Source: Turritopsis dohrnii (Eukaryota; Cnidaria; Hydrozoa; Anthoathecata; Oceaniidae). From it: a stretch of 64,000 nt of DNA. Location of the stretch: positions 310,001-374,000 of the forward strand of contig BQMF02000051.1 of assembly GCA_027922465.2 (NCBI GenBank), given 5' to 3'. This document shows, one piece after another, positions 1 through 64,000 of this stretch. The stretch's first letter is position 1, and each line of letters opens with the position of its first letter. The notes under the pieces were generated by a model. That model saw only the letters and a list, made by a program, of their open reading frames with translations. It was not told the DNA's origin and ran no database searches. Position numbers and translations under genes: made by a program.

Positions 1-480
1 TGTTTCATACAGTTGGTTTTATTAGTACATTTTGTAACCAACTATAAATAGAGAAATAAGTAAAAATAAAATGTTCGTGACAAAATAAGATTCTTTTGTT
101 TTCGAAAATATCACGCAAGATTCAAAACACGAAATGTGAAAATGATTTGTTTGTTTCAAAAATCTTCGGTTAACTAATCTATCTGTAGATTAGTACTCAT
201 CTTTATTTTACAATAGCTACGCTGCCCTGCTTTACTCAACTTCTTACAACGATACTGTCTTGTGAATGAACCAGTGAGGGATTGCAGTTTCTGTTTTCCG
301 CATATTGCAATCAACAAAATTCTAACTTCCACACTTCGAAAAAATGAATCGTCAAAAGAATAACACGAAGGTATTCACACTTCTACGAGTTATAGAAATG
401 TTATTTGTTTTGCTATGTCATTATTACTTTCTACGTGAAAGGAGAAAGAAGCTAGACTTATTTATCCCTGAATTAATTCC
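1..480. other. AT-rich DNA, no gene seen
   Basis: No coding frame of convincing composition, splice signal or repeat end is visible. The short frame starting at 344 runs straight into the minisatellite and looks like chance. Confidence 0.6.
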
Positions 481-588
481 ATTTCGCAAAATGAACCGGG
501 TCCCACTTAGGGTCCCGGGTCCCGGGTCCCACCTACAGTTAATAGGGTCCCGGGTCCCGGGTCCCACTTACAGTTAATAGGGTCCCGG
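481..588. repeat. GGGTCCC minisatellite, left part
   Basis: Tandem copies of a GGGTCCCGGGTCCC core joined by a CACTTACAGTTAATA-type linker. The array resumes at 3459 in the same orientation and phase, so it was one array before the 589-3458 element landed in it. Confidence 0.9.
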
Positions 589-3458
589 CACGTTCGTTCA
601 GTTTTGCGTGCAGGCGGAATGTTATTATGCGCATGCGTCAGCGAGATTATGAAAAATCAACATGGAAACTTCTGATGAAAGATTTTGAGTAGTTTCATAT
701 ACCTTCTTAAATTAGGAAATTTATCATATTTCGTTAATAAAATGCGAAAGCAGATGTTTTTGTTTGAATTAAATAAGACCACAGAATAGACAGACACAGC
801 TATCATATTCGATTTTCGATTGAATCGATAGCTATTCTCTGATTTACTACAGAGACGTGCTCTCAGGCATAGCATCATCAAAACGACAAAAATGAAGCAT
901 CAAAATATTTTTTAAGTCAAGAAACACAATTTAATTCGAAACATCTATCTTTTATCTAGTTTTCCTGAAAATTCCACGTTGGTGTCAGTTTTTTTAAGGA
1001 TGTTATTGGAAATATCGTCAACCACCTCAATATGGCCACCCTCTTGAAGTACATTTGAGAAATTTAGTAGATCGTGTGGAAATAGCCTGAAAAATATCCT
1101 TTTTAAAATTATACTTTTACTTTACAGAATAAAAGATAGCATTCTGAGTTGACTGGTGTCAGGATAGAGCAGGGATCTACGCCAAAACACATGCTTGATT
1201 TGAATTGCTATTCAAATTGGAGGAATATAGAAACTTTCTTGAGCACACAGAGAGGATCACACCTTTACTGAGTGGTCTGGAAACTCCCAAATATGTTATC
1301 TGCAATTCTGTGAAAACATAAGCGAAAGGCAGACTGCAGAAAAAAAGATAGCATTCTGAAAAAAAAAAAAAAATGTTTGGTCAAAATCTGAAATCTTCTG
1401 AACACATCAAAACACTCCTTCCCTTTTCTCTTTGTCATTGTCCCTTTATCTGCTGAAAACCCACAGAACTGTGCAAACATCCTTTGTGTTTTACATTGAA
1501 TTTACAACCTATTCAGCTATGAAATGTAAACACACACAATGTGCCTTTGCTGCCTGACAAAATGGAAAGACAAAATTGTCCATCCCGCAGTGCAAACTTT
1601 ACTTATGTTATCACTGATAGTAATGTTAAACAAATGACTAAATGCTTTAGAGTGAGGTTCGAAATTGGATGTGAAAAAACCTAAAATTATTTGAAAACAC
1701 AGCAAAAAGTTAACAATGAAGTTGAATGTACAAAAAAGCAATTCCTCAGAATGTAGTGCTACATGTCATCAAGCAGGAAATTTCAAGAACTAATTCCAAT
1801 GTCATATCATTTAAATCTGGTTGATCTAAGTTAAACTAGATAAATTAAGTATTATACACAATTAATAAAAAAACATATAATTTTTCTTTTCCAGCCAATT
1901 TTTTTGACAAACAACAACAAAAGCATAATAATGTCGTAAGTAAACTGTTTCAAAGTTTCTATGATTATTCATTCCAAACCTTGTTCCAAGGTTACACTGA
2001 GATGTGAAAAGACTACGAATCATAACAAGATTCCAGTGTATCTTCAAAAGCTTCACCAAAAACACAGCATTATTGTACGAAACAAGTGAGGAATTGTCAT
2101 AGAATTTGATACATCCTAATCAACAAGCTACATCTGTATCTTCAGAGATTGTTAATTCTTCAACGGTTTCCTCCTCAACATTCTCTACATGAACAATGTC
2201 CCTTTAGAAATGATTACTTCTTCAACGGTTTCGTCCTCGATAATAGTCACAAATTTCTGCCAATACTTTATGAATTATCTATGTTCACAAGCATCAATTT
2301 CCTTTTTCTTATGCACTCCTTGTGAATTGAATATTTTACTTCAATGACCTTTTCCATTTTCATACTGAATATTGTTTATATATTTATTACATTACCTGCG
2401 AGAAAACAATGAAACGTTAAAACATTATTCTGCTAAAGTCAAATAAATATATTGAATACATAAATCAAAAGTTTTTTATCCATCAATGTCTCAAGAGAAT
2501 CAACATTTGTTAGAGAGTAAAACGAATTTCTGAAGCTTCTTCGAAAAAATAGTAACCCAATGTATATCTATAAAAGCTGACTTCATCATAAGATATATAA
2601 GTAAGGGAATGAATAAACAGTCTTTCAGAAAAACTCATTGACTTTCAAAGCTTCCTTGTTCAGAATAAATCTGTTTTCATTTACTCGATTTACCACTTTA
2701 GAAATTAAATTATTCGAAAGCATTCAATATACTAATCGAGATGGGACTGCTTAAAAACAGATACCATGAAACAAGTGAAACGTCAGTGCTACTCAAATGA
2801 TCAGGAAATTTTAAAAACTTGTATTACATCTGCTGGATTCAAGAACTGGGTTTCTCCCAGTTAATGACACCACAGCAGACAAAAAAGGAAATGCAAAGGT
2901 TCAAAATACATTCATTTTTGTATATAGCTTATTAGTAGTTAAAACAATTTCACATTCACAGTCTTTCTTGAAGTAAAGTGTTCCTGAAAGAAGGTTTTTG
3001 GTGCTTGATCTGAGAGCCATCTTTGAACCAAAACAAATACCCATAAAAAACTGACACCATATCAAATTATGCACTATCTACTTCATATACCTTAATACTA
3101 CCAATACATATTCAACAAACCCTCTGAAAAATTTTTTTTGTGATATATTTCAGCAATTAGTCAGTATACCCTCTGGGAAATGCAGTTTGTACAGTGCTCG
3201 CTTTGCTGATCCTGTACTCTTCCCCACGTGAGTAGAATTTAAAAAAATAATTTTAAAAGTGAAAGTAATGACTTGTGTCTGCAATGACATTCGGTCAGCG
3301 GTCTCTAACCGTATTAAATATGCTTTTTTATTACATATTCATCCAGAAAAACAAATAAAAGCAATCTCTCTTCCAGTCCACTCCGCCATCTTTAACGGCT
3401 TTTTCAGAGAAAATGTTCGCACATGCGCATAATAACTTGCCGCACACAAATGAACGTG
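589..3458. mobile_element. Non-autonomous CAC-ended DNA transposon (CMC/Chapaev-like)
   Basis: Both ends carry an imperfect inverted repeat of roughly 60 bp that begins CACGTTC and includes TTATTATGCGCATG near 630 and its complement near 3425. CCGG at 585-588 and 3459-3462 is a 4-bp target duplication: removing the element with one CCGG leaves a perfectly phased minisatellite. CAC termini and a 4-bp duplication are typical of the Chapaev branch of the CMC superfamily; that assignment is inference. The interior is AT rich with no transposase. The only coding-like stretch is at 2120-2250 on the minus strand. Confidence 0.75.
2120..2250 (-). pseudogene. Possible acidic coding scrap inside the CAC-ended element
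   Basis: Two acidic peptides of near-identical pattern, ED-E-TVEEVIIS and EEETVEELTIS, lie in different frames on the minus strand, the second ending at a TGA. Duplicated acidic tails of this kind occur at transposase C-termini, so this may be the last remnant of the element's gene. The fragment is short and chance is not excluded. Confidence 0.25.
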
Positions 3459-3712
3459 CCGGGTCCCGGGTCCCACTTACAGCTAGTAGGGTCCCGGGTC
3501 CCACTTGCAGTTAATAGGGTCCCGGGTCCCGGGTCCCACTTACAGTTAATAGGGTCCCGGGTCCCGGGTCCCACTTACAGCTAGTAGGGTCCCGGGTCCC
3601 ACTTGCAGTTAGTAGGGTCCCGGGTCCCACTTGCAGTTTGTAGGGTCCCGGGTCCCGGGTCCCACCACCTTAGGGTCCCGGGTCCCTGGTCTCACTTTTC
3701 CGGTATGCCTTA
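3459..3712. repeat. GGGTCCC minisatellite, right part
   Basis: About eight GGGTCCC-type units with linkers reading CACTTACAGTTAATA, CACTTACAGCTAGTA or CACTTGCAGTTAGTA. It is the continuation of 481-588 beyond the inserted element. A related GGACCC-rich repeat with different spacers occurs in the element at 30104-31107. Confidence 0.9.
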
Positions 3713-4169
3713 TTATTAGCTTTCGTTTTACGCGCTCTAACATGGGTGCTGTCAGAAGTAGGTGAAAAAATGGTTTTTCTTAAAAAGATCACACGGGAGG
3801 AGTGAAAAATACACGTGCTAAATGAATGAAGTGAATAAAAAACGTTCGATCAGATTAAAATAGATTAAAAGAAATCGATTAAAAGAAATTAAGACAACTA
3901 TTAAGACAAAAGCAAAAAAAAAAATATTTTGTTTCATGATTCTCTTTTTTTTTACCTATCGGTTTTTAAACATTTTGATTGTTCGAAAAAAGTTCACCCG
4001 TCTCAGACAGTCAGGAAAGCGTTAGGATAAACTGGCAAACCGCACATGCTGCCACGTTCTGCCAATGCTGCTTTATGTCAAAAATGTTTAATCAGTTAGT
4101 TTCTTAGTTGATGTATTGTTTTCAAAGCCAAGTCAACGTGGAATATAAAACTGACAATAATAATAAAAA
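3713..4169. other. A-rich DNA, nothing recognised
   Basis: No coding frame, RNA gene or repeat end could be supported in this stretch between the minisatellite and the first Helitron fragment. Confidence 0.5.
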
Positions 4170-4367
4170 CAAAACGTTATTCCTATTAGTTCATCAGCCA
4201 AAAAAGTCACGTTCGATTGGAGTTGCAATGAATTTGCTTCAAACTCACGTCGCACACAAAAAAAGAAATAATTTCGCTCACAACTCAATCTACCATTTTG
4301 CGTGACTTACAAACAAACAAACAGACAGACAGACAGACAGACAGAGAATCGGCTATTAATATATAGA
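4170..4367 (-). mobile_element. Helitron fragment (5'-end part)
   Basis: Partial copy in minus orientation. Its 5' terminus is the TC at 4367-4366, reading TCTATATATTAATAGCCG on the minus strand. A CAGA/CAAA microsatellite lies just inside. The same terminus recurs at 4834 and 7015. Directly abuts the CTAG end of the next copy at 4368. Confidence 0.7.
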
Positions 4368-4834
4368 CTAGCTCCCAAGGCAGCGTTGCTCGCCGCCATG
4401 ATCAGCCTGCGTTGAATTCACAAAAAATAAAATTAAGGAATTAGCAATGATAAGCGTGCCCATGTTGTACAGCTCGAGAAACTGATCAGAAAAATGTATG
4501 GGATCGTTTCGCTACGACCAACCGTTCCGGAGATATCCTTGATCAAATATTTTGATGACGTAACAGACCCGTCCCCCCAAAAAAATTAGACCCAAACTTT
4601 TCAGCACCCCATCGCCTGTATCGCGGACCCCAAAAAACGTCAGTTATCCCTATTGATTACCGAGATAATTTTCCCTAAACGTCGCATTCGATTAGGGTCT
4701 CGATACAATGGTTTCACACTGACGTCGCGCACAAGAAGAGAAATAATTTATGTGTGAACTTACATTGCTGACTCTCCGATTTCTTTCGCAGTTCACATCT
4801 ACCATTTTGCGATAATCGGCTATTAATATATAGA
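4368..4834 (-). mobile_element. Non-autonomous Helitron, array 1 copy A
   Basis: On the minus strand it starts TC and ends CTAG. The terminal hairpin (GGCGGC type) is eroded here. The interior shares the GAGCTCGA, AGATAT and GACGT landmarks of the other copies. No protein is encoded; these are Rep/helicase-less derivatives. Confidence 0.75.
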
Positions 4835-5403
4835 CTAGTGTCCCGGGTAAAACCTTTTTACCGAACTTATTAACTTCGAAAACATTAGGTCAAATCCACC
4901 ATTCCCGTGTACGTACCCCGTGACGAAAAAATAAATCATGGAATCGCAACTCAAAAATGTACCCATGTTGTAGAGCTCGAAAAACTGATCAAAAAAGTGT
5001 ATGGGATCCTTTCGCTACGACCAACCGTTGCAGAGATATCCTGGATCAAAGATTTCGATGACGTCATATCCGCAGTACCAAATAAAATTAAGACCCAAAT
5101 GTTGCGTCACTCCATCGCCCGTATCGCGGACCCTAAAAAACGTCAGTTATCCCTATTGGTTCTCGAGATATTTCCCCAATAACGTCGCGTTCGATTGGGG
5201 CTGTAATGCAGTGATTCCCCGTGATCATAAAAAAACTGACGTCAAATGATGCCACGTGCTTTTGGAATGATCGTGAAAAAAGTGTCTCTTGCCTCTACGT
5301 GGTTTTACGCACACATAAGAGGACGATGACCGTAAATTTAAACTAAATATATCACTCTCTAAAATAAAAGTGGTATGCACAATCGCGGATTATTATAATA
5401 AGA
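4835..5403 (-). mobile_element. Non-autonomous Helitron, array 1 copy B
   Basis: 569 bp. Plus strand reads CTAGTGTCCCGGGTAAAA to TATTATAATAAGA; on the minus strand that is TCTTATTATA to TTTTACCCGGGACACTAG. TC and CTAG termini and the lack of a target duplication are Helitron hallmarks. It joins copy C head-to-tail without a spacer. The short open frames inside recur in every copy and are not genes. Confidence 0.85.
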
Positions 5404-5970
5404 CTAGTATCCCGGGTAAAAACTTTTTACCGAACTTAACTTCGAAAACATTAGGTCAAATCCACCATTCCCCTGTACGTACCCCGTGACGAAAAAATAA
5501 ATCATAGAATCACAACTCCAAAGTGTACCCATGTTGTAGAGCTCGAAAAGCTGATCAAAAAAGTGTATGGGATCGTTTCGCTACGACCAACCGTTGCGGA
5601 GATATCGCTGATCAAAGATTTCGATGACGTCACATCCGCAGTGCCAAATAAAATTTAGGCCCAAATGATGCGTCACCCCATCACCCGTATCGCTGACCCC
5701 AAAAAACGTCAGTTATACCTATTGGTTCTTGAGATATTTCCCCAAAAACGTCGCGTTCGATTGGGGATGCAATGCAATGATTCCCCGTGATCATAAAAAA
5801 CTGACGTCAAAAATGATGCCACGTGCTTTTGGAATGATCGTGAAAAAAGTGTCTCTCGCATCTACGTGGTTTTACGCGCACATAAGAGGACGATGACCGT
5901 AAAAATTAAACAAATATATCACTCTCTAAAATAAAAGTGGTATGCACAAATGCGAATTAGTATAATAAGA
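5404..5970 (-). mobile_element. Non-autonomous Helitron, array 1 copy C
   Basis: 567 bp, very close to copy B over its whole length. Minus-strand 5' end TCTTATTATACTAATTCGC, 3' end CCCGGGATACTAG. Joined directly to copies B and D. Confidence 0.85.
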
Positions 5971-6538
5971 CTAGTATCTCGCGTAAAAGTTTTTTACGAC
6001 TTTAATTTCGAAAAGGATCTGCAGAAATACTACGCGTTCTCGTGTGTATACCCCGTGACGAAAATTTTAATCACGGAATCGTGACTGGAAAGTGTTCCCA
6101 TGTTGTAGAACTCGAAAAGCTGATCAAAAAAGTGTATGAGATCGTTTCGCTACGATCAACCGTTGCAGAGATATCGTTGATCAAAGATTTTAATGACGTC
6201 ATGTCCGCAGTACCAAATAAAATTTAGGCCTAAATGTTGCGTCACCCCGTCACCCGTATCGCTGACCCTAAAAAACGTCAGTTATCCCTATTGGTTCTCG
6301 ACATATTTCCCCAAAAACTTCGCGTTCGATTGGGGATGCAATGCAATGGTTCCCCGTGATTATAAAAAGATCTGACGTCAAATGCCACGTGCTATTATAC
6401 TAATCGTGAATGTGTCTTGCGTGGTCGAACTGCCGCTATATGACCACGATTAAGAAGATTTTGATCATTAAAAAAGCAAAAACACAACACTCTCTGAGCT
6501 AAATGTGTTGCACACGCACGCGGATTAGTATAATAAGA
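5971..6538 (-). mobile_element. Non-autonomous Helitron, array 1 copy D
   Basis: 568 bp. Its CTAG end reads CTAGTATCTCGCGTAAAA, a second sequence variant also seen at 18139. The 5' half (plus 6400-6538) differs from B and C and matches 18530-18681, so this is a different subfamily. Confidence 0.8.
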
Positions 6539-7015
6539 TAGCCGCCAAGGCGGCGTCGCTCGACGCCCACATTCAGTATGCGTTGCGTCACCTCCCAATG
6601 AGTTCACGAAAAATAAAATTAAGGAATCGACAATGGAAAGTGCTACCATCTTGTAGAGCTCGAAATTCTGAGCAAGAAAATGTATAGGATCATATGTCTA
6701 TGATGCATCGTTTCAGAGATACCGTCGATCAAAAGTTTTGATGACGTCATAGAACCCCGTCCCCAAAAATTTTTCCCAAATTTTTTCGTCACCCCATGGC
6801 CAATATCGTGAACCCAAAAAACGTCAGTTATCACTATTGGTTACGGAGATAATTTTCCCTAAACGTCGCGTTCGATTAGGGACTCAATACAATGGTTTCA
6901 CACTGACGTCGCACAAAATGAAATAAAATAATTACTCTCACAACAACTCAATCTACCATTTTGCGTGACTTACAAACAAACAGACAGACAGAGAATCGGC
7001 TATTAATATTATAGA
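6539..7015 (-). mobile_element. Non-autonomous Helitron, array 1 copy E
   Basis: Starts on the plus strand with TAGCCGCCAAGGCGGC, a perfect 6-bp-stem hairpin with an AA loop next to the CTAG-type end. It ends at TATTATAGA followed by T, as expected for insertion between host A and T on the minus strand. Last copy of array 1. Confidence 0.8.
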
Positions 7016-7029
7016 TTCAATTAATATAG

Positions 7030-7111
7030 AGGAGGAGGCGTTGGCGTTTTCCCTTGAGCATTTTGGAATAGAAGATTCTGAACCAAACACACGCACCAAC
7101 AACCCAAAGAG
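7030..7111 (+). CDS. Possible isolated coding exon
   Basis: Immediately after the Helitron array, a short stretch has strong protein-like composition (IEEEALAFSLEHFGIEDSEP followed by a Thr/Asn/Pro-rich end). It is framed by a TTAATATAG acceptor and an AAGAG|GTATGC donor. No partner exon could be found in the window and no family is recognised. It may be a host exon stranded by insertions, or chance. Confidence 0.3.
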
Positions 7112-7670
7112 GTATGCACTGGTTTATAAATTGGCAGTTTCCCCTCTAATCTGCATACTATTTCATAGGTTTATGATATTTTTTAGAAGACTGTCAATTT
7201 GTACGGTATTTTACCCGTGATGTTTTGAGATCAAGACCTGATAGTTCTAGATAGAAGGTAGTACTATGGAGACTGTCGATTCACAGAATGAGTCGATATG
7301 TTTTGGCCGATTGCTTCCGGGTAATAAATGTTAAAGGAGAGATTGGTACGGAAAATAATGAATCATAAAATAGCCCTCAAAGTGTTGGCAAAATCATTTT
7401 CACTTTTGATGCAATATACAATGTATTTGCGTTATAACAATTAATTTGCCACTAGCTATTGCTAAATATGTAGTGAAAACGAAATCCAAATTATCTAGGC
7501 AAGCAAACACAGACTTGTAATGTCAGTGCAATTTTTTAGGTATGCAAGAAATGCTGGAAGGGCTAAAAAACAAATGAAAAGAACGTAATATTTTGTATAG
7601 TTGCCTTCATACTTTCATAATACCTTCTTACGTAGGTATTATACTCATCGTTTTACGAATATTGGGTTGT
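7112..7670. other. No gene recognised
   Basis: AT-rich sequence with no convincing coding frame or repeat end. Confidence 0.5.
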
Positions 7671-7930
7671 TGGTCAGCGCGATAGCAGCTGATCTTTCAT
7701 CAGCGTTTGTACGTCCGTCCGTCCTTCCGTCCGTCCGTAATTCCAAGATTTTGTGTCCTCGATTGTAGGCTGAAGTCTGTTGCAGGCTGAATCAGAGGCT
7801 ATTTTCCAACTATGGTTGTTGCATGGAATAGGTTAAAAGAAGATATTTTTAAACGTTTTCTTATTGTGAGTGTGGCCATGAAAACAGCAAATCGTGAAAT
7901 CACTGCGTGGAGTTTCTAAAAACTTCGCTA
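7671..7930. repeat. Dispersed repeat with GTCCGTCC microsatellite
   Basis: The block starting TGGTCAGCGCGATAGCAGC, followed by a TCCG microsatellite and a TTGTAGGCTGA motif, recurs in the same orientation at 34895-35060. This is probably one moderately old interspersed family of unknown class. The 7731-7738 area is a short (GTCC)n run. Confidence 0.6.
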
Positions 7931-8519
7931 TGATGCTACCTATTCAGTGTAGTCAAATATTATTTTACTAGTCAGTTAGAAGAACATAGAAATAGCAATA
8001 GAAATCTCTATGGTTAGAAGAGAACTGTTTATGCAAAATGACTCTTTTTGCTGGTGTCGATACATCTCCATTACATTTATACATATTGGTATGCTTTGAT
8101 GATCCCACACAGCCAAAAAAAAGTGATGATAATATGACTGCAATCTCCAAAAAAACACTCGAGGTATGAAAATTTTTAACACATTTTCCCTATTGATGAT
8201 ACCATGGCTGAAGTATTCTGTATGTAACTGGGTGCTGCTACACACTCACTGATAAATAAATCATTTCATGTTTTTTTATTTCTCCTTTTCCTGTCGTCCA
8301 TCATCAAAAAGCAAGGGTTTACTGAGATACAATTGGTGACTCTTTCAGGGAAAAAAATTATTAACCAATATTTCAATGCGGTAGAATAAAATAAACCCAT
8401 TTTACCACCACAGGAATTTGATTTTTTTGTGGTGTTGTATGTATAATCAACATACTACCACTGAAACTTTGAATAATTACAAAACCATTCCTAATACCTT
8501 AAGTGTATTTACTTTCTTG
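7931..8519. other. No gene recognised
   Basis: Only short frames in AT-rich sequence. Two overlapping minus-strand frames between 7968 and 8245 have no domain signature or supporting splice sites. Confidence 0.45.
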
Positions 8520-8960
8520 TTGTATTAAATTTCGCGATTTGCGAAATTTTTTCAAAAAACCTTTTTTCGCGTGTATTAAATTTTGCGATTTTTATTCTAT
8601 GAGATTTTTTGCATGTATAAATTTCGCGAATTTAACCAAAATCAATATTTTTCAAAAGGCTTGAAACATGAAATAACGTACTGGTTATGCATGAAACACA
8701 ACATGTTCATTAAAAGAAGTAATGAAACCTCCTTAAACGGACACTTACGGGACCAGAGATTTTGTCCGCTTTAGAGAGGTGTCTTCTGCCTGCAGAGGTT
8801 TTGCTTATTTTGGCTGTAAAAATTGAACTAGTACTAGTAAAAAAAATCTATCACATATTTTCGTGATGCTTTAAATTTTAGAACTTTTTGCGTGTATTAA
8901 ATTTTGCGATTTTGGATTTTTGAAAAATTTAAGCTGTACCAAATTTCGCGATTTTTTTAC
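8520..8960. repeat. Repeated TATTAAATTTCGCGATTT motif
   Basis: The motif GTATTAAATTTTGCGA or ATTAAATTTCGCGATTT occurs at about 8524, 8572, 8892 and 8935, with a related TATAAATTTCGCGAATT at 8615. Spacing is irregular. It looks like the subterminal repeats of an unidentified DNA element; no ends were resolved. Confidence 0.4.
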
Positions 8961-9381
8961 TATAAATACATTGTACTTTTGTACTTTTTGTAAGTTCCAT
9001 TATACACAAAGGATAAATATTTTATAAAGATATTGGTTTGCTACGCAAAATATAAAAGCAATGTTAATCAACCAAGGTTGCGAAAACTTTAAGACCGTTC
9101 TATAGAAATTTAATATTAAATTCACCAATTAACATTTCAATGTCACCTTTCACATTTTTTAGGAAATTGTTGGCGATGTTGTTATGTCGGACTCTTAGTG
9201 AGCAGAGTCAGAGACGTAGCTACCAGGTTTATTGGACTATCACTAGTAAGATAATTATTACTGTAAAACTTATGGAACACTATCAGAACTAATTGTACTT
9301 TCCGAACTGGCTTTTTTGTAAGATTGTTACTTTTGTATTGTCTATACTCTGTGTCTGCATGACCGTGAGTTTCTTTCATTT

Positions 9382-9608
9382 CAGGGTCTAATCTAGTCCA
9401 ACAGAGCGTCTGTTAATCGGACGCTGCCCTCTGCATTTTTTAAAAAATTTATTTCACTTTAGAAGCTTGTATAGGTGGGTCACAGGTTTAACCCACTGAA
9501 AGAAAGCTCAGGTTGCCCTTTTCCTAAAAAAAAGTGCCCTTGGGATGTTCATAATGTGCCCTTTTCCCTTCCGCCAGACGCGGCCCTTCCATTCTAGATT
9601 AGACCCTG
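9382..9608. mobile_element. 227-bp MITE with CAGGGTCTAATCTAG ends
   Basis: Terminal inverted repeat CAGGGTCTAATCTAG at 9382, with its complement CTAGATTAGACCCTG ending at 9608. The interior has no coding capacity. No clear target duplication is visible (left flank TTTCATTT, right flank TATTTTCT), so the superfamily is open; CAGGG ends are common in hAT-like elements. Confidence 0.65.
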
Positions 9609-10144
9609 TATTTTCTTAATCAAATAATCCGCATTTGCTTACTTTTTCTTATTTTCAGTCTGAAGAAAGGCGAAAATATTAGTGCACTGTGCCAAACATA
9701 CAACCACAACATTGTCACTTATTTTTGATCTGCAGCAATTCATTTTTATAAATTATGTGGGAGAGAAGTTTGCTTTTGAACTTGGTGATAGTGAGAACCA
9801 CAGCTTGTTCTGAATTTTGTAAAATATAGAGTTAGTAACTTCTTTTTGAATGATCATATTTATAATGTATATTTTATTTACTCGAAATCAGATTTGCGTT
9901 CCATTTAATTCAATTCAATTGGATATGACTTCTTGTAGATAAATATGCATGAAAGTCTTATCTGCTTAAAATTAAAAGGTAAATGTGAGGCATTTGAATA
10001 TTTTTTTGTATATTTAATGTCTCTGATGTATTGTATTGAATTAAATTTGCAATGATATTGCTTTATGAATTCAATATCTGTTTTAGATTGTTTTTAACCA
10101 AAATCGTTTATTCCTTTAACCATTGTTGTCACTCTAGATATATC
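9609..10144. other. AT-rich DNA, nothing recognised
   Basis: No coding frame or repeat end could be supported. Confidence 0.5.
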
Positions 10145-10189
10145 TCAGAAATTCCTATTTCGACCTTCCCGGAGTAAAAATGTATTTCG

Positions 10190-10265
10190 ATTTTGCTTTG
10201 CAGTCCATTATTTTTCAGCTTTGACGAAAGCGCTGACCTTCAGGCCCCAGGGGCCTCTTGTTTTA
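10190..10265. repeat. Dispersed repeat, copy 1 (CTTCAGGCCCCAGGGGCC)
   Basis: A block with a TTTGCTT-GCAGT start, a GAAAGCGCT core and a CTTCAGGCCCCAGGGGCCTC palindrome recurs at 40487-40556 with the same order of landmarks. Class unknown. It lies just upstream of the broken gene at 10397. Confidence 0.6.
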
Positions 10266-10396
10266 TATTTATTTGTTTTAGCGTTTTGTTTACGGCCTCC
10301 CTATTTTCATCTTCTACACAAGCCTCCAGGAATGTATCATCACAGGTTTGTTGGTATGGGCAAAATGAAACCATGTGGCTATAACCGACTGTTAAG

Positions 10397-10816
10397 ATGA
10401 AAAAAGTTCAATTATTTCTTGGAACAGCTTGGCCCGACTACCTACAGGAACGAGTCCTTTGTACGCTCATTGACATTTCTGGAGGATTTCCACACTTCGG
10501 TATGCACGAGGCGTTGCTTTTCATGGCAGATGGCAGTGATACGTGGTATCGCGTTGAGCTTGAAGTTGAAAAAACGAATGATTACCAGCAAAGATTTTGA
10601 GATCAAACTGCAGCATGGCATCAAAGAAAATGATCAAGATTCACCAAATAATGGGAAAGTTTTGGAAAGGTTTCAGTGTGAAGTATCTTTGATTTTCATA
10701 GTGGAAGCTATCAAAAAAAAATGAATGAGTTTGTGAAATACAACCTGTTTACAAATAATTGTCAGCATTTTGTATCTAAATTAATGAATTACATTCAACC
10801 ACCAAGCATTGTGTAG
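10397..10816 (+). pseudogene. Broken gene, possible LRAT/NlpC-P60-like protein
   Basis: Three protein-like pieces follow one another in different frames. The first has GGFPHFGMHEALLF and WYRVELEV (from 10397). The second runs about 10575-10720. The third contains FTNNCQHFVSKLMNYI and stops at 10816. The shifts fall in A-runs near 10570 and 10713, so they could be indels or sequencing slips. A histidine-containing N-terminal strand followed by an NCxHF segment is the order seen in permuted papain-fold proteins such as the LRAT/H-REV107 family. That match is by motif only and could be wrong. If real it is a small (~140 residue) single-exon gene copy. No intact neighbour explains its role. Confidence 0.4.
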
Positions 10817-11426
10817 GCGCAACGTACGAACTCAAATCTGGCTACACTTGTAATTTGTAGAATTACCTTTTCTGTAAGACGAGTATGTTCATATAACAAA
10901 TTTTTAGGCCTTAGCTATCTCTGTAAGAATTCTTGTAACAATATTTGAAATGAGAAATTTGATGAAAAATCACTGAAAACGAGTTCATTTCTACAGAAAT
11001 ATGCACACTGACAATAAAAATGCTCTTCACTGTAGTGACTGTTTAGCGATTATGCCCACTGGAAGGGCATATGTTATTTGTAAAGTCAATAATCCAAAAA
11101 CGTTTTACAAAGTTTTCACCATGATGATTTGATACTGAAATTATTGGAACTATGTGACGAATGGGCAAATTCCGTAGAAAAGCTTTTGTTTACACTCGTA
11201 ACTATAGTAACGACATCATTATTTGGAATAGACCTAGGGTTCGCTACGTTATTATGTATACTATTGTTTCACTAAATACATTTCTAGATACCAATTAATG
11301 TTTACTTATTTTTTCGATTGTACAGTGTGACATTTTAACGCATTTTGAAATCTTTAATTGTCACGTGATTTAGTATATAATGTATAGTTCAAATCGAATA
11401 AAAAGCAGTTCGAATTTAATGAAAAT
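10817..11426. other. No gene recognised
   Basis: Noncoding. TAGTATATAATGTATA near 11371 recurs at about 20695, so a short shared repeat may extend into the truncated 5' side of the DIRS element. Confidence 0.4.
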
Positions 11427-11843
11427 TTAAAACGAATCATTGGAGAAGCAGTTCTTTTGGTGGAGAATGGTTCAAAAAAGAGGTCTTGTCAGAAACTCAA
11501 CGAAGCCATAGAGGAGCTCAATGGGAGAAACAAGTTGATACGAATTGCCGATAAATCTCCTGGTGGGTGGAGTACAGTGGCAGAATACCAATCTGACAGT
11601 GTGGCAAGCGATTCGGATGACGAGAAGAAGATAAGTGCAGCATAGAGAAAGGCGATGGCTAAGAAGAGAAAGATTTTTGAGTCATCATCAACTCGAACAA
11701 GGCGTTTGATTCCTCAACCCTCTGGGAGGCCTAGCTTTCGAAGCTACAACTTAAGAACCCCAAAACCAACTGACGTCTGCCTCAACTGTGGCGAGAAAGG
11801 TCATTGGAAAAGGAATTGTTCAAAACAAGGAAAAGACCAGTGA
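11427..11843 (+). pseudogene. gag: DIRS gag C-terminal part
   Basis: A lysine/serine-rich frame with an IRIADKSPGGW motif and an acidic SDSDDEKK patch, interrupted by one in-frame TAG at 11643-11645, continues to a CCHC zinc knuckle (CLNCGEKGHWKRNC: C-x2-C-x4-H-x4-C) near residue 45 of the second piece. It stops at 11841-11843. Such a knuckle binds nucleic acid in retroelement Gag proteins. The N-terminal capsid-like half is absent. The RT frame starts about 60 bp downstream. Confidence 0.75.
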
Positions 11844-11903
11844 AAAAGATAAGTACTTATAAGTACTTATCATTTAATTCAAAACTTTCTTAGAGAAACT
11901 GAT

Positions 11904-13184
11904 ATGAGCTTTTACAACTCTGAATTAGATTCAATAAATGTTAAAGGGAGACTGAGAAAGCGCTTGCTGTTCTGGGAGCAGCTAGGTACAAACAAATTTA
12001 TTTTAGACATACTTAACCCTACCTACTGTGGGCTTTTTGGCTCCCTCAAACCCATAAGGGGGGGGGCACAAAGTGCCCCCCCTTCATAATTCCTGATAGG
12101 ATCATTCTGTTGCCATGAAATTTGGTACAGCAATACTTCAACATACAAGAAACAAATATATATAAAAAGAAATTTCAAAAATAGATCTTATTTTTGCTGA
12201 CGTCATCAATTATAGTGACAATTGTCGAAAATTATGCGAAAAACTGGAAAAAAGTGATGTTTTTTTAAATTGCGACTGAAGTAGGTAGAGAAACCATTTT
12301 CCTTCATTTTTCTTTTCCTTAAAAGCTTTTACAATATACTAAATGAATATACAAATCTAAACTGACAATTTTGTCTCAATGGTATATTATGGTGCGCCAA
12401 CTTTGAAGAAAAACTCAAAAAACTTCTAGACCGCGCAAAATCATGAAGTTTCCACTTTTTCAAACATAAAAAATGCTATAAATGAATATAAATGAAATAT
12501 GCATTCAAAATGCAAGTGATATAGCCTTGCAGTAGAGTAAGTCCTAAAAATTCAAACCGGCAGTTGCGGTTTACAAGATTTATCGCATGCACCAAGTTGG
12601 AAAAAATTGATCCTTGTCCCAAAATTTATGGAAGAGGACATAATATCCAATCAAAAATACATGAAATCAGTGAACTCTGCTTAGAAAAACAGTTGCCCAG
12701 GAAATAAAATCATCAGTTGCAGGAAAATAAGCTAAAAGTAAGCTGTCAATGTTCCATGTCTGAGCCTGCACAAAACCGTCTTATGATAGTCGTGACCGAC
12801 AAACATGCCGCTGTGCCTAAAATACTCAACCGATGAAAAAAATTTTTTTACCCAAATATTTCCAATACAATTTGATGAAAAGTCGTAAAATTTCAGCTTC
12901 ATAGCTCTAACGGTTAAATAATGCCGGTCAATTAACTAACAGGGGGGGGCACATTGTGCCCCCGCCCCCCCACAGTAGGTAGGGTTAAGGAAGGGTATAA
13001 ATTACCATTTGAGAATACTCCTAAGCCAAAATATTTTACAAATAATCAGTCTGCTTTGAGCGATAGTTCTTTTGTCGAGGAAAGTCTGAATGAACTTCTT
13101 GCAACTGGATCAGTCATTGAAGTGTCTTTTCAACCAACCGTCGTTAATCCTCTTTCAGTTGATACTAGACCATCTGATCTATGA
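11904..13184 (+). pseudogene. pol: DIRS reverse transcriptase, N-terminal part, split by a TTAA element
   Basis: Two stretches, 11904-12016 and 12985-13184, belong together. The first ends WEQLGTNKFILDIL. The second starts with the GYKLPF motif that follows in DIRS RTs, and continues through VEESLNELLATGSVIEV to the NPLSV start of the polymerase domain. The 968-bp insertion between them has a TTAA duplication, and the codon phase is continuous if one TTAA is kept. The frame then ends, and the following ~180 residues of palm domain, including the catalytic YxDD region, are missing. Confidence 0.75.
12017..12984. mobile_element. 968-bp piggyBac-like MITE in the DIRS RT
   Basis: Flanked by TTAA at 12013-12016 and 12985-12988. 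Terminal inverted repeat CCCTACCTACTGTGGG, complement at the right end. CCC next to a TTAA target is the piggyBac pattern. Just inside each end is a G-run/C-run hairpin of the form GGGGGGGCAC-GTGCCCCCC. The interior is AT rich, without a gene. Because it interrupts a recognisable frame without loss, both boundaries are certain to the base. Confidence 0.9.
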
Positions 13185-14004
13185 CATGGTTAGGAGTGGT
13201 TTTTAGATTTGGAAGAAAATATTTACAGGATTACGTCTGAACGCATCTCTTCTTTATTGTCAACAATCGAATTTGTTTTAAAATGTCCTTACACAACAGC
13301 AAGATCTCTCTCACGCTTAGCAGGAAAATTAGTTTCAACAAAATTTGTGCTTGGTGACATAATAAGATTGAAAACACGTTTTCTATACAAAGTCATTGAT
13401 GCTCAAAGCTCTTGGGACACTCGCCTCAATATTTTGAATTACCCTGAAGCTCACAGAGAGATTTTATTTTGGAGAGACAATATGGTTAACCTTAATAAAA
13501 GAAGTATAAACAATAGCAGCTGTTCAAGTTTAATGATTTTTTCTGATGCTAGTGACTCTGGAATAGGCGCAATTTGCGAAACAAAAGGTTTAGTCTGTCA
13601 TAGATCATTTACGTTACGAGAACAAGGTAAAAGCTCTACGAGGAGAGAATTGGAAGCAATAAGATTTTCTTTGTTGTCATTTGGTGAAAATATCCGAAAT
13701 TCATCTATCAACTGGATGACCGATAACAAAGCAGTCACCTTTATCACGAAAAGCGGAAGCAGAATAAAAAACCTACATGAACTGTCTCTGGAAATATTTA
13801 ATTTGTCTCGATTGTTCAATATTAATCTGGATGTTTGTTGGGCCCCAAGAAACCTTAATAAGTCAGCTGATTATCTCTCCAGAGTGATTGATACCGATGA
13901 TTGGGAACTAACCGATTCATTTTTTAATTATCTTGATGACATGTGGGGTCCGTTTACGATAGATAGATTTGCAAATTATGATAACACTAAGGTTGAGCGT
14001 TTTA

Positions 14005-14975
14005 CAGAAGTTTTTTAGAGTCTCCATAACTCGAACCTCTATTACTCGAATGTCTCCTTCTTTCGAACAAATTCGCTGGCACCTTGAAAATTTCCTAATA
14101 AACTCTCATAAAAAAACCTCTACAACTCGAATCTCCATAACTCGAATATTCCCTTCTTTCGAACGAATTTTCTTGTTCCTTGAAGGTTTTTGTCTCCATA
14201 ACTCGAATTTTCCTGCAGCGTTATGCAAAATTTAGCAAAATTTGAAAGGTTTTACTCATGTTTTGAGTCTTTATCGTTTAAATGTTTAAACATTTACGTG
14301 TGGCGCAGGCCTTACATTATTCGAACGGATGATTCGAATGCTTGAGCCTTTCGAACGCCTATTCGAACGCCTTTTTCGAAGGTCTTTTTTCGGAGTTGAA
14401 GCCTACTCAAAAACATGGCGTCCAAAGCAGGATCAAAACGAAAAATCAAAAATAAATCCTGCACAATCAAATACAATGCCCTCAAAGAGCTGGAAAAAGG
14501 GACTGCTCCAAAGGATGTCGCAGCCAAATTTGAAATTCCATCGAGCACTCTTTCGACGTGGAAGAAGAACAAAGAAAAGATCTTCGCACAGTTCCACACC
14601 GGACTCTTATCAAAAAGAACGAAACCTCAAAAATTTGAAGACATCAGCACAGCTGTCCACAAGTGGCTCCTCGTTATGAGGAGTGAAAACATCCCAATAA
14701 GTGGCACTATTCTAAAGAAAACAGAAAGTGATTACTGATTTCTTTTCTTAGTTGATTATGAAAAAAAACGCAAAAGTACATTAACTTTGACTTTAAACTA
14801 ACCCAAAACCCCCCTATATGCAAGAATACATGATGCATTTACCGTTTTTATTCACCTGGTCCGCAAATAATAAGGGTATTTCGTAAAAACTTGTAAACCT
14901 CTACAACTCGACTGTCTCTATCTTTCGAACGATTTCCTTTTCCCCCTGGTTGTTCGAGTTATGGAGACTCTACTG
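14005..14975 (+). mobile_element. 971-bp Tigger/pogo deletion derivative
   Basis: Begins CAG and ends CTG between TA dinucleotides (14003-14004, 14976-14977). The subterminal GAGTCTCCATAACTCGAAC on the left is inverted at the right end. Further CTCGAAT-type repeats line the left 200 bp. It contains the start of a transposase only (14415-14738). The related 174-bp MITE at 59241-59414 shares these ends. Confidence 0.9.
14415..14738 (+). pseudogene. Tigger/pogo transposase N-terminal DNA-binding fragment
   Basis: 107 residues. A basic start is followed by a CENP-B/psq-type helix-turn-helix (NALKELEKGTAPKDVAAKF, then IPSSTLSTWKK) at about residues 20-50, and the beginning of the second CENP-B-type HTH (VHKWLLVMRSENIPISG) at about 80-100. 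In the family this binds the transposon ends. The DDE catalytic domain is deleted and the frame stops a few codons later, so the product could bind but not cut DNA. Start chosen at the ATG of the MASKAGSKRK peptide. Confidence 0.8.
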
Positions 14976-15302
14976 TAATTCCAAATATCTCGTGCCTGGC
15001 ACAGAAGCAGTCGATGCTTTTACTCAGGATTGGTCTTACGACAACAATTTAATGGTACCGCCAATTAATTTACTCATCAGGACTCTACAGTATATTGAAA
15101 CTTCGAAAGTGAAGGGCGTTCTCATTGTTCCATACTGGCCAGCCTCCCCATTTTGGTCTAAACTTCAAGTCGATGATAGGTTTGTGCATTTTATTGAAGA
15201 CTGGCTCATGTTTTCGAATACTAATGATATTTTGAAGCTCGGTAATTTTAGGGAATCCCTTTTGGGTTCTAAGAATAACAAAGGTGGATTCGTTGCGCTT
15301 AA

Positions 15303-15670
15303 AGGCCGACCTCCACTCAACAAATTTTGTACGCACGGGCGGACGACAATTCAATACGCATGCGTGCAAGCACACGCTGCGAACACATTTCGTTCACAAG
15401 TAAGTAGACTAGTCTACTACCAAGCGACAGCGTACGTTCGCAGAAAATAAATGATGTAATCAAAACAATTAAAACCAATCAAATGCTGCTAAACATTTTA
15501 ACTGTAGTATTGTAGTAGTATTATTTTCTTCTTTTCAGTTTGACAGTCATGTTTGCTATTATTTTTTATCATCTAAGGATTATTTGCAGATATTCAATAT
15601 CCACTCACGCCGGTGCATACACCGGCTTCGTTCGTCCGCGCGTACAATATTTGTTGAGTGGAGGCCGGCC
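15303..15670. mobile_element. 368-bp TTAA-flanked MITE in DIRS
   Basis: TTAA at 15299-15302 and 15671-15674. Inverted ends of about 40 bp: GGCCGACCTCCACTCAACAA on the left, its complement with few changes on the right, extending through GTACGC. The interior has CGTACG/ACTAGTCTAC palindromes and no gene. Skipping it continues the DIRS frame with VALK followed shortly by a stop. Confidence 0.85.
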
Positions 15671-15922
15671 TTAAGATTAGATCTTAATTGCTCGATGATC
15701 AACTGGGTTGATATTTTACCTTAGAACAACTATGTTGTTTGAATAATTTTGTAACAAATGGGCTGTTAGGCTTGCCTTGAGTAAGAGAATTGCTGAAAGA
15801 ATTTTGTGGCGTTATTAATACGATGATAATATTATTGTGGGGTCGTCATGATAGAGGATTATCGTAACTGGGTTACGTTGACAACTCGTAGAACATCTTA
15901 TTATTTTATTTAAAAAAAAAAA

Positions 15923-16947
15923 ATGATTATATGTTTACTTCTAGAATATTCTGCCGATCGTGTTAAAAGTCTTGTTACTGACGTTAATTTAAAGAATCTC
16001 GCGGATGTAATTCCCGACATATTGAGACGATGCAGAGCAGTAAACACGCAACAGAAATGTAATACTTACTTTGAAAAATGGTGCCAATGGGCCAATAACT
16101 TTCCAGAGGTTTCCTGTTTACCTGCTAAATCAGAACACGTCCTCTTGTTTATAGTAAGTTTAATTCAATCCGGAGAATCCTTTAATGTGATCGAAAGTGT
16201 ACAATATGCCGTCAAGCACTACCATAAATTATCTGACGTTGGAGACCCGACAGACACAAACCTATTTAAATACGCTATTGATGCTGCTAAGCGGACATGC
16301 TTCAAACCTCCAAATAAGAAACTTCCACTGACTGCTGATAATATCAAACGAATTTTCGAGAAAATCGGTGGGTACAACGCCAATTTCCTTCAGAAGAGAA
16401 ATTTTACTTTGATGGTACTCAGTTTTGCCGGATTTCTACGTTATGACGAAGTTTCAAATCTGAAGCTTTCTGATGTATCATTCGAGAAGAACTATCTGAA
16501 ATTATTTATCAGACATTCTAAGACGGATCAATTAAATGAAGGTTACTGGATTATCATAGCAGAGACAAAATCATCAACTTGTCCTGTTGCTTTCCTGAAA
16601 GATTACATCGAATGTATGAGTATCAGCAACGAAGAAGAATTCCTGTTTAGAGCTACTAATTACTTTAAATCTACCGATAAGCATGTTCTTATAAAAACGA
16701 ATAAGCCGTTGTCTTACTCTACTGCTAGGTCCGCTGTTTTGAATTTGATTAAAGACATTGGTCTCGACGATAGCCTCTTTGGTTTACATAGTTTAAGGAG
16801 AGGTGGTGCTACCGCAGCTGCGAATAATGGAGTGGCGACAGGCTATTTCAAAAGCACGGGAGACGGGAATCGGTTTCAGTCAAGGAAGGCTACGTGGACG
16901 ATGATCTTAACAGCTTATTATCAGTATCTTCAGATTTAGGTCTTTAG
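15923..16947 (+). pseudogene. DIRS tyrosine recombinase, frameshifted near the C-terminus
   Basis: About 340 residues. The N-terminal SAM-like part includes CNTYFEKWCQWAN. The catalytic part shows the first Arg in GFLRYDEV (~residue 175), the Lys in IRHSKTDQ (~195) and the HSLRRGG box (H-x-x-R, ~292). A shift near 16855 moves the true end to another frame, where HGRRESV and the GYVDDDLNSLLSV segment carrying the Tyr nucleophile lie, ending at TAG 16945-16947. In the uncorrected frame the protein ends at 16939 without the Tyr. Such recombinases integrate the circular DIRS cDNA without a DDE step. Confidence 0.85.
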
Positions 16948-17086
16948 AATATGAATTGTTCACTAAATGTTTCGATCGTTTATCTTATGTTACATATTAC
17001 AAACTTCTAGACTGACTTTACTATAAGAAAGTGACTGAATAATAAATAAAGTTATTTTCGTTTGAGTTTACGAATTAGAAAATAAA

Positions 17087-17651
17087 CTAGTATCCCGGGT
17101 AAAAGCTTTTTACCGAACTTGACTTCGAAAAGGATGGGTCAAAATCGCCTTTCCCGTGAACAATCCCCGTGATGAAAATTTCAATTTAGGAATTGGAAAC
17201 CGAAAATGTAACCATGTTGTAGAGCTCGAAAAACTGATCAAAAAAATGTATGGGATCGTTTCGCTACGACCAACCGTTGCGGAGATATCGCTGATCAAAA
17301 ATTTCGATGACGTCATATCCACAGTACCAAATAAAATTTAGGCCCAAATGATGCGTCACCCCATCACCGGTATCGCTGACCCCAAAAAACGTCAGTTATC
17401 CCTATTGGTTCTCGAGATATTTCCCCAAAAACGTCGCGTTCGATTGGGGATGCAATGCAATGATTCCCCGTGATCATAAAAAACTGACGTCAAATGATGC
17501 CACGTGTTTTTGGAATGATCGTGAAAAAAGTGTCTCTCGCATCTACGTGGTTTTACGCGCACATAAGAGGACGATGACCGTAAATTAAAACTGAATATAT
17601 CACTCTCTAAAATAAAAGTGGGATGCACAAATGCGAATTAGTATAATAAGA
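17087..17651 (-). mobile_element. Non-autonomous Helitron, array 2 copy A
   Basis: 565 bp, close to array 1 copies B and C. Inserted directly after an A in the DIRS 3' tail. Minus-strand ends TCTTATTATA and CCCGGGATACTAG. Confidence 0.85.
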
Positions 17652-18138
17652 CTAGACGCCAAGGCGTCGTCGCACGCCACCGCCAACGATCAACATGTAT
17701 TTCAGATGAAACATTTCTATCGGTTTTTATTTCGAAAATGATCCCTTTATTCAAATCCCGTGTACGCGTATAAACCATATAAACCGTACGCGTATAGCCG
17801 CCAAGGCGGCATCGCTTGCTGACTATGTTCATCTTGTGTTGTGTCGCACGCCGCCAACGATCAACATACATTTTTGGCAAAACATTTCTTACCGGTTTTT
17901 ATTTCGAAAATGAACCCGTGTCCCGTGTAAGCGTGTAAACGTTGTTGTATGTACTGATAAAAAAAACTGACGTCAAATCAATGGTTCAGTAGAATCTGAC
18001 GTCATTACTGAGAAAAAACGTTCTCGCTTCTACGTGGCTTTACGCGGCCAATATAGGAAATCCTACGTAAAATTTAGTTAAATTTATCACTCTCTAAAAT
18101 AAAAGTGGTATGCACAATTGCGAATTAGTATAATAAGA
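17652..18138 (-). mobile_element. Helitron, array 2 copy B (possibly two nested pieces)
   Basis: Opens with CTAGACGCCAAGGCGTC, a variant of the terminal hairpin in which both stem arms changed together. A second GCCGCCAAGGCGGC hairpin appears at about 17805, so a truncated copy precedes or is nested with another. Ends TATAATAAGA at 18138. Confidence 0.75.
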
Positions 18139-18681
18139 TAGTATCTTGCGTAAAAGCTTTTTACGGCTTTAATTTCGAAATGGATGTGCAAAAACCCCGT
18201 GACGAAAATTTCAATTACGAAATCGGGACTGGAAAGTGTTCCCATGTTGTAGAGCTCGAAAAACTGATCAAAAAAGTGTATGGGATCGTTTCGCTACGAT
18301 CAACCGTTGCAGAGATATCGTCGATCAAAGATTTTAATGACGTCATATCCGCAGTACCAAATAAAATTTAGGTCCAAATGTTGCGTCACTCCATCACCCG
18401 TGTCACCGACCCTAAAAACGTCAGTTATCCCTATTGGTTCTCGAGATATTTCCCCAAAAACGTCGCGTTCGATTGGGGATGCAATGCAATGGTTCCCCGT
18501 GATCATAAAAAGATCTGACGTCAAATGCCCCGTGCTATTATACTAATCGTGAATGTGTCTTGCGTGGTCGAACTGCCGCTATATGACCACGATTAAGAAG
18601 ATTTTGACCATTAAAAAACAAAAAAACAAACACTCTCTAAATTAAATGTGTTACACACGCACGCGGATTAGTATAAGTAGA
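18139..18681 (-). mobile_element. Non-autonomous Helitron, array 2 copy C
   Basis: Matches copy D of array 1 (5971-6538) along its whole length. The minus-strand 5' end is TCTACTTATACTAATCCGC, a variant of the usual terminus. Head-to-tail with its neighbours. Confidence 0.8.
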
Positions 18682-20660
18682 CTAGCCGCCAAGGCGGCGT
18701 CGCTCGCCACCCATGTTCAGTATGCGTTCTGTCGCAGAATTTCACTTGTGTAAAAGTTTTTTACAGGCATTAATTTGTTATTACATTCAGAAGATTAAAA
18801 ACAGAAAGAAATAGCAACATGGCTCAGAATATATATTTATACGCAGAAGAGAAGTAACTTTAATGTAAAAAAATGGCAATATATAACACAGAACTGTTTA
18901 CCACAAAACCAAACATTACAAAATGTTAATTCAAAACAAATTGATACCTTCCAACTTTTTCTTTTGTTCCAAAGTTACTTCTGGACTGTAATCATTAATG
19001 AATTTTGAAATTATATATATAGTCTGTTCTTCCCAAAACCATCAACATCATGATTAAAACCATGAGTTTCATTTCTTTATGCTTTTTTATTATTGCCTAA
19101 AAGATTAATATTTCAATTGTAATACCGAAAATAAAAAACAAAACAAAAAGAAACAAAAAACAAAAAGGAAATTCAAGTACGCATATCCTAAAAACAATAA
19201 CTAAAAACACAAATTTACCCAGAAGATAAAAAGTAACAAATAAAAACATAATCCCAAACTTATACACCCAGGCATAATAGTACGTAAACGATTATATACC
19301 ACCATAACACAAAATAATTCATAAACTTGATAAAATATAAACTGAAGAAAAATCCATCCAATAATCCTTCTTTTTTGTAGGACAGTTTCATTGTACAGAA
19401 CCCTCTCAACTTCATAATTTAACCATGTGCTTCATTTCTTTAATGGTTTATACACTTTTCTTTTTTCTGACCTAATAAAAGAAAATATTTCAGTTGAAGA
19501 ACAGCTAAAATAATCACATTCATTGCAACCATATTGAAGCAAACAAAAACAAAAGCCATAAAGTTGGCTGGAAGACAGGCAGATAGACAAAGTACCAAGC
19601 ATCTTAAATTGTACAGGAAAATCAAATAAAAGGCAGACATGGTTGACGTTCCTCCCATTTCCACAGCCATGAGAACCATTTTTAATTGATTTGTAAATAA
19701 ATAAATTACAGCGCGCGTTACCAAAACAAATTTCGTTCGTTCCGCGTTCCTTTTCATCCAGCATCCAGTTTTCATCCAGCGAAGATGCATACTAAATGAA
19801 AGAATTATTTTGACTCATATATCTTTTCAAAACTCAATTAATTAATCTTTCAAAACTAAATTAAAATGAAAACCATTCGTTACTGTGTAAAGCAACATCA
19901 TTTTTTTCTGGATTTCTTCACTGCACTTTCTTCTGTATATAGCCATAACTAAAACGTAAACAAACATTTAAATACATACATAACTTACCTGTTCTTTTAT
20001 TAATCTAAAATAGAATAATAGCAGTAAAAGTTAAGCAATAAACGTTTTATAATAATACCTTCACGTACAGACCTGTTGTTCGTTCGTCAAACGATTAATG
20101 AAAATTGATTTTTTCTGCATTTCTTCACTGCACTTTCTTCTATATAGCCATATCTGATAACTAAAACAAAGTAAAACGTTGAAACATGTGCTGGATGTAT
20201 ACTCGTTATTTGTTGTTCGTTTTCGTTTTCCGCATAAAAAACATTTCAGTATGATTTTACATAATACATACATAAATAATACGTCAATACATTTACTTAC
20301 GTTCTTTTATTAATCTAAAATAGAAAAACAACAAAAGAAAAGCAAAAAGTTAAACAATAAACGTTTTATAATAATACCTTCGTACAGACCTGTTCGTTCG
20401 TCAAACGAATAATGAAAATGGATTTCTTATCAACGAACATTGTCGCTATAGTTTGTACGATTTCGGCAACCAATGAAAACGGCGAAAAGACGATCACGTG
20501 TCAAAACAAATGATCGTTGGATTGCAGTGGAAGAGTTTCTTCACTGGCCGGACTGCCGCTATATGACCACGATTAAGAAGATTTTGACCATTAAAAAAAC
20601 AAAAACAAAACACTCTCTAAGTTAAATGTGTTACACACATTGCGAATTAGTATAAGTAGA
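18682..20660 (-). mobile_element. Long Helitron-like element closing array 2 (1.98 kb)
   Basis: Starts CTAGCCGCCAAGGCGGC (hairpin plus CTAG end) and finishes TATAAGTAGA before a T. Its last 110 bp match the 5' region of copy C. The 1.7 kb between is AT-rich sequence with no Rep or helicase motifs, and includes the duplication at 19905-20430. Either captured DNA or other insertions have lengthened it. Frames on the minus strand near 19432-19790 are not gene-like. Confidence 0.65.
19905..20430. repeat. Tandem duplication inside the long Helitron
   Basis: Two direct copies of a ~200-330 bp block: TTTCTTCACTGCACTTTCTT, then TTCTTTTATTAATCTAAAAT, then AAACGTTTTATAATAATACC and GTTCGTTCGTCAAACGA. 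The second copy is longer. No coding meaning seen. Confidence 0.7.
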
Positions 20661-21049
20661 TGAATTTATTTTACACGTCATCTTGTCACGTGGCTTAGTA
20701 TATAATGTATATATATACCGTGCACATGCTTAACTAATCACACGTCGATAGAATTGTCCCTCCCACCCTCCCAATGTAGGGATATATTGCAATACTTTTA
20801 AGATTTACTGGACTTACAATTTATGTATATATGTTTGTATTTTGCTCGTTACCTTGGCGAGCTAGTAACTGCTGCATGGTTCCAAGAGTACGTTTCCTCA
20901 CACGAGGGGGTTTTTCCTATCCGGCACAGTTGCGACCGTTGTTACTGTACGAGACGCTTATTTTGTGGCATTGTTTTCTGATTTTAGCATTACCTATAAT
21001 GGTAGATGTATTTATTAACAAATGATGTAGATGTAAAGCTATATGACTT
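20661..21049. other. Spacer between Helitron array and large element
   Basis: Contains TTAGTATATAATGTATATA, resembling 11371. No gene supported. Confidence 0.5.
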
Positions 21050-21057
21050 GTGCACTG

Positions 21058-21692
21058 AGTCTAGGAGCTCACTACGGGTGATTCCATACCATAAAGAATA
21101 GAATTTTCACTATTCTTAACTGATTCCTAGACCCCTTCGGACTCGAATTCTCTTGGTCAGCTCAGTTTCTGTTGGGGGATCTAGGACCCAGGGCCCTGAA
21201 TAACGAGCCCAAATGGGTATTAGATTTATGCCATCAGCAATAGGACCCAAAGTTTGTGGAAGCAAACTAAGGGATAAGGAGGACTTAAAAATACCTAAGC
21301 ATACTAAAAATTTCAGGGGCTTTTCCCAGCATACCCAGCACCAAAATGCCCAAAATGAAGTCATATTTACTTCATAAGTAATAGCGATGAAATTTTGTGT
21401 GCATGTAGGTGGATGGAAAGGGCTCCCAAAAAACCCTAAGCATACTAAAATTTCTGAGGGGTTTCCCCAGCATATCCCCCGCGAACATCACATAAAACAA
21501 GAAATTGAGATATCTTCATATTGCATAATTTTATAGCAATTCATCAGGAATACGGTCCAAAGCTTGTGAAAGAAACCCTGGTGAATGGAAAAGTTAAAAA
21601 TAGTTAAGTATTACTAAAATTTGTAGGGGGTTTCCTGAGCACACCTGGCCCAAAATGCCCAAAATGACGTCATATTTATGTCATAAGTAATA
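21058..21692. repeat. Left long terminal inverted repeat
   Basis: Pairs with 27170-27804. Inside it, a unit containing CTAAGCATACTAAAATTTCTGAGG and CCCAGCATA occurs two to three times with variation, so the TIR itself is internally repetitive. Open frames of 82 residues in the two TIRs are mirror images of each other and not genes. Confidence 0.85.
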
Positions 21693-22212
21693 GGAACAAG
21701 ATGCCCTTACGGGCAGAAAGATTTCTGCAAAATCTTTTGAAGCATGAAAAATGAAATATGTTATGAAATTTATAAAATTCGACAGAAAATGTTGAACGAC
21801 CTGGCTGGGCTCGAACCGCCGACCTCTCAGTTATCAGACAAGTCCACTAGCCAACTGCGTCACGGAAGCACATGTGTTTAATTATTGTATTATAAAGGTT
21901 TTTTGACTCTATTGTTTACAAAACGTTGAGAATTTCTTTTTAGTAAGAAACGCTGATTACAGTGTCCAAGATAGTTATAAGTTTCTTCTACAAATTTTCT
22001 TTTTTAACTTAAAATATATTTTATGTCTCAAAATACATTTAATATTGATCAAAGAAACTTTTGTAAATATATCGCTGACATGCCATGCACGGTGCTTTGG
22101 TTTCATGTAAGTGCACGCATGAAATTTCAAAAAACCGCTAGGTTTGGACAGTAAGAAAAAAAAGAAGAAAACGAAAGCCGGTTGTAATAGCTTTCTTGCT
22201 TTCGCAGAAATC
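21692..22212 (-). mobile_element. Insertion in the left TIR, tRNA-derived (SINE-like)
   Basis: About 520 bp is present here but absent from the matching position of the right TIR (after AAGTAATAGGA / before AATAAAATCTTGTTGG), so it inserted after the TIRs were formed. It contains a minus-strand tRNA-like module at 21798-21869. Its ends carry partly inverted GATTTCTGC / GCAGAAATC motifs. Class uncertain: SINE or a MITE that captured a tRNA. Confidence 0.6.
21798..21869 (-). tRNA. tRNA-like pseudogene, resembles tRNA-Ile(GAT)
   Basis: On the minus strand, from GCTTCCGTGACGCAGTTGG, an A-box-like TGACGCAGTTGG, a CTGATAA anticodon loop (anticodon GAT), and a B box GGTTCGAGCCC follow at tRNA spacing. 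The acceptor stem does not pair and the anticodon stem is weak, so it is not a functional tRNA. The Pol III boxes look intact. Confidence 0.55.
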
Positions 22213-24620
22213 TAATAAAATCTTGTTGGAATGCAGGTGGATGTAAAGGGCTACCCTAAAAGCCTAAGCATACTAAAATTTCTGAGGGGTTTCCCCAGCA
22301 TACCCTAAAACTACAAACCATTTTTAAAACTTTCCTCCAGAAAGCTTAAATCATTTAGCTCCATGCTTAAATACTTAAGGTCACTGCTTTTCATCCTAAT
22401 CTTAAAATGTGTGCAAAGAAGGAAGGAGAGAAAGGAGAGATAAGTTCTGTGCGTGTTTATTATTTATGTTTGCGGCAGTAATATATCAATCAATCATCAG
22501 ACCAATCTTCGGCGACATCCTAAAAAGACAAAAAATACTGTATTGTCGTTGAGCCATCTCAACCCGATGTGTGAGTACAGACATTCCTTAATACATAGTC
22601 TGTGGATGCTAGAATGCTAGGTCCATACCATAGATCAGACTTTGTCTGGTTTCTATTTACCAGCTAGAACAGATCTCTTAACAGATAATAGCAGTTAAAA
22701 ACCCCGGCTGAAATAAAAATTTCCTTCAACTGTAGACTTAGAAGTTAATGCAAACTAAGATCTACCTCCAGTTCACAAGAATTTACTACTCTGTATCTTC
22801 GTCACTGTTCTCATCGTCGGTCAAGTCAAAAATGGATTCCTTGTCATCGTATCCGTCTTCTTCGTTTTCCTCATCACAGGTTTCTGAATTTATAAAAAGA
22901 AAAGGCTAAAATTAAAGACTGAAAAATTATGAAACCAAATTGTAGAGTCAATATAACCTTCTTTCTTTGCTAAAATGTTAAAAGTTTTTTTTCTCACCAA
23001 CATACCTTCAATAACCATTTGATTCAGTAAACTCCGTCTTTCAATATCCATCCGCTCTCTTCTGGCATTTCAACTGGTTGGTGTTGACATGTTGAATACA
23101 TCCATCTCTTTGTTATCAGTTTCACCCTCTTCACTTTCTCCTGCAAGGTTTTAAAACAAGGTGGTAGCATCCCAGCATCTAACTGCTTGATCTGGGACAG
23201 GTTCTTTGATGTGTGTATTTGATATTTTTCAACAAACATCTCTAATCGTGCATCATTGACGTTCTTTGTCTTTCTTCTCCCATACATTGCACAAACAAAC
23301 TGCTCAAACTTTACCACCATTTCTGTACTTATCTCTTCGTTACTTCCAAGATCTTGAAACATTTGCTGGAAATCGGGCCTGCTTTCTAGAATCTTCAAAG
23401 GACGAATTTTCCCTTTACGACATAAGGATGCCGTGTAATCACAACCTGTAAAGGCGTGATATCCAGGTAGCGCTGCACAAAGACTTTCTCCAAGCTCTTC
23501 ACACAGTTGATTAATGCTGATATATCTCAGGGAGTTTTCAGATTTTGATATCTTGAGAATACCATCGTTTTGATTCCAAAGCTATAATGAGACAATCTGT
23601 ATCAACTGTGTGGATGATAACATTTTTTGGTGGATCGATTCGAGACAGGTGATAAAACATCCTAGTGTCGGCTTCTTCGTGTGAACAGAATAAGCTGGGT
23701 ACATCATCTCTAAATATATCGGAATGATCGCCAAAAAACTTGAAACAACAATCTTTAGCATTGGCGTAAATCACTTTTCTTCCAATAATTGCAGCAAATT
23801 CAGGCTCTTTCCATATCTTAATCAAAAATGAAATCAATGCTTCTTTAAAGAATGGGTTCTTCAAAGCTGTTAGCCAATTTGATGGTCGTTTTTGATCTGG
23901 TCCTTCGATTTGATATGGTATGCTTTCAGCTGATCTTTTATCGCGCTCGCAATATTTTATCGAAGGTTTCACCCATTTATCTGATACAAAATGAATTTCA
24001 TTACCACGCAGCTGGGAAAGTCTTGATATAATGATTCTGGCAACGCCACCAAAAGTTGCTGGCAAATTGATGTGCAAGTGAAGGAAGAACATGGCATCAA
24101 CAATAGAAACATCAACACTATCTGGTGGTATACTTTCAACTTTTGTTTCCAGATGCTTCAACTAAGCCGACTCTCGTGTTTTCTGCATTGCACCTCCTGG
24201 ATGACATAATGCTAGTGGATGTTAATGGAAATTTGAGTACCTCTGCCATATCCACCTTTTTTTCATATGAGAGACATAAAATCCTGCCAAACAAGTCTCA
24301 AACCATGCACGCAGCCATCAACTTCCCATCACTAGACTTAAGTTTACGTTTTCCACTTTCGATCTCAAATGTCTTGACTTTTTGCCTTTTGATTCTTTTT
24401 TCAAATCTCCCACTGTCGTCCTGGCATTCAGCATCGAAAAGGTGTTTTGCTTCGTTGCCTGTTTCATCGACATTGAGTAAGAACTTTGCGGTATCATCTG
24501 ATGCAGCCTTACCAGTACTGATGTTAAATAGATGATTTCGGTCCAGAGAGCCATCAAAGGGATTCATTCTACCTTCTATAAGCGAAATTATCTTGTGAAG
24601 GGCGTTGTTATCTTTACGTA

Positions 24621-26707
24621 CCGTAATGCTTCGATTAGACGCCCGGGGCGTTTATTAAATTTTTTGACGTTTAAAAGAGGGGGGCGTCTATTGAATTTTT
24701 GTGAAACTCTTCTTTTTCGTAAATATAAACTAAATATAATCATCGATAAAAAATATACAAAATTAAACTTCAAGATCATCGTCAATATCATCTTCCTCGA
24801 TCATGTTAAGTTCGGGGGCAGCAGCGATCACATCCTCGTCCCCGCTGTATCAAAGGGATTTTCATGTAAGCTCCCGTCAATTCAATTTTCCATTTGGGCT
24901 TGAAGCAAAGCTCATTGAAGCTGAAACAATGCAATGTAGTAAGTAGTTCTACATGCCTTAAGGGGGAAGCCCCCTAAAAAAATTTTTTTTGAAATAACAA
25001 CTTTTATATATTCATACATATATCATGTTACAGTAAATCAAAATACCATTTCAATTTTGAAGAAAAGATGTCAGCCAGTTGCCATGGCAACCGGTAACTA
25101 AGGAAAAACTGAAAATTGCTTACTTTGCCCCGGAAAAGATTTCTCCTTAGGTAAACCATTAAATGACTTGAAACTTTGCAGAAAGGCCCTCCACATGTGG
25201 TTCTACAAAATAAGCAGACAACTTTTTCAAATTTTATTCCATTGCTTCGGTAGCCCTGCTGAAATTTTATGTAGAAAAAATTGTCAAAATTGATGAATTC
25301 GTGGACTCATAATTCAAAAACTAAGACCAGTATCAAAAAGTTGTCTGTTCATTTTGTGTATCATAATGGTAAGACCACTTCCTGAAAATTTCATGAAATT
25401 TCGTTGAACGGTTGCGGAGATATTTTTTCCGGCGTGCAAAAAATATGCAAATTGAGAAAAAACAGCAAAAAGTCTGATACACAAAAAATTTCACACCTTT
25501 ATATGTTTGGTGGACTGAAATAATGCAAAAATTGTCTAAAAAGCTCTTGATGATAGCTCCTGATATAAAAATAAATCTTATTTTCATTATCACATTTATA
25601 ATTACTACGTGTCATCGGTTTCGCCATATTCATTAATGTCGTTAAATGCTCTAATCCTGAATGACCGTGACTCAATGTTCTCATTGTTTAGGTATATAGC
25701 TCTTATATTTACACCAATCCTTGCTACTCAACACATCTTTAGATGTTTTAAAGTGTTTATCAAATCCACAATCATAACAAATTAAAAATAAACTTGCGCA
25801 TAATCCTTTTCTATCGGATTCGGTCTCATTTAATGATAAAGTTGATGCAAAACATTTCGGGCAAAACAATTCATTGAATTAATTTGATAAAATCTCTAAG
25901 TCTATCATTCTATAGACATTCAGTTTGTTTTCTTTTAATACTTGTGGTTTTTCAACCTTTCTGAAGGAAGCAGTGTCCATATTTATATCATTTGATTGTG
26001 TATTCACAATATTGACATTGGTGTCGTCCCTTGTTATTGTTGGTCTGTCATCATGTTATCACTATATTTACAGAATTTTCAACACCATTTCCATCATCCA
26101 TATTTAAGGTATTCACACTTTCTCGTTTACTCCTTCCATAAAACCTTCTTTTCTAATAGAATAACGGTGTGTTGACATTTTGATACGATCTAGTTTCAAT
26201 TTTCCCATTTTACCCAACTCTGGAAGACTCAAATACTTCAGTGCATTACGAGAATAATCTGGAAAAGGTTTTGAACTATTACTTTTAATAAGAGCATGGG
26301 AAAAACAAATTCGATATATTATCTGAAAAATGCGGAGAAATTGTCACTTTCTGGCAGTTTTTTACAAGAGTTTCCCGTTGCTAGGGGCGTTGCTAAGGTA
26401 TTTCAAATATACTCAGTGTCAGGAAAGAGTCAATATCTTGAAAACAGGGTGTTCTTTTTCAATGCGGTTTTCAGTGTTCGTTTTCTAATAGATTTCTGCG
26501 AAGCTTCCCACAATTTTTGGAAAAACGAAAATTTTTGAAATTTTGAGGGGGCTTCCACCTTAATTAGTGTGTCTCTAATAGACGCCCCTCTCTAAAGAGG
26601 GGCGTCTAATAGAGGGGGGCGTTTATTTAAAAATCTCCTGAAAAGGAGGGGCTTCTATTCGAGGGGGGCGTTTAAAAGAAGGGGGGCGTTTAATCGAAGC
26701 ATTACGG
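24621..26707 (-). mobile_element. 2.1-kb MULE-like deletion derivative inside the PIN-like gene
   Basis: Ends CCGTAATGCTTCGATTAGAC / complement, flanked by TA (24619-24620 and 26708-26709). Subterminal GGGGCGTCTATT and GGGGGGCGTTTAAAAG repeats line about 100 bp at each side. Across it the PIN-like frame is continuous over one TA. Only a fragment of a transposase-like gene remains (25499-25869). A 2-bp TA duplication is unusual for classical MULEs (8-9 bp), so the superfamily is uncertain. Confidence 0.75.
25499..25869 (-). pseudogene. Mutator-like transposase N-terminal fragment
   Basis: Two overlapping-frame pieces. The first (25681-25869) has a zinc-ribbon pattern, CPKC followed after 24 residues by CYDCGF, with GLCASLFLIC between. 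The second (25499-25684) has GHSGLEHLTTLMNMAKPMTR. This order (Cys ribbon, then an R-x-x-GxGHxGLE-type motif and LMNMPKPM) is known from repetitive animal proteins assigned to a Mutator-like transposase domain. A frameshift separates the pieces, and everything C-terminal, including catalytic acids, is gone. Confidence 0.6.
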
Positions 26708-27126
26708 TATTTGGTTTGTTTTCAAGTGGGAGGAAACATCTTCTTTTCGAGTCATTCCTAATTCCTCAAAAGTTCTTGTTAATAGCATTGTCCGTAGATA
26801 ATGTGACTCTGCCCAACGTTGTCTCGCGGAGATCGAGTTAGTGAGTGATGATATTCCCGTCCTTTGGCTAGCAGCGTCAGCATTAATTGTCTGCTCAAGT
26901 GTCAAATCAACAGGGGAACTTGAAAACGGTTTTGAAGTTCTTTTGATCGCAAAAGACCATCTTTAAAATCGTTGTAAACATCAGGGTGACTTTCCGGCAA
27001 CATCAAAGTGTTGTCACAGTACCGCATAGTAAAACGTGCATAGTTTGGGTGATTAAGCGCAAAGAAATAGTTGGCGATTTTAGGTAAGCAAGCGACGAAA
27101 AGCTCGAAATCGCCTGAACGTATAGG

Positions 27127-27804
27127 GTAGCCCTTTACATCCACCTGCATTCCAACAAGATTTTATTCCTATTACTTATGACATAAATATGACGTCATTT
27201 TGGGCATTTTGGGCCAGGTGTGCTCAGGAAACCCCCTACAAATTTTAGTAATACTTAAATATTTCTAACTTTTCCATTCACCAGGGTTTCTTTCACAAGC
27301 TTTGGACCGTATTCCTGATGAATTGCTATAAAATTATGCAATATGAAGATATCTCAATTTCTTGTTTTATGTGATGTTCGCGGGGGGTATGCTGGGGAAA
27401 CCCCTCAGAAATTTTAGTATGCTTAGGGTTTTTTGGGAGCCCTTTCCATCCACCTACATGCACACAAAATTTCATCGCTATTACTTATGAAGTAAATATG
27501 ACTTCATTTTGGGCATTTTGGTACTGGGTATGCTGGGAAAAGCCCCTGAAATTTTTAGTATGCTTAGGTATTTTTAAGTCCTCCTTATCCCTTAGTTTGC
27601 TTCCACAAACTTTGGGTCCTATTGCTGATGGCATAAATCTAATACCCATTTGGGCTCGTTATTCAGGGCCCTGGGTCCTAGACCCCTCAAAAGAAACTGA
27701 GCTGACCAAGAGAATTCGAGTCCGAAGGGGTCTAGGAATCAGTTAAGAATAGTGAAAATTCTATTCTTTATGGTATGGAATCACCCGTAGTGAGCTCCTA
27801 GACT
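27127..27804. repeat. Right long terminal inverted repeat
   Basis: Complement of 21058-21692 plus 22213-22255. It has no insertion and so shows the undisturbed TIR. The start codon of the PIN-like gene (27150) lies at its inner edge, so the TIR probably holds the promoter. Confidence 0.85.
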
Positions 27805-27812
27805 AACTGTAC

Positions 27813-27895
27813 ACTTCTAGACTGACTTTACTATAAGAAAGTGACTGAATAATAAATAAAGTTATTTTCGTTTGAGTTTATGAATTAGAAAATAA
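27813..27895. repeat. Second copy of the DIRS 3' tail
   Basis: ACTTCTAGACTGACTTTACT and the following 70 bp, including GTGACTGAATAATAAATAAA, match 17005-17086 almost perfectly. It continues past the point where the first copy is cut by the Helitron. The large element may have landed in a DIRS remnant. Confidence 0.8.
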
Positions 27896-28386
27896 GTTTA
27901 GTTTTGGTTTTCTTGAGTGTTTTTGTATTGTATATAATTAAGACTAAAGCTCTGGGCTCGAGGTTGGAAAGAAAAGATGGAAAGTCGATGAAGAGGAAAA
28001 AGTAATAACCAAGAAATTGATATGTTATGTAATCGAAGTTTTCAAAATATCTCAAGTTCACAGAATCACTTAAAGATAGGTACTTTCATTCAGCGCCAAT
28101 AGGATCTCGAACGTTTTTCTTTTATGCATAAATTTCTAACACTCTCCCACACAAACTGCAACTGCCCTCTATATGCACCACTGGATTCTCAAATCAAAAC
28201 GCTACGGAGAAGTCCTGTATGATTGCGAGATATCAAAAGAACTTTCCTTCAAGCTCTTATTTTTTGTTTCTACTTAGTCTAGAATTTTTCCTGTTTAGAA
28301 AAGACAGCAGATGCAATTTTTTCTTTCTTACGTTCATCAATACAAACCAATACATTATTCAACACAAAGTAAAATTTACTGCAAAT
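27896..28386. other. Intergenic, 3' of dermatopontin-like gene A
   Basis: No gene or repeat end supported. Confidence 0.5.
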
Positions 28387-29115
28387 TTAATGATATGCTG
28401 CATAGCAGTACGCTGAGTACGTAAAAGAGTACACATCCGTGTACAAAGGAGACATTCCACTTCTGGCAATAACTTCTCCCATAATCGGATGCGAGTCGGG
28501 ACAATACATTTTCACTCTATCCAAATACGCGAGATGTCTTGGAACTCGATGCATTGAGCTATGTTCAACAACTAAACGATGGTTTATAGTTCTAGCTTCC
28601 GCACATTGGTATATGTACCGTCCATATACCAAATGAGTACTCCACTTGGTATCAAGCCTGAAACCAGTTAGCCCATAGTTTTCCGGACAGCGCATGTCCA
28701 ATATCTCATCTCCAAGTTCAGATATACTGTAGATTAAACCATTTGCTGCCATCAGCAACTTCCAATCTGTTATGTGCTCTATTACTTTGTAGCCTTTGTT
28801 GGTATCCGTGCACCAGTATTTATACCGGATCAAGTCTAGAAAATTACATTGAAAACTATCCATTAAAAAAAACAACTAAGATTTCTTACAAGTAGCTATT
28901 GAAAAAATTAATTTCATACCTTCTGAAACTCTTCTTTCGAGTTTTACTTCTTTCAAAATCCAATTCTCATCACATCGAACTGTGTGTCTATCCAGATACT
29001 GGACTTCACCTTCACCAGCCCCTTCATATTGCCAGCCTGTAACTTGCTCACGTGTAGCTGCCATACACGAATAAACCATGGTCATCATGAGCATGGAGAT
29101 TTGAAGAAGCGCCAT
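28387..29115 (-). CDS. Secreted dermatopontin-like protein A (two exons)
   Basis: Exon 1 29115-28920 and exon 2 28835-28387, joined by an 84-bp GT-AG intron (GTATGAAA...TTTTCTAG); phase is kept across the join. About 215 residues. Residues 1-20 are a signal peptide (LLQISMLMMTMVYSCMA). Three modules follow, each starting with a Cys (RCDEN, MRCPENYGLTGF, MYCPDSHPI) and ending in an aromatic-x-x-Cys or Y-x-Y-x-x-C motif (YKYWC, RYIYQC, YSAYC). This matches the paired-Cys repeat layout of dermatopontin-family extracellular-matrix proteins, which bind collagen/proteoglycan. The family is inferred from pattern, not alignment. Intact frame, with a close paralogue at 32649-33367. Confidence 0.75.
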
Positions 29116-29480
29116 CTTTATACAACAGCTTTTGTGGTTAGAATGACAACACGAGCGTCTAAAATCGGAGTGGTATCGTTTGTAACAATGTGGAAGTTCA
29201 TTTATGAAACGAAACTCAGATTGGTCATTTTGTGGATATTTAGTACAAATTCTCCTTAATTTGATTTCATGTCGCTATCGATTTCCAGCGATATTAGAAA
29301 AATTATGTTTCGCAAGTAAACATTAAGTTGACTTCAGCAACGAAACTTTGATGTGGTCCCCCTGCTATATGACAAACGAAACGAAATATGGGCATACCTC
29401 TCAACTTTCCTTAAGTAAACGATGATTGAATGTCTTATGGTAAAGTCAGTATTTATTCTAACTGCTCCTAATCTAATTAA
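29116..29480. promoter_or_regulatory. Upstream region of gene A, duplicated at gene B
   Basis: The 125 bp upstream of the start codon are almost identical to 33368-33492 (AATGACAACACGAGCGTC / AATGACAATACGAGCGTC). A further matching block, GATGATTGAATGTCTTATGG (29421), corresponds to 34062. The promoter therefore duplicated with the gene. No TATA box is obvious. Confidence 0.6.
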
Positions 29481-30103
29481 ATTAAGAACGGTTAGCATGT
29501 CAAAATTTCATTGGTCAAAGAAGAAAAGAAACGATTATTTCTTTTTATTTAATGAGGTTTGCTATCTCGAATGCACACAGGAACATTCGTCAAGAATTGA
29601 CGTAAAATTGCAAAGAAATGATTATAGCGTGTGCAAAGCTCCCACGATTAAAGAAAAATGGAGTCATTTATTTTGCTAAATAATCTCTATCTTAATTTGA
29701 AATCAAAAGTTTCTTTTGAAAATATTTGACGTATACTCAAAAATATTATTTAACGAACTAATTTCCCTTATCATATTCTATACAATGAGATAATTGGTTT
29801 GTCGCTATTTGCAAGCGTTTAATTTGCGTCATTAATTAGAACAACAGCTTCAAATTACCGAAAACGTGAAAGTATGCACAAGAGATGAGTAATTTTTTTA
29901 ATGTTGTCCGAAATTCTCTTTCGTTCATCCTTAAATCATCAAAACTTTATCTATTAGAACTGCAGGTGGTAGTATCTGGAGTTTTGAAACTATCTCTTGG
30001 AAGCACGACGAGATCCACATTGCAAACACTCTCGTTTATCGAGCTTAAAGCTCACCTCACTTGAAAAAACAATTTATATTGAAACACATTAGATTATGCT
30101 ACT
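29481..30103. other. Rest of the duplicated flank
   Basis: Diverged match to 34110-34760 (for example GCGTCATTAATT near 29826 and 34551, and CAAACACTCTCGTT near 30023 and 34753). Noncoding. Confidence 0.55.
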
Positions 30104-31107
30104 CGTACTTTATAAAACATGAACCGACCAGAACCGACCAGAACCCAGCAGGAACCGACCAGAACCCACCAAGAACCGACCAGAACCCAGCAGAGACATA
30201 CCAATACGGACCCTGCAAACGGGACCCAGGACCATAAAATCAAAGGTGGGAGCCGCGCCCTGCGACACTAAAATCAAAAGTGGGACCCGAGACCCGAGAC
30301 CCGAGACCCTAAAATCAAGGGTGGGACCAGGGATCTTTACATCAAAGGTGGGACCCAGGACCCAGGACTCTCAAATCAAAAGTCAGACCCGGGATATGGG
30401 TGCCGAAGTGTGCACAAAAATTCTCTAAACAAACAATTCTCTTGATTGTGTCGAGTTGCGTAATAATGTATTTCAATGTAGTTTTTCAGCTTTGCAAAGT
30501 GGATCTATTTGAAAGTACAGTAATTTCCTAGACACCAGTCACCAATATCACCAGTGTGATATTGTGAAGTATTAAAATTTATTTGTGCACTACTTACTTA
30601 AATAATCGTGTGGGTGATTTTTTGTAACGTGGTAAAAGGCCTACACTGGAAAAGTGGGATCCGGGAATCGGGACTCCCAACCCTACATACAACAGGTGGG
30701 ACCCAAGACCAGGGAGCCTATATGTGATAGGTGGGACACACCAGATTCAGATCCTTTCTCCCTTATACAATTGCAGCTCGGAGAACTGTGAATTCTTTCT
30801 TGTTAACTTCAAAGCTGGAGCCACGTGTGATAATGTAAATGTTAATCAATACTTCTTTTAACAAAAAGTGTCAAATCATTTTCTCATTAAAAATAAAAGG
30901 CTGTGTGTTAATATATATCTTTTCAAGAGAATTGTTTGAGTCCTGGGTCCTGGGTCTCGCCTTTGATTTTTAGGGTCCCGTTTGCAGGGTCTGTATTGAT
31001 GGGTCTCTACTGGGTTCTGGTCGGTTCTTGGTGGGTTCCTGCTGGGTTCTGGTCGGTTCCTGCTGGGTTCTGGTCGGTTCTGGTCGGTTCATGTTTTATC
31101 AAGTACG
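30104..31107. mobile_element. 1-kb element with minisatellite TIRs (GAACCGACCAGAACCCAGCAG)
   Basis: Left end CGTACTTTATAAAACATG and right end CATGTTTTATCAAGTACG are complementary with one mismatch. The following ~170 bp on each side are inverted copies of GAACCGACCAGAACCCAGCA-type units, then GGACCCTGCAAACGGGACCC. The interior has GGGACCC-rich repeats at 30240-30390 and 30650-30740. No gene. It sits between the two dermatopontin-like genes, in the duplicated flank. No clear target duplication. Confidence 0.7.
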
Positions 31108-32648
31108 CATGCTACTATATCAAACGCATTCGGATGAAATCCGATTGTGAAGTCAGGCGGTTGCTCACGATATATTTTTGGAGAAAAGTTTAGTTCATTC
31201 AATGTTGAAAAACTTAATGTCATGTAAGAGTAATGATGAAATTTTCAAAGATTCTTGTGGATGCTTGAAAAACAAAAAAAAAAAATTTTCCTAACTGTTT
31301 TAATAACTAAACAAAACAAGAAACCCGAAAACCCAAGTTAATTAATCCATAAGTCGATTTAATGACTCGATTTTGTAACTCGGGTTTTCTGGGTATCCCT
31401 TAGAAACTGTGTTTTGTGAAGATTTTCATGTATCTACTGAGACGAAAAGAAAACTTTTTCTATCATGTATCACAATGGCTACCAGTATTGTTTAGGCTCT
31501 GTTCACTCATGGAGGCAAACCAGCCCAGCAGAGCGAATCCTGTCTCAATCAACGTATTGATTTTATTGTGGATTCACATGAAGAAAAAAAACATCTCCAC
31601 AAACCGAGAGCGAAGAAAGTAACGTGTTTGCCATTATCATTCGAACATGATCAAATCAGCCCTGTTCATAGTTCTTTAGTATTAACGTTAGGACGGAATG
31701 TCAGTTTCGATTTTGTCGATGTATGTGCAAAGAATCACGACTCCATAATTCAGGCTGGCGACTTCTCATGTTTGATCACAAGTTAATTGTTATGAGATTC
31801 CGTTAAAAAAAGCGAGGTCTCCGCAGGCATAAAGTATCATAATATAGCGATCTTAGATCTCAGAGAAACATTTTTCTGCTTATTTTTTTACTTTAATTGC
31901 TCAATGTTTTCAAGTGCGATAAGAAACCTCGTGACGTCAGACTCCTGACCATTATGAACTTTGATTTTTATTGGGAAATCAATATGGAGGGCTAACGAAG
32001 CGTCTTGTTGAGCCAGTTTCTGGATTTTTGAATATTACGAGAACATGAAGAACTTTTATGCAAATTTAATTTCATATTTCTAAACTATACTTAAATTTAC
32101 GTTTCTAAATTATACGAACTTAAATTATTTTTTCACGGGAGGTAAATTTAATGCTTCAAGTTGCCTCCCTGCGGAATGGCTATAATAGGTGAATATAACC
32201 AGGCAATAAGAAAGGTTATTTGTAAAACAGTAGAGTGCAAACAGTGGAGGTTCCAGCTTTCAAATGAGTTTTAACTTCTTGATTATTTGTTTGTTTGTTG
32301 CGATTTTTATACCTCGAGATAGATGTCTTTCTAAGCTACTAAGCTTAATCAGCTATTTAGCTTAATCGTATAATCATTAAACTTGTATGAAGTGGCACAG
32401 CTTTTAAACAGAAGTTTTGGAAAGGCTTGAACTTGTAATAGTGATAAGGTCCAGTTTCTTACAATTCCAATTAGTTTTAGAGGAACAACCCAATGTTGAT
32501 GAAATATTAACATAAGGTTTTATGAAGGTCTTACTTTGGTTTTAACAAAGTCAAGAACAACTACAAATTGGCAAACTCAGATTTTTTCCCTCCTTCCAAT
32601 TATCAATACGATCAATACAATCAGCACAATCAATAGTTCATTGCAAAA
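31108..32648. other. Intergenic, 3' of gene B
   Basis: No gene supported. A small imperfect palindrome at 31322-31400 (CCCGAAAACCC ... GGGTTTTCTGGG) could be a short foldback element. Frames at 31416-31786 overlap one another and show no domain. Confidence 0.45.
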
Positions 32649-33367
32649 TCAATAGGCTGCATGGCATTGTACTCTGTACGTAAAAGCGTAAACATCCTCG
32701 TTCCAAGGAGACATTCTACTTATAGCCTCAACTACCGCCATAATCGGATGCGAGTCGGGACAATACATTTTCACTCTATCCAAATACGCGAGATGTCTTG
32801 GAACTCTGTGCATCGAGCTAAATTGTATAACGAAGTCGTAGTGCACAGTTCTAGCTTTAGCGCATTGGTATATGTACCGTCCATATACATAATGGGAATG
32901 CCACTTGGTATCGAGCCTGAAACCAGTTAGCCCATAGTTTTCCGGACAGCGCATGTCCAATATTTCATCTCCAAGTTCAGATATACTGTATAATAAACCT
33001 GAAGATATCATCAACAACTTCCAATCTGTTATCTTCTCCTTTACGTCGTAGCCTTTGTTGGTATCTGTGCACCAAAATTTGTATCGGACCAGGTCTACAA
33101 ATGGCAAAGAAAAATATCCATAAAAAAAGTAATCTTTCAAACAAAAATGTGACATGCGTTTATTTACGTACCATCTGAAGCTCTTCTTTCGAGTTTCACT
33201 TCTTTCAAAATCCAATTCTCATCACATCGAACTGTGTGTCTATCCAGATACTGGACTTCACCTTCACCAGCCCCTTCATATTGCCAGCCTGTAACTTGCT
33301 CACGTGTAGCTGCCATACACGAATAAACCATGGTCATCATGAGCATGGAGATTTGAAGAAGCGCCAT
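32649..33367 (-). CDS. Secreted dermatopontin-like protein B (two exons)
   Basis: Exon 1 33367-33172 and exon 2 33094-32649, with a 77-bp GT-AG intron (GTACGTAA...TTTGTAG) at the same codon as in gene A. About 215 residues. The signal peptide and first ~60 residues are nearly identical to A. Exon 2 has the same three Cys modules (YKFWC, MRCPENYGLTGF ... YIYQC, MYCPDSHPI ... YRVQC), with many substitutions between them, such as in the stretch after the second module. The near-identity of exon 1 against a diverged exon 2 suggests gene conversion or selection on exon 2. Intact frame; tandem paralogue in the same orientation. Confidence 0.75.
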
Positions 33368-34130
33368 CCTTATACAACAACTTGTGTGGTTAGAATGACA
33401 ATACGAGCGTCTAAAATCGGAGTGGTATCGTTTGTAACAATGTGGAAGTTCATTTATGAAACAATACTCAGATTGGTCATTTAGTGGATATTTGAAGAAA
33501 AGCCATCCTTAACCTCTTTAATACTTCGAATAGCGATATAGACCTATTAAATCAAAGAAAACTTCCAATTTATAAGAAGCAAAACGCAGATTGATCGGGA
33601 AGGAGGTAATGACAACCGAGAATCGTATCTCGTCTTCACATGAAAAGGCAATGTATTAAAATTGACACTGTCCTTTAATCGTTTGTAGCTTGTTATTACT
33701 TTTATATTGCTCAAGCCATTCAGAAATCATCACTGAGTGTTCACTGGTACATCCGTCGTTTTTCCTCTCACAACAATCCTCATTGACAGCTTGCAAGAAA
33801 TATTATCCATAAGTGTGTAATTCACACAGCTCTCTACACACTTTTCGTTTGTAACTAGTCATTTTAAAGTAGAATTTCCACTATCTCAATAAATCGGAAC
33901 AGCAAAGAAATATATTTGTCCACGCACTTAAACGTTTTTAGTCAAGTGATTCGGAAGATTTTGTCAGTTTTTTTTAAAGTCCCAATCCGTTGATGTATCC
34001 TCTCCCTCTGCTATATGAAAAACAAATTGTGGCCATACCCTTTAGCTTTGCTTGAATAGACGATGATTGAATGTCTTTTGCTAAAGGCAGTTTTTATTAT
34101 ATCCTTTCACTATCTGATTTTATTAAGACA
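33368..34130. promoter_or_regulatory. Upstream region of gene B
   Basis: First 125 bp nearly identical to the region upstream of gene A; the rest is diverged, with an extra ~500 bp relative to A before the GATGATTGAATGTCTTTTGC block at 34062. Confidence 0.5.
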
Positions 34131-34234
34131 GTTGGCTTATCGCAATCTCGAACCCAGATTTTCTTGTCTTTTCGATATACGGACTATATTGAAAAGACGA
34201 GAAACCCTGGGTTCGAAGTTGGGCTTATCGCAAT
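34131..34234. repeat. 71-bp hairpin insertion with a 12-16 bp direct repeat
   Basis: GTTGGCTTATCGCAAT (34131-34146) and GTTGGGCTTATCGCAAT (34218-34234) flank an imperfect palindrome (CGAACCCAG ... CTGGGTTCG, with inner TTGTCTTTTC / GAAAAGACGA). The matching place upstream of gene A (around 29488-29510) has one diverged copy of the flank and no palindrome, so this looks like an insertion after the gene duplication. Confidence 0.65.
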
Positions 34235-34894
34235 TGTGTTGGTCAAACAGGAGAATCGTCATTTTTTATTATAATTATTATAAATAGTGATTAGTTTTTC
34301 GATCGATGTCCCCACTGCACACAGGAAGATTCGACAGTAATTAGCCTTATCATCCATACATTGACATGAGGCTTTGTCGCTTAAATAATTTCTTTTGATT
34401 GAAAAAAACCGCCTTAACTGTTAAATAAATGCACATGCGTCGATTTAGCGAGAACATCAAAAGTCTCAATGACGTGTATGATGTCCGATAAAGAAAGATA
34501 TCTAATGACATATAATCTCATATAATTTCTATTGTCTCTGAATTTGCTTTGCGTCATTAATTGCAACAACAACCTCGAATTATCGAAATTATCTCAATAC
34601 TGTCCATAATTTTCTTTTAAGCAACTTGATTATCAACGGCAATGAGAAAACGACAACACACAAGAATAGAAAAACTAGCAAAGTTAATACTCAATACTTG
34701 CTATCTATCTCCGCGCTATATTTACGAAAACTTGATGAAAGATTTACATTTCAAACACTCTCGTTCATCGCCCGTCAATAAAGTAACCTAATTCGTCAGA
34801 AAGTTAACCAAACATGCCGAACAGTGCCAAACGTACCACTTAACATCTTATCCGACTTGACCAAGAAAAAAAACACAGCTGCGACGCTGTGTAA

Positions 34895-35110
34895 TTGGTC
34901 AGCGCGATAGCAGCATTTTGTGCGTCCGTAATAAATTTTTGTCCCTAGTTGTAGGCTGATACCACTAAACTAAGGAATAGAGGCTATTGTTGATCGTGGC
35001 TTAATTCAGAATTGTTTAGTAATAACTCATTACAACTATTTTATCAGGGTGAGTGCGGCATTCTGCAAATTTGAAATACACGCACACACTGAGGGCAGTT
35101 TTTCTTTGGG
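34895..35110. repeat. Second copy of the 7671 dispersed repeat
   Basis: Begins TTGGTCAGCGCGATAGCAGC, then GCGTCCGTAAT and TAGTTGTAGGCTGA as at 7671, with the TCCG microsatellite nearly lost. Confidence 0.6.
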
Positions 35111-35463
35111 AATATTCTAAAGACGAAACACAGATCAATTCTGAAGTTTTTTCTACCAGAGAAATAAAGGAATTCTTAGTTATTATGGCTGTATAATATA
35201 AGTGATCATGTAATTATATACTGCTGAGTTTCCCTGCTCATGACTGTATGTGATCCTGTGATTATAAACGGATGTGTTTTAGCTACTGATTTCGTGTTAG
35301 TGTGTTTGGGTTAGACCTTAATGGAGATATAAGAGCTCTGCTGCCTCCAAAAGGGGCCTATCTTATATTTGATATGAATATGTTGTTTTTTTTCTATTTA
35401 TGTAATTCTATGCATAAGTATAAGATGAGATTTCAATGTTAGCCATGTCTATAAAACAACTAA

Positions 35464-35508
35464 AAACTAGCATGTAGTTTTAGCTAAAAATGCCCCCGCG
35501 CTCAAGCT
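35464..35508. repeat. Short repeat shared with 63198
   Basis: 45 bp starting AACTAGCATGTAG and ending GCGCTCAAGC, with a GCCCCCGCG core, recurs at 63198-63240 with two or three changes. Class unknown. Confidence 0.65.
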
Positions 35509-35610
35509 TTTCTTTGTTACTTTTTGTGATCTCTTAGGCCTATGTCACACTGATGCTAATATGCCTTTCAAAAAGTGTAAATAAGGCTTAAAAAGTAATA
35601 TCAGAAAGTA

Positions 35611-36234
35611 CAGTGTGTTTCGTAATGTTGGAAATGGAAATTTTAAAGTTGTTTTTTTAAATGAATATACCGAATTTCGAAATAATTTTTACATCAATGG
35701 AAAGCCATTTTCAAACTCTTTCGGTTAGTATATTTTTGTGAAAAATGAAGAAGTGGGTTTTGAAAAAATAAGGAAAATGTCATCGAAAAATGTAATTAAA
35801 TTTTTAATGGTCGATTAACACGTAGTTTAATTACATCGTGCTTATTGTTTCAAAACACTGAATCCATTCAAATTTTTTATTAATTTTATGTTTGCGCTGA
35901 GACCCCCAAATTGATATTTTAAAACATAAAAGTTTAACGTTTTTCGTGAACACACAGCTTAAATTTGTTTATTGTTTTCCAAATTGCTGTCATTGATTCA
36001 AAAAATCTTTTCTTTTCATTCACATCTTTATCGACCATTAAAAATTTAATTACATTTTTCCAAGACATTTTCCTTATTTTTTCAAAAACCACTTTTTCAT
36101 TTTTCACAAAAACATACTATCCGAAAGAACTTCAAAATGGCTTTCCAACGGTGTAAAAATTATTTTGAAATTCGGTATATTCATTTAAAAAAACAATTTT
36201 AAAATTTCCATTTCCAACATTACGAAACACACTG
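35611..36234. mobile_element. 624-bp foldback MITE
   Basis: CAGTGTGTTTCGTAATG at the left, its complement at the right, TA duplicated at 35609-35610 and 36235-36236. The two arms (each ~210 bp) pair along their whole length and the centre is also partly self-complementary, so the element is nearly one palindrome. Noncoding. Tc1/mariner- or pogo-type TA target. Confidence 0.85.
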
Positions 36235-36236
36235 TA

Positions 36237-36734
36237 TTTGCTACAAACAAAAAAAATGTGTGAACTGAAACATGAATACGTATTTTATAATCAAAGTAAG
36301 AAAGATTTGTTAAAGAAATTATGTAAGAGCCAAAAGAAAAAAATCGTTTTCAAAAAAAAAATTAAAGCGAAAAATCCATTAGAGATTTGCGTTTCAAACT
36401 TTAATTCAAAACAAAAAATAGCCAACGTTTACATAAAATAGCAAGAAAAAAAATGTAAAAAGGTTTTTTATTGATCATGATCACTAGTGGAGGACAGTTA
36501 AATGGCAAGATCCACCAAAAATCAGTAAATTGAATAAAATTTATTAAATGAAAGATTTAGAGCTAAAACATATACAAACATAAAATGTATGGTTGGCAAA
36601 ATTTCAGATTTCAAGCTGTGCTTCAAAATCCTTGTTGTTCACTTCACTAAAACAACGCAAAAGTAATATAAAAAATGTTTAATTAATTTTAGCATACGAA
36701 CTTTTTAAATAACATAATATAATATAATATAATA
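36237..36734. other. AT-rich DNA, nothing recognised
   Basis: A-rich sequence ending in an (AATAT)n run at 36712-36738. No gene. Confidence 0.5.
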
Positions 36735-37050
36735 TAATAGATGAGTTTCTAAGTGACGTGATGTTTATAAACATTAGTGTTTTTTGCTCGATAGTTGCTG
36801 TGAGTTTCAACATAAATGCTTAATAGATCAAGTCAATTTCCTACCAATATGCGCACGCATCTTGGTTGGCAATTAGATGCTCTCTGCACACTGTCGGTTA
36901 AACCGGTTCTCAGGAGGCGTTTTTAAGACAAAAAAAATTATTAAAAATAATATTCATTAGCACTCGAAATCTATTTTTGTGAAGTTTATTAAATTTTTAG
37001 TTTAAACAGATCTTTAACTGGTAATTAACATCAGAAACTCATCTATAGTA
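36735..37050. mobile_element. Probable 0.3-kb MITE
   Basis: ATAGATGAGTTTCT near 36738 and AGAAACTCATCTAT near 37033 are inverted copies bounding noncoding DNA. The ends and target site are not fully resolved. Confidence 0.45.
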
Positions 37051-37398
37051 AATTAGAAAAGAGATACGAAAAAAAATTCTGTCTCCCACTTACAGTACCA
37101 TACTTTTAAACGGGAAAAAAGCAAAGTCAGCTAATAATTGTATACCACCGTGTAACGTCAACACGAAAGTTGGAAGATGATGATGAACAAAATCGGAAAC
37201 TGACTTTCGCCTATCTCGTGAAACTACTATGCCTCCTCGCTCGCCTACGCTCGCTGCGGGGGCAATTATATAAATTGCAAACAAAAATAGATGAAAAATA
37301 AATGTGCTCTAATGTGGTGTATATAAATATTTGTGCCATTGTTTATTAATAGTCCGAGTTACGCGAACACATCTTTAAGTTTATGAAGCATTTAATTA

Positions 37399-38131
37399 CC
37401 GTCAATCGTCCTAACTTCGGACATCCTTCCAAACTTCGGACACGCTAAATAAACAGACCTGTCTGGTAAACGAAATGTACATAATCAATCAAACCAAGTC
37501 ACAGTAAATACTAAAATATTAGATAAAGCTGATAAAATAATGTGTTCAAACGCAATCAAGTCGGCGTGAAGCGTAAATAAGCGTGTAGAAAATAAGTGAT
37601 TTGAAAATAATGATAAACGTCATCTTAAGGGATTGCAATAGCAATCCTGTCAAACAACTTAAAATAGTATTATAGCAGACGGTTTCTACTTGTATTAACT
37701 TTTGAAATATTGAATCTTTTATCTGTAACTGAATGAGAACCAGGTAACCAGAGAACCATAAGCATTGAATATCATTTAGCGAAATGTTTTGTTTACATTT
37801 TTTTTTTCAACTTTTTTCTTTGATACTAATCAATTGCGTATGATGGTTTTACAATACTCTTCTCTACCTAATGAGCACCTGCGCATGTTTGTGTTTATGT
37901 CCGTGGACAATTATCCATAGTGGATATTCGCCTTTAAACGTGCAGTGTAATTATAAATCACGTTTGTCTCAAGGGTACAGTCAACTAATTTAAGTGTTTC
38001 ATTTTTGTTAAGTTTAGTTATGACAAGTTTTAGATTTATAGTTTAATTGACAGTGCAGTATGGACTTTTACTGATGTGGTTTGTATTTTGCGGATATGTT
38101 TTTTTATGTCCGAAGTTAGGACGATAGACGG
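37399..38131. mobile_element. 733-bp MITE with TA target
   Basis: CCGTCAATCGTCCTAACTTC begins the left end; the right end is its complement with one change. TA at 37397-37398 and 38132-38133. A second partial copy of CTTCGGACA follows at 37432. No gene inside. Confidence 0.85.
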
Positions 38132-38133
38132 TA

Positions 38134-38866
38134 CCTGTGCTCTGTGATGATCACAAAATGACTTAATCGGTGATAATTCTGCGTTTATTGATGTTAATAT
38201 TTTAATGTTTTTATGAAAAAATTACCCATATGAAATCATCGTAAGTCTCCTTACTTATCTCAAGGCTTCCCATTTATTTGTTTTGAATTCAACGCTTATT
38301 TCTTTTGTCGTCAATTATTTTTTACTCTGTATATCTGCATGACCAGCAGTTTCTTTTATTTTTTTAATCGTAAATTATTAACAGTCGTTTAGTTTACGTT
38401 TTAGTTTTGTTTCAATGAAGAAAAACAAAAATGTATGAATAGTGCACTACCACCAATACAAACATATACTTAGTATTTTTTAGCATTATCACTTATTTCT
38501 AATGTATAGCCAATTCTGTTCAAAATTCATGTGTAATGTGTGCAAGATTTTCACTTTTGAACCATTTGTGATCATGAGAATCAATGCCTGCATGGAACTT
38601 TGTGAAGCTTTTAACGAATTAACTTCTTTTAACTTTAATACAACTTTTTTTATAAGATTAATTTTATTTGTAGCCTGCTACAAATGAGGTTTTGATAAGT
38701 ATTGTTTTTTTTATCACTTTATTTTAATTCGGTTCCACAAAGACAGTAAGTTTATTAAGTCTATTAAAACCAAATATTTGAGTGAATGCTGTGCATCCTT
38801 TATTTTCTATGATAAAGATTTTATTGAATTAAGTTTTGTTCCAAGGATACTGGTATTATATATGCA
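38134..38866. other. No gene recognised
   Basis: AT-rich DNA. A frame at 38502-38687 is short and has no recognisable domain. Confidence 0.5.
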
Positions 38867-40393
38867 CTAGTAACCCGTGTAAAAAATTTTTACGGATTTT
38901 AATTCTTGAAAATGACATCTCAAAAATGGTGTCGAAAAATTAATTTACAAAATGACAAACAGAAAGTGCGTTAGTGTTGTAGTCACCACTTCGTCAATAA
39001 CGCGGACCATAAAACTACCAGTTATTTTCTCAGAGGTTTTAAAGATGTTTTCCAAATAACTTCGAGTCTAATTTAGGAGGCAATGCGATGGTTCCCCTGA
39101 TTTTAAAGATCCACTTAAACAGACACAACCTAGATTAAACATTTTTCCATGTTTGCAATCAACACTGGGGCGTAGAACAAAAAATATTGTTTTACTCGGA
39201 AGATCTGAAACCCATCAAAAATAATATATACGCGCTGTGCATCCGCTATTTTCACTCTCTAAAATAAGTTGCATCTTGTGTAAAATATTTTACGTGTTTT
39301 GATTTTTAAAATGACGTCTCAAAAAATGGCTACAAAAATTTTAATCACGGAACGATGTTGAGAAAGTACATCCAACTGATTTGAAAGATACAGTAACCGT
39401 TACCGAGATGTCGGCGATCAAACATCACAGCCCTGCGCGGATCATCAAAAATGTAATTCTCGAAAAGCGCCTTGTACGATTCAATATGCAATGCAATGGT
39501 TCCCCGGATTAAAAAATGTAACGTCAAAATGGAAAAAAGTACTCCTCACTCTTTTAATTAAAAACTCTGTAGGTATTTCAGATAAAGCATTTTACCTGTT
39601 CATTGTCAACAATGCACATCATAAACATCTTTTTACTCGGAAGATCTGAAACACATAAAAAATACTCATATTAAATCCTTTCACGACACGATATAGAAAT
39701 AAATTGTGCGCACATGAAAACAACAGAAAGATTTAAATGGCTGTAACTGTTCATGGAACCCATGATCCAAGGTAAACAGAAGCTATTTTGCTATTTTGAA
39801 AAGTGTAAGTGTAAGTCGTAAATGTGTCAAAACAAATTAATACCTTCGAGTGATTTTCTTTTTACGAAGCTAAGGTTGGGTATTAATATAGAATATTGTT
39901 CTTCACCAACCCAGAACGTCATGATTTAAAATTCATTTCTTCAAATTTCATTGTTTTATTGGTCTTCCCTAAAGAAGAAGTGATGGTGCAGCAACCCTAT
40001 TTATATTATAAGAAAAACAAAACAAACAAAAAAGTTCAAGAGCGTACCCTAAAAACATTAATAAATCTTTGTCCAATACTTTCGTTACTAACTTTGTTGT
40101 CTTGAGATTTCTTACTCTCGTATGTTTCATTACCTCTTTTTCAAAATAGCAAATGAAAACTTGCTGGCAAACGAACGTCAACGCTATCGATTCTTGATCT
40201 TGCAAACAATCAAAACATTTGAACGATCAAATGCGCTGTGAGGGTTTCCGCTTATACTAATCGTGAATGTGTCATGCGCGGTCTAACTGCCGCTATATGA
40301 CCACGATTAAGAAGATTTTGACCGTGAAAAACGATCCGAAACATTCACTCTCTAAACTAAAAACTGGATGCACAGCGCGTATTAGAATATAGA
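38867..40393 (-). mobile_element. Diverged Helitron tract
   Basis: Opens on the plus strand with CTAGTAACCCGTGTAAAA after an A, and closes with TTAGAATATAGA before a T. Internal landmarks (GTGTAAAATATTTTACG at ~39276, AATGCAATGGTTCCCC, CACTCTCTAAA) match the arrays, and suggest two or three joined, older copies. The block at 40256-40330 matches 18540-18610. No coding content. Confidence 0.65.
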
Positions 40394-40486
40394 TTCGATT
40401 GCCTTCTTATACCTTTAGTTACTATCATTTTAGTTATCACTCAGGAGTTATTATTTTGACTTTCTGTAGCAAAAATATTTTTCCAC

Positions 40487-40556
40487 TTTGCTTCGCAGTT
40501 CAACATTTTTCATCTTTATTGAAAGCGCTTACCTTCAGGCCTCAAGGGCCTCTTGT
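40487..40556. repeat. Dispersed repeat, copy 2
   Basis: Matches 10190-10265: CTTCGCAGTTC, GAAAGCGCTTACCTTCAGGC and CAAGGGCCTCTTGTTA. Confidence 0.6.
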
Positions 40557-40693
40557 TATTATCTTACTAGCCACATAAATCACTTACACGGTTGAAGGTT
40601 TCAAGCGGTTTATAGATATTTTACGCTTACGCGAATTCTTTAGATTTGTTGAAGCTTTCAATGAAAGTTTTATCACGATCAAACTAGTCAAAT

Positions 40694-40750
40694 ATGCCAA
40701 TCATACAAACGTCAATCATACAAACGTCAATCATACAAGCGTCAATCATT
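40694..40750. repeat. Short tandem repeat (GTCAATCATACAAAC)
   Basis: Three to four copies of a 15-bp unit GTCAATCATACAAAC with slight variation. Confidence 0.8.
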
Positions 40751-43074
40751 CCTACAGATTTTACAAATTGCACATGCGCCTTAACATTATTACCATATAC
40801 TGAGTAAGAGAAAATGTTGCGACAGACATATTTGAGCTCATTATGGTTAGCTATTTCAACATCTTTATGTAAGCAGAGTAAATCATTGGTGTATTAGGAT
40901 CAGTCAAAAAACGTAGAGGAGTCCAACCTTACGCTTTTTCTTTTCAGTCTTAATTAGTGATTAGGTTACTTACTCGTTTTTCTGCTCTGCTTTAAATGAC
41001 TGAACTCTTCCCAAACAAATCTTGACTGAGCTGTAGCTGTACCTCTTTATGTAAGGCTAAAACATTGGATTATTGCAACAGACAGACTTACAACATCGAG
41101 TCAAAGTAACCTCACCTTGATTTATTGAAATTTTTACAGTTTCGGAATTTTTTTCAACTACCGCCTGTTAGTGTTTCAAAGTTTAGTTGGCTTCCATAGT
41201 CAATGACCAAATAGCAATGAACAGGAAAATGTTCATTATCATGTCCACCAATAAATCGCACTTATTATATATCTTTAGACCTGAGTTTTGTTCTTCCCTA
41301 AGAAAAGTTTTATATAATTTTGTTTCATACAATCTTCACTTTCCTCGTTTAACAGAGTCGAGCTGAACTCGCTTGCCGTCTTTACGCTTTCACGAAGTTT
41401 CAGAAAGAGCTCATCAAACAAGATTGATGTTTGAAACCTCAAATTAAATCTGTTGATATCTAGTCAATCACCTAGCATATCATGACGGAGAACAATGACA
41501 ACAAAGAGGCAGTCGAGGAATTCGAGATCAAAAACGACGATCCACCCGAAGGGGATCTTGTGGAAAGAAATTGGAATTGAAATCTGATCATGCACGCCAA
41601 AATGAGGGATGCAAATAATCAAAAACGCAGGATATACAAGCACAAGCTCAAACAAAAATGGTAAACACGTACGCACTCGTCCTCGTCTCAATTCTCAAGC
41701 TCATCGTCGGTCTTGGCCTGTCTTCTAACTAGTTTGTCTGACTACGTTCATCTGCCATTATTAAGTCCACAGAAATCTTAATCACACATTTTGAGACAAC
41801 GCCACCGGCAACTTGAAATAGGGAACACCGTTCCTGTTGCCGTCCCGGTCATGCTATCTTAAAGTCGCTAGTATTCTTGGAACTGTTTCGCATCATGTGG
41901 CTAATAATCAGGCAATCGGTACTCAGTTATGTCAGGTATGGTCACGTTTTTAGCAACCACTAATCAGAGAATAAAATTCTGGCGTCTCAAAGGATGACAT
42001 TTTACGATGTTGGGCTTCAGTAGATATACAAATCAAATTTTATTGCGGTAGCAGCGAAAGCGAATACCGTATTAAAACACCCGTGGACTCCTACTCCTAC
42101 TCCGGCCGAAATGGCAATTAGTCTGCAATTAAGAGGCTGCGAGTTCCCACTAAAAACTCAACATAAATTCTAATGAAGGAACGCTGCCTTTTGAATTATT
42201 TAAGGTTTGATGTACACAAACATTTAAAAATACCTTTTCTTTGATATTTTATCACTTAATTGATGAAGGAGTGGATATTAATCGGAAGATCTACATAAAA
42301 CTGGGACTTTTAGTTACTTATGGTACTGAATGTACCTACATTGGTACTTGAAAATAGGGATGTTTCCGTGTCTAATGCTCAGTTCAGACCTTCTTACCTT
42401 ATACGTTTATATTAACGCTATCTACACTGTGTTTGTACATTAAGGCTTTCAAAGATCTACAATCATTGACAAAAATAGTGTCAAAACTTTAATTTAATGA
42501 CTTATCACTCTTTGTTTCAAGGTGTTGAATTCAATTAAATAAAACATTACAACTTTATCTCTACTGTTAGAATTCTACCCCGATGGTTGTAAAAATTATG
42601 TAAGCGTAAAGTCTTTTGATGCTTAACGTTTTTACAAATTGATTTTATTGTTTTATTTAATGCATTGTATTGTTAACTTGGTTAATTGAATTTTAAAAAT
42701 TTAACGATCGGTTTCAATTTTCTTTCTTCCATATTTCATTATCCTTTTCCTCTCCATGTGCAAAAAAAACAGAGCATCAGAGAGTTCTTTTTCAGAGCTT
42801 TCTCCTAATATAAGATTTATTATATTTCGAAAAATAACTTTGCCAACAAATAAGATGAATCCACTATCCTGTATCAGGGTGAAAATCGTTAATTTGCGAA
42901 TAATTGCTAATTTTGCCCTCTGGGTCTATATTTCTATTTAATTCGCTATGTATCTCGCGTGACCCCGCCGCTTCCTCACCTGTTCTTTTATTTAAAACAA
43001 TAGAAGTTAAAAAAACAATAGAGAAAAAGATGGATCAAAGTTGAACACGCCAAACTTTTTCAAACGCTTTTTTA
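40751..43074. other. 2.3 kb without a supported gene
   Basis: Read on both strands. Only short frames (for example 41464-41691 minus) with no domain, splice support or repeat ends. Confidence 0.5.
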
Positions 43075-43168
43075 TTTAAACCATAGTCATAACAAAAAGA
43101 TAGTCTGGAGACTTCGGGCCGTTCTCAATATTTATCATTGCTGATCATGTTGAACTAAGAGCGGCCCG

Positions 43169-44514
43169 ATGCTGGATGCACTCAAACCAAACAAAACGGC
43201 TAGCGCTGAGGAAGATTTTTTCCCAGCCGATTATTTAGATGCTATTTTGGCCATCACCGAGGATAATATTCTTACAACTAATGTAGATTTCGTTGGAAAA
43301 CTGGATGAAATTGTTGAGGAAATAAGTGATGTCATTCCTGCCTCAGGATATCAATGTGATAGGTGCGAAAAAGTTTGTAGGAGTCAACGTGGTTTAACCA
43401 GGCATCAGCGTAATAAGCATGAAACGGGTGCCAATCCTGAATCTGTCTTAAGATCAGTATGGAGCAAAAAGAGCCCAGAGGATATGCTGCATCCAATTTT
43501 GTTTAAAAATTTTATTAATGTTAGTGCTGATAAACTTTCAAAAGACGAATGTTATTCTGAAAAAACACGCAAAGAATTTGATGGATACTCTGTAACACAT
43601 GATGAAGCTAACAAATCATATAGATACATTCGTGATGTTATTGGCGAATATAAGGGTAACCTTGAAAAGTTTTACCCTAAATTTTACAAAGCTGTTTCGG
43701 ATGAAGTGATCTTCAAAAATCTTTCCAGAAGAAGTTCAGTACTTCTTGGTTGTGAAGTAGCTAATCATGTGGTTAAATATATTTCCAATTCTGCTCTTGT
43801 TGTTAAAAATAGTTCAGTTGAATTGCTATCAGATAAATCTTATAGTGAAAAGGAGATAAACCTAGTCAAATATTTAAGTGGATATGTCTTCTCCACCATT
43901 TATCGGCGAATAAGATGTTCAAAGAAGACACAGAACATGTTAGGGGTCCAGAGTCTCAACATACTGTTAGCTGGAAAAGAAACACCGAATGAGTTCTCAT
44001 CAGATAATGATGTTTGGATACGTGCTAAAGAGAGAGGTGGCTTGTGGAATGTGACAAGTTGTGTTCTTGATATTTCTTGAAGTAGAATCATTGTTTCGTG
44101 AATCAACGAAAACTGTTGGTAGAAACATTAACAGTGAACAAATGGTATCTCAACTGCTACAAAATTTTGTGTAATTTTAACAAGTTACGAGACCAATCTG
44201 TTGAAAAGGTTGACAAAGAAATTCCTTCCAATCTGTTAGACCACCTGATCACTCTTTATATCCGTGTGCGAACATTTTCTTTGGTTAAAGACAAACTAGA
44301 ACAGCATAAAATTGCCTCCAAAAGAAAGAAGACCAAATCACTACGCACAGAAATTAAGAAGTCAACTTCTTCACTGGAGCAAGGACATTAGAAGACCTGC
44401 TAGTCCCGGACAGTGACTATAATCCTGTCAAAACGGCTATTTTTATAGCCACAAATTATAAAAAACATATTTCTTGGCTGTACTACGTAATTCGACAGAT
44501 CTGATATGAAAATG
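43169..44514 (+). pseudogene. C2H2-finger gene of the P-like element
   Basis: First piece 43169-44080 (303 residues): acidic start, one C2H2 finger at about residues 72-92 (C-x2-C-x12-H-x4-H), then an alpha-rich region (EKFYPKFYKAVSDEVI, LVKYLSGYVFSTIYRRIRC) and ERGGLWNVTSCVLDI. A shift at 44080 leads into EVESLFREST, then another into NKLRDQSVEKVDKEIPSNLL and a third to LVPDSDYNPVKTAIF, ending at a TGA near 44512. The Y-x-x-GYV ... RGGLW-x-VT ... E-x-x-FR pattern is what normally ends P/THAP9-type transposases, so this protein may supply or mimic that C-terminal domain. Function unknown; a DNA-binding partner of the transposase is one possibility. Confidence 0.6.
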
Positions 44515-44764
44515 GATAATCAGGCACGACGATCAATTCAACAGTTGGTAAGTTCTTTCTTGCTTATTCAATATTTTATTTCCAATGCATCCCTAAGCAG
44601 TAACCATACTTCATTTAAAAACAACAATAGAAATGACAAATAATTATACATACCCTGAAGAATCTTTTAAGACAGGAAGCACCAAAGCCATGTAATGTTT
44701 TTTTTTTGTAGATTGTGGCTATAAAAATAACCGTTTTGACAGGATTATAGTCACTGTCCAGGAC
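44403..44764. repeat. Inverted repeat at the meeting 3' ends
   Basis: Arms 44403-44454 and 44712-44764 are complementary with few mismatches, with a 257-bp spacer. Both arms encode DSDYNPVKT-IFIAT in the direction of the adjacent gene, so the two genes share the same C-terminal peptide. The spacer carries plus-strand splice-like sites GTAAGTTC (44549) and TTTTTTTTGTAG (44711). Confidence 0.8.
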
Positions 44765-44773
44765 TTTGAAAGC

Positions 44774-47379
44774 TTATTTTTTTTTGTTCCTTACACGACA
44801 TGGCACAGTCTCAACATCAAACTGAACAAAGGGGTCATCATTTCGGCAATTCCCAGCAATAGGTCGAAATAATTTGGATGTCCTTATTGTGATGTCATTA
44901 AAACCGAAGTCTCTAATGGAGGGGTTATCCTTACGACGAGCAATTGATCTTTGCTGTCCAAAGTAGTTTTCAAGAGGGTCTTGACAAAATCTTTCTGTAA
45001 ATACATAAGGTACTCCTTGTGCTAAAAGATACTTTACAAGTTCAACTACTGCTTGTACAGTCAACATGATACCCTCATGAGTTTTCCAAGAAATAAACAT
45101 ATTTGCTCTGGCATTATCAGTAAATTGGCCACCATTTTTAGCAGCAATAGAAGCTTTCCAATCTGAAAAGAAGGCAAGAAATGCTTCGGTTAACCATGTG
45201 AAGCGCTTATCATGAAGGTCTTTGTATGGTGTTAAAAATGGCTTAAAAATGGCAAATGCAATCCATACTCTAAGTCATCATGGAAAAGTTTAGAAATGTG
45301 GTACCATGTAAGATAAAGGCCATTATTATTAATTAATATTTATACAGGTTGACTTCGTCAGTAAATATGTACATATATACAAAATATATACAAAATACTG
45401 TTATAAATGAAGGACCTGTTATTATTATTATTATTATTATTCCACATGCTACGAGTACCTCGACCTGAAAGTGAGTTATATAAACAATTACGTGCAGTTT
45501 TGATTAAGTGTGAAGGATCTGCAATGAAATATATGTATTTCTCCTCATCAGCCATAATGTTCAGAGTACGATATACAACATCAACATTGGGGTTCCAATC
45601 TTCAACACTATTCATGTGTAGATCCATTCGATACATGGAACGGTTTGGAGAAGCACCATCACTACTCACACCAACAACTCTTATGCCAACATTATCTTCT
45701 AAAATACCAACAGCTTTCCAAAATAATGTAAACAGCTGAATTGAAGTAGCATTAGTAGTAGCAAAATTGGCCAAAGAGAATTTTAAGGGATTGACTATAT
45801 TTCGGACAAGAAAAACCAGAACATGTGAAGCAATTGTGTCTGGCTTTTTTATTGTAGCGTAATTCAAGTCCTTGTCACCTAAATCGACAAAACCAATGAG
45901 ATCACCACTATGCTCGTCCCTCACCAAGTTTTCTTGAATGTTCATTGCATCCATGAGAATGATGCCATATTTCTCAATTGTTTGAAATTTTGAAACTATG
46001 TTAGATAGTTCTTTGATGACATCACTGTTGAAACCTTGTTGTAGATGAATATAGTTTTTGTAGTCACACAAGCGTCGACGACTAGGTAATATCAAAAATC
46101 CACTCCGACTTTTTTCGTCATACCGAATGTCATCATATGTTGCAGGTGACTTACCAGCCAAAGCAAGACAATAGCGGATAATCATGGGATGGTAGCGGAC
46201 ACCTTTCCTTGATGAATCAATGTACTTTTGCTGCTCCTCCCAAAACATTTTCATGAATGGAGGAACTTTGCTTTTATCTGCACCTGACATGATTGTGATT
46301 AGATCTTGTCCAAGATTTTCTGATATTGACAAAGAACTAGCTTTGATTTCTGCACGCATTGTTTCCAGTTGTTCATGCAATTGCTTGTTTTCAATTCTAA
46401 GACCCTGTAGTGTAAGTCTGATTCGCTCTGGTGATGTTAATGTGATAGGAGCTTTGGGTTTGGCAGGAACAGATAAATTATTCCTTTTTCTTTTCAAACT
46501 GCGTTCTTCCTTTTTCTCCACAGTTACACATTCATGACATCTATCTTGTTCTTTAGTTATCAACAAAGAACAATTGGTTGGTTGATACCACTTGGTTTGA
46601 AAAACTGGTGAAGAAGAATTATTATGTATTGAGAATATTCCTGGAACTGCATGCTCTAGACAACTTCCAGAGAGCTCCTCAGAAAGCCCAGGACATAATT
46701 TATATGTTGCAATCATAGAGCATAGATTTGATAAAGTTACATTCTTTACAGAATACTCACAATCTTTATAAATGTCATGCTTTTGTGGGAGGCTCCACAA
46801 CAAACAACGAACAGTAAACTTGAGAGTCTCACCAACATATACTTCATACTTAGGAACAGCATGAATCTGATCTTGTGAAAAGAAAGACATACAATTTGTT
46901 GAAGAAGATGATTGCCAACCATTCAATTTTAATAAGCTAACACGGTTTTTAAAATCATCAAATGATTTGTAGCAGGCAGTGACTTTGTCTGTTACTGAAT
47001 TAGAGATAGCCAATTCTCTCTTTTGTTGGGTTGAGACAGATGAATCACGTGGTCTGGTAATTGTGTTAGTGGATTCATGACTTTTCTTAGGTAGATTTAG
47101 TGTAGGTATAACCCCTGGATTTAATGTGGCTTTGGTGTCATGACGAAAGTATTGATCTTCTGTAAAGTGACGTTGGCATATGTACAAATTTCCTTTTTCA
47201 ATTTGAGAGCGAAGAGTAGAATCAATAACACGATCTCTCGTTATTACTGCCACTAATTTCTCTCTCCAATTCTTGTCAAAATCGCTTTTCCCAGATGGAA
47301 TTTTAAACAGTGATATACCCCTACATTCAGATCGACGTGAGCCTGGACAGCCGTATATGGAACAATTAGCACCAGGCAT
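44774..47379 (-). pseudogene. THAP-domain P-like transposase
   Basis: Main frame 47379-45421. THAP zinc finger at residues 1-95 (Cys6, Cys11, later CQRH, final GVIPTLNLP). Leucine-zipper-like coil at about 320-350 (TLQGLRIENKQLHEQLETM). RNase H-fold part with catalytic Asp candidates in GIILMDAMNIQEN (~476) and GVSSDGASPN (~574). HLIKTARN follows. After a 76-bp insertion and a shift, the protein continues with LYLTWYHISKLF, then 44774-45100 with FCQDPLENYFGQQR, which holds the likely catalytic Glu. THAP9/P transposases bind subterminal DNA with the THAP finger and cut with these acids. Breaks near 45350 and 45255 make this copy inactive as read. Confidence 0.85.
45344..45419. mobile_element. 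Tiny insertion in the THAP transposase
   Basis: 76 bp bounded by ACAGGT and ACCTGT inside an (ATT)n run, breaking the transposase at the Asn-coding repeat after TRSMW. The transposase resumes beyond it, so it is an insertion, probably of a very short MITE or by repeat slippage. Confidence 0.45.
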
Positions 47380-47740
47380 GCTTTAAAACAACTTAAATTA
47401 CGAAATATGATAAGAATACAGATAAACAATCGCCGTTTACATAAGAACTTCCTTAGATACATCCAGAAAATGATGCACTATAAAAACTGGGCTCGAGCTT
47501 TCATTTTGTGACAAACGGATGAACAATAGATGAATCAAAGTCTCCAGACTTTTTTTCCTATGACTATGTTTAAACTAAACCAGGTGAAAATCTATCAGCT
47601 TTTGGGTATATATTATAAAAATTTGACTGATCCACTGATACATTTAAATGGATAATGTATTCTAGGCTTTTCCACTTAACACTTTGATTACATGGTAGGT
47701 TTTGCTGTGCTTTCTTTTGCTCTTACTTGTCAGCCATTTT

Positions 47741-47774
47741 GTTTTTGTTTTTGTTTTTGTTTTTGTTTTTGTTT

Positions 47775-47813
<39 letters not shown>

Positions 47814-47827
47814 TTGTTTTTGTTTTT
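47741..47827. repeat. Compound microsatellite (GTTTTT)n(GTT)n
   Basis: Pure tract of GTTTTT units, then GTT units, then GTTTTT again. An open frame across it is a by-product of low complexity. Confidence 0.95.
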
Positions 47828-49030
47828 ACTTGTCAGGCATTTTGTTTTGAGTATGTTCCTAAGTTAGATAATAGTTTTTTTACAAATTCCATATCAAAAA
47901 CTCCGCGTTTACATGTAATTTCGTTATCGCAATGATGTTTCTGAAACTTATACAGTCGAGTCCCACTATCTGAACATCTACTAGCTCGTACTGTTGTTTG
48001 AGTAGAAAAGCTACTTTTTTGTCCGTTGCAACAATTTTCACATAGCATTTTGTTTTCTTATCATTTTTTCACTTTTATAGCTTAATTTGGAGGTGCGTAT
48101 CTTTTAGCGGTATGGTTGATATGACTATTGGAAAATATCCATTTAGTCCAATATAGCTCCTAATTATTACGCACACAACAAACTATCCTAAAAATCTAGG
48201 AAGCTAATAAAACAGAAAAAAGTATCTAAGAAGTCACAATTGTCCCAGGGAATCAGAAGACGACAAATTTTCTTCTCTTACGGAAAAATGTTCGGTTTGT
48301 CATTTTTATTCATGAAAACGCGATCTTTAATGCAAAGTAGCATGAACATCCTGAAGTTGGATCTAAAATATGAAAACGCGAGGTTTAAGGCTCAATAATT
48401 GCTATTGTAGGGTTTTGTTCATTTTGTTCACAAAATGAATTCAACGACTGTACGAATGTAAAAATGTACCTGATGCATACCTATGTGTATTAATGTCCAA
48501 GTTATTGAGAAAAATAAGTGTTAGCGTCGTTTACAACATATTACCAGTACCTTATGAAAAAGTGTGTTTGCTGGAGGGACAGAAAATGTTGTCGATTACC
48601 TTGGAAATCGGGCACCACATCATCTGCACTGCACTAAAGCAAAGATTTTCTTGTCAAAGGGTATTTTCTACAATTTGATAACTTTTTGAAGGCTTAAACC
48701 AGACTTTCCGAAAGAACGCAAGAGGCTCGTTCTGTCGGTGGTGTTAAAACTAAATTCACGGATTTGCGTTATGGTGAAATTTCATTTGAATTCATTCTCC
48801 TCCGTTTCTCTGCTTTAACATTTCCTTCAGAACGTTTATTGTTGACACAGATCAGCCCTAGGGAGAATGAAATAATTAGCTACTTATCCTTTTTCTTCTT
48901 GCCTCTGTTGAGTTCTATTTGTACAGTGTGTCTCAGAATGTTTTATCCACAAACTTTCAATGCGCTTTTTTCAAAAATTATATGTCAAATGTTTGCGATT
49001 TATGTACCATTTGAAAGCTCTTTTCAAACT
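47828..49030. other. No gene recognised
   Basis: AT-rich DNA. Overlapping frames near 48764-49108 run into the element at 49037 and show no domain. Confidence 0.5.
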
Positions 49031-49036
49031 CTTTCC

Positions 49037-49392
49037 TACGGTGGCCCCTATCTGCCACATACTTACATCACATCATATTCATGTGTGGTGCAAAAACGTT
49101 ATTCGTAAATTAGACGCGCGTGCCGTGTGTAGTAAACATACCGCCATCACACCACTCCAGGGGAATGTGTAAACTGCCACATAGAATCGCACCTTCGTGC
49201 AAAATTCAAGATAGCAACGTTCTTTCGTGCAAATTGCAAGATAGAGATGTTCTACCGTGCAAATTGCGAGATAGAGTTGTTCTTCCGTGCAAATTGCGAG
49301 ATAGAGGTGTTCTACCGTGCAAATTGCGAGATAGAAACGCTCTTTCGTGCAAATTGCAAGATAGAGACGTTCTACCGTGCAAATTGCATAAT
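49037..49392 (+). repeat. Left TIR, outer part with 30-bp minisatellite
   Basis: Unique terminal 150 bp followed by about seven copies of a 30-bp unit (AGATAGAGATGTTCTACCGT plus GCAAATTGCA). Complement of 56090-56295. Confidence 0.9.
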
Positions 49393-50432
49393 CACCTCTA
49401 TATATTCATGAAAAGTACACATCAATGGGCTTACATACCCAATTAAAAAAGGTAAAACTAAACTTTTTGCTTCTGCATTAAAACGAGACAACGGTGATTT
49501 TGAATAAGGATTCGTCACGTAAGATCACACAACAATCTATTGCAGTATCGTTGGCGTGACGTCAGTTATTTTATGATCACTGGGAAATCATTACATTGCA
49601 TCCCCAATCGAACGCGACGTTTTTGGGGAAATATCTCAAGAACCAATAGGGATAACTGACGTTTTTTAGGGTCTGCGATACGGATGACGGGGTGACGCAA
49701 TATTTGGGCCTAAATTTTATTTGGTACTGCGGCTATGACGTCATCAAAATCTTTGAACTGCGATATCTCTGCAACGGTTGATCGTAGCGAAACGATCTCA
49801 TACATTCTTTTGATCAGGTTTTCAAGCTCTACAACATGGGCAATTCTTTGCCAATTCTTCATGCTGAACATGGGTGGCGAGCGACGCCGCCTTGGCGGCT
49901 ACCTATATATAAAAATTCGCGTTGTGTGCAACACATTTAACTTAGAGAGTGTTTGTTTTTATGCTTTTTAACGGTCAAAATCTTCTTCATCGTGGTCATA
50001 TAGCGGCGGTTAGACCACGCAAGACACATTCACGATTAGTATAATAGCACGTGGCATCATTTGACGTCAGATGTTTTATGATCACGGGGAATCATTGCAT
50101 TGCATCCCCAATCGAACGCGACGTTTTTGGGGAAATATCTCGAGAACCAATAGGGATAACTGACGTTTTTTAGGGTCCGCGATACGGGTGGTGGGGTGAC
50201 GCATCATTTGGGCCTAAATTTTATTTGGTACTGCAGATATGACGTCATTAAAACCTTTGATCGACGATATCTCCGCAACGGTTGGTCGTAGCGAAACGAT
50301 CCAATACATTTTTTTGCTCAGTTTTTCAAGCTCAACAACATGGGTAAACTTTCTATATACGATTCCATGGTTTTATTTTTCGTCAACTATTTTCGACACA
50401 ACCTTTTCGAAATTAAAGCTGTAAAAAACTTT
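49393..50432 (+). mobile_element. Helitron pair inserted in the left TIR
   Basis: Two joined copies in the opposite orientation to the arrays at 4-7 and 17-20 kb. Landmarks GCATCCCCAATCGAACGCGA (49600 and 50105), GACGTCA, GCCGCCTTGGCGGC hairpin (49888) and CACGATTAGTATAATA (50032). The outer ends are eroded (CTATATATTC near 49399; AAAAAACTTTTACT at 50432). The minisatellite continues on both sides. Confidence 0.8.
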
Positions 50433-50890
50433 TACTCCGTGCAAATTGCAAGATAGAAACGCTCTTTCGTGCAAATTGCAAGATAGCATCGTTCTACCGT
50501 GCAAATTGCAAGATAGAGACGTTCTACCGTGCAAATTGCAAGATAGAAACGTTCTACCGTGCAAATTGCAAGATAGAGATGTTCTACCGTGCAAATTGCA
50601 TAATAGAGATGTTCTACCGTGCAAATTGCAAGATGGAAACGCTCTTTCGTGCAAATTGCAAGATAGAGATGTTCTACCGTGCAAATTGCAAGATAGAAAC
50701 GCTCTTTCGTGCAAATTGCAAGATAGAGATGTTCTACCGTGAAAATTGCGAGATAGAGATGTTCTACCGTGCAAATTGCAAGATGGAAACGCTCTTTCGT
50801 GCAAATTGCAAGATAGAGATGTTCTACCGTGCAAATTGCAACATAAAAACGCTCTTTCGTGCAAATTGCGAGATAAAGACCGTCGTGGAA
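50433..50890 (+). repeat. Left TIR, inner minisatellite
   Basis: About 15 copies of the same 30-bp unit, in the same direction as 49185-49392. With the outer part it gives a left TIR of ~0.81 kb, equal to the right TIR. Frames of 90-160 residues on both strands exist because 30 is a multiple of three; they are not genes. Confidence 0.9.
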
Positions 50891-51653
50891 GGATTTTTCT
50901 GGTTTGATATATTTCAAGGTCTTTTAATCATTAATGACAGGTATGGTCTGGCTAAAGTAGCTTTTTGTGAATTGTGAGTTTTCCAATTACTTCTTCAGGA
51001 ATTTATTTCACAAAAAAGACTAAAATGGGTGAAATCCTTAAAACTTTAATTCCCCGAAAGAACTAATTTCTTTATGAACTTTCCTACATTCCTTTAAGGC
51101 TGGAGTCTATCGAACCTTTATTCCTACCGTCAAATGATTAGAAAATTTTTCCAATAAAATAAGGCGATGCGATTTTCATTTGCACTTTACTTACTTACTC
51201 ACTTACTTACTAACATCGCAATAGGATAAAAGACTATTTTGAGATCGGAGAAACCCCACCGCCTACGTTATTGTTAACACCCGATGGCGAGCGTTTGAAG
51301 CTTTTACCTGTAGGATTCTGAACACAATAGGTTTGATAAGAAAAAGGGAAATATATTCAAGTACCAAAATATACCATAATGATGTTCAAGTTATACAGGT
51401 AAATTGGAGTGCTGATTTGGTAAGCACACATAAAAATGCCTGCTGAAAATGTTTAATCTTCAGTACCAAAATGGATTTTTTTACTTATTCACTGGAGTCT
51501 AAAATGGTAGAAATGTTCCATCAAGATTTTCTTAAGATGAAAGCATTCAAAAATTAATTGATCCCCTCTCCTATGAAATATACAAAAGTATTAGAAGCTC
51601 GGGTAACATTAAACACTATCAGCAGTTAAGTCAATCATTCTACAGACTTTACA
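50891..51653. other. Spacer between left TIR and integrase gene
   Basis: No gene seen; presumably 3' flank of the integrase. Confidence 0.5.
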
Positions 51654-52466
51654 TTAAATCAATCGTATTAAATTTAGAAGTTCTTTATATAAAGATAAGG
51701 CTTCACTTGCATTTTCAGGCGAAGCAAGTCTATTTTCTTGCATTAAAATTACGGCAAGCTCAAAGAAATCACGGCTGCAAATGAAATCTTCCATCCTGGA
51801 ATTACAGCACAACTGATGAATAATTTCAATATCATTAACATTGATTGCAGTTTTATAGTCCCCTATAGTTGAATTAGGAGTAAAATACAAGACATTTGGC
51901 CTTCCAGCTGGTCTGATTTCAGCATCAGAATTAGTAGAAAGATGGATTCGATGACAGTTCCATGTTGTTTTAATTTGATCAAGTTCATTTCTGATTATGG
52001 GAGCATGTGTAAATCTCATACACTCTAAATGAATATAATCCGTGATATCAAAATGGCCTTGTGAAATTAGGTCTTGAAAATAGTTTATCCACCAGTTCGT
52101 ACAAGTCCTTCGAAGGGTTGACCACCATGCCTCTATTCGTTGATTGGATACCGACCTCCCATATGTGAAACTTTTTTCGCCAGCACTTGCATCCGTACCA
52201 TTTCTTCTAAGAAAACGTTGGCTTGCAGCTAAGTACACATTCTCTGTCCCTCTGTCTGCAACAATCTTTCTAGGAAATCCTGCTATATCATGACAAGTTT
52301 CAATGAAAAAGTCGCAAACATTTCGTGGATCCTTGTTTGATCTTGTTAACTTCAACCACATTATCCTCCTACTATAACCATCTATTGCACCATGGATGTT
52401 GAATCCATAAAAACTACAATCAATATGTAAGTTACAAAAACCAAATACTAAGGAAAGAAAAAAAAA
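51654..52466 (-). CDS. DDE integrase (rve-like), N-terminal exons not found
   Basis: From a TTGATTGTAG acceptor (about 52417) the frame reads FYGFNIHGAIDGYSRR (first Asp), then FPRKIVADRGTEN (second Asp, 41 residues later), then SVSNQRIEAWWSTLRR (Glu, 40 residues after that). This D-D-E spacing and the IHGAIDGYSR / TDxGTEN / RIExxW motifs fit a family of integrase-core proteins common in repetitive DNA of fishes and invertebrates. A further ~150 residues end at a TGA or TAA at 51654, with no stop or shift inside. Such an enzyme would cut and join the element ends, giving short fixed duplications. Upstream exons (usually a Zn-binding N-terminus) were not recognised. Runs in the same direction as the HECT-like gene. 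Confidence 0.75.
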   Translation of the reverse strand, partial: FFFLSLVFGFCNLHIDCSFYGFNIHGAIDGYSRRIMWLKLTRSNKDPRNVCDFFIETCHDIAGFPRKIVADRGTENVYLAASQRFLRRNGTDASAGEKSFTYGRSVSNQRIEAWWSTLRRTCTNWWINYFQDLISQGHFDITDYIHLECMRFTHAPIIRNELDQIKTTWNCHRIHLSTNSDAEIRPAGRPNVLYFTPNSTIGDYKTAINVNDIEIIHQLCCNSRMEDFICSRDFFELAVILMQENRLASPENASEALSLYKELLNLIRLI

Positions 52467-52871
52467 GGTCATTATGTCCAGTATCTGAACACCAATTAAA
52501 AATCTCACTGATTAATGTCCTTTAAAACAAAAATTCAGAAGCAAAATACAAAGCCAATATACTGCTTGCTAAACTACTGAAAATTTAAAATATTAAAAGA
52601 ACTAAAATATATCAATGAACAAACGTAAACCAAAAGTATAACTAAGTAAATATTTTCCAAAACAATAAGTAAAATAGAAGTAAAGAACACATCTTTAGGC
52701 TTGGTTTTCATTAAATTTCCTTTGAACATATTTGGAAATATTAAGAACATAAAAAATTAACAAAACATTTCAAAAGGTCCTTTAGAGAGATAAACAAGTA
52801 ATAACAGAAAACTGTTTTATAACATAACATCAATAACGATTTCCAATCTTTCCACAACTTTCAGTAAGGGC

Positions 52872-55436
52872 TTAACCATCATGCATTTGCCAAAGAAGAG
52901 CAGAATCATTTTGTATCCAACGGTTGAGATTATTCCGCAATTGAGAAAAAGATGAGTACTGTCGTGGAAGATGAAGGATACCAAAGCAGGTTTCAGACAC
53001 TGGTCTCAAATAATCAGTGGGTTGATTAACATATAGCACTTTGATTTTGCTTCTAGGCATAGATGTAGATGCAGTAACATATCGAACAAGTGTTGTGAGT
53101 TCTTTTGCACTACAGCATCGAATATACCTATGAAACCAAGTAGTAATTTTTTGTTCATGGTTACTATTTTCTTCAGTAATAATGTTCTTGATCAGTCGTT
53201 CACTTGTTGGAATTGTTTCACTGTATACTTGATCAAAAAACAACATCCCTATACGTTTGAAAAACTCCATTCCCTTCACAATTTCCTGGAGTTGAAAGCA
53301 GGGGGTTTGAATTAGACAAATACGAGCTGCTTTGAGACAAAGATGATTAATGTTATGTTGATTTGGATTTTCAAATAAACGGAATTCAGCAAGAATGTCA
53401 ATACAGGCTTGTTGAGCTGCAGCAGATTGGCCATCATATTGCTCCAAGATATGTGCTTCTTTTTCTGGAAGATGCTTGAAAAAGGAAACTAAAAGCTCAT
53501 CATCAGTTACATCTCCAAATATATAATACTTTAAAGCAGCATGTGAAATCTGAGTGGGAAACATTTCAAATAACAGGAAAGCATGAGTTATTATTTTTCC
53601 AATCAAATCCATATTTGTTTCAGTGAAGGTAGGTACAAATTCACGGCTACCCTCCCATCTTTTGCCCAATTCATCAAAGAAATGTGACAATGCATCTTTC
53701 ACGACACCATCTCCTACAGCATCTTCGTTATCAAAAGCCAGAACTATACGTTGGTATTTGTATGCTTCTGTTTTCATATAAAATTGCAACACAGAGTCAA
53801 ATATCTCCTCACGAATAACAATACCGTTAACACTATCATCTTTTAAGGAATTTAAGGCATCTTTCCTCAGTTCCTGAAGAGATTTTTTCAGTAGTTAGTT
53901 CTGTCGCTTCCACAAAACCATAACCCTGAAAAGCCACAGTTCCACTTGGTGATAAAAGTAATGGACTTCTGATTTCACACATATTGTATACCCCAGCTTC
54001 CACTTTGTGGCTTGGTGACACTGGCACTCGTTCAGCAAAAGTTTTCTGGGTGAACAGAAAGACTGCCAACCCAATCATAAACTGCTGACATTACGGAAGA
54101 AGGTTTAAAAAATCTGGTTTGCATTCTAAGGTTAGGATGACGTACGGCAATGACAACATGGTCATCTTCAAGAGAAACTTCTGGCTCCACTCTTTCGAGG
54201 CGTGCTTTACGTAACTGCTCCAGCCGATCTCGCTCTTTGTCCTCTTCCAATCTTTGAAGATCCTTCTCAATATCCATTCTTAAAGATTCTTGGAATTCTC
54301 GATCTTGATTATTTACAAGTTCTCTTCTCTCCTCTAAGTTCCCAAAGGTATCTTCAGAGATGTCAAAGACAGTAACTGGTTGATTAAGTGCTGTAACAGT
54401 TTAGGGAGGAATTGAAGGAATTTCCTGAAAATGTGTTGGTGAAACTCTTTGTGGAGTAGATACTGTTTGCCAAGGAATAGGCAAACTGAAGTCGTCGTCA
54501 TCTTCATCATCTGACTCAAAAACTTTGGTAAGATTCTGATAGGCTGTTTTAGGTTTTGTTCTAAAATAAATCCTTGGCCTTGCCATTTTATGATAATTGC
54601 AATAACTTCCAAGAGTAAATGGAACATCATTTCCACTTTCATCTCTGATAACATCACCAATGATGTCATGTTTGAAATTAGCCAACATGAAATGACTATC
54701 ACTGAAATATTTTTTGCTTCTTTCATCCCAAAAGTATTTTGAGCAGAGTGCCATGATATCACTTTTAGTAGCATCCACAGACAACTTGACTTGTTTAGAT
54801 CCACCACCTCTGTCTGATTTCACTAAACACCATTTTTGTTTTTTAATATCATAATTTTCCCAACTTAAGTATAGAGTTTTCATTTTTGGTTCTTTTGATG
54901 TGGGTGACAATCTTTTATTAGATCGTAAAGCGCTCTTAAGTTGTATTTTTCTCTCCGAAAAGTCATCAGATCTGCAAAACACCTTTAACCGGATAATATC
55001 TCCATCAGCTACAAGACCATTCTTTCTCATTACAGAATCTTCTGCATTGATGATAGCTTCAGCATCCAACTAAGGGAACATCAAATAGACTTTGAAAAGG
55101 TATGGGTCAAGGTACCTTTTAAATATTTAACTCTATAAACATGGATAAAGTATATAATACCTTTTCACGTTCAAAATTCTCTATAACTTCAAGAGAGCAA
55201 TTTAAAGATTTCAAGAATGAGACAACCTAAAAACATAAATGTTGCATAATAAATATTTAATTTTAATTTTTGTTTTGGAAATTCTGCTATCTTGAGCATT
55301 ATTTCTTTTTACGAAGCACATATGATGAATAAACATCTATAAAGAATCTTATCTCATGTTTCATATTCTGGATGAAAAGAACACACGAACTTTTCTCTGA
55401 AATATAGTTTGCTTACCTTCTCCATGTTCGCCATCT
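52872..55436 (-). pseudogene. SAM/HECT-type E3 ubiquitin ligase-like gene of the element
   Basis: Exon 1 MANMEK (55436-55419, donor GTAAGC); exon 2 55226-55161 (FLKSLNCSLEVIENFEREK); exon 3 from 55069, continuing the SAM-like fold (ADGDIIRLKVF). Then a lysine-rich and GGGSKQVKLSV region, acidic DDEDDDD, a charged coil (LQRLEEDKERDRLEQLRKA, ~54200) and a UBX-like segment (AVRHPNLRMQTRFF, VYDWVGSLSVHPENF). The HECT-like part (52872-53792) has GDGVVKDALSHFFDELG, FVPTFTETN and the catalytic-type ETCFGILHLPRQY near the end. HECT ligases carry ubiquitin on that Cys. One in-frame TAA (~54402) and shifts near 54035 and 53880 break the frame; introns could explain some. The first exon lies at the inner TIR edge. 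Confidence 0.7.
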
Positions 55437-55509
55437 TTACCCGCGATTTTTGATGTGTCTTGACAATTTCATTGGCTGAAAATATGAAACTTTGATCATG
55501 TGACAATCG
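55437..55509 (-). promoter_or_regulatory. 5' region of the HECT-like gene at the TIR edge
   Basis: A short unique stretch between the minisatellite TIR and the ATG at 55436. By position it is the 5' UTR/promoter-proximal DNA; no TATA box is seen. Confidence 0.35.
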
Positions 55510-56295
55510 ATCGTGCAGAGAGCATCGGAATTTGCACGGTAGAACGTTTCTATCTAATAATTTGCACGCTGGAACATTTCTATTTCGCAATTTGCACGGT
55601 AGAACGATGCTATCTTGCAATTTGCACGAAAGAGCGTTTCTATCTTGCAATTTGCACGGTAGAACATCTCTATCTTGCAATTTGCACGAAAGAGCGTTTC
55701 TATCTTGCAATTTGCACGGAAGAACATTTCTATCTCGCAATTTGCACGGTAGAACGATGCTATCTCGCAATTTGCACGGCAGAACATCTCTATCTCGCAA
55801 TTTGCACGGTAGAACATCTCTATTATGCAATTTGCACGGTAGAACGTCTCTATCTTGCAATTTGCACAGTAGAACATCTCTATCTTGCAATTTGCACAAA
55901 AGAGCGTTTCTATCATGCAATTTGCACGGTAGAACATGTCTATCTCGCAATTTGCACAGTAGAACATCTCTATCATGCAATTTGCACGAAAGAGCGTTTC
56001 TATCATGCAATTTGCACGGTAGAACATGTCTATCTCGCAATTTGCACGGCAGAACATCTCTATCTCGCAATTTGCACGGTAGAACATCTCTATCTTGCAA
56101 TTTGCACGGTAGAACGTTGCTATCTTGAATTTTGCACGAAGGAGCGATTCTATGTGGCAGTTTACACATTCCCCTGGAGTGGTGTGATGGCGGTATGTTT
56201 ACTACACGGCACACGCGTCCAATTTACGAATAACGTTTTTGCACCACACGTGAATATGATGTAATGCAAGTATGTGGCAGATAGGGGCCACCGTA
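55510..56295 (-). repeat. Right TIR with 30-bp minisatellite
   Basis: About twenty copies of the complement of the 49185 unit (TTTGCACGGTAGAACATCTC plus TATCTTGCAA), then the unique 150-bp end. Units vary mainly at the tenth to twelfth base. Long frames on both strands (up to 286 codons) are by-products. Confidence 0.9.
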
Positions 56296-56525
56296 CTTTC
56301 CCAAAATATAAGATTTGAAGCAAAATGATAATTCGTCCGAAAGTTATTGAGGAAAATATCATGGTTTCAGATCATTAATTTGTTAAAGATCAATTAACGC
56401 TTGTAACAATACAACAAGTTTACAAACACAATAAGGCGATCATAAACTCAAAATTAAAAAAAAACAATTGCTTTTACAGTCGAAGCTCTAATTAGCGGAC
56501 ACCATCGGGGATTCGACTTGGTGTA

Positions 56526-57132
56526 CTGCCAGTAAATTTCGCAATCGCCAGTAAATGTCGCAAAATTGCCAGTAAGTGTCGTAACTAGAATTTTCATTCG
56601 TTTTAATTTTTTTTAACAATAAATGTCGTAATGATTTTCAATATCAACAGCAAATGTTGCAAACTTACACAAAGTGATTTTGATCATATAATGTGGAGTG
56701 TATGAAAAGGAAAGACCTGTTGCTTAAATCAGTCGGTCAGGACTCAATCTTGAAGCATAGAGTAACTAGTAGTATTAGCGCAAAAAGTAAAAGTAACTTG
56801 CTATGTGAAACATAATGTTGAAAATTATAGCTGTCTTATTTTTATATTTTTCAATCTCTGTGACATGTCGTGTAGTTCCATCAGCGCACTGTGCGATGAG
56901 TAGTACGACATCTTGATCAGAATAATCAGTGTCGAGTTCAAAACAAAGATGGAAAAGATATTGGTTAGAAATCGAAGTTATAAAATTGCGACATTTACTG
57001 TTGATTTTTAATTTTTTTGCGACATTTACTGTTGCGACACTTACTGGCGATTTTGCGACACTTACTGGCAATTTTGCTTTATTTACTGGCAATTTTGCGA
57101 CATTTACTGGCGATTGCGACATTTACTGGCAG
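56526..57132. mobile_element. 607-bp MITE built of CGACATTTACTGGCAATTTTG repeats
   Basis: CTGCCAGTAAAT at the left and ATTTACTGGCAG at the right, TA at 56524-56525 and 57133-57134. Both flanks inside are short tandem repeats of GCCAGTAAATGTCGCAAA in inverted orientation (three on the left, about five on the right). The frames across it are repeat by-products. Confidence 0.85.
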
Positions 57133-57390
57133 TACAGGTGTCCGCTAACTGGAGCTGTCCGCCTTTTGTAACGTAATATAAGCTCTAAATTCGATTGTAA
57201 GCCCTTCTAAGGTGTCGTAAAGGTAAATTTCATGTCTACAGTAGGTTAGCTATAGGAAGACAAAGAAAGACAAATGAAAAGGTTATTTTAAACGCTACTA
57301 TTATTTTTTTACAAGAAAAAAAAATCTCAACAATAATATGAACGATTGAATATCAAGATCACAATGCTAACGTAACAGCATTCGAAACTT

Positions 57391-57845
57391 TCATTTAAAA
57401 AAATGTTCAATTGTTTTTTGTTTTTTATTGTTTACTCGTATGGTTTCCAGTCCCTCTTTTATTGAGTAAAGAGAAGATCTCTCATCACTATTGAGATCCT
57501 TCATATTAATCAACTTTTCAATGATGACCAGAGCCTCATATGGAGTGGTTTCCTCGGGCTCAACTTCTTCGACCTCATCCTCACTTTCCTCGTCAGTTAC
57601 CACTTCTTCGATTTCTTCGGCTCCAGATTCCTTCGGTAAATATTCCGTAACACACTTTTGTAAAGAGCTTACTTTCCAACCCACTTCATCTGAGTTGATA
57701 TGGAGAACTGAGGTACACGTTTCGATATCAAAGTCGACGTACTCCTCAGAGGTCATTGCTCATCATCGAGGGCCGAATCTTCATCTTCACAGGATTTCTT
57801 ATCAAACCCACATTTACTAAAACAGTTATTGTTTTTGTTGTCACC
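57391..57845 (-). pseudogene. Tigger transposase C-terminal tail with PIP-box-like end
   Basis: NNCFSKCGFDKK, the conserved end of the Tigger catalytic domain, is followed by an acidic stretch; a shift near 57757 leads into MTSEEYVDFDIET, then EEVVTDEESEDEVEEVEPEE, a helical segment (YEALVIIEKLINMKDL) and the last residues KQKTIEHFFK. QKTIEHFF fits the PCNA-interacting consensus Q-x-x-I-x-x-F-F; a PCNA-binding motif at the C-terminus is known for pogo transposase. Only the tail is left, so no activity is expected. Confidence 0.7.
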
Positions 57846-57860
57846 TCGTCTCAAGCTTAG

Positions 57861-58836
57861 GCTACCCATTCAATGGCTTGTAAAACATCGACTCAATTTC
57901 TGAAGCGAAAAAATCATCTTCAATACGAGCAATGACAAATCGCATCAACTATTTCCGATAATTACATTTAAAACCAACCAGTCTATTTGAACACACAAGG
58001 TCTCGAGATTCCAGGTTATTGATGAAATAGCAGGTCTGAATGAACCGGATTGTATTGCATACCACATCTATTATCTGTTAGTGAGGCGATTGGCGATTGG
58101 ATTGGCGATTATACAACTTCATTTTCATTATATTGGTTGCTGATGTTTGAATCGATGGACGTATGTCGAATTTTGTACGCTTATGGAAGCAGTAAATGAA
58201 GAAAACATGTCTATTAGATGTATATGTGAGGTCCATTATTTATTACGGCACTTCTTAATATCTATTGTAAAATGTTTCACGCATGCGCTAGTCGTTGCTT
58301 GGAGTAGAGAACCTTCTTCTAATACGTGAATCTTCTTAAATGTTTCACATGTAGTTTGAAAAATCATATCAGCTGCATTGTTTAAAATATGAAAAAAAAT
58401 CAATTTTCGAAAAAGAATGACAGGGTTCAAAACAAACATGAATTGAAAGACCTTTAAATGATAGTTTTGGTGATAAACACTGCCAATGGCAAAGTTAATG
58501 ATGATAAATGTACAGATTTTTCCTGAGTTTATTTGAATAGTTTAATTTGCCTTCTGTGTGAAAGTGAAGAAATTAATGAGAAATGTCATAATCGCAAAAT
58601 CTGTTTTCTTTCTTTTTTTCTTGATTCTGCTATTTTCTGATGCTTTCATTCCTTTCGTTCCTATTTGAAATCTAATTTCTTTAGTATTAACATTATCCAC
58701 AGTTGTAAGAATGTTGTCACTTCGAATAACTCGATTTTTGATAGTTATGTACCTTCATAGAAAAAAAGGTTTTTAACGTTGATCAGGGTGGAACCTTCAG
58801 CGAAGAATTTCATAGTTGTTTTTTGTAGTAGACTAC
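57861..58836. other. No gene recognised
   Basis: AT-rich DNA; short frames only. Confidence 0.5.
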
Positions 58837-58947
58837 TTAAATACGTCCAAAAAGATAGTCTGTAATCCATCTCAATGCACGTCCTTTGATTCCATAACTC
58901 TTTAGCTTTTTAAAAAGTCTATCATCACAAAAAAAGTATTCATTTAC
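58837..58947 (-). pseudogene. LINE reverse transcriptase scrap
   Basis: DDRLFKKLKSYGIKGRALRW followed by ITDYLFGR is the pattern found in non-LTR retrotransposon RTs between the catalytic motifs (L-x-x-KLxxYGIxGxxLxWIxxYLxxR). It is joined in frame to the GPCR remnant's last helix and ends after 36 residues. Either a small LINE piece inserted, or a chance in-frame fusion. Confidence 0.5.
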
Positions 58948-59798
58948 ATCGAAGGAGCAAATACAGTAACAGATAAGCAAGAAAAACAGAAATCGCCAAA
59001 ATTTCTGATTCCACAGAAGTAACAGCCGCTCATTCATTTGACTTGAATCAAGTTCCCGCTCCTTTTCCTTTAGCAACCAACCAATTCTGTAAAAATTTGC
59101 TAATGTCAGAATGGTGAAACCAATGTAGAGGATGATAGTGACAAATTAAGAGCTGATTTCGCTAAAGAAGCGAATGGAAAATAATGGTATTGGAAGAATC
59201 CAAGGCAAAACCAATGAAAGAAATTTAGTTTTTGTTATTACAGTGGACTCTCTATATTTCGACTTTCCATTACTCGAACTCTCCATAATTCGAACTGAAT
59301 GAGTGGGTCCCTTCAAGCTAAAACCTAGCGATATCACTCTCTTTATCTCGAACTCTCCATAATTCGAACGATTTTGTTTTCCCCTTCGCGGTTCGAGTTA
59401 CAGAGAGTCTACTGTATGTTTTTGTTTGTCTGCCAATGCACAATGTGTAAATACCGATCGTATGATATGACTGTGAGAATCGCTGCGGAAATACAGTACA
59501 GTATGGTTATCGATTTTTGAATGGTTCTCATCAAACAATCTGTTGCAACAGCTACCTGAACAATGTCAACAGGCACAAGCAAAACTCCAACAAGAAGATC
59601 TGCTACGGATAATGAGATTAAATGGATGTTCGTGCCTCTTCGCAATCTCCTGGTTCGTATGAATGGATAGAGTACGACCGTGTTCAACAAAATTACAGGA
59701 AAACCAGCAATACCATAAGAGATTGCCATTGCCAATCCAATTTGCCGGGGAACATTCAAAAGCACGTGATAACAATTCGAATGCGTTGTGGAATTCAT
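58948..59798 (-). pseudogene. Class A (rhodopsin-family) GPCR pseudogene
   Basis: TM1 (AISYGIAGFPVILLNTVVLY), intracellular loop 1 (FIRTRRLRRGTNIH), TM2 (LISLSVADLLVGVLLVPVDI), TM3 with Cys and the DRY box (YDRYLHIVH, ~residue 118). After the TA-flanked MITE at 59241-59414 the frame continues with TM4 (FLSLVLPWILPIPLF), a TAA at ~59146, TM5 (FVTIILYIGFTILTL), loop 3 (KEKEREL) and part of TM6. TM7 is missing. The MITE is skipped in frame over one TA. Ligand unknown. The start ATG at 59798 gives a 20-residue extracellular tail. Confidence 0.8.
59241..59414. mobile_element. 174-bp pogo/Tigger MITE in the GPCR
   Basis: CAGTGGACTCTC / GAGAGTCTACTG ends between TA dinucleotides (59239-59240, 59415-59416), with CTCTCCATAATTCGAAC repeats inside. 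Same family of ends as 14005-14975. Confidence 0.9.
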
Positions 59799-59829
59799 GA
59801 TTGCGTCTGGTTGTGGTTGTTTGTTTTAG

Positions 59830-60225
59830 TCAACTAAAAAAAGAAGAAGAACACGTAACTTTCGATTTCTGATCAGGTGACAGTACCATCCAAAATATCA
59901 GGTGTTGTGAAATGTTTTTAAATTGAGATCTGTATAGAGATCTGTACATCCATTTCTGTATATAGGACCCTTATGTCGCCACAAGAATTATAACGAATAG
60001 GCCTGTTCACACTAAATCTTCTGCATAATTTCAGTATTTAACAGCTATCGTAACTCAAGTGGTACGATTGAACCATTTTGCTGTAATAACTGCAGGAAGA
60101 ATTAATATTTAGACGAAATTATGCCCAATAGGAATTTAACTCCTTACGTCATAGAATAACTACTATTTATGATTTTATGTAAATAAATATTTTGAAATCC
60201 ACACGTACGTCAAAAGCTGCTAAAG
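59830..60225. other. Upstream of the GPCR remnant
   Basis: No gene or repeat end seen. Confidence 0.45.
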
Positions 60226-60590
60226 GAGGTGTTCACATGGACAAAATCAGCCCGGAAAAGCGGGCTGGCTCAATTTGCCGAGATCTTACCTTTTTTTATC
60301 AAAGTTTCATAAAATTCAACATGTGTTCACATGAGAAATGCATTAGCCCGGTTTGCCGAGATATCGCTTTTATGTACCGAGATCTCTGCATAGCGGGCTG
60401 AAATAACCGGGCTGATTTCTCAACTTTTGCGCATCTTTTTCTTTGTAACGTGTAAGCAATGATAATGATAAAACATTTTTCAGTCCGGTTTGTCAGGATG
60501 TTTTTTCTCATGTGAACCCGAGACAAATTCATCCCGGTGAACCGAGCCAGCCCACTTTGTCAGGCTAATGTTTCTCCATGTGAACACCCT
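60226..60590. mobile_element. 0.37-kb palindromic MITE
   Basis: GGAGGTGTTCACATGGA at the left and TCCATGTGAACACCCT at the right; flanked by CTAAA on both sides (possible 5-bp duplication). Internal CAGCCCG / CGGGCTG and CCGAGATCT motifs repeat in both orientations, so the arms pair widely. Confidence 0.75.
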
Positions 60591-61121
60591 CTAAATTATA
60601 AGAAATGAAAATTGATAAAAAAGTTAAACGGAAGTCACTAAAAGTGTGGGTAGGGCTGTGGTTAAAAGCATGTAGAAAAAAGCGCCATTTGGTCTTGCAT
60701 TCACTGACAATTTTGACAGAGTCAATATGAGAACTCTAATGGAGTCATTTCAGATTGACTCCTTTTGTGAGTCATTATGACTTGAAATCATGAATGGGTC
60801 TTTTCATATAAACACTACGAATATATACATGCAGAAAAGTTAATCAAAACAGAAAATAGCTCATATACAAACTTGAAAATTTCTGAATAACAAATATTTT
60901 TTACGCGCTTTTTAATCCATAACATACAATATTTCTTTTTCATATATTATAATTCGATTATCTCCTCCTCTTTCCAATAAAAGGAAGACTAAGAATGAAA
61001 AAAAAACACGAAGAAAATTTCACAGCGCTATGAATATTTCACTTAAAATAAATACCAATTCTTTCTAAAAAAGTAGTGACAAAAAAAATTGAATTTTGGA
61101 TAAAATAGACCTTTTCAAAAA
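60591..61121. other. No gene recognised
   Basis: A-rich DNA; nothing supported. Confidence 0.5.
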
Positions 61122-61384
61122 TTACGTCACATACAGCCGAATAATGACGTTTACAAATGAAATCATCCCGATTATTTTATCACAAATAAATAAAATTGCA
61201 CTTTGAGTAATGTTATGAATTTCTCTTAGTTCAATTATAACATCTGTTACACCATCATCAACATTTATTGAACAGTACGGCTCAAAATATTGATCCTCAA
61301 CATCTTCATCATCACTGCTACCATCATCAGCAAAATTGTTGGCCCTTGCATTGATCTCTAAAGTATCATCAGGTGCATCATTCT
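61122..61384 (-). pseudogene. Coding fragment: acidic region plus VTDVIIELREIHNITQSAIL
   Basis: About 87 codons open on the minus strand, preceded by two in-frame TAGs about 20 bp apart. An acidic part (DDGSSDDEDVEDQYFEPYCS) is followed by a helical IIELREIHNITQSAILFICD segment and a stop at 61122. The acidic-then-LREIHNxTQSA pattern recalls repetitive proteins of invertebrate genomes that I cannot name with certainty. Probably a TE-derived or retro-copied fragment. Confidence 0.4.
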
Positions 61385-62494
61385 AAGACTCATCCTAAGA
61401 CTCAACATCGTAATTTTGACAATAATGCTTGTAATATTGTAAGGCCACGAAAAATTGATTTTCTAATTTGCGTAAACGCGCGCATGTTGAAAAACCTGGC
61501 GCATGAAGCCTTAGTCTCTGTGGAAAGCTGATCAATAGCCAAAATCTCAATTAAAGGTAATCGGAAGCCTTTAAGCATTCTCCTATGCTAACTTAGCAGG
61601 TGCAGATTTTTCAAATTTATTTATTGCATTGCAGGCCGTACTGTTTTTTATCCAACAATAGAAAATCTTCTTCATGGTAATATAGATGTGATGTTACGTG
61701 AATATCGATGCATTAGATAATACCCACTTCATACAACTGCAAACAATATTACAAAATTACAGATTACAGTTTTTACTCAACTACTATCATTCCATCATTT
61801 GAAATCTGTTAGACCATGTATATATAAAACTATCCTTTTTGTATGATACAAAATATTGACGTAATTGCGACAGATATTTTCTTTAATGATCATTATGCCA
61901 ACAATTTAATGTTTACCTAAATTTCATCAAGGTTTCATCAGTTTTATGTATACATAATGTATTGTTATGGATGAGTTAATAATTCTTTTTACTGAATTAT
62001 TTTAGGCTTATTATGAAGCAACAAATGGTGAATAAAGTTATCAATATGGGTGATCCAGAAACTTCTCAGAAGGATGAATTATAATGTTGCTGAAAGTAGG
62101 TTTGTGAGAGAAATATGCAGTGGACTTTAACCAATATAAGTATTTGAATGTTTTAATTAAAATTATTAAAATCACCAATCAGCAGCAATATTAATATTAG
62201 CAATATTTGTAATCACTGCAAATTTGTGTTGACTCGATGCATTAGTCGTATAATCAAAGTTATCTGCCAAACGATAGATTATAAGACCAGAAACTTCTTC
62301 GTCTCTATCACAACGCACTAATTAACGTTTTTTTATTGATACGACAACAGGTTTTCGTTTACGCTCAAAAATCAATCACGACCAGCGTCCAATTAACTCC
62401 TGCCCCAGCCGTAGCCGACAGTTGAGGTAAAGTATCGACAATTTTTGTAGTTTTAAACAGTATCTGTAGTCAAAATTACCAGAAAATAAGAGCG
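61385..62494. other. No gene recognised
   Basis: AT-rich DNA without supported features. Confidence 0.5.
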
Positions 62495-62497
62495 ACG

Positions 62498-62761
62498 TCA
62501 AAAAGCGTATACATTCCGTATAAATTCCGCGCTTTTTGGCTCCCGAAATGTTCGTCGTTTTTCTGTTCTCATTGCAAAGGACATATTATGAAAAGACACG
62601 CAAAAAAAGCAGTAACCAGGTGCATATGGATGAAGCAAGAGCAGACAGCTCTTTGCACCTTTGTAAGTGATTTTGCAAAGATGACAGTCATAAATACTAG
62701 GGCATTTTTGAACCTCGATTGGGAAGATTTCATCGTCCTGAATACTGTAGTTTTTTGGCAT
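62498..62761 (-). CDS. Small Cys-rich open frame, unassigned
   Basis: 87 codons from ATG at 62761. Several Cys (CPSIYDCHLC, then C, C, CFFC) suggest a metal-binding segment, but no known spacing is matched. Could be an exon of a gene extending left, or a chance frame; a plus-strand frame overlaps it. Confidence 0.25.
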   Translation of the reverse strand: MPKNYSIQDDEIFPIEVQKCPSIYDCHLCKITYKGAKSCLLLLHPYAPGYCFFCVSFHNMSFAMRTEKRRTFREPKSAEFIRNVYAF

Positions 62762-63197
62762 CGTAGCTAAATTTTACGCAATTCAAAAACAACGAACACA
62801 ACGCACAGAAACGTTAAAATAGTTACTTTTGAAGTCGAAACTGAAAACAATTACTAGAAAATTACTGAAATACTAAAATAAAATACCAACATTTTCAGAA
62901 ACTAAAGATTCTTTTATCTTGCTATGCGGTGCTTCTCTTATGTTAGATTCCTGATCACAAGATGACTAAAAATAAGTTCATCGCTTTTCATGAAGAAGGA
63001 AAGTTTTTGATATTCAGGAGAAGCGACGAACTTATAAAAATACGTTCTTTGCCGAATAAGCAACGAAGTTATTCTGTTCCCACTGAAAGAATAAGTTCTA
63101 AAAAATAAGCGACGAACGTATTTTGCTGGAATGGGAACTGAGCTTATGTTGAATATGTCTTTCGCAGTTCACAAACAAGTAGTTGCTTAATATTCAT
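62762..63197. other. No gene recognised
   Basis: Repeated GAATAAG / CGACGAAC words near 63000-63120 hint at a short foldback, not resolved. Confidence 0.4.
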
Positions 63198-63240
63198 AAC
63201 TAGCATGTAGCTTTAGCTAAAAATGCCCCCGCACTCAAGC
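63198..63240. repeat. Second copy of the 35464 repeat
   Basis: AACTAGCATGTAG ... GCACTCAAGC, as at 35464-35508. Confidence 0.65.
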
Positions 63241-63630
63241 ATTCCAAATTGTACAATTGCCTCATTAATTATTCACACGATGTAACACGTGCTTCGGATA
63301 GTATAGCGTGTCCCAGAGAATTTCGGTCTGAGATTTTAACAAGCTATAACTTTTCACACATATATTCGATTTTAGCGATTTTTACACCATTTGATAGGAT
63401 TTCTTTCAGGGATTTTCAAAACCTAAATTTTAAATAATTTTAATAATTTTAAAACAAAACGTTTTCTTCACTGAGATCCAGAGTCTATCAGAGTTGAGAA
63501 GAAAAGTTGTTGACGCAGCCAATAATCTTAGACAAAATCAAAATTTTATTCGTCGCTCTTTATGAAATGACAGCAAAAACGAAAAGTCATCAAAACACAG
63601 ACAGCCAAAAGTGAAAGGAAAAGTGAAACT

Positions 63631-64000
63631 GTGGGAAATATATCATCAAATCAACTATGGTTGGCAGAAGAACAAAAGGAAGACATCGAGAGGTTTATTA
63701 TCCGAGATCCTAAAGAAGATATGCCGAACATATACAATAAACCCATAAAACCTTTTGAAGGACGGAAACACCCTCAGGCAGATGATTTATTTACCGTAGA
63801 ATGGCGTAAGAAGTGGGAAGGAAAATTCCAACCTAAAAACAGGAAGAGATGTGCCCTTCCCGAAGTTCAGATCGAACTATGACCTGGACAGGAGCCATTT
63901 CGCAACAAACCTATAAGAATTTCAGCAGAGATGACCAAAGCCGTAGATAAGGAAGTTGACCAACTGGAAAGTTGGGGGTATAACCAGAAAAAAAAATTCG
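63631..64000 (+). pseudogene. pol: Start of an LTR-retrotransposon pol-like frame, runs off the window
   Basis: One frame with a single TGA (63880) encodes a charged segment (EEQKEDIERFIIRDPKED, ADDLFTVEWRKKWEGKF), then FRNKPIRISAEMTKAVDKEV and DQLESWG at the edge. The last part resembles the lead-in to LTR-element reverse transcriptases (PxRxxPxxxxxVxxEVxxLxxxGI). No protease or RT catalytic motif is inside the window, so the family is unproven. Confidence 0.4.

Follow-up and report, generated by a model that had tools for sequence, protein, structure and literature searches.

IS3EU/GingerRoot elements, the closest described systems, encode an integrase-type DDE transposase without an HHCC domain, have TA..TA ends and usually generate 6-bp target-site duplications (TSDs), and the ends of fungal IS3EU elements read TAYGG..CCRTA, according to two published descriptions (PMC10045372, PMC12730594). 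The accessible text of the second also describes IS3EU elements of fungi that carry alpha-kinase and TET/JBP genes (PMC12730594). Styx of Zymoseptoria, as presented in the accessible part of its description (PMC10853768), shares with the element reported here both a relationship to IS3EU and the possession of additional coding sequences. The words 'HECT' and 'ubiquitin' are absent from the main text of PMC10045372 and from the accessible text of PMC12730594 (main text) and PMC10853768, and the literature searched contained no description of an integrase and a HECT gene paired as one element.

The element analysed here occupies positions 49037-56295 of a 64,000-nucleotide stretch of Turritopsis dohrnii DNA (the window) and is a degenerate, dead copy of an animal cut-and-paste DNA transposon. 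Our comparisons suggest, at a probability of about 0.82, that it is a degenerate IS3EU element in which a HECT ubiquitin ligase is an integral and probably working gene. Its ends at 49037 and 56295 are inverted repeats, identical over the 20 bp compared and beginning TACGGTGGCC, and an exact CTTTCC duplication lies directly outside them (49031-49036 and 56296-56301); both features had been proposed in a sequence-only reading of this DNA and are borne out. A scripted end search of positions 47001-58000 returned this as the sole qualifying pair. The arms of the terminal inverted repeats (TIRs) are arrays of a 30-bp unit, with 6.4 plus 14.6 copies on the left and 20.3 on the right. The left TIR, on the forward strand, is in two pieces, an outer one (49037-49388) consisting of TACGGTGGCCCCTATCTGCC followed by 30-bp subrepeats and an inner one (50437-50880) of about 14.6 units, split by an unrelated dispersed repeat (49389-50430; two units of about 260 bp) that is absent from a sister copy, C6, both ends of which carry the same 20-bp terminus. 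In a search with this region as query, all 68 matches besides the self-match (40 of 4396 candidates scored) started at query position 345 or beyond, which places them at or near this dispersed repeat. The right TIR (55529-56295, reverse strand), delimited by repeat analysis and end comparison, holds about 20 units and the terminal sequence.

The product of 51654-52466, which had been read as an integrase, is identified by profile search as Pfam rva_4 (PF24764; E 3.9e-27, and 1.9e-34 for the C6 copy). What remains in the window is the 3' two thirds of the gene (51654-52406, reverse strand), with the second Asp and the Glu kept; about 656 bp of the sister copy are absent at 52407-52409, so the N-terminal region and the first catalytic Asp are missing. 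An intron before FYGFNIHG is ruled out, as the sister integrase is one uninterrupted ORF and the window is simply short of those 656 bp. The D-41-D-40-E spacing first reported had been counted from an incorrect Asp: across 11 aligned sequences, the Asp of HxDGYDKLKP is invariant and precedes it, giving D-58-D-40-E. Inspection of the 388-aa sister integrase revealed no HHCC spacing before the core, Pfam returned only a weak HTH_21 match (E 0.042, under the cut-off), and no solved structure matched the integrase profile at E 0.01. The ends (TACGGTGGCC at both termini in the window and in C6, matching TAYGG..CCRTA), the 6-bp TSDs (in six of seven elements of this end type bearing both genes and in one copy of a further family, C829) and the rva_4/rve DDE core without a preceding HHCC domain all fit the IS3EU superfamily and are likenesses to IS3EU/GingerRoot. 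Ginger1 and Ginger2 produce a 4-bp duplication and have ends of the TGT..ACA type; they are ruled out by the 6-bp duplication and the TA..TA ends.

The second gene, also on the reverse strand and thus co-oriented with the integrase as had been noted, contains an ORF (52872-53894) that matches Pfam HECT above the cut-off (E 6.1e-13), with the catalytic Cys of the expected TCF motif encoded at 52986-52988. Judged by frames and splice signals, it again reads as multi-exon, with a first coding exon (55417-55434, MANMEK) adjoining the right TIR, a second (55161-55226) encoding part of a SAM-like segment, both of them segments also found in C6, and then one long exon, the rest of which (53891-55069) covers the N-terminal and UBX-like part and has an unbroken frame in C6. 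In the window this gene is interrupted by a TAG at 54401-54403 and by frame changes near 54040 and 53890, a point absent from the sequence-only reading. The window copy is dead: the integrase has lost its N-terminal third, including the first catalytic Asp, a stop and two frame shifts disrupt the HECT gene, and a foreign repeat interrupts the left end.

The proposed SAM-like start is marginal (SAM_2, E 0.019, 15.6 bits against a Pfam cut-off of 20.5). For the UBX assignment, Pfam scores fall below the cut-off of 21 bits (E 0.0063 and 17.1 bits in the window, E 0.0018 and 18.9 bits in C6), whereas a profile of the relatives matches the FAF1 UBX region at E 7.2e-6. The catalytic Cys is invariant in nine aligned HECT relatives (11 found), and the TCF motif, near the C-terminus, is retained in 20 of 22 HECT ORFs, which are long and open in many copies; the protein of one further element, C209, scores 23.1 bits for Pfam HECT, just below the cut-off of 23.9. 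A structural model contains the N- and C-lobes of the HECT fold, the C-lobe around the catalytic Cys being of low confidence. This fold and the catalytic TCF motif are common to the HECT E3 ligases UBR5, HUWE1, AREL1 and NEDD4, to which the element's HECT is 9-15% identical in structural alignments and from which it differs in being transposon-carried and in its SAM/UBX-like N-terminus. G2E3 combines PHD fingers with HECT, and is rejected as a counterpart because neither the HECT-gene ORFs of C6, C209 and C829 nor P0121 and P0122 matched PHD at E 0.1. Viral contigs yielded no confirmed relative of either the integrase or the HECT protein. As for other species, one integrase relative and one HECT relative lie on contigs of equal length, 749193, a hint of linkage and no proof of it.

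The sister copy C6 lies in the same 436-Mb genome with its own TSD (TCATTC), and its integrase and HECT frames are intact (388 and 736 aa). A genome scan for the ends recovered 26 facing pairs, and all seven with an integrase match also held a HECT match, as expected from the earlier proposal that the HECT gene is part of the element, with exact 6-bp TSDs at six and a 7-bp TSD at C209. The other 19 pairs, with other variants of the 20-bp end, held neither gene among the matches listed. Among 17 single ends, and again among the matches listed, two with the end variant of the pair-bearing elements (C493 and C597) had an integrase and no HECT nearby, one (C296) had a HECT and no integrase nearby, and 14 had neither. 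It was among these pairs and single ends that copies with the same TIRs and no HECT, named beforehand as contrary evidence, were sought. The C829 family carries the pair inside its own ends, with a 6-bp TSD in the one copy read end to end. Integrase and HECT lie between inverted ends with TSDs in three families and at several independent sites. Because the two genes recur together in relatives of this element within the genome, the ligase moves as part of the transposon and is not an accidental neighbour.

HECT matches were found within 5 kb of 66 of 150 scored integrase matches (among the matches listed), compared with 0-1 of 150 in a shifted control, and most of the integrases they adjoin share about 40-50% identity with the query. 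The usual order is convergent (64 of the 66 pairs), as in the fungal IS3EU elements with alpha-kinase or TET/JBP, where the accessible text places the second enzyme gene opposite to the transposase; the window's family departs from it, the two genes being co-oriented in the window and its sister. In a separate rva_4 list HECT lay within 5 kb of 14 of 150 other matches (among the matches listed), so a constant presence of HECT across rva_4 elements is not supported. As for HECT genes outside such ends, the other contrary sign named beforehand, 46 of 120 HECT matches had no integrase within 10 kb among the matches listed, and two of these sites (C83 and C514) show integrase remnants on direct comparison. 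For four more C829-family copies, ends were predicted by fixed offsets, and 3 of the 8 stretches contained an end motif. C829 and C598 have common flanks, so some copies may be haplotype duplicates and these are not taken as independent insertions; the proximity counts (66/150, 14/150, 46/120) do include them.

The HECT frames look selectively constrained in the one well-diverged pair measured (dN/dS 0.18), and for some very recent copy pairs the ratio comes close to 1 or exceeds it (C320/C6b 1.19; C442/C185 0.87). Integrase and HECT distances correlate over 11 elements (r 0.95), a value driven by near-identical copies; co-divergence between families is not shown (r 0.12 for six representatives, 190 of 720 permutations as high). 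The joint placement of the genes between ends and TSDs, the long frames with the catalytic motif and the apparent constraint in the diverged pair are read directly from the sequences; the ligase is probably a working gene. In this reading the element codes for a transposase of the DDE integrase type and for a HECT ubiquitin ligase whose N-terminal parts resemble SAM and UBX; the transposase would bind the 30-bp subterminal repeats and move the whole unit, and the ligase may be a true accessory factor. Tentatively, its likeliest substrate would be a host protein restricting transposition or mending the breaks it makes, tuning of the transposase being the less likely role. Regulation of the transposase, through turnover or assembly and not through host factors, is unlikely; the frequent pairing, and co-orientation in the window's family, would suit such a two-component machine, but among the matches listed rva_4 integrases often have no HECT beside them.

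Gene capture by transposons is a common event, and the HECT could be a passive passenger, a host gene captured once by an ancestral IS3EU element and copied without a role. The many rva_4 matches beside which no HECT was seen (just 14 of 150 have one within 5 kb, among the matches listed) and the uncorrelated family-level distances agree with this, but the long open frames in many copies, the catalytic motif in 20/22 ORFs, the dN/dS of 0.18, the association with integrases that mostly share about 40-50% identity with the query and the conserved convergent order (64/66) make it improbable. Chance nesting, in which an integrase element inserted into or next to a repetitive HECT gene distinct from it, could draw on the 46 of 120 HECT matches without a listed integrase within 10 kb, but for the families examined is rejected as extremely improbable on the 7/7 end pairs and the shifted control (0-1/150), and runs against the independent sites, each with its own duplication.

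If the HECT ligase is instead an integral gene, as we favour, many animal IS3EU elements may be two-gene machines in which a selectively maintained ligase acts on host repair, silencing or import factors and so permits transposition, a possibility we put forward tentatively. By analogy, and with similar reserve, the HECT might then be a ubiquitin-based equivalent of the TET dioxygenases of some fungal IS3EU elements, in whose accessible description the partner is an alpha-kinase or a dioxygenase (PMC12730594), whereas here it is a HECT ligase. Should the ligase be a working part, its substrates would reveal which host factors hold transposition back or make it possible, and some of the repeated HECT genes in such genomes would be transposon genes and not expansions of the host ubiquitin pathway. 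Enzymes with the potential to rewire host protein turnover are known from few transposons.

The window element (49037-56295, 7259 bp) is bounded by inverted ends, TACGGTGGCCCCTATCTGCC, that are identical over the 20 bp compared and is flanked on both sides by an exact CTTTCC, which bears out the termini and target duplication described in the sequence-only reading. Arrays of a 30-bp unit make up both arms, between which lie, on the minus strand, the remnant of an integrase of the Pfam rva_4 family (51654-52406) and a gene for a HECT ubiquitin ligase (52872-55434), whose two short first exons are inferred from frames and splice signals. A query with the left arm (864 bp; 40 of 4396 candidates scored) returned 69 genomic matches, namely itself and 68 others, and since all 68 begin at a query position of at least 345, at or near the start of a foreign repeat (49389-50430), the arm is split by this repeat. 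The repeat contains two units of approximately 260 bp; the left-arm query covers its first half, and more than one unit is present at several of the 68 matching sites. Judged by its sequence, the window copy is inactive, because a stop and two frame changes break the HECT frame and the integrase is without its N-terminal third.

The best relative found is a 6442-bp sister copy (C6:1841956-1848397), which shares the 20-bp ends of the window element but is flanked by a different duplication (TCATTC), and in which the frames are open, with 388 aa for the integrase and 736 aa for the main HECT exon. The foreign repeat is absent from this copy, whereas the window element is missing approximately 656 bp that the sister copy has, among them the beginning of the integrase. 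Since the two copies occupy different sites, each with its own duplication, and share the gene pair, their sequences show that integrase and HECT gene moved as a unit. A second IS3EU-like end, TACGGTGGCCCATTAGTGCC, lies 113 bp outside the sister copy (position 1843 of the extracted locus, L069), perhaps because one element inserted into, or next to, a related one. In an 11-sequence alignment numbered by the sister protein, the acidic residues D130 (HxDGYDKLKP), D189 and E230 are invariant and fit an IS3-type core with D-58-D-40-E spacing. The D-41-D-40-E spacing proposed earlier has to be corrected, since its first residue, D147, although likewise invariant, is located past the usual first Asp; we set D147 aside on the basis of what we take to be the retroviral-type integrase layout.

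The end pattern TACGGTGGCCNNNANCTGCC matched the genome 69 times (backward control, 0), and when facing ends less than 15 kb apart were counted as pairs, these matches gave 26 pairs and 17 single ends. Seven pairs enclose an integrase match (C6, C51, which is the window, C128, C209, C306, C334 and C341) and all seven also hold a HECT match, as anticipated for a single element; the anticipated 6-bp duplication is exact at six of them, C209 having 7 bp (AACAAGG). The other 19 pairs (1.4-5.5 kb) bear the end variants CATAACTGCC and CACAACTGCC and contain neither gene among the matches listed for both protein queries or, compared by eye, among the Pfam HECT and rva_4 matches listed, as expected of non-autonomous relatives. 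Copies with the same ends lacking HECT, which would point to chance capture or nesting, were not seen among integrase-bearing pairs. For the 17 single ends, the matches listed place an integrase but no HECT gene within 12 kb of C493 and C597; C296 has HECT without integrase, and 14 have neither nearby. A separate family, represented by C829 (L071 975-7453), has related ends, the duplication TCTTTG and both genes in convergent orientation, and in total eight elements of three families could be read out to their duplications.

The integrase query gave 150 scored matches of 1406 first-look candidates, and the HECT query 120 matches, from 119 scored of 352. Among these best 150 integrases, 66 have a HECT match within 5 kb and 71 within 10 kb, compared with 0 or 1 of 150 within 5 kb when positions were shifted by 50-200 kb. 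Pairing declines with distance from the window's integrase, as successive groups of 30 by rank contain 27, 13, 13, 10 and 3 pairs. The genes are convergent in 64 of the 66 pairs, the two same-strand cases being the window and C6. As to whether the HECT gene occurs mainly outside such elements, 69 of 120 HECT matches have an integrase within 5 kb and 46 have none within 10 kb among the matches listed, though two of the 46 (C83, C514) revealed integrase remnants on direct comparison. A Pfam rva_4 search added 150 matches (best of 1677 candidates), none overlapping the first integrase list, and 14 of these have HECT within 5 kb. Of 103 Pfam HECT matches outside the first list, 15 have a listed integrase no more than 5 kb away, and the remainder probably include ordinary host HECT genes. 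On the proximity counts from both integrase lists, HECT is therefore a mark of some rva_4 elements but not of the whole population. Near-identical copies, for example C829 and C598, which share flanks, may include alternative haplotypes, so that the pair counts are not all independent events. Another HECT type and another rva_4 type occur at a near-constant spacing of 546-548 bp (C185:276825-281143, C439:77780, C559:111784 and C47:565463, all in genome G000), which suggests a second HECT-bearing lineage.

Elsewhere in the window, 45358-47382 (minus strand) encodes a THAP domain, a TNP-like RNase H domain and, close to its end, a stretch of consecutive Asn codons, and is presumably a P-element-like transposase. 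In the region 13194-16939 (plus strand), the remnant of an RNase H-like reverse transcriptase (E 1.1e-4, below the cut-off) precedes an ORF for a tyrosine recombinase (Phage_integrase, E 1.8e-8), a layout that we take to be that of a DIRS-like or related retroelement. A rhodopsin-family 7TM receptor fragment is found at 59409-59825 (minus strand, E 3.9e-15). Two similar ORF pairs lie approximately 4 kb apart (28387-29274 and 32649-33508, minus strand) and resemble the product of a tandem gene duplication; a Pfam search with one ORF of each pair (28387-28875 and 32649-33218) gave no match at E 0.01.

IS3EU elements have TA..TA ends and duplications usually of 6 bp (PMC10045372), and TET-carrying fungal members have the ends TAYGG..CCRTA and an alpha-kinase gene running opposite to the transposase (PMC12730594). 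In its ends, duplication and integrase core, the window element fits this superfamily. No description of a HECT partner for IS3EU-type transposons was found in the literature searched or in passages of PMC10045372, PMC12730594, PMC10853768, PMC9926710 and PMC8195603, although an earlier remark may exist in Repbase or in GingerRoot's original paper. Named integrase relatives among the 120 listed of 508 come from Clytia, Montipora, Acropora, Desmophyllum and Actinostola, and one distant relative of the HECT gene, itself without a HECT match, from Stylophora, which points to a cnidarian host; one integrase relative and one HECT relative sit on contigs of equal size (749193).

From what is known of the family, the integrase would move the unit after recognising its repeats, both the terminal ones and the 30-bp subterminal ones. 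We favour a working enzyme for the putative HECT ligase because of the recurrent pairing, the long open frames and the retention of the catalytic Cys. The more likely role of such a ligase would be to act on a host factor, by analogy with the TET genes of fungal IS3EU elements, for which the author proposes escape from methylation-based silencing (PMC12730594).
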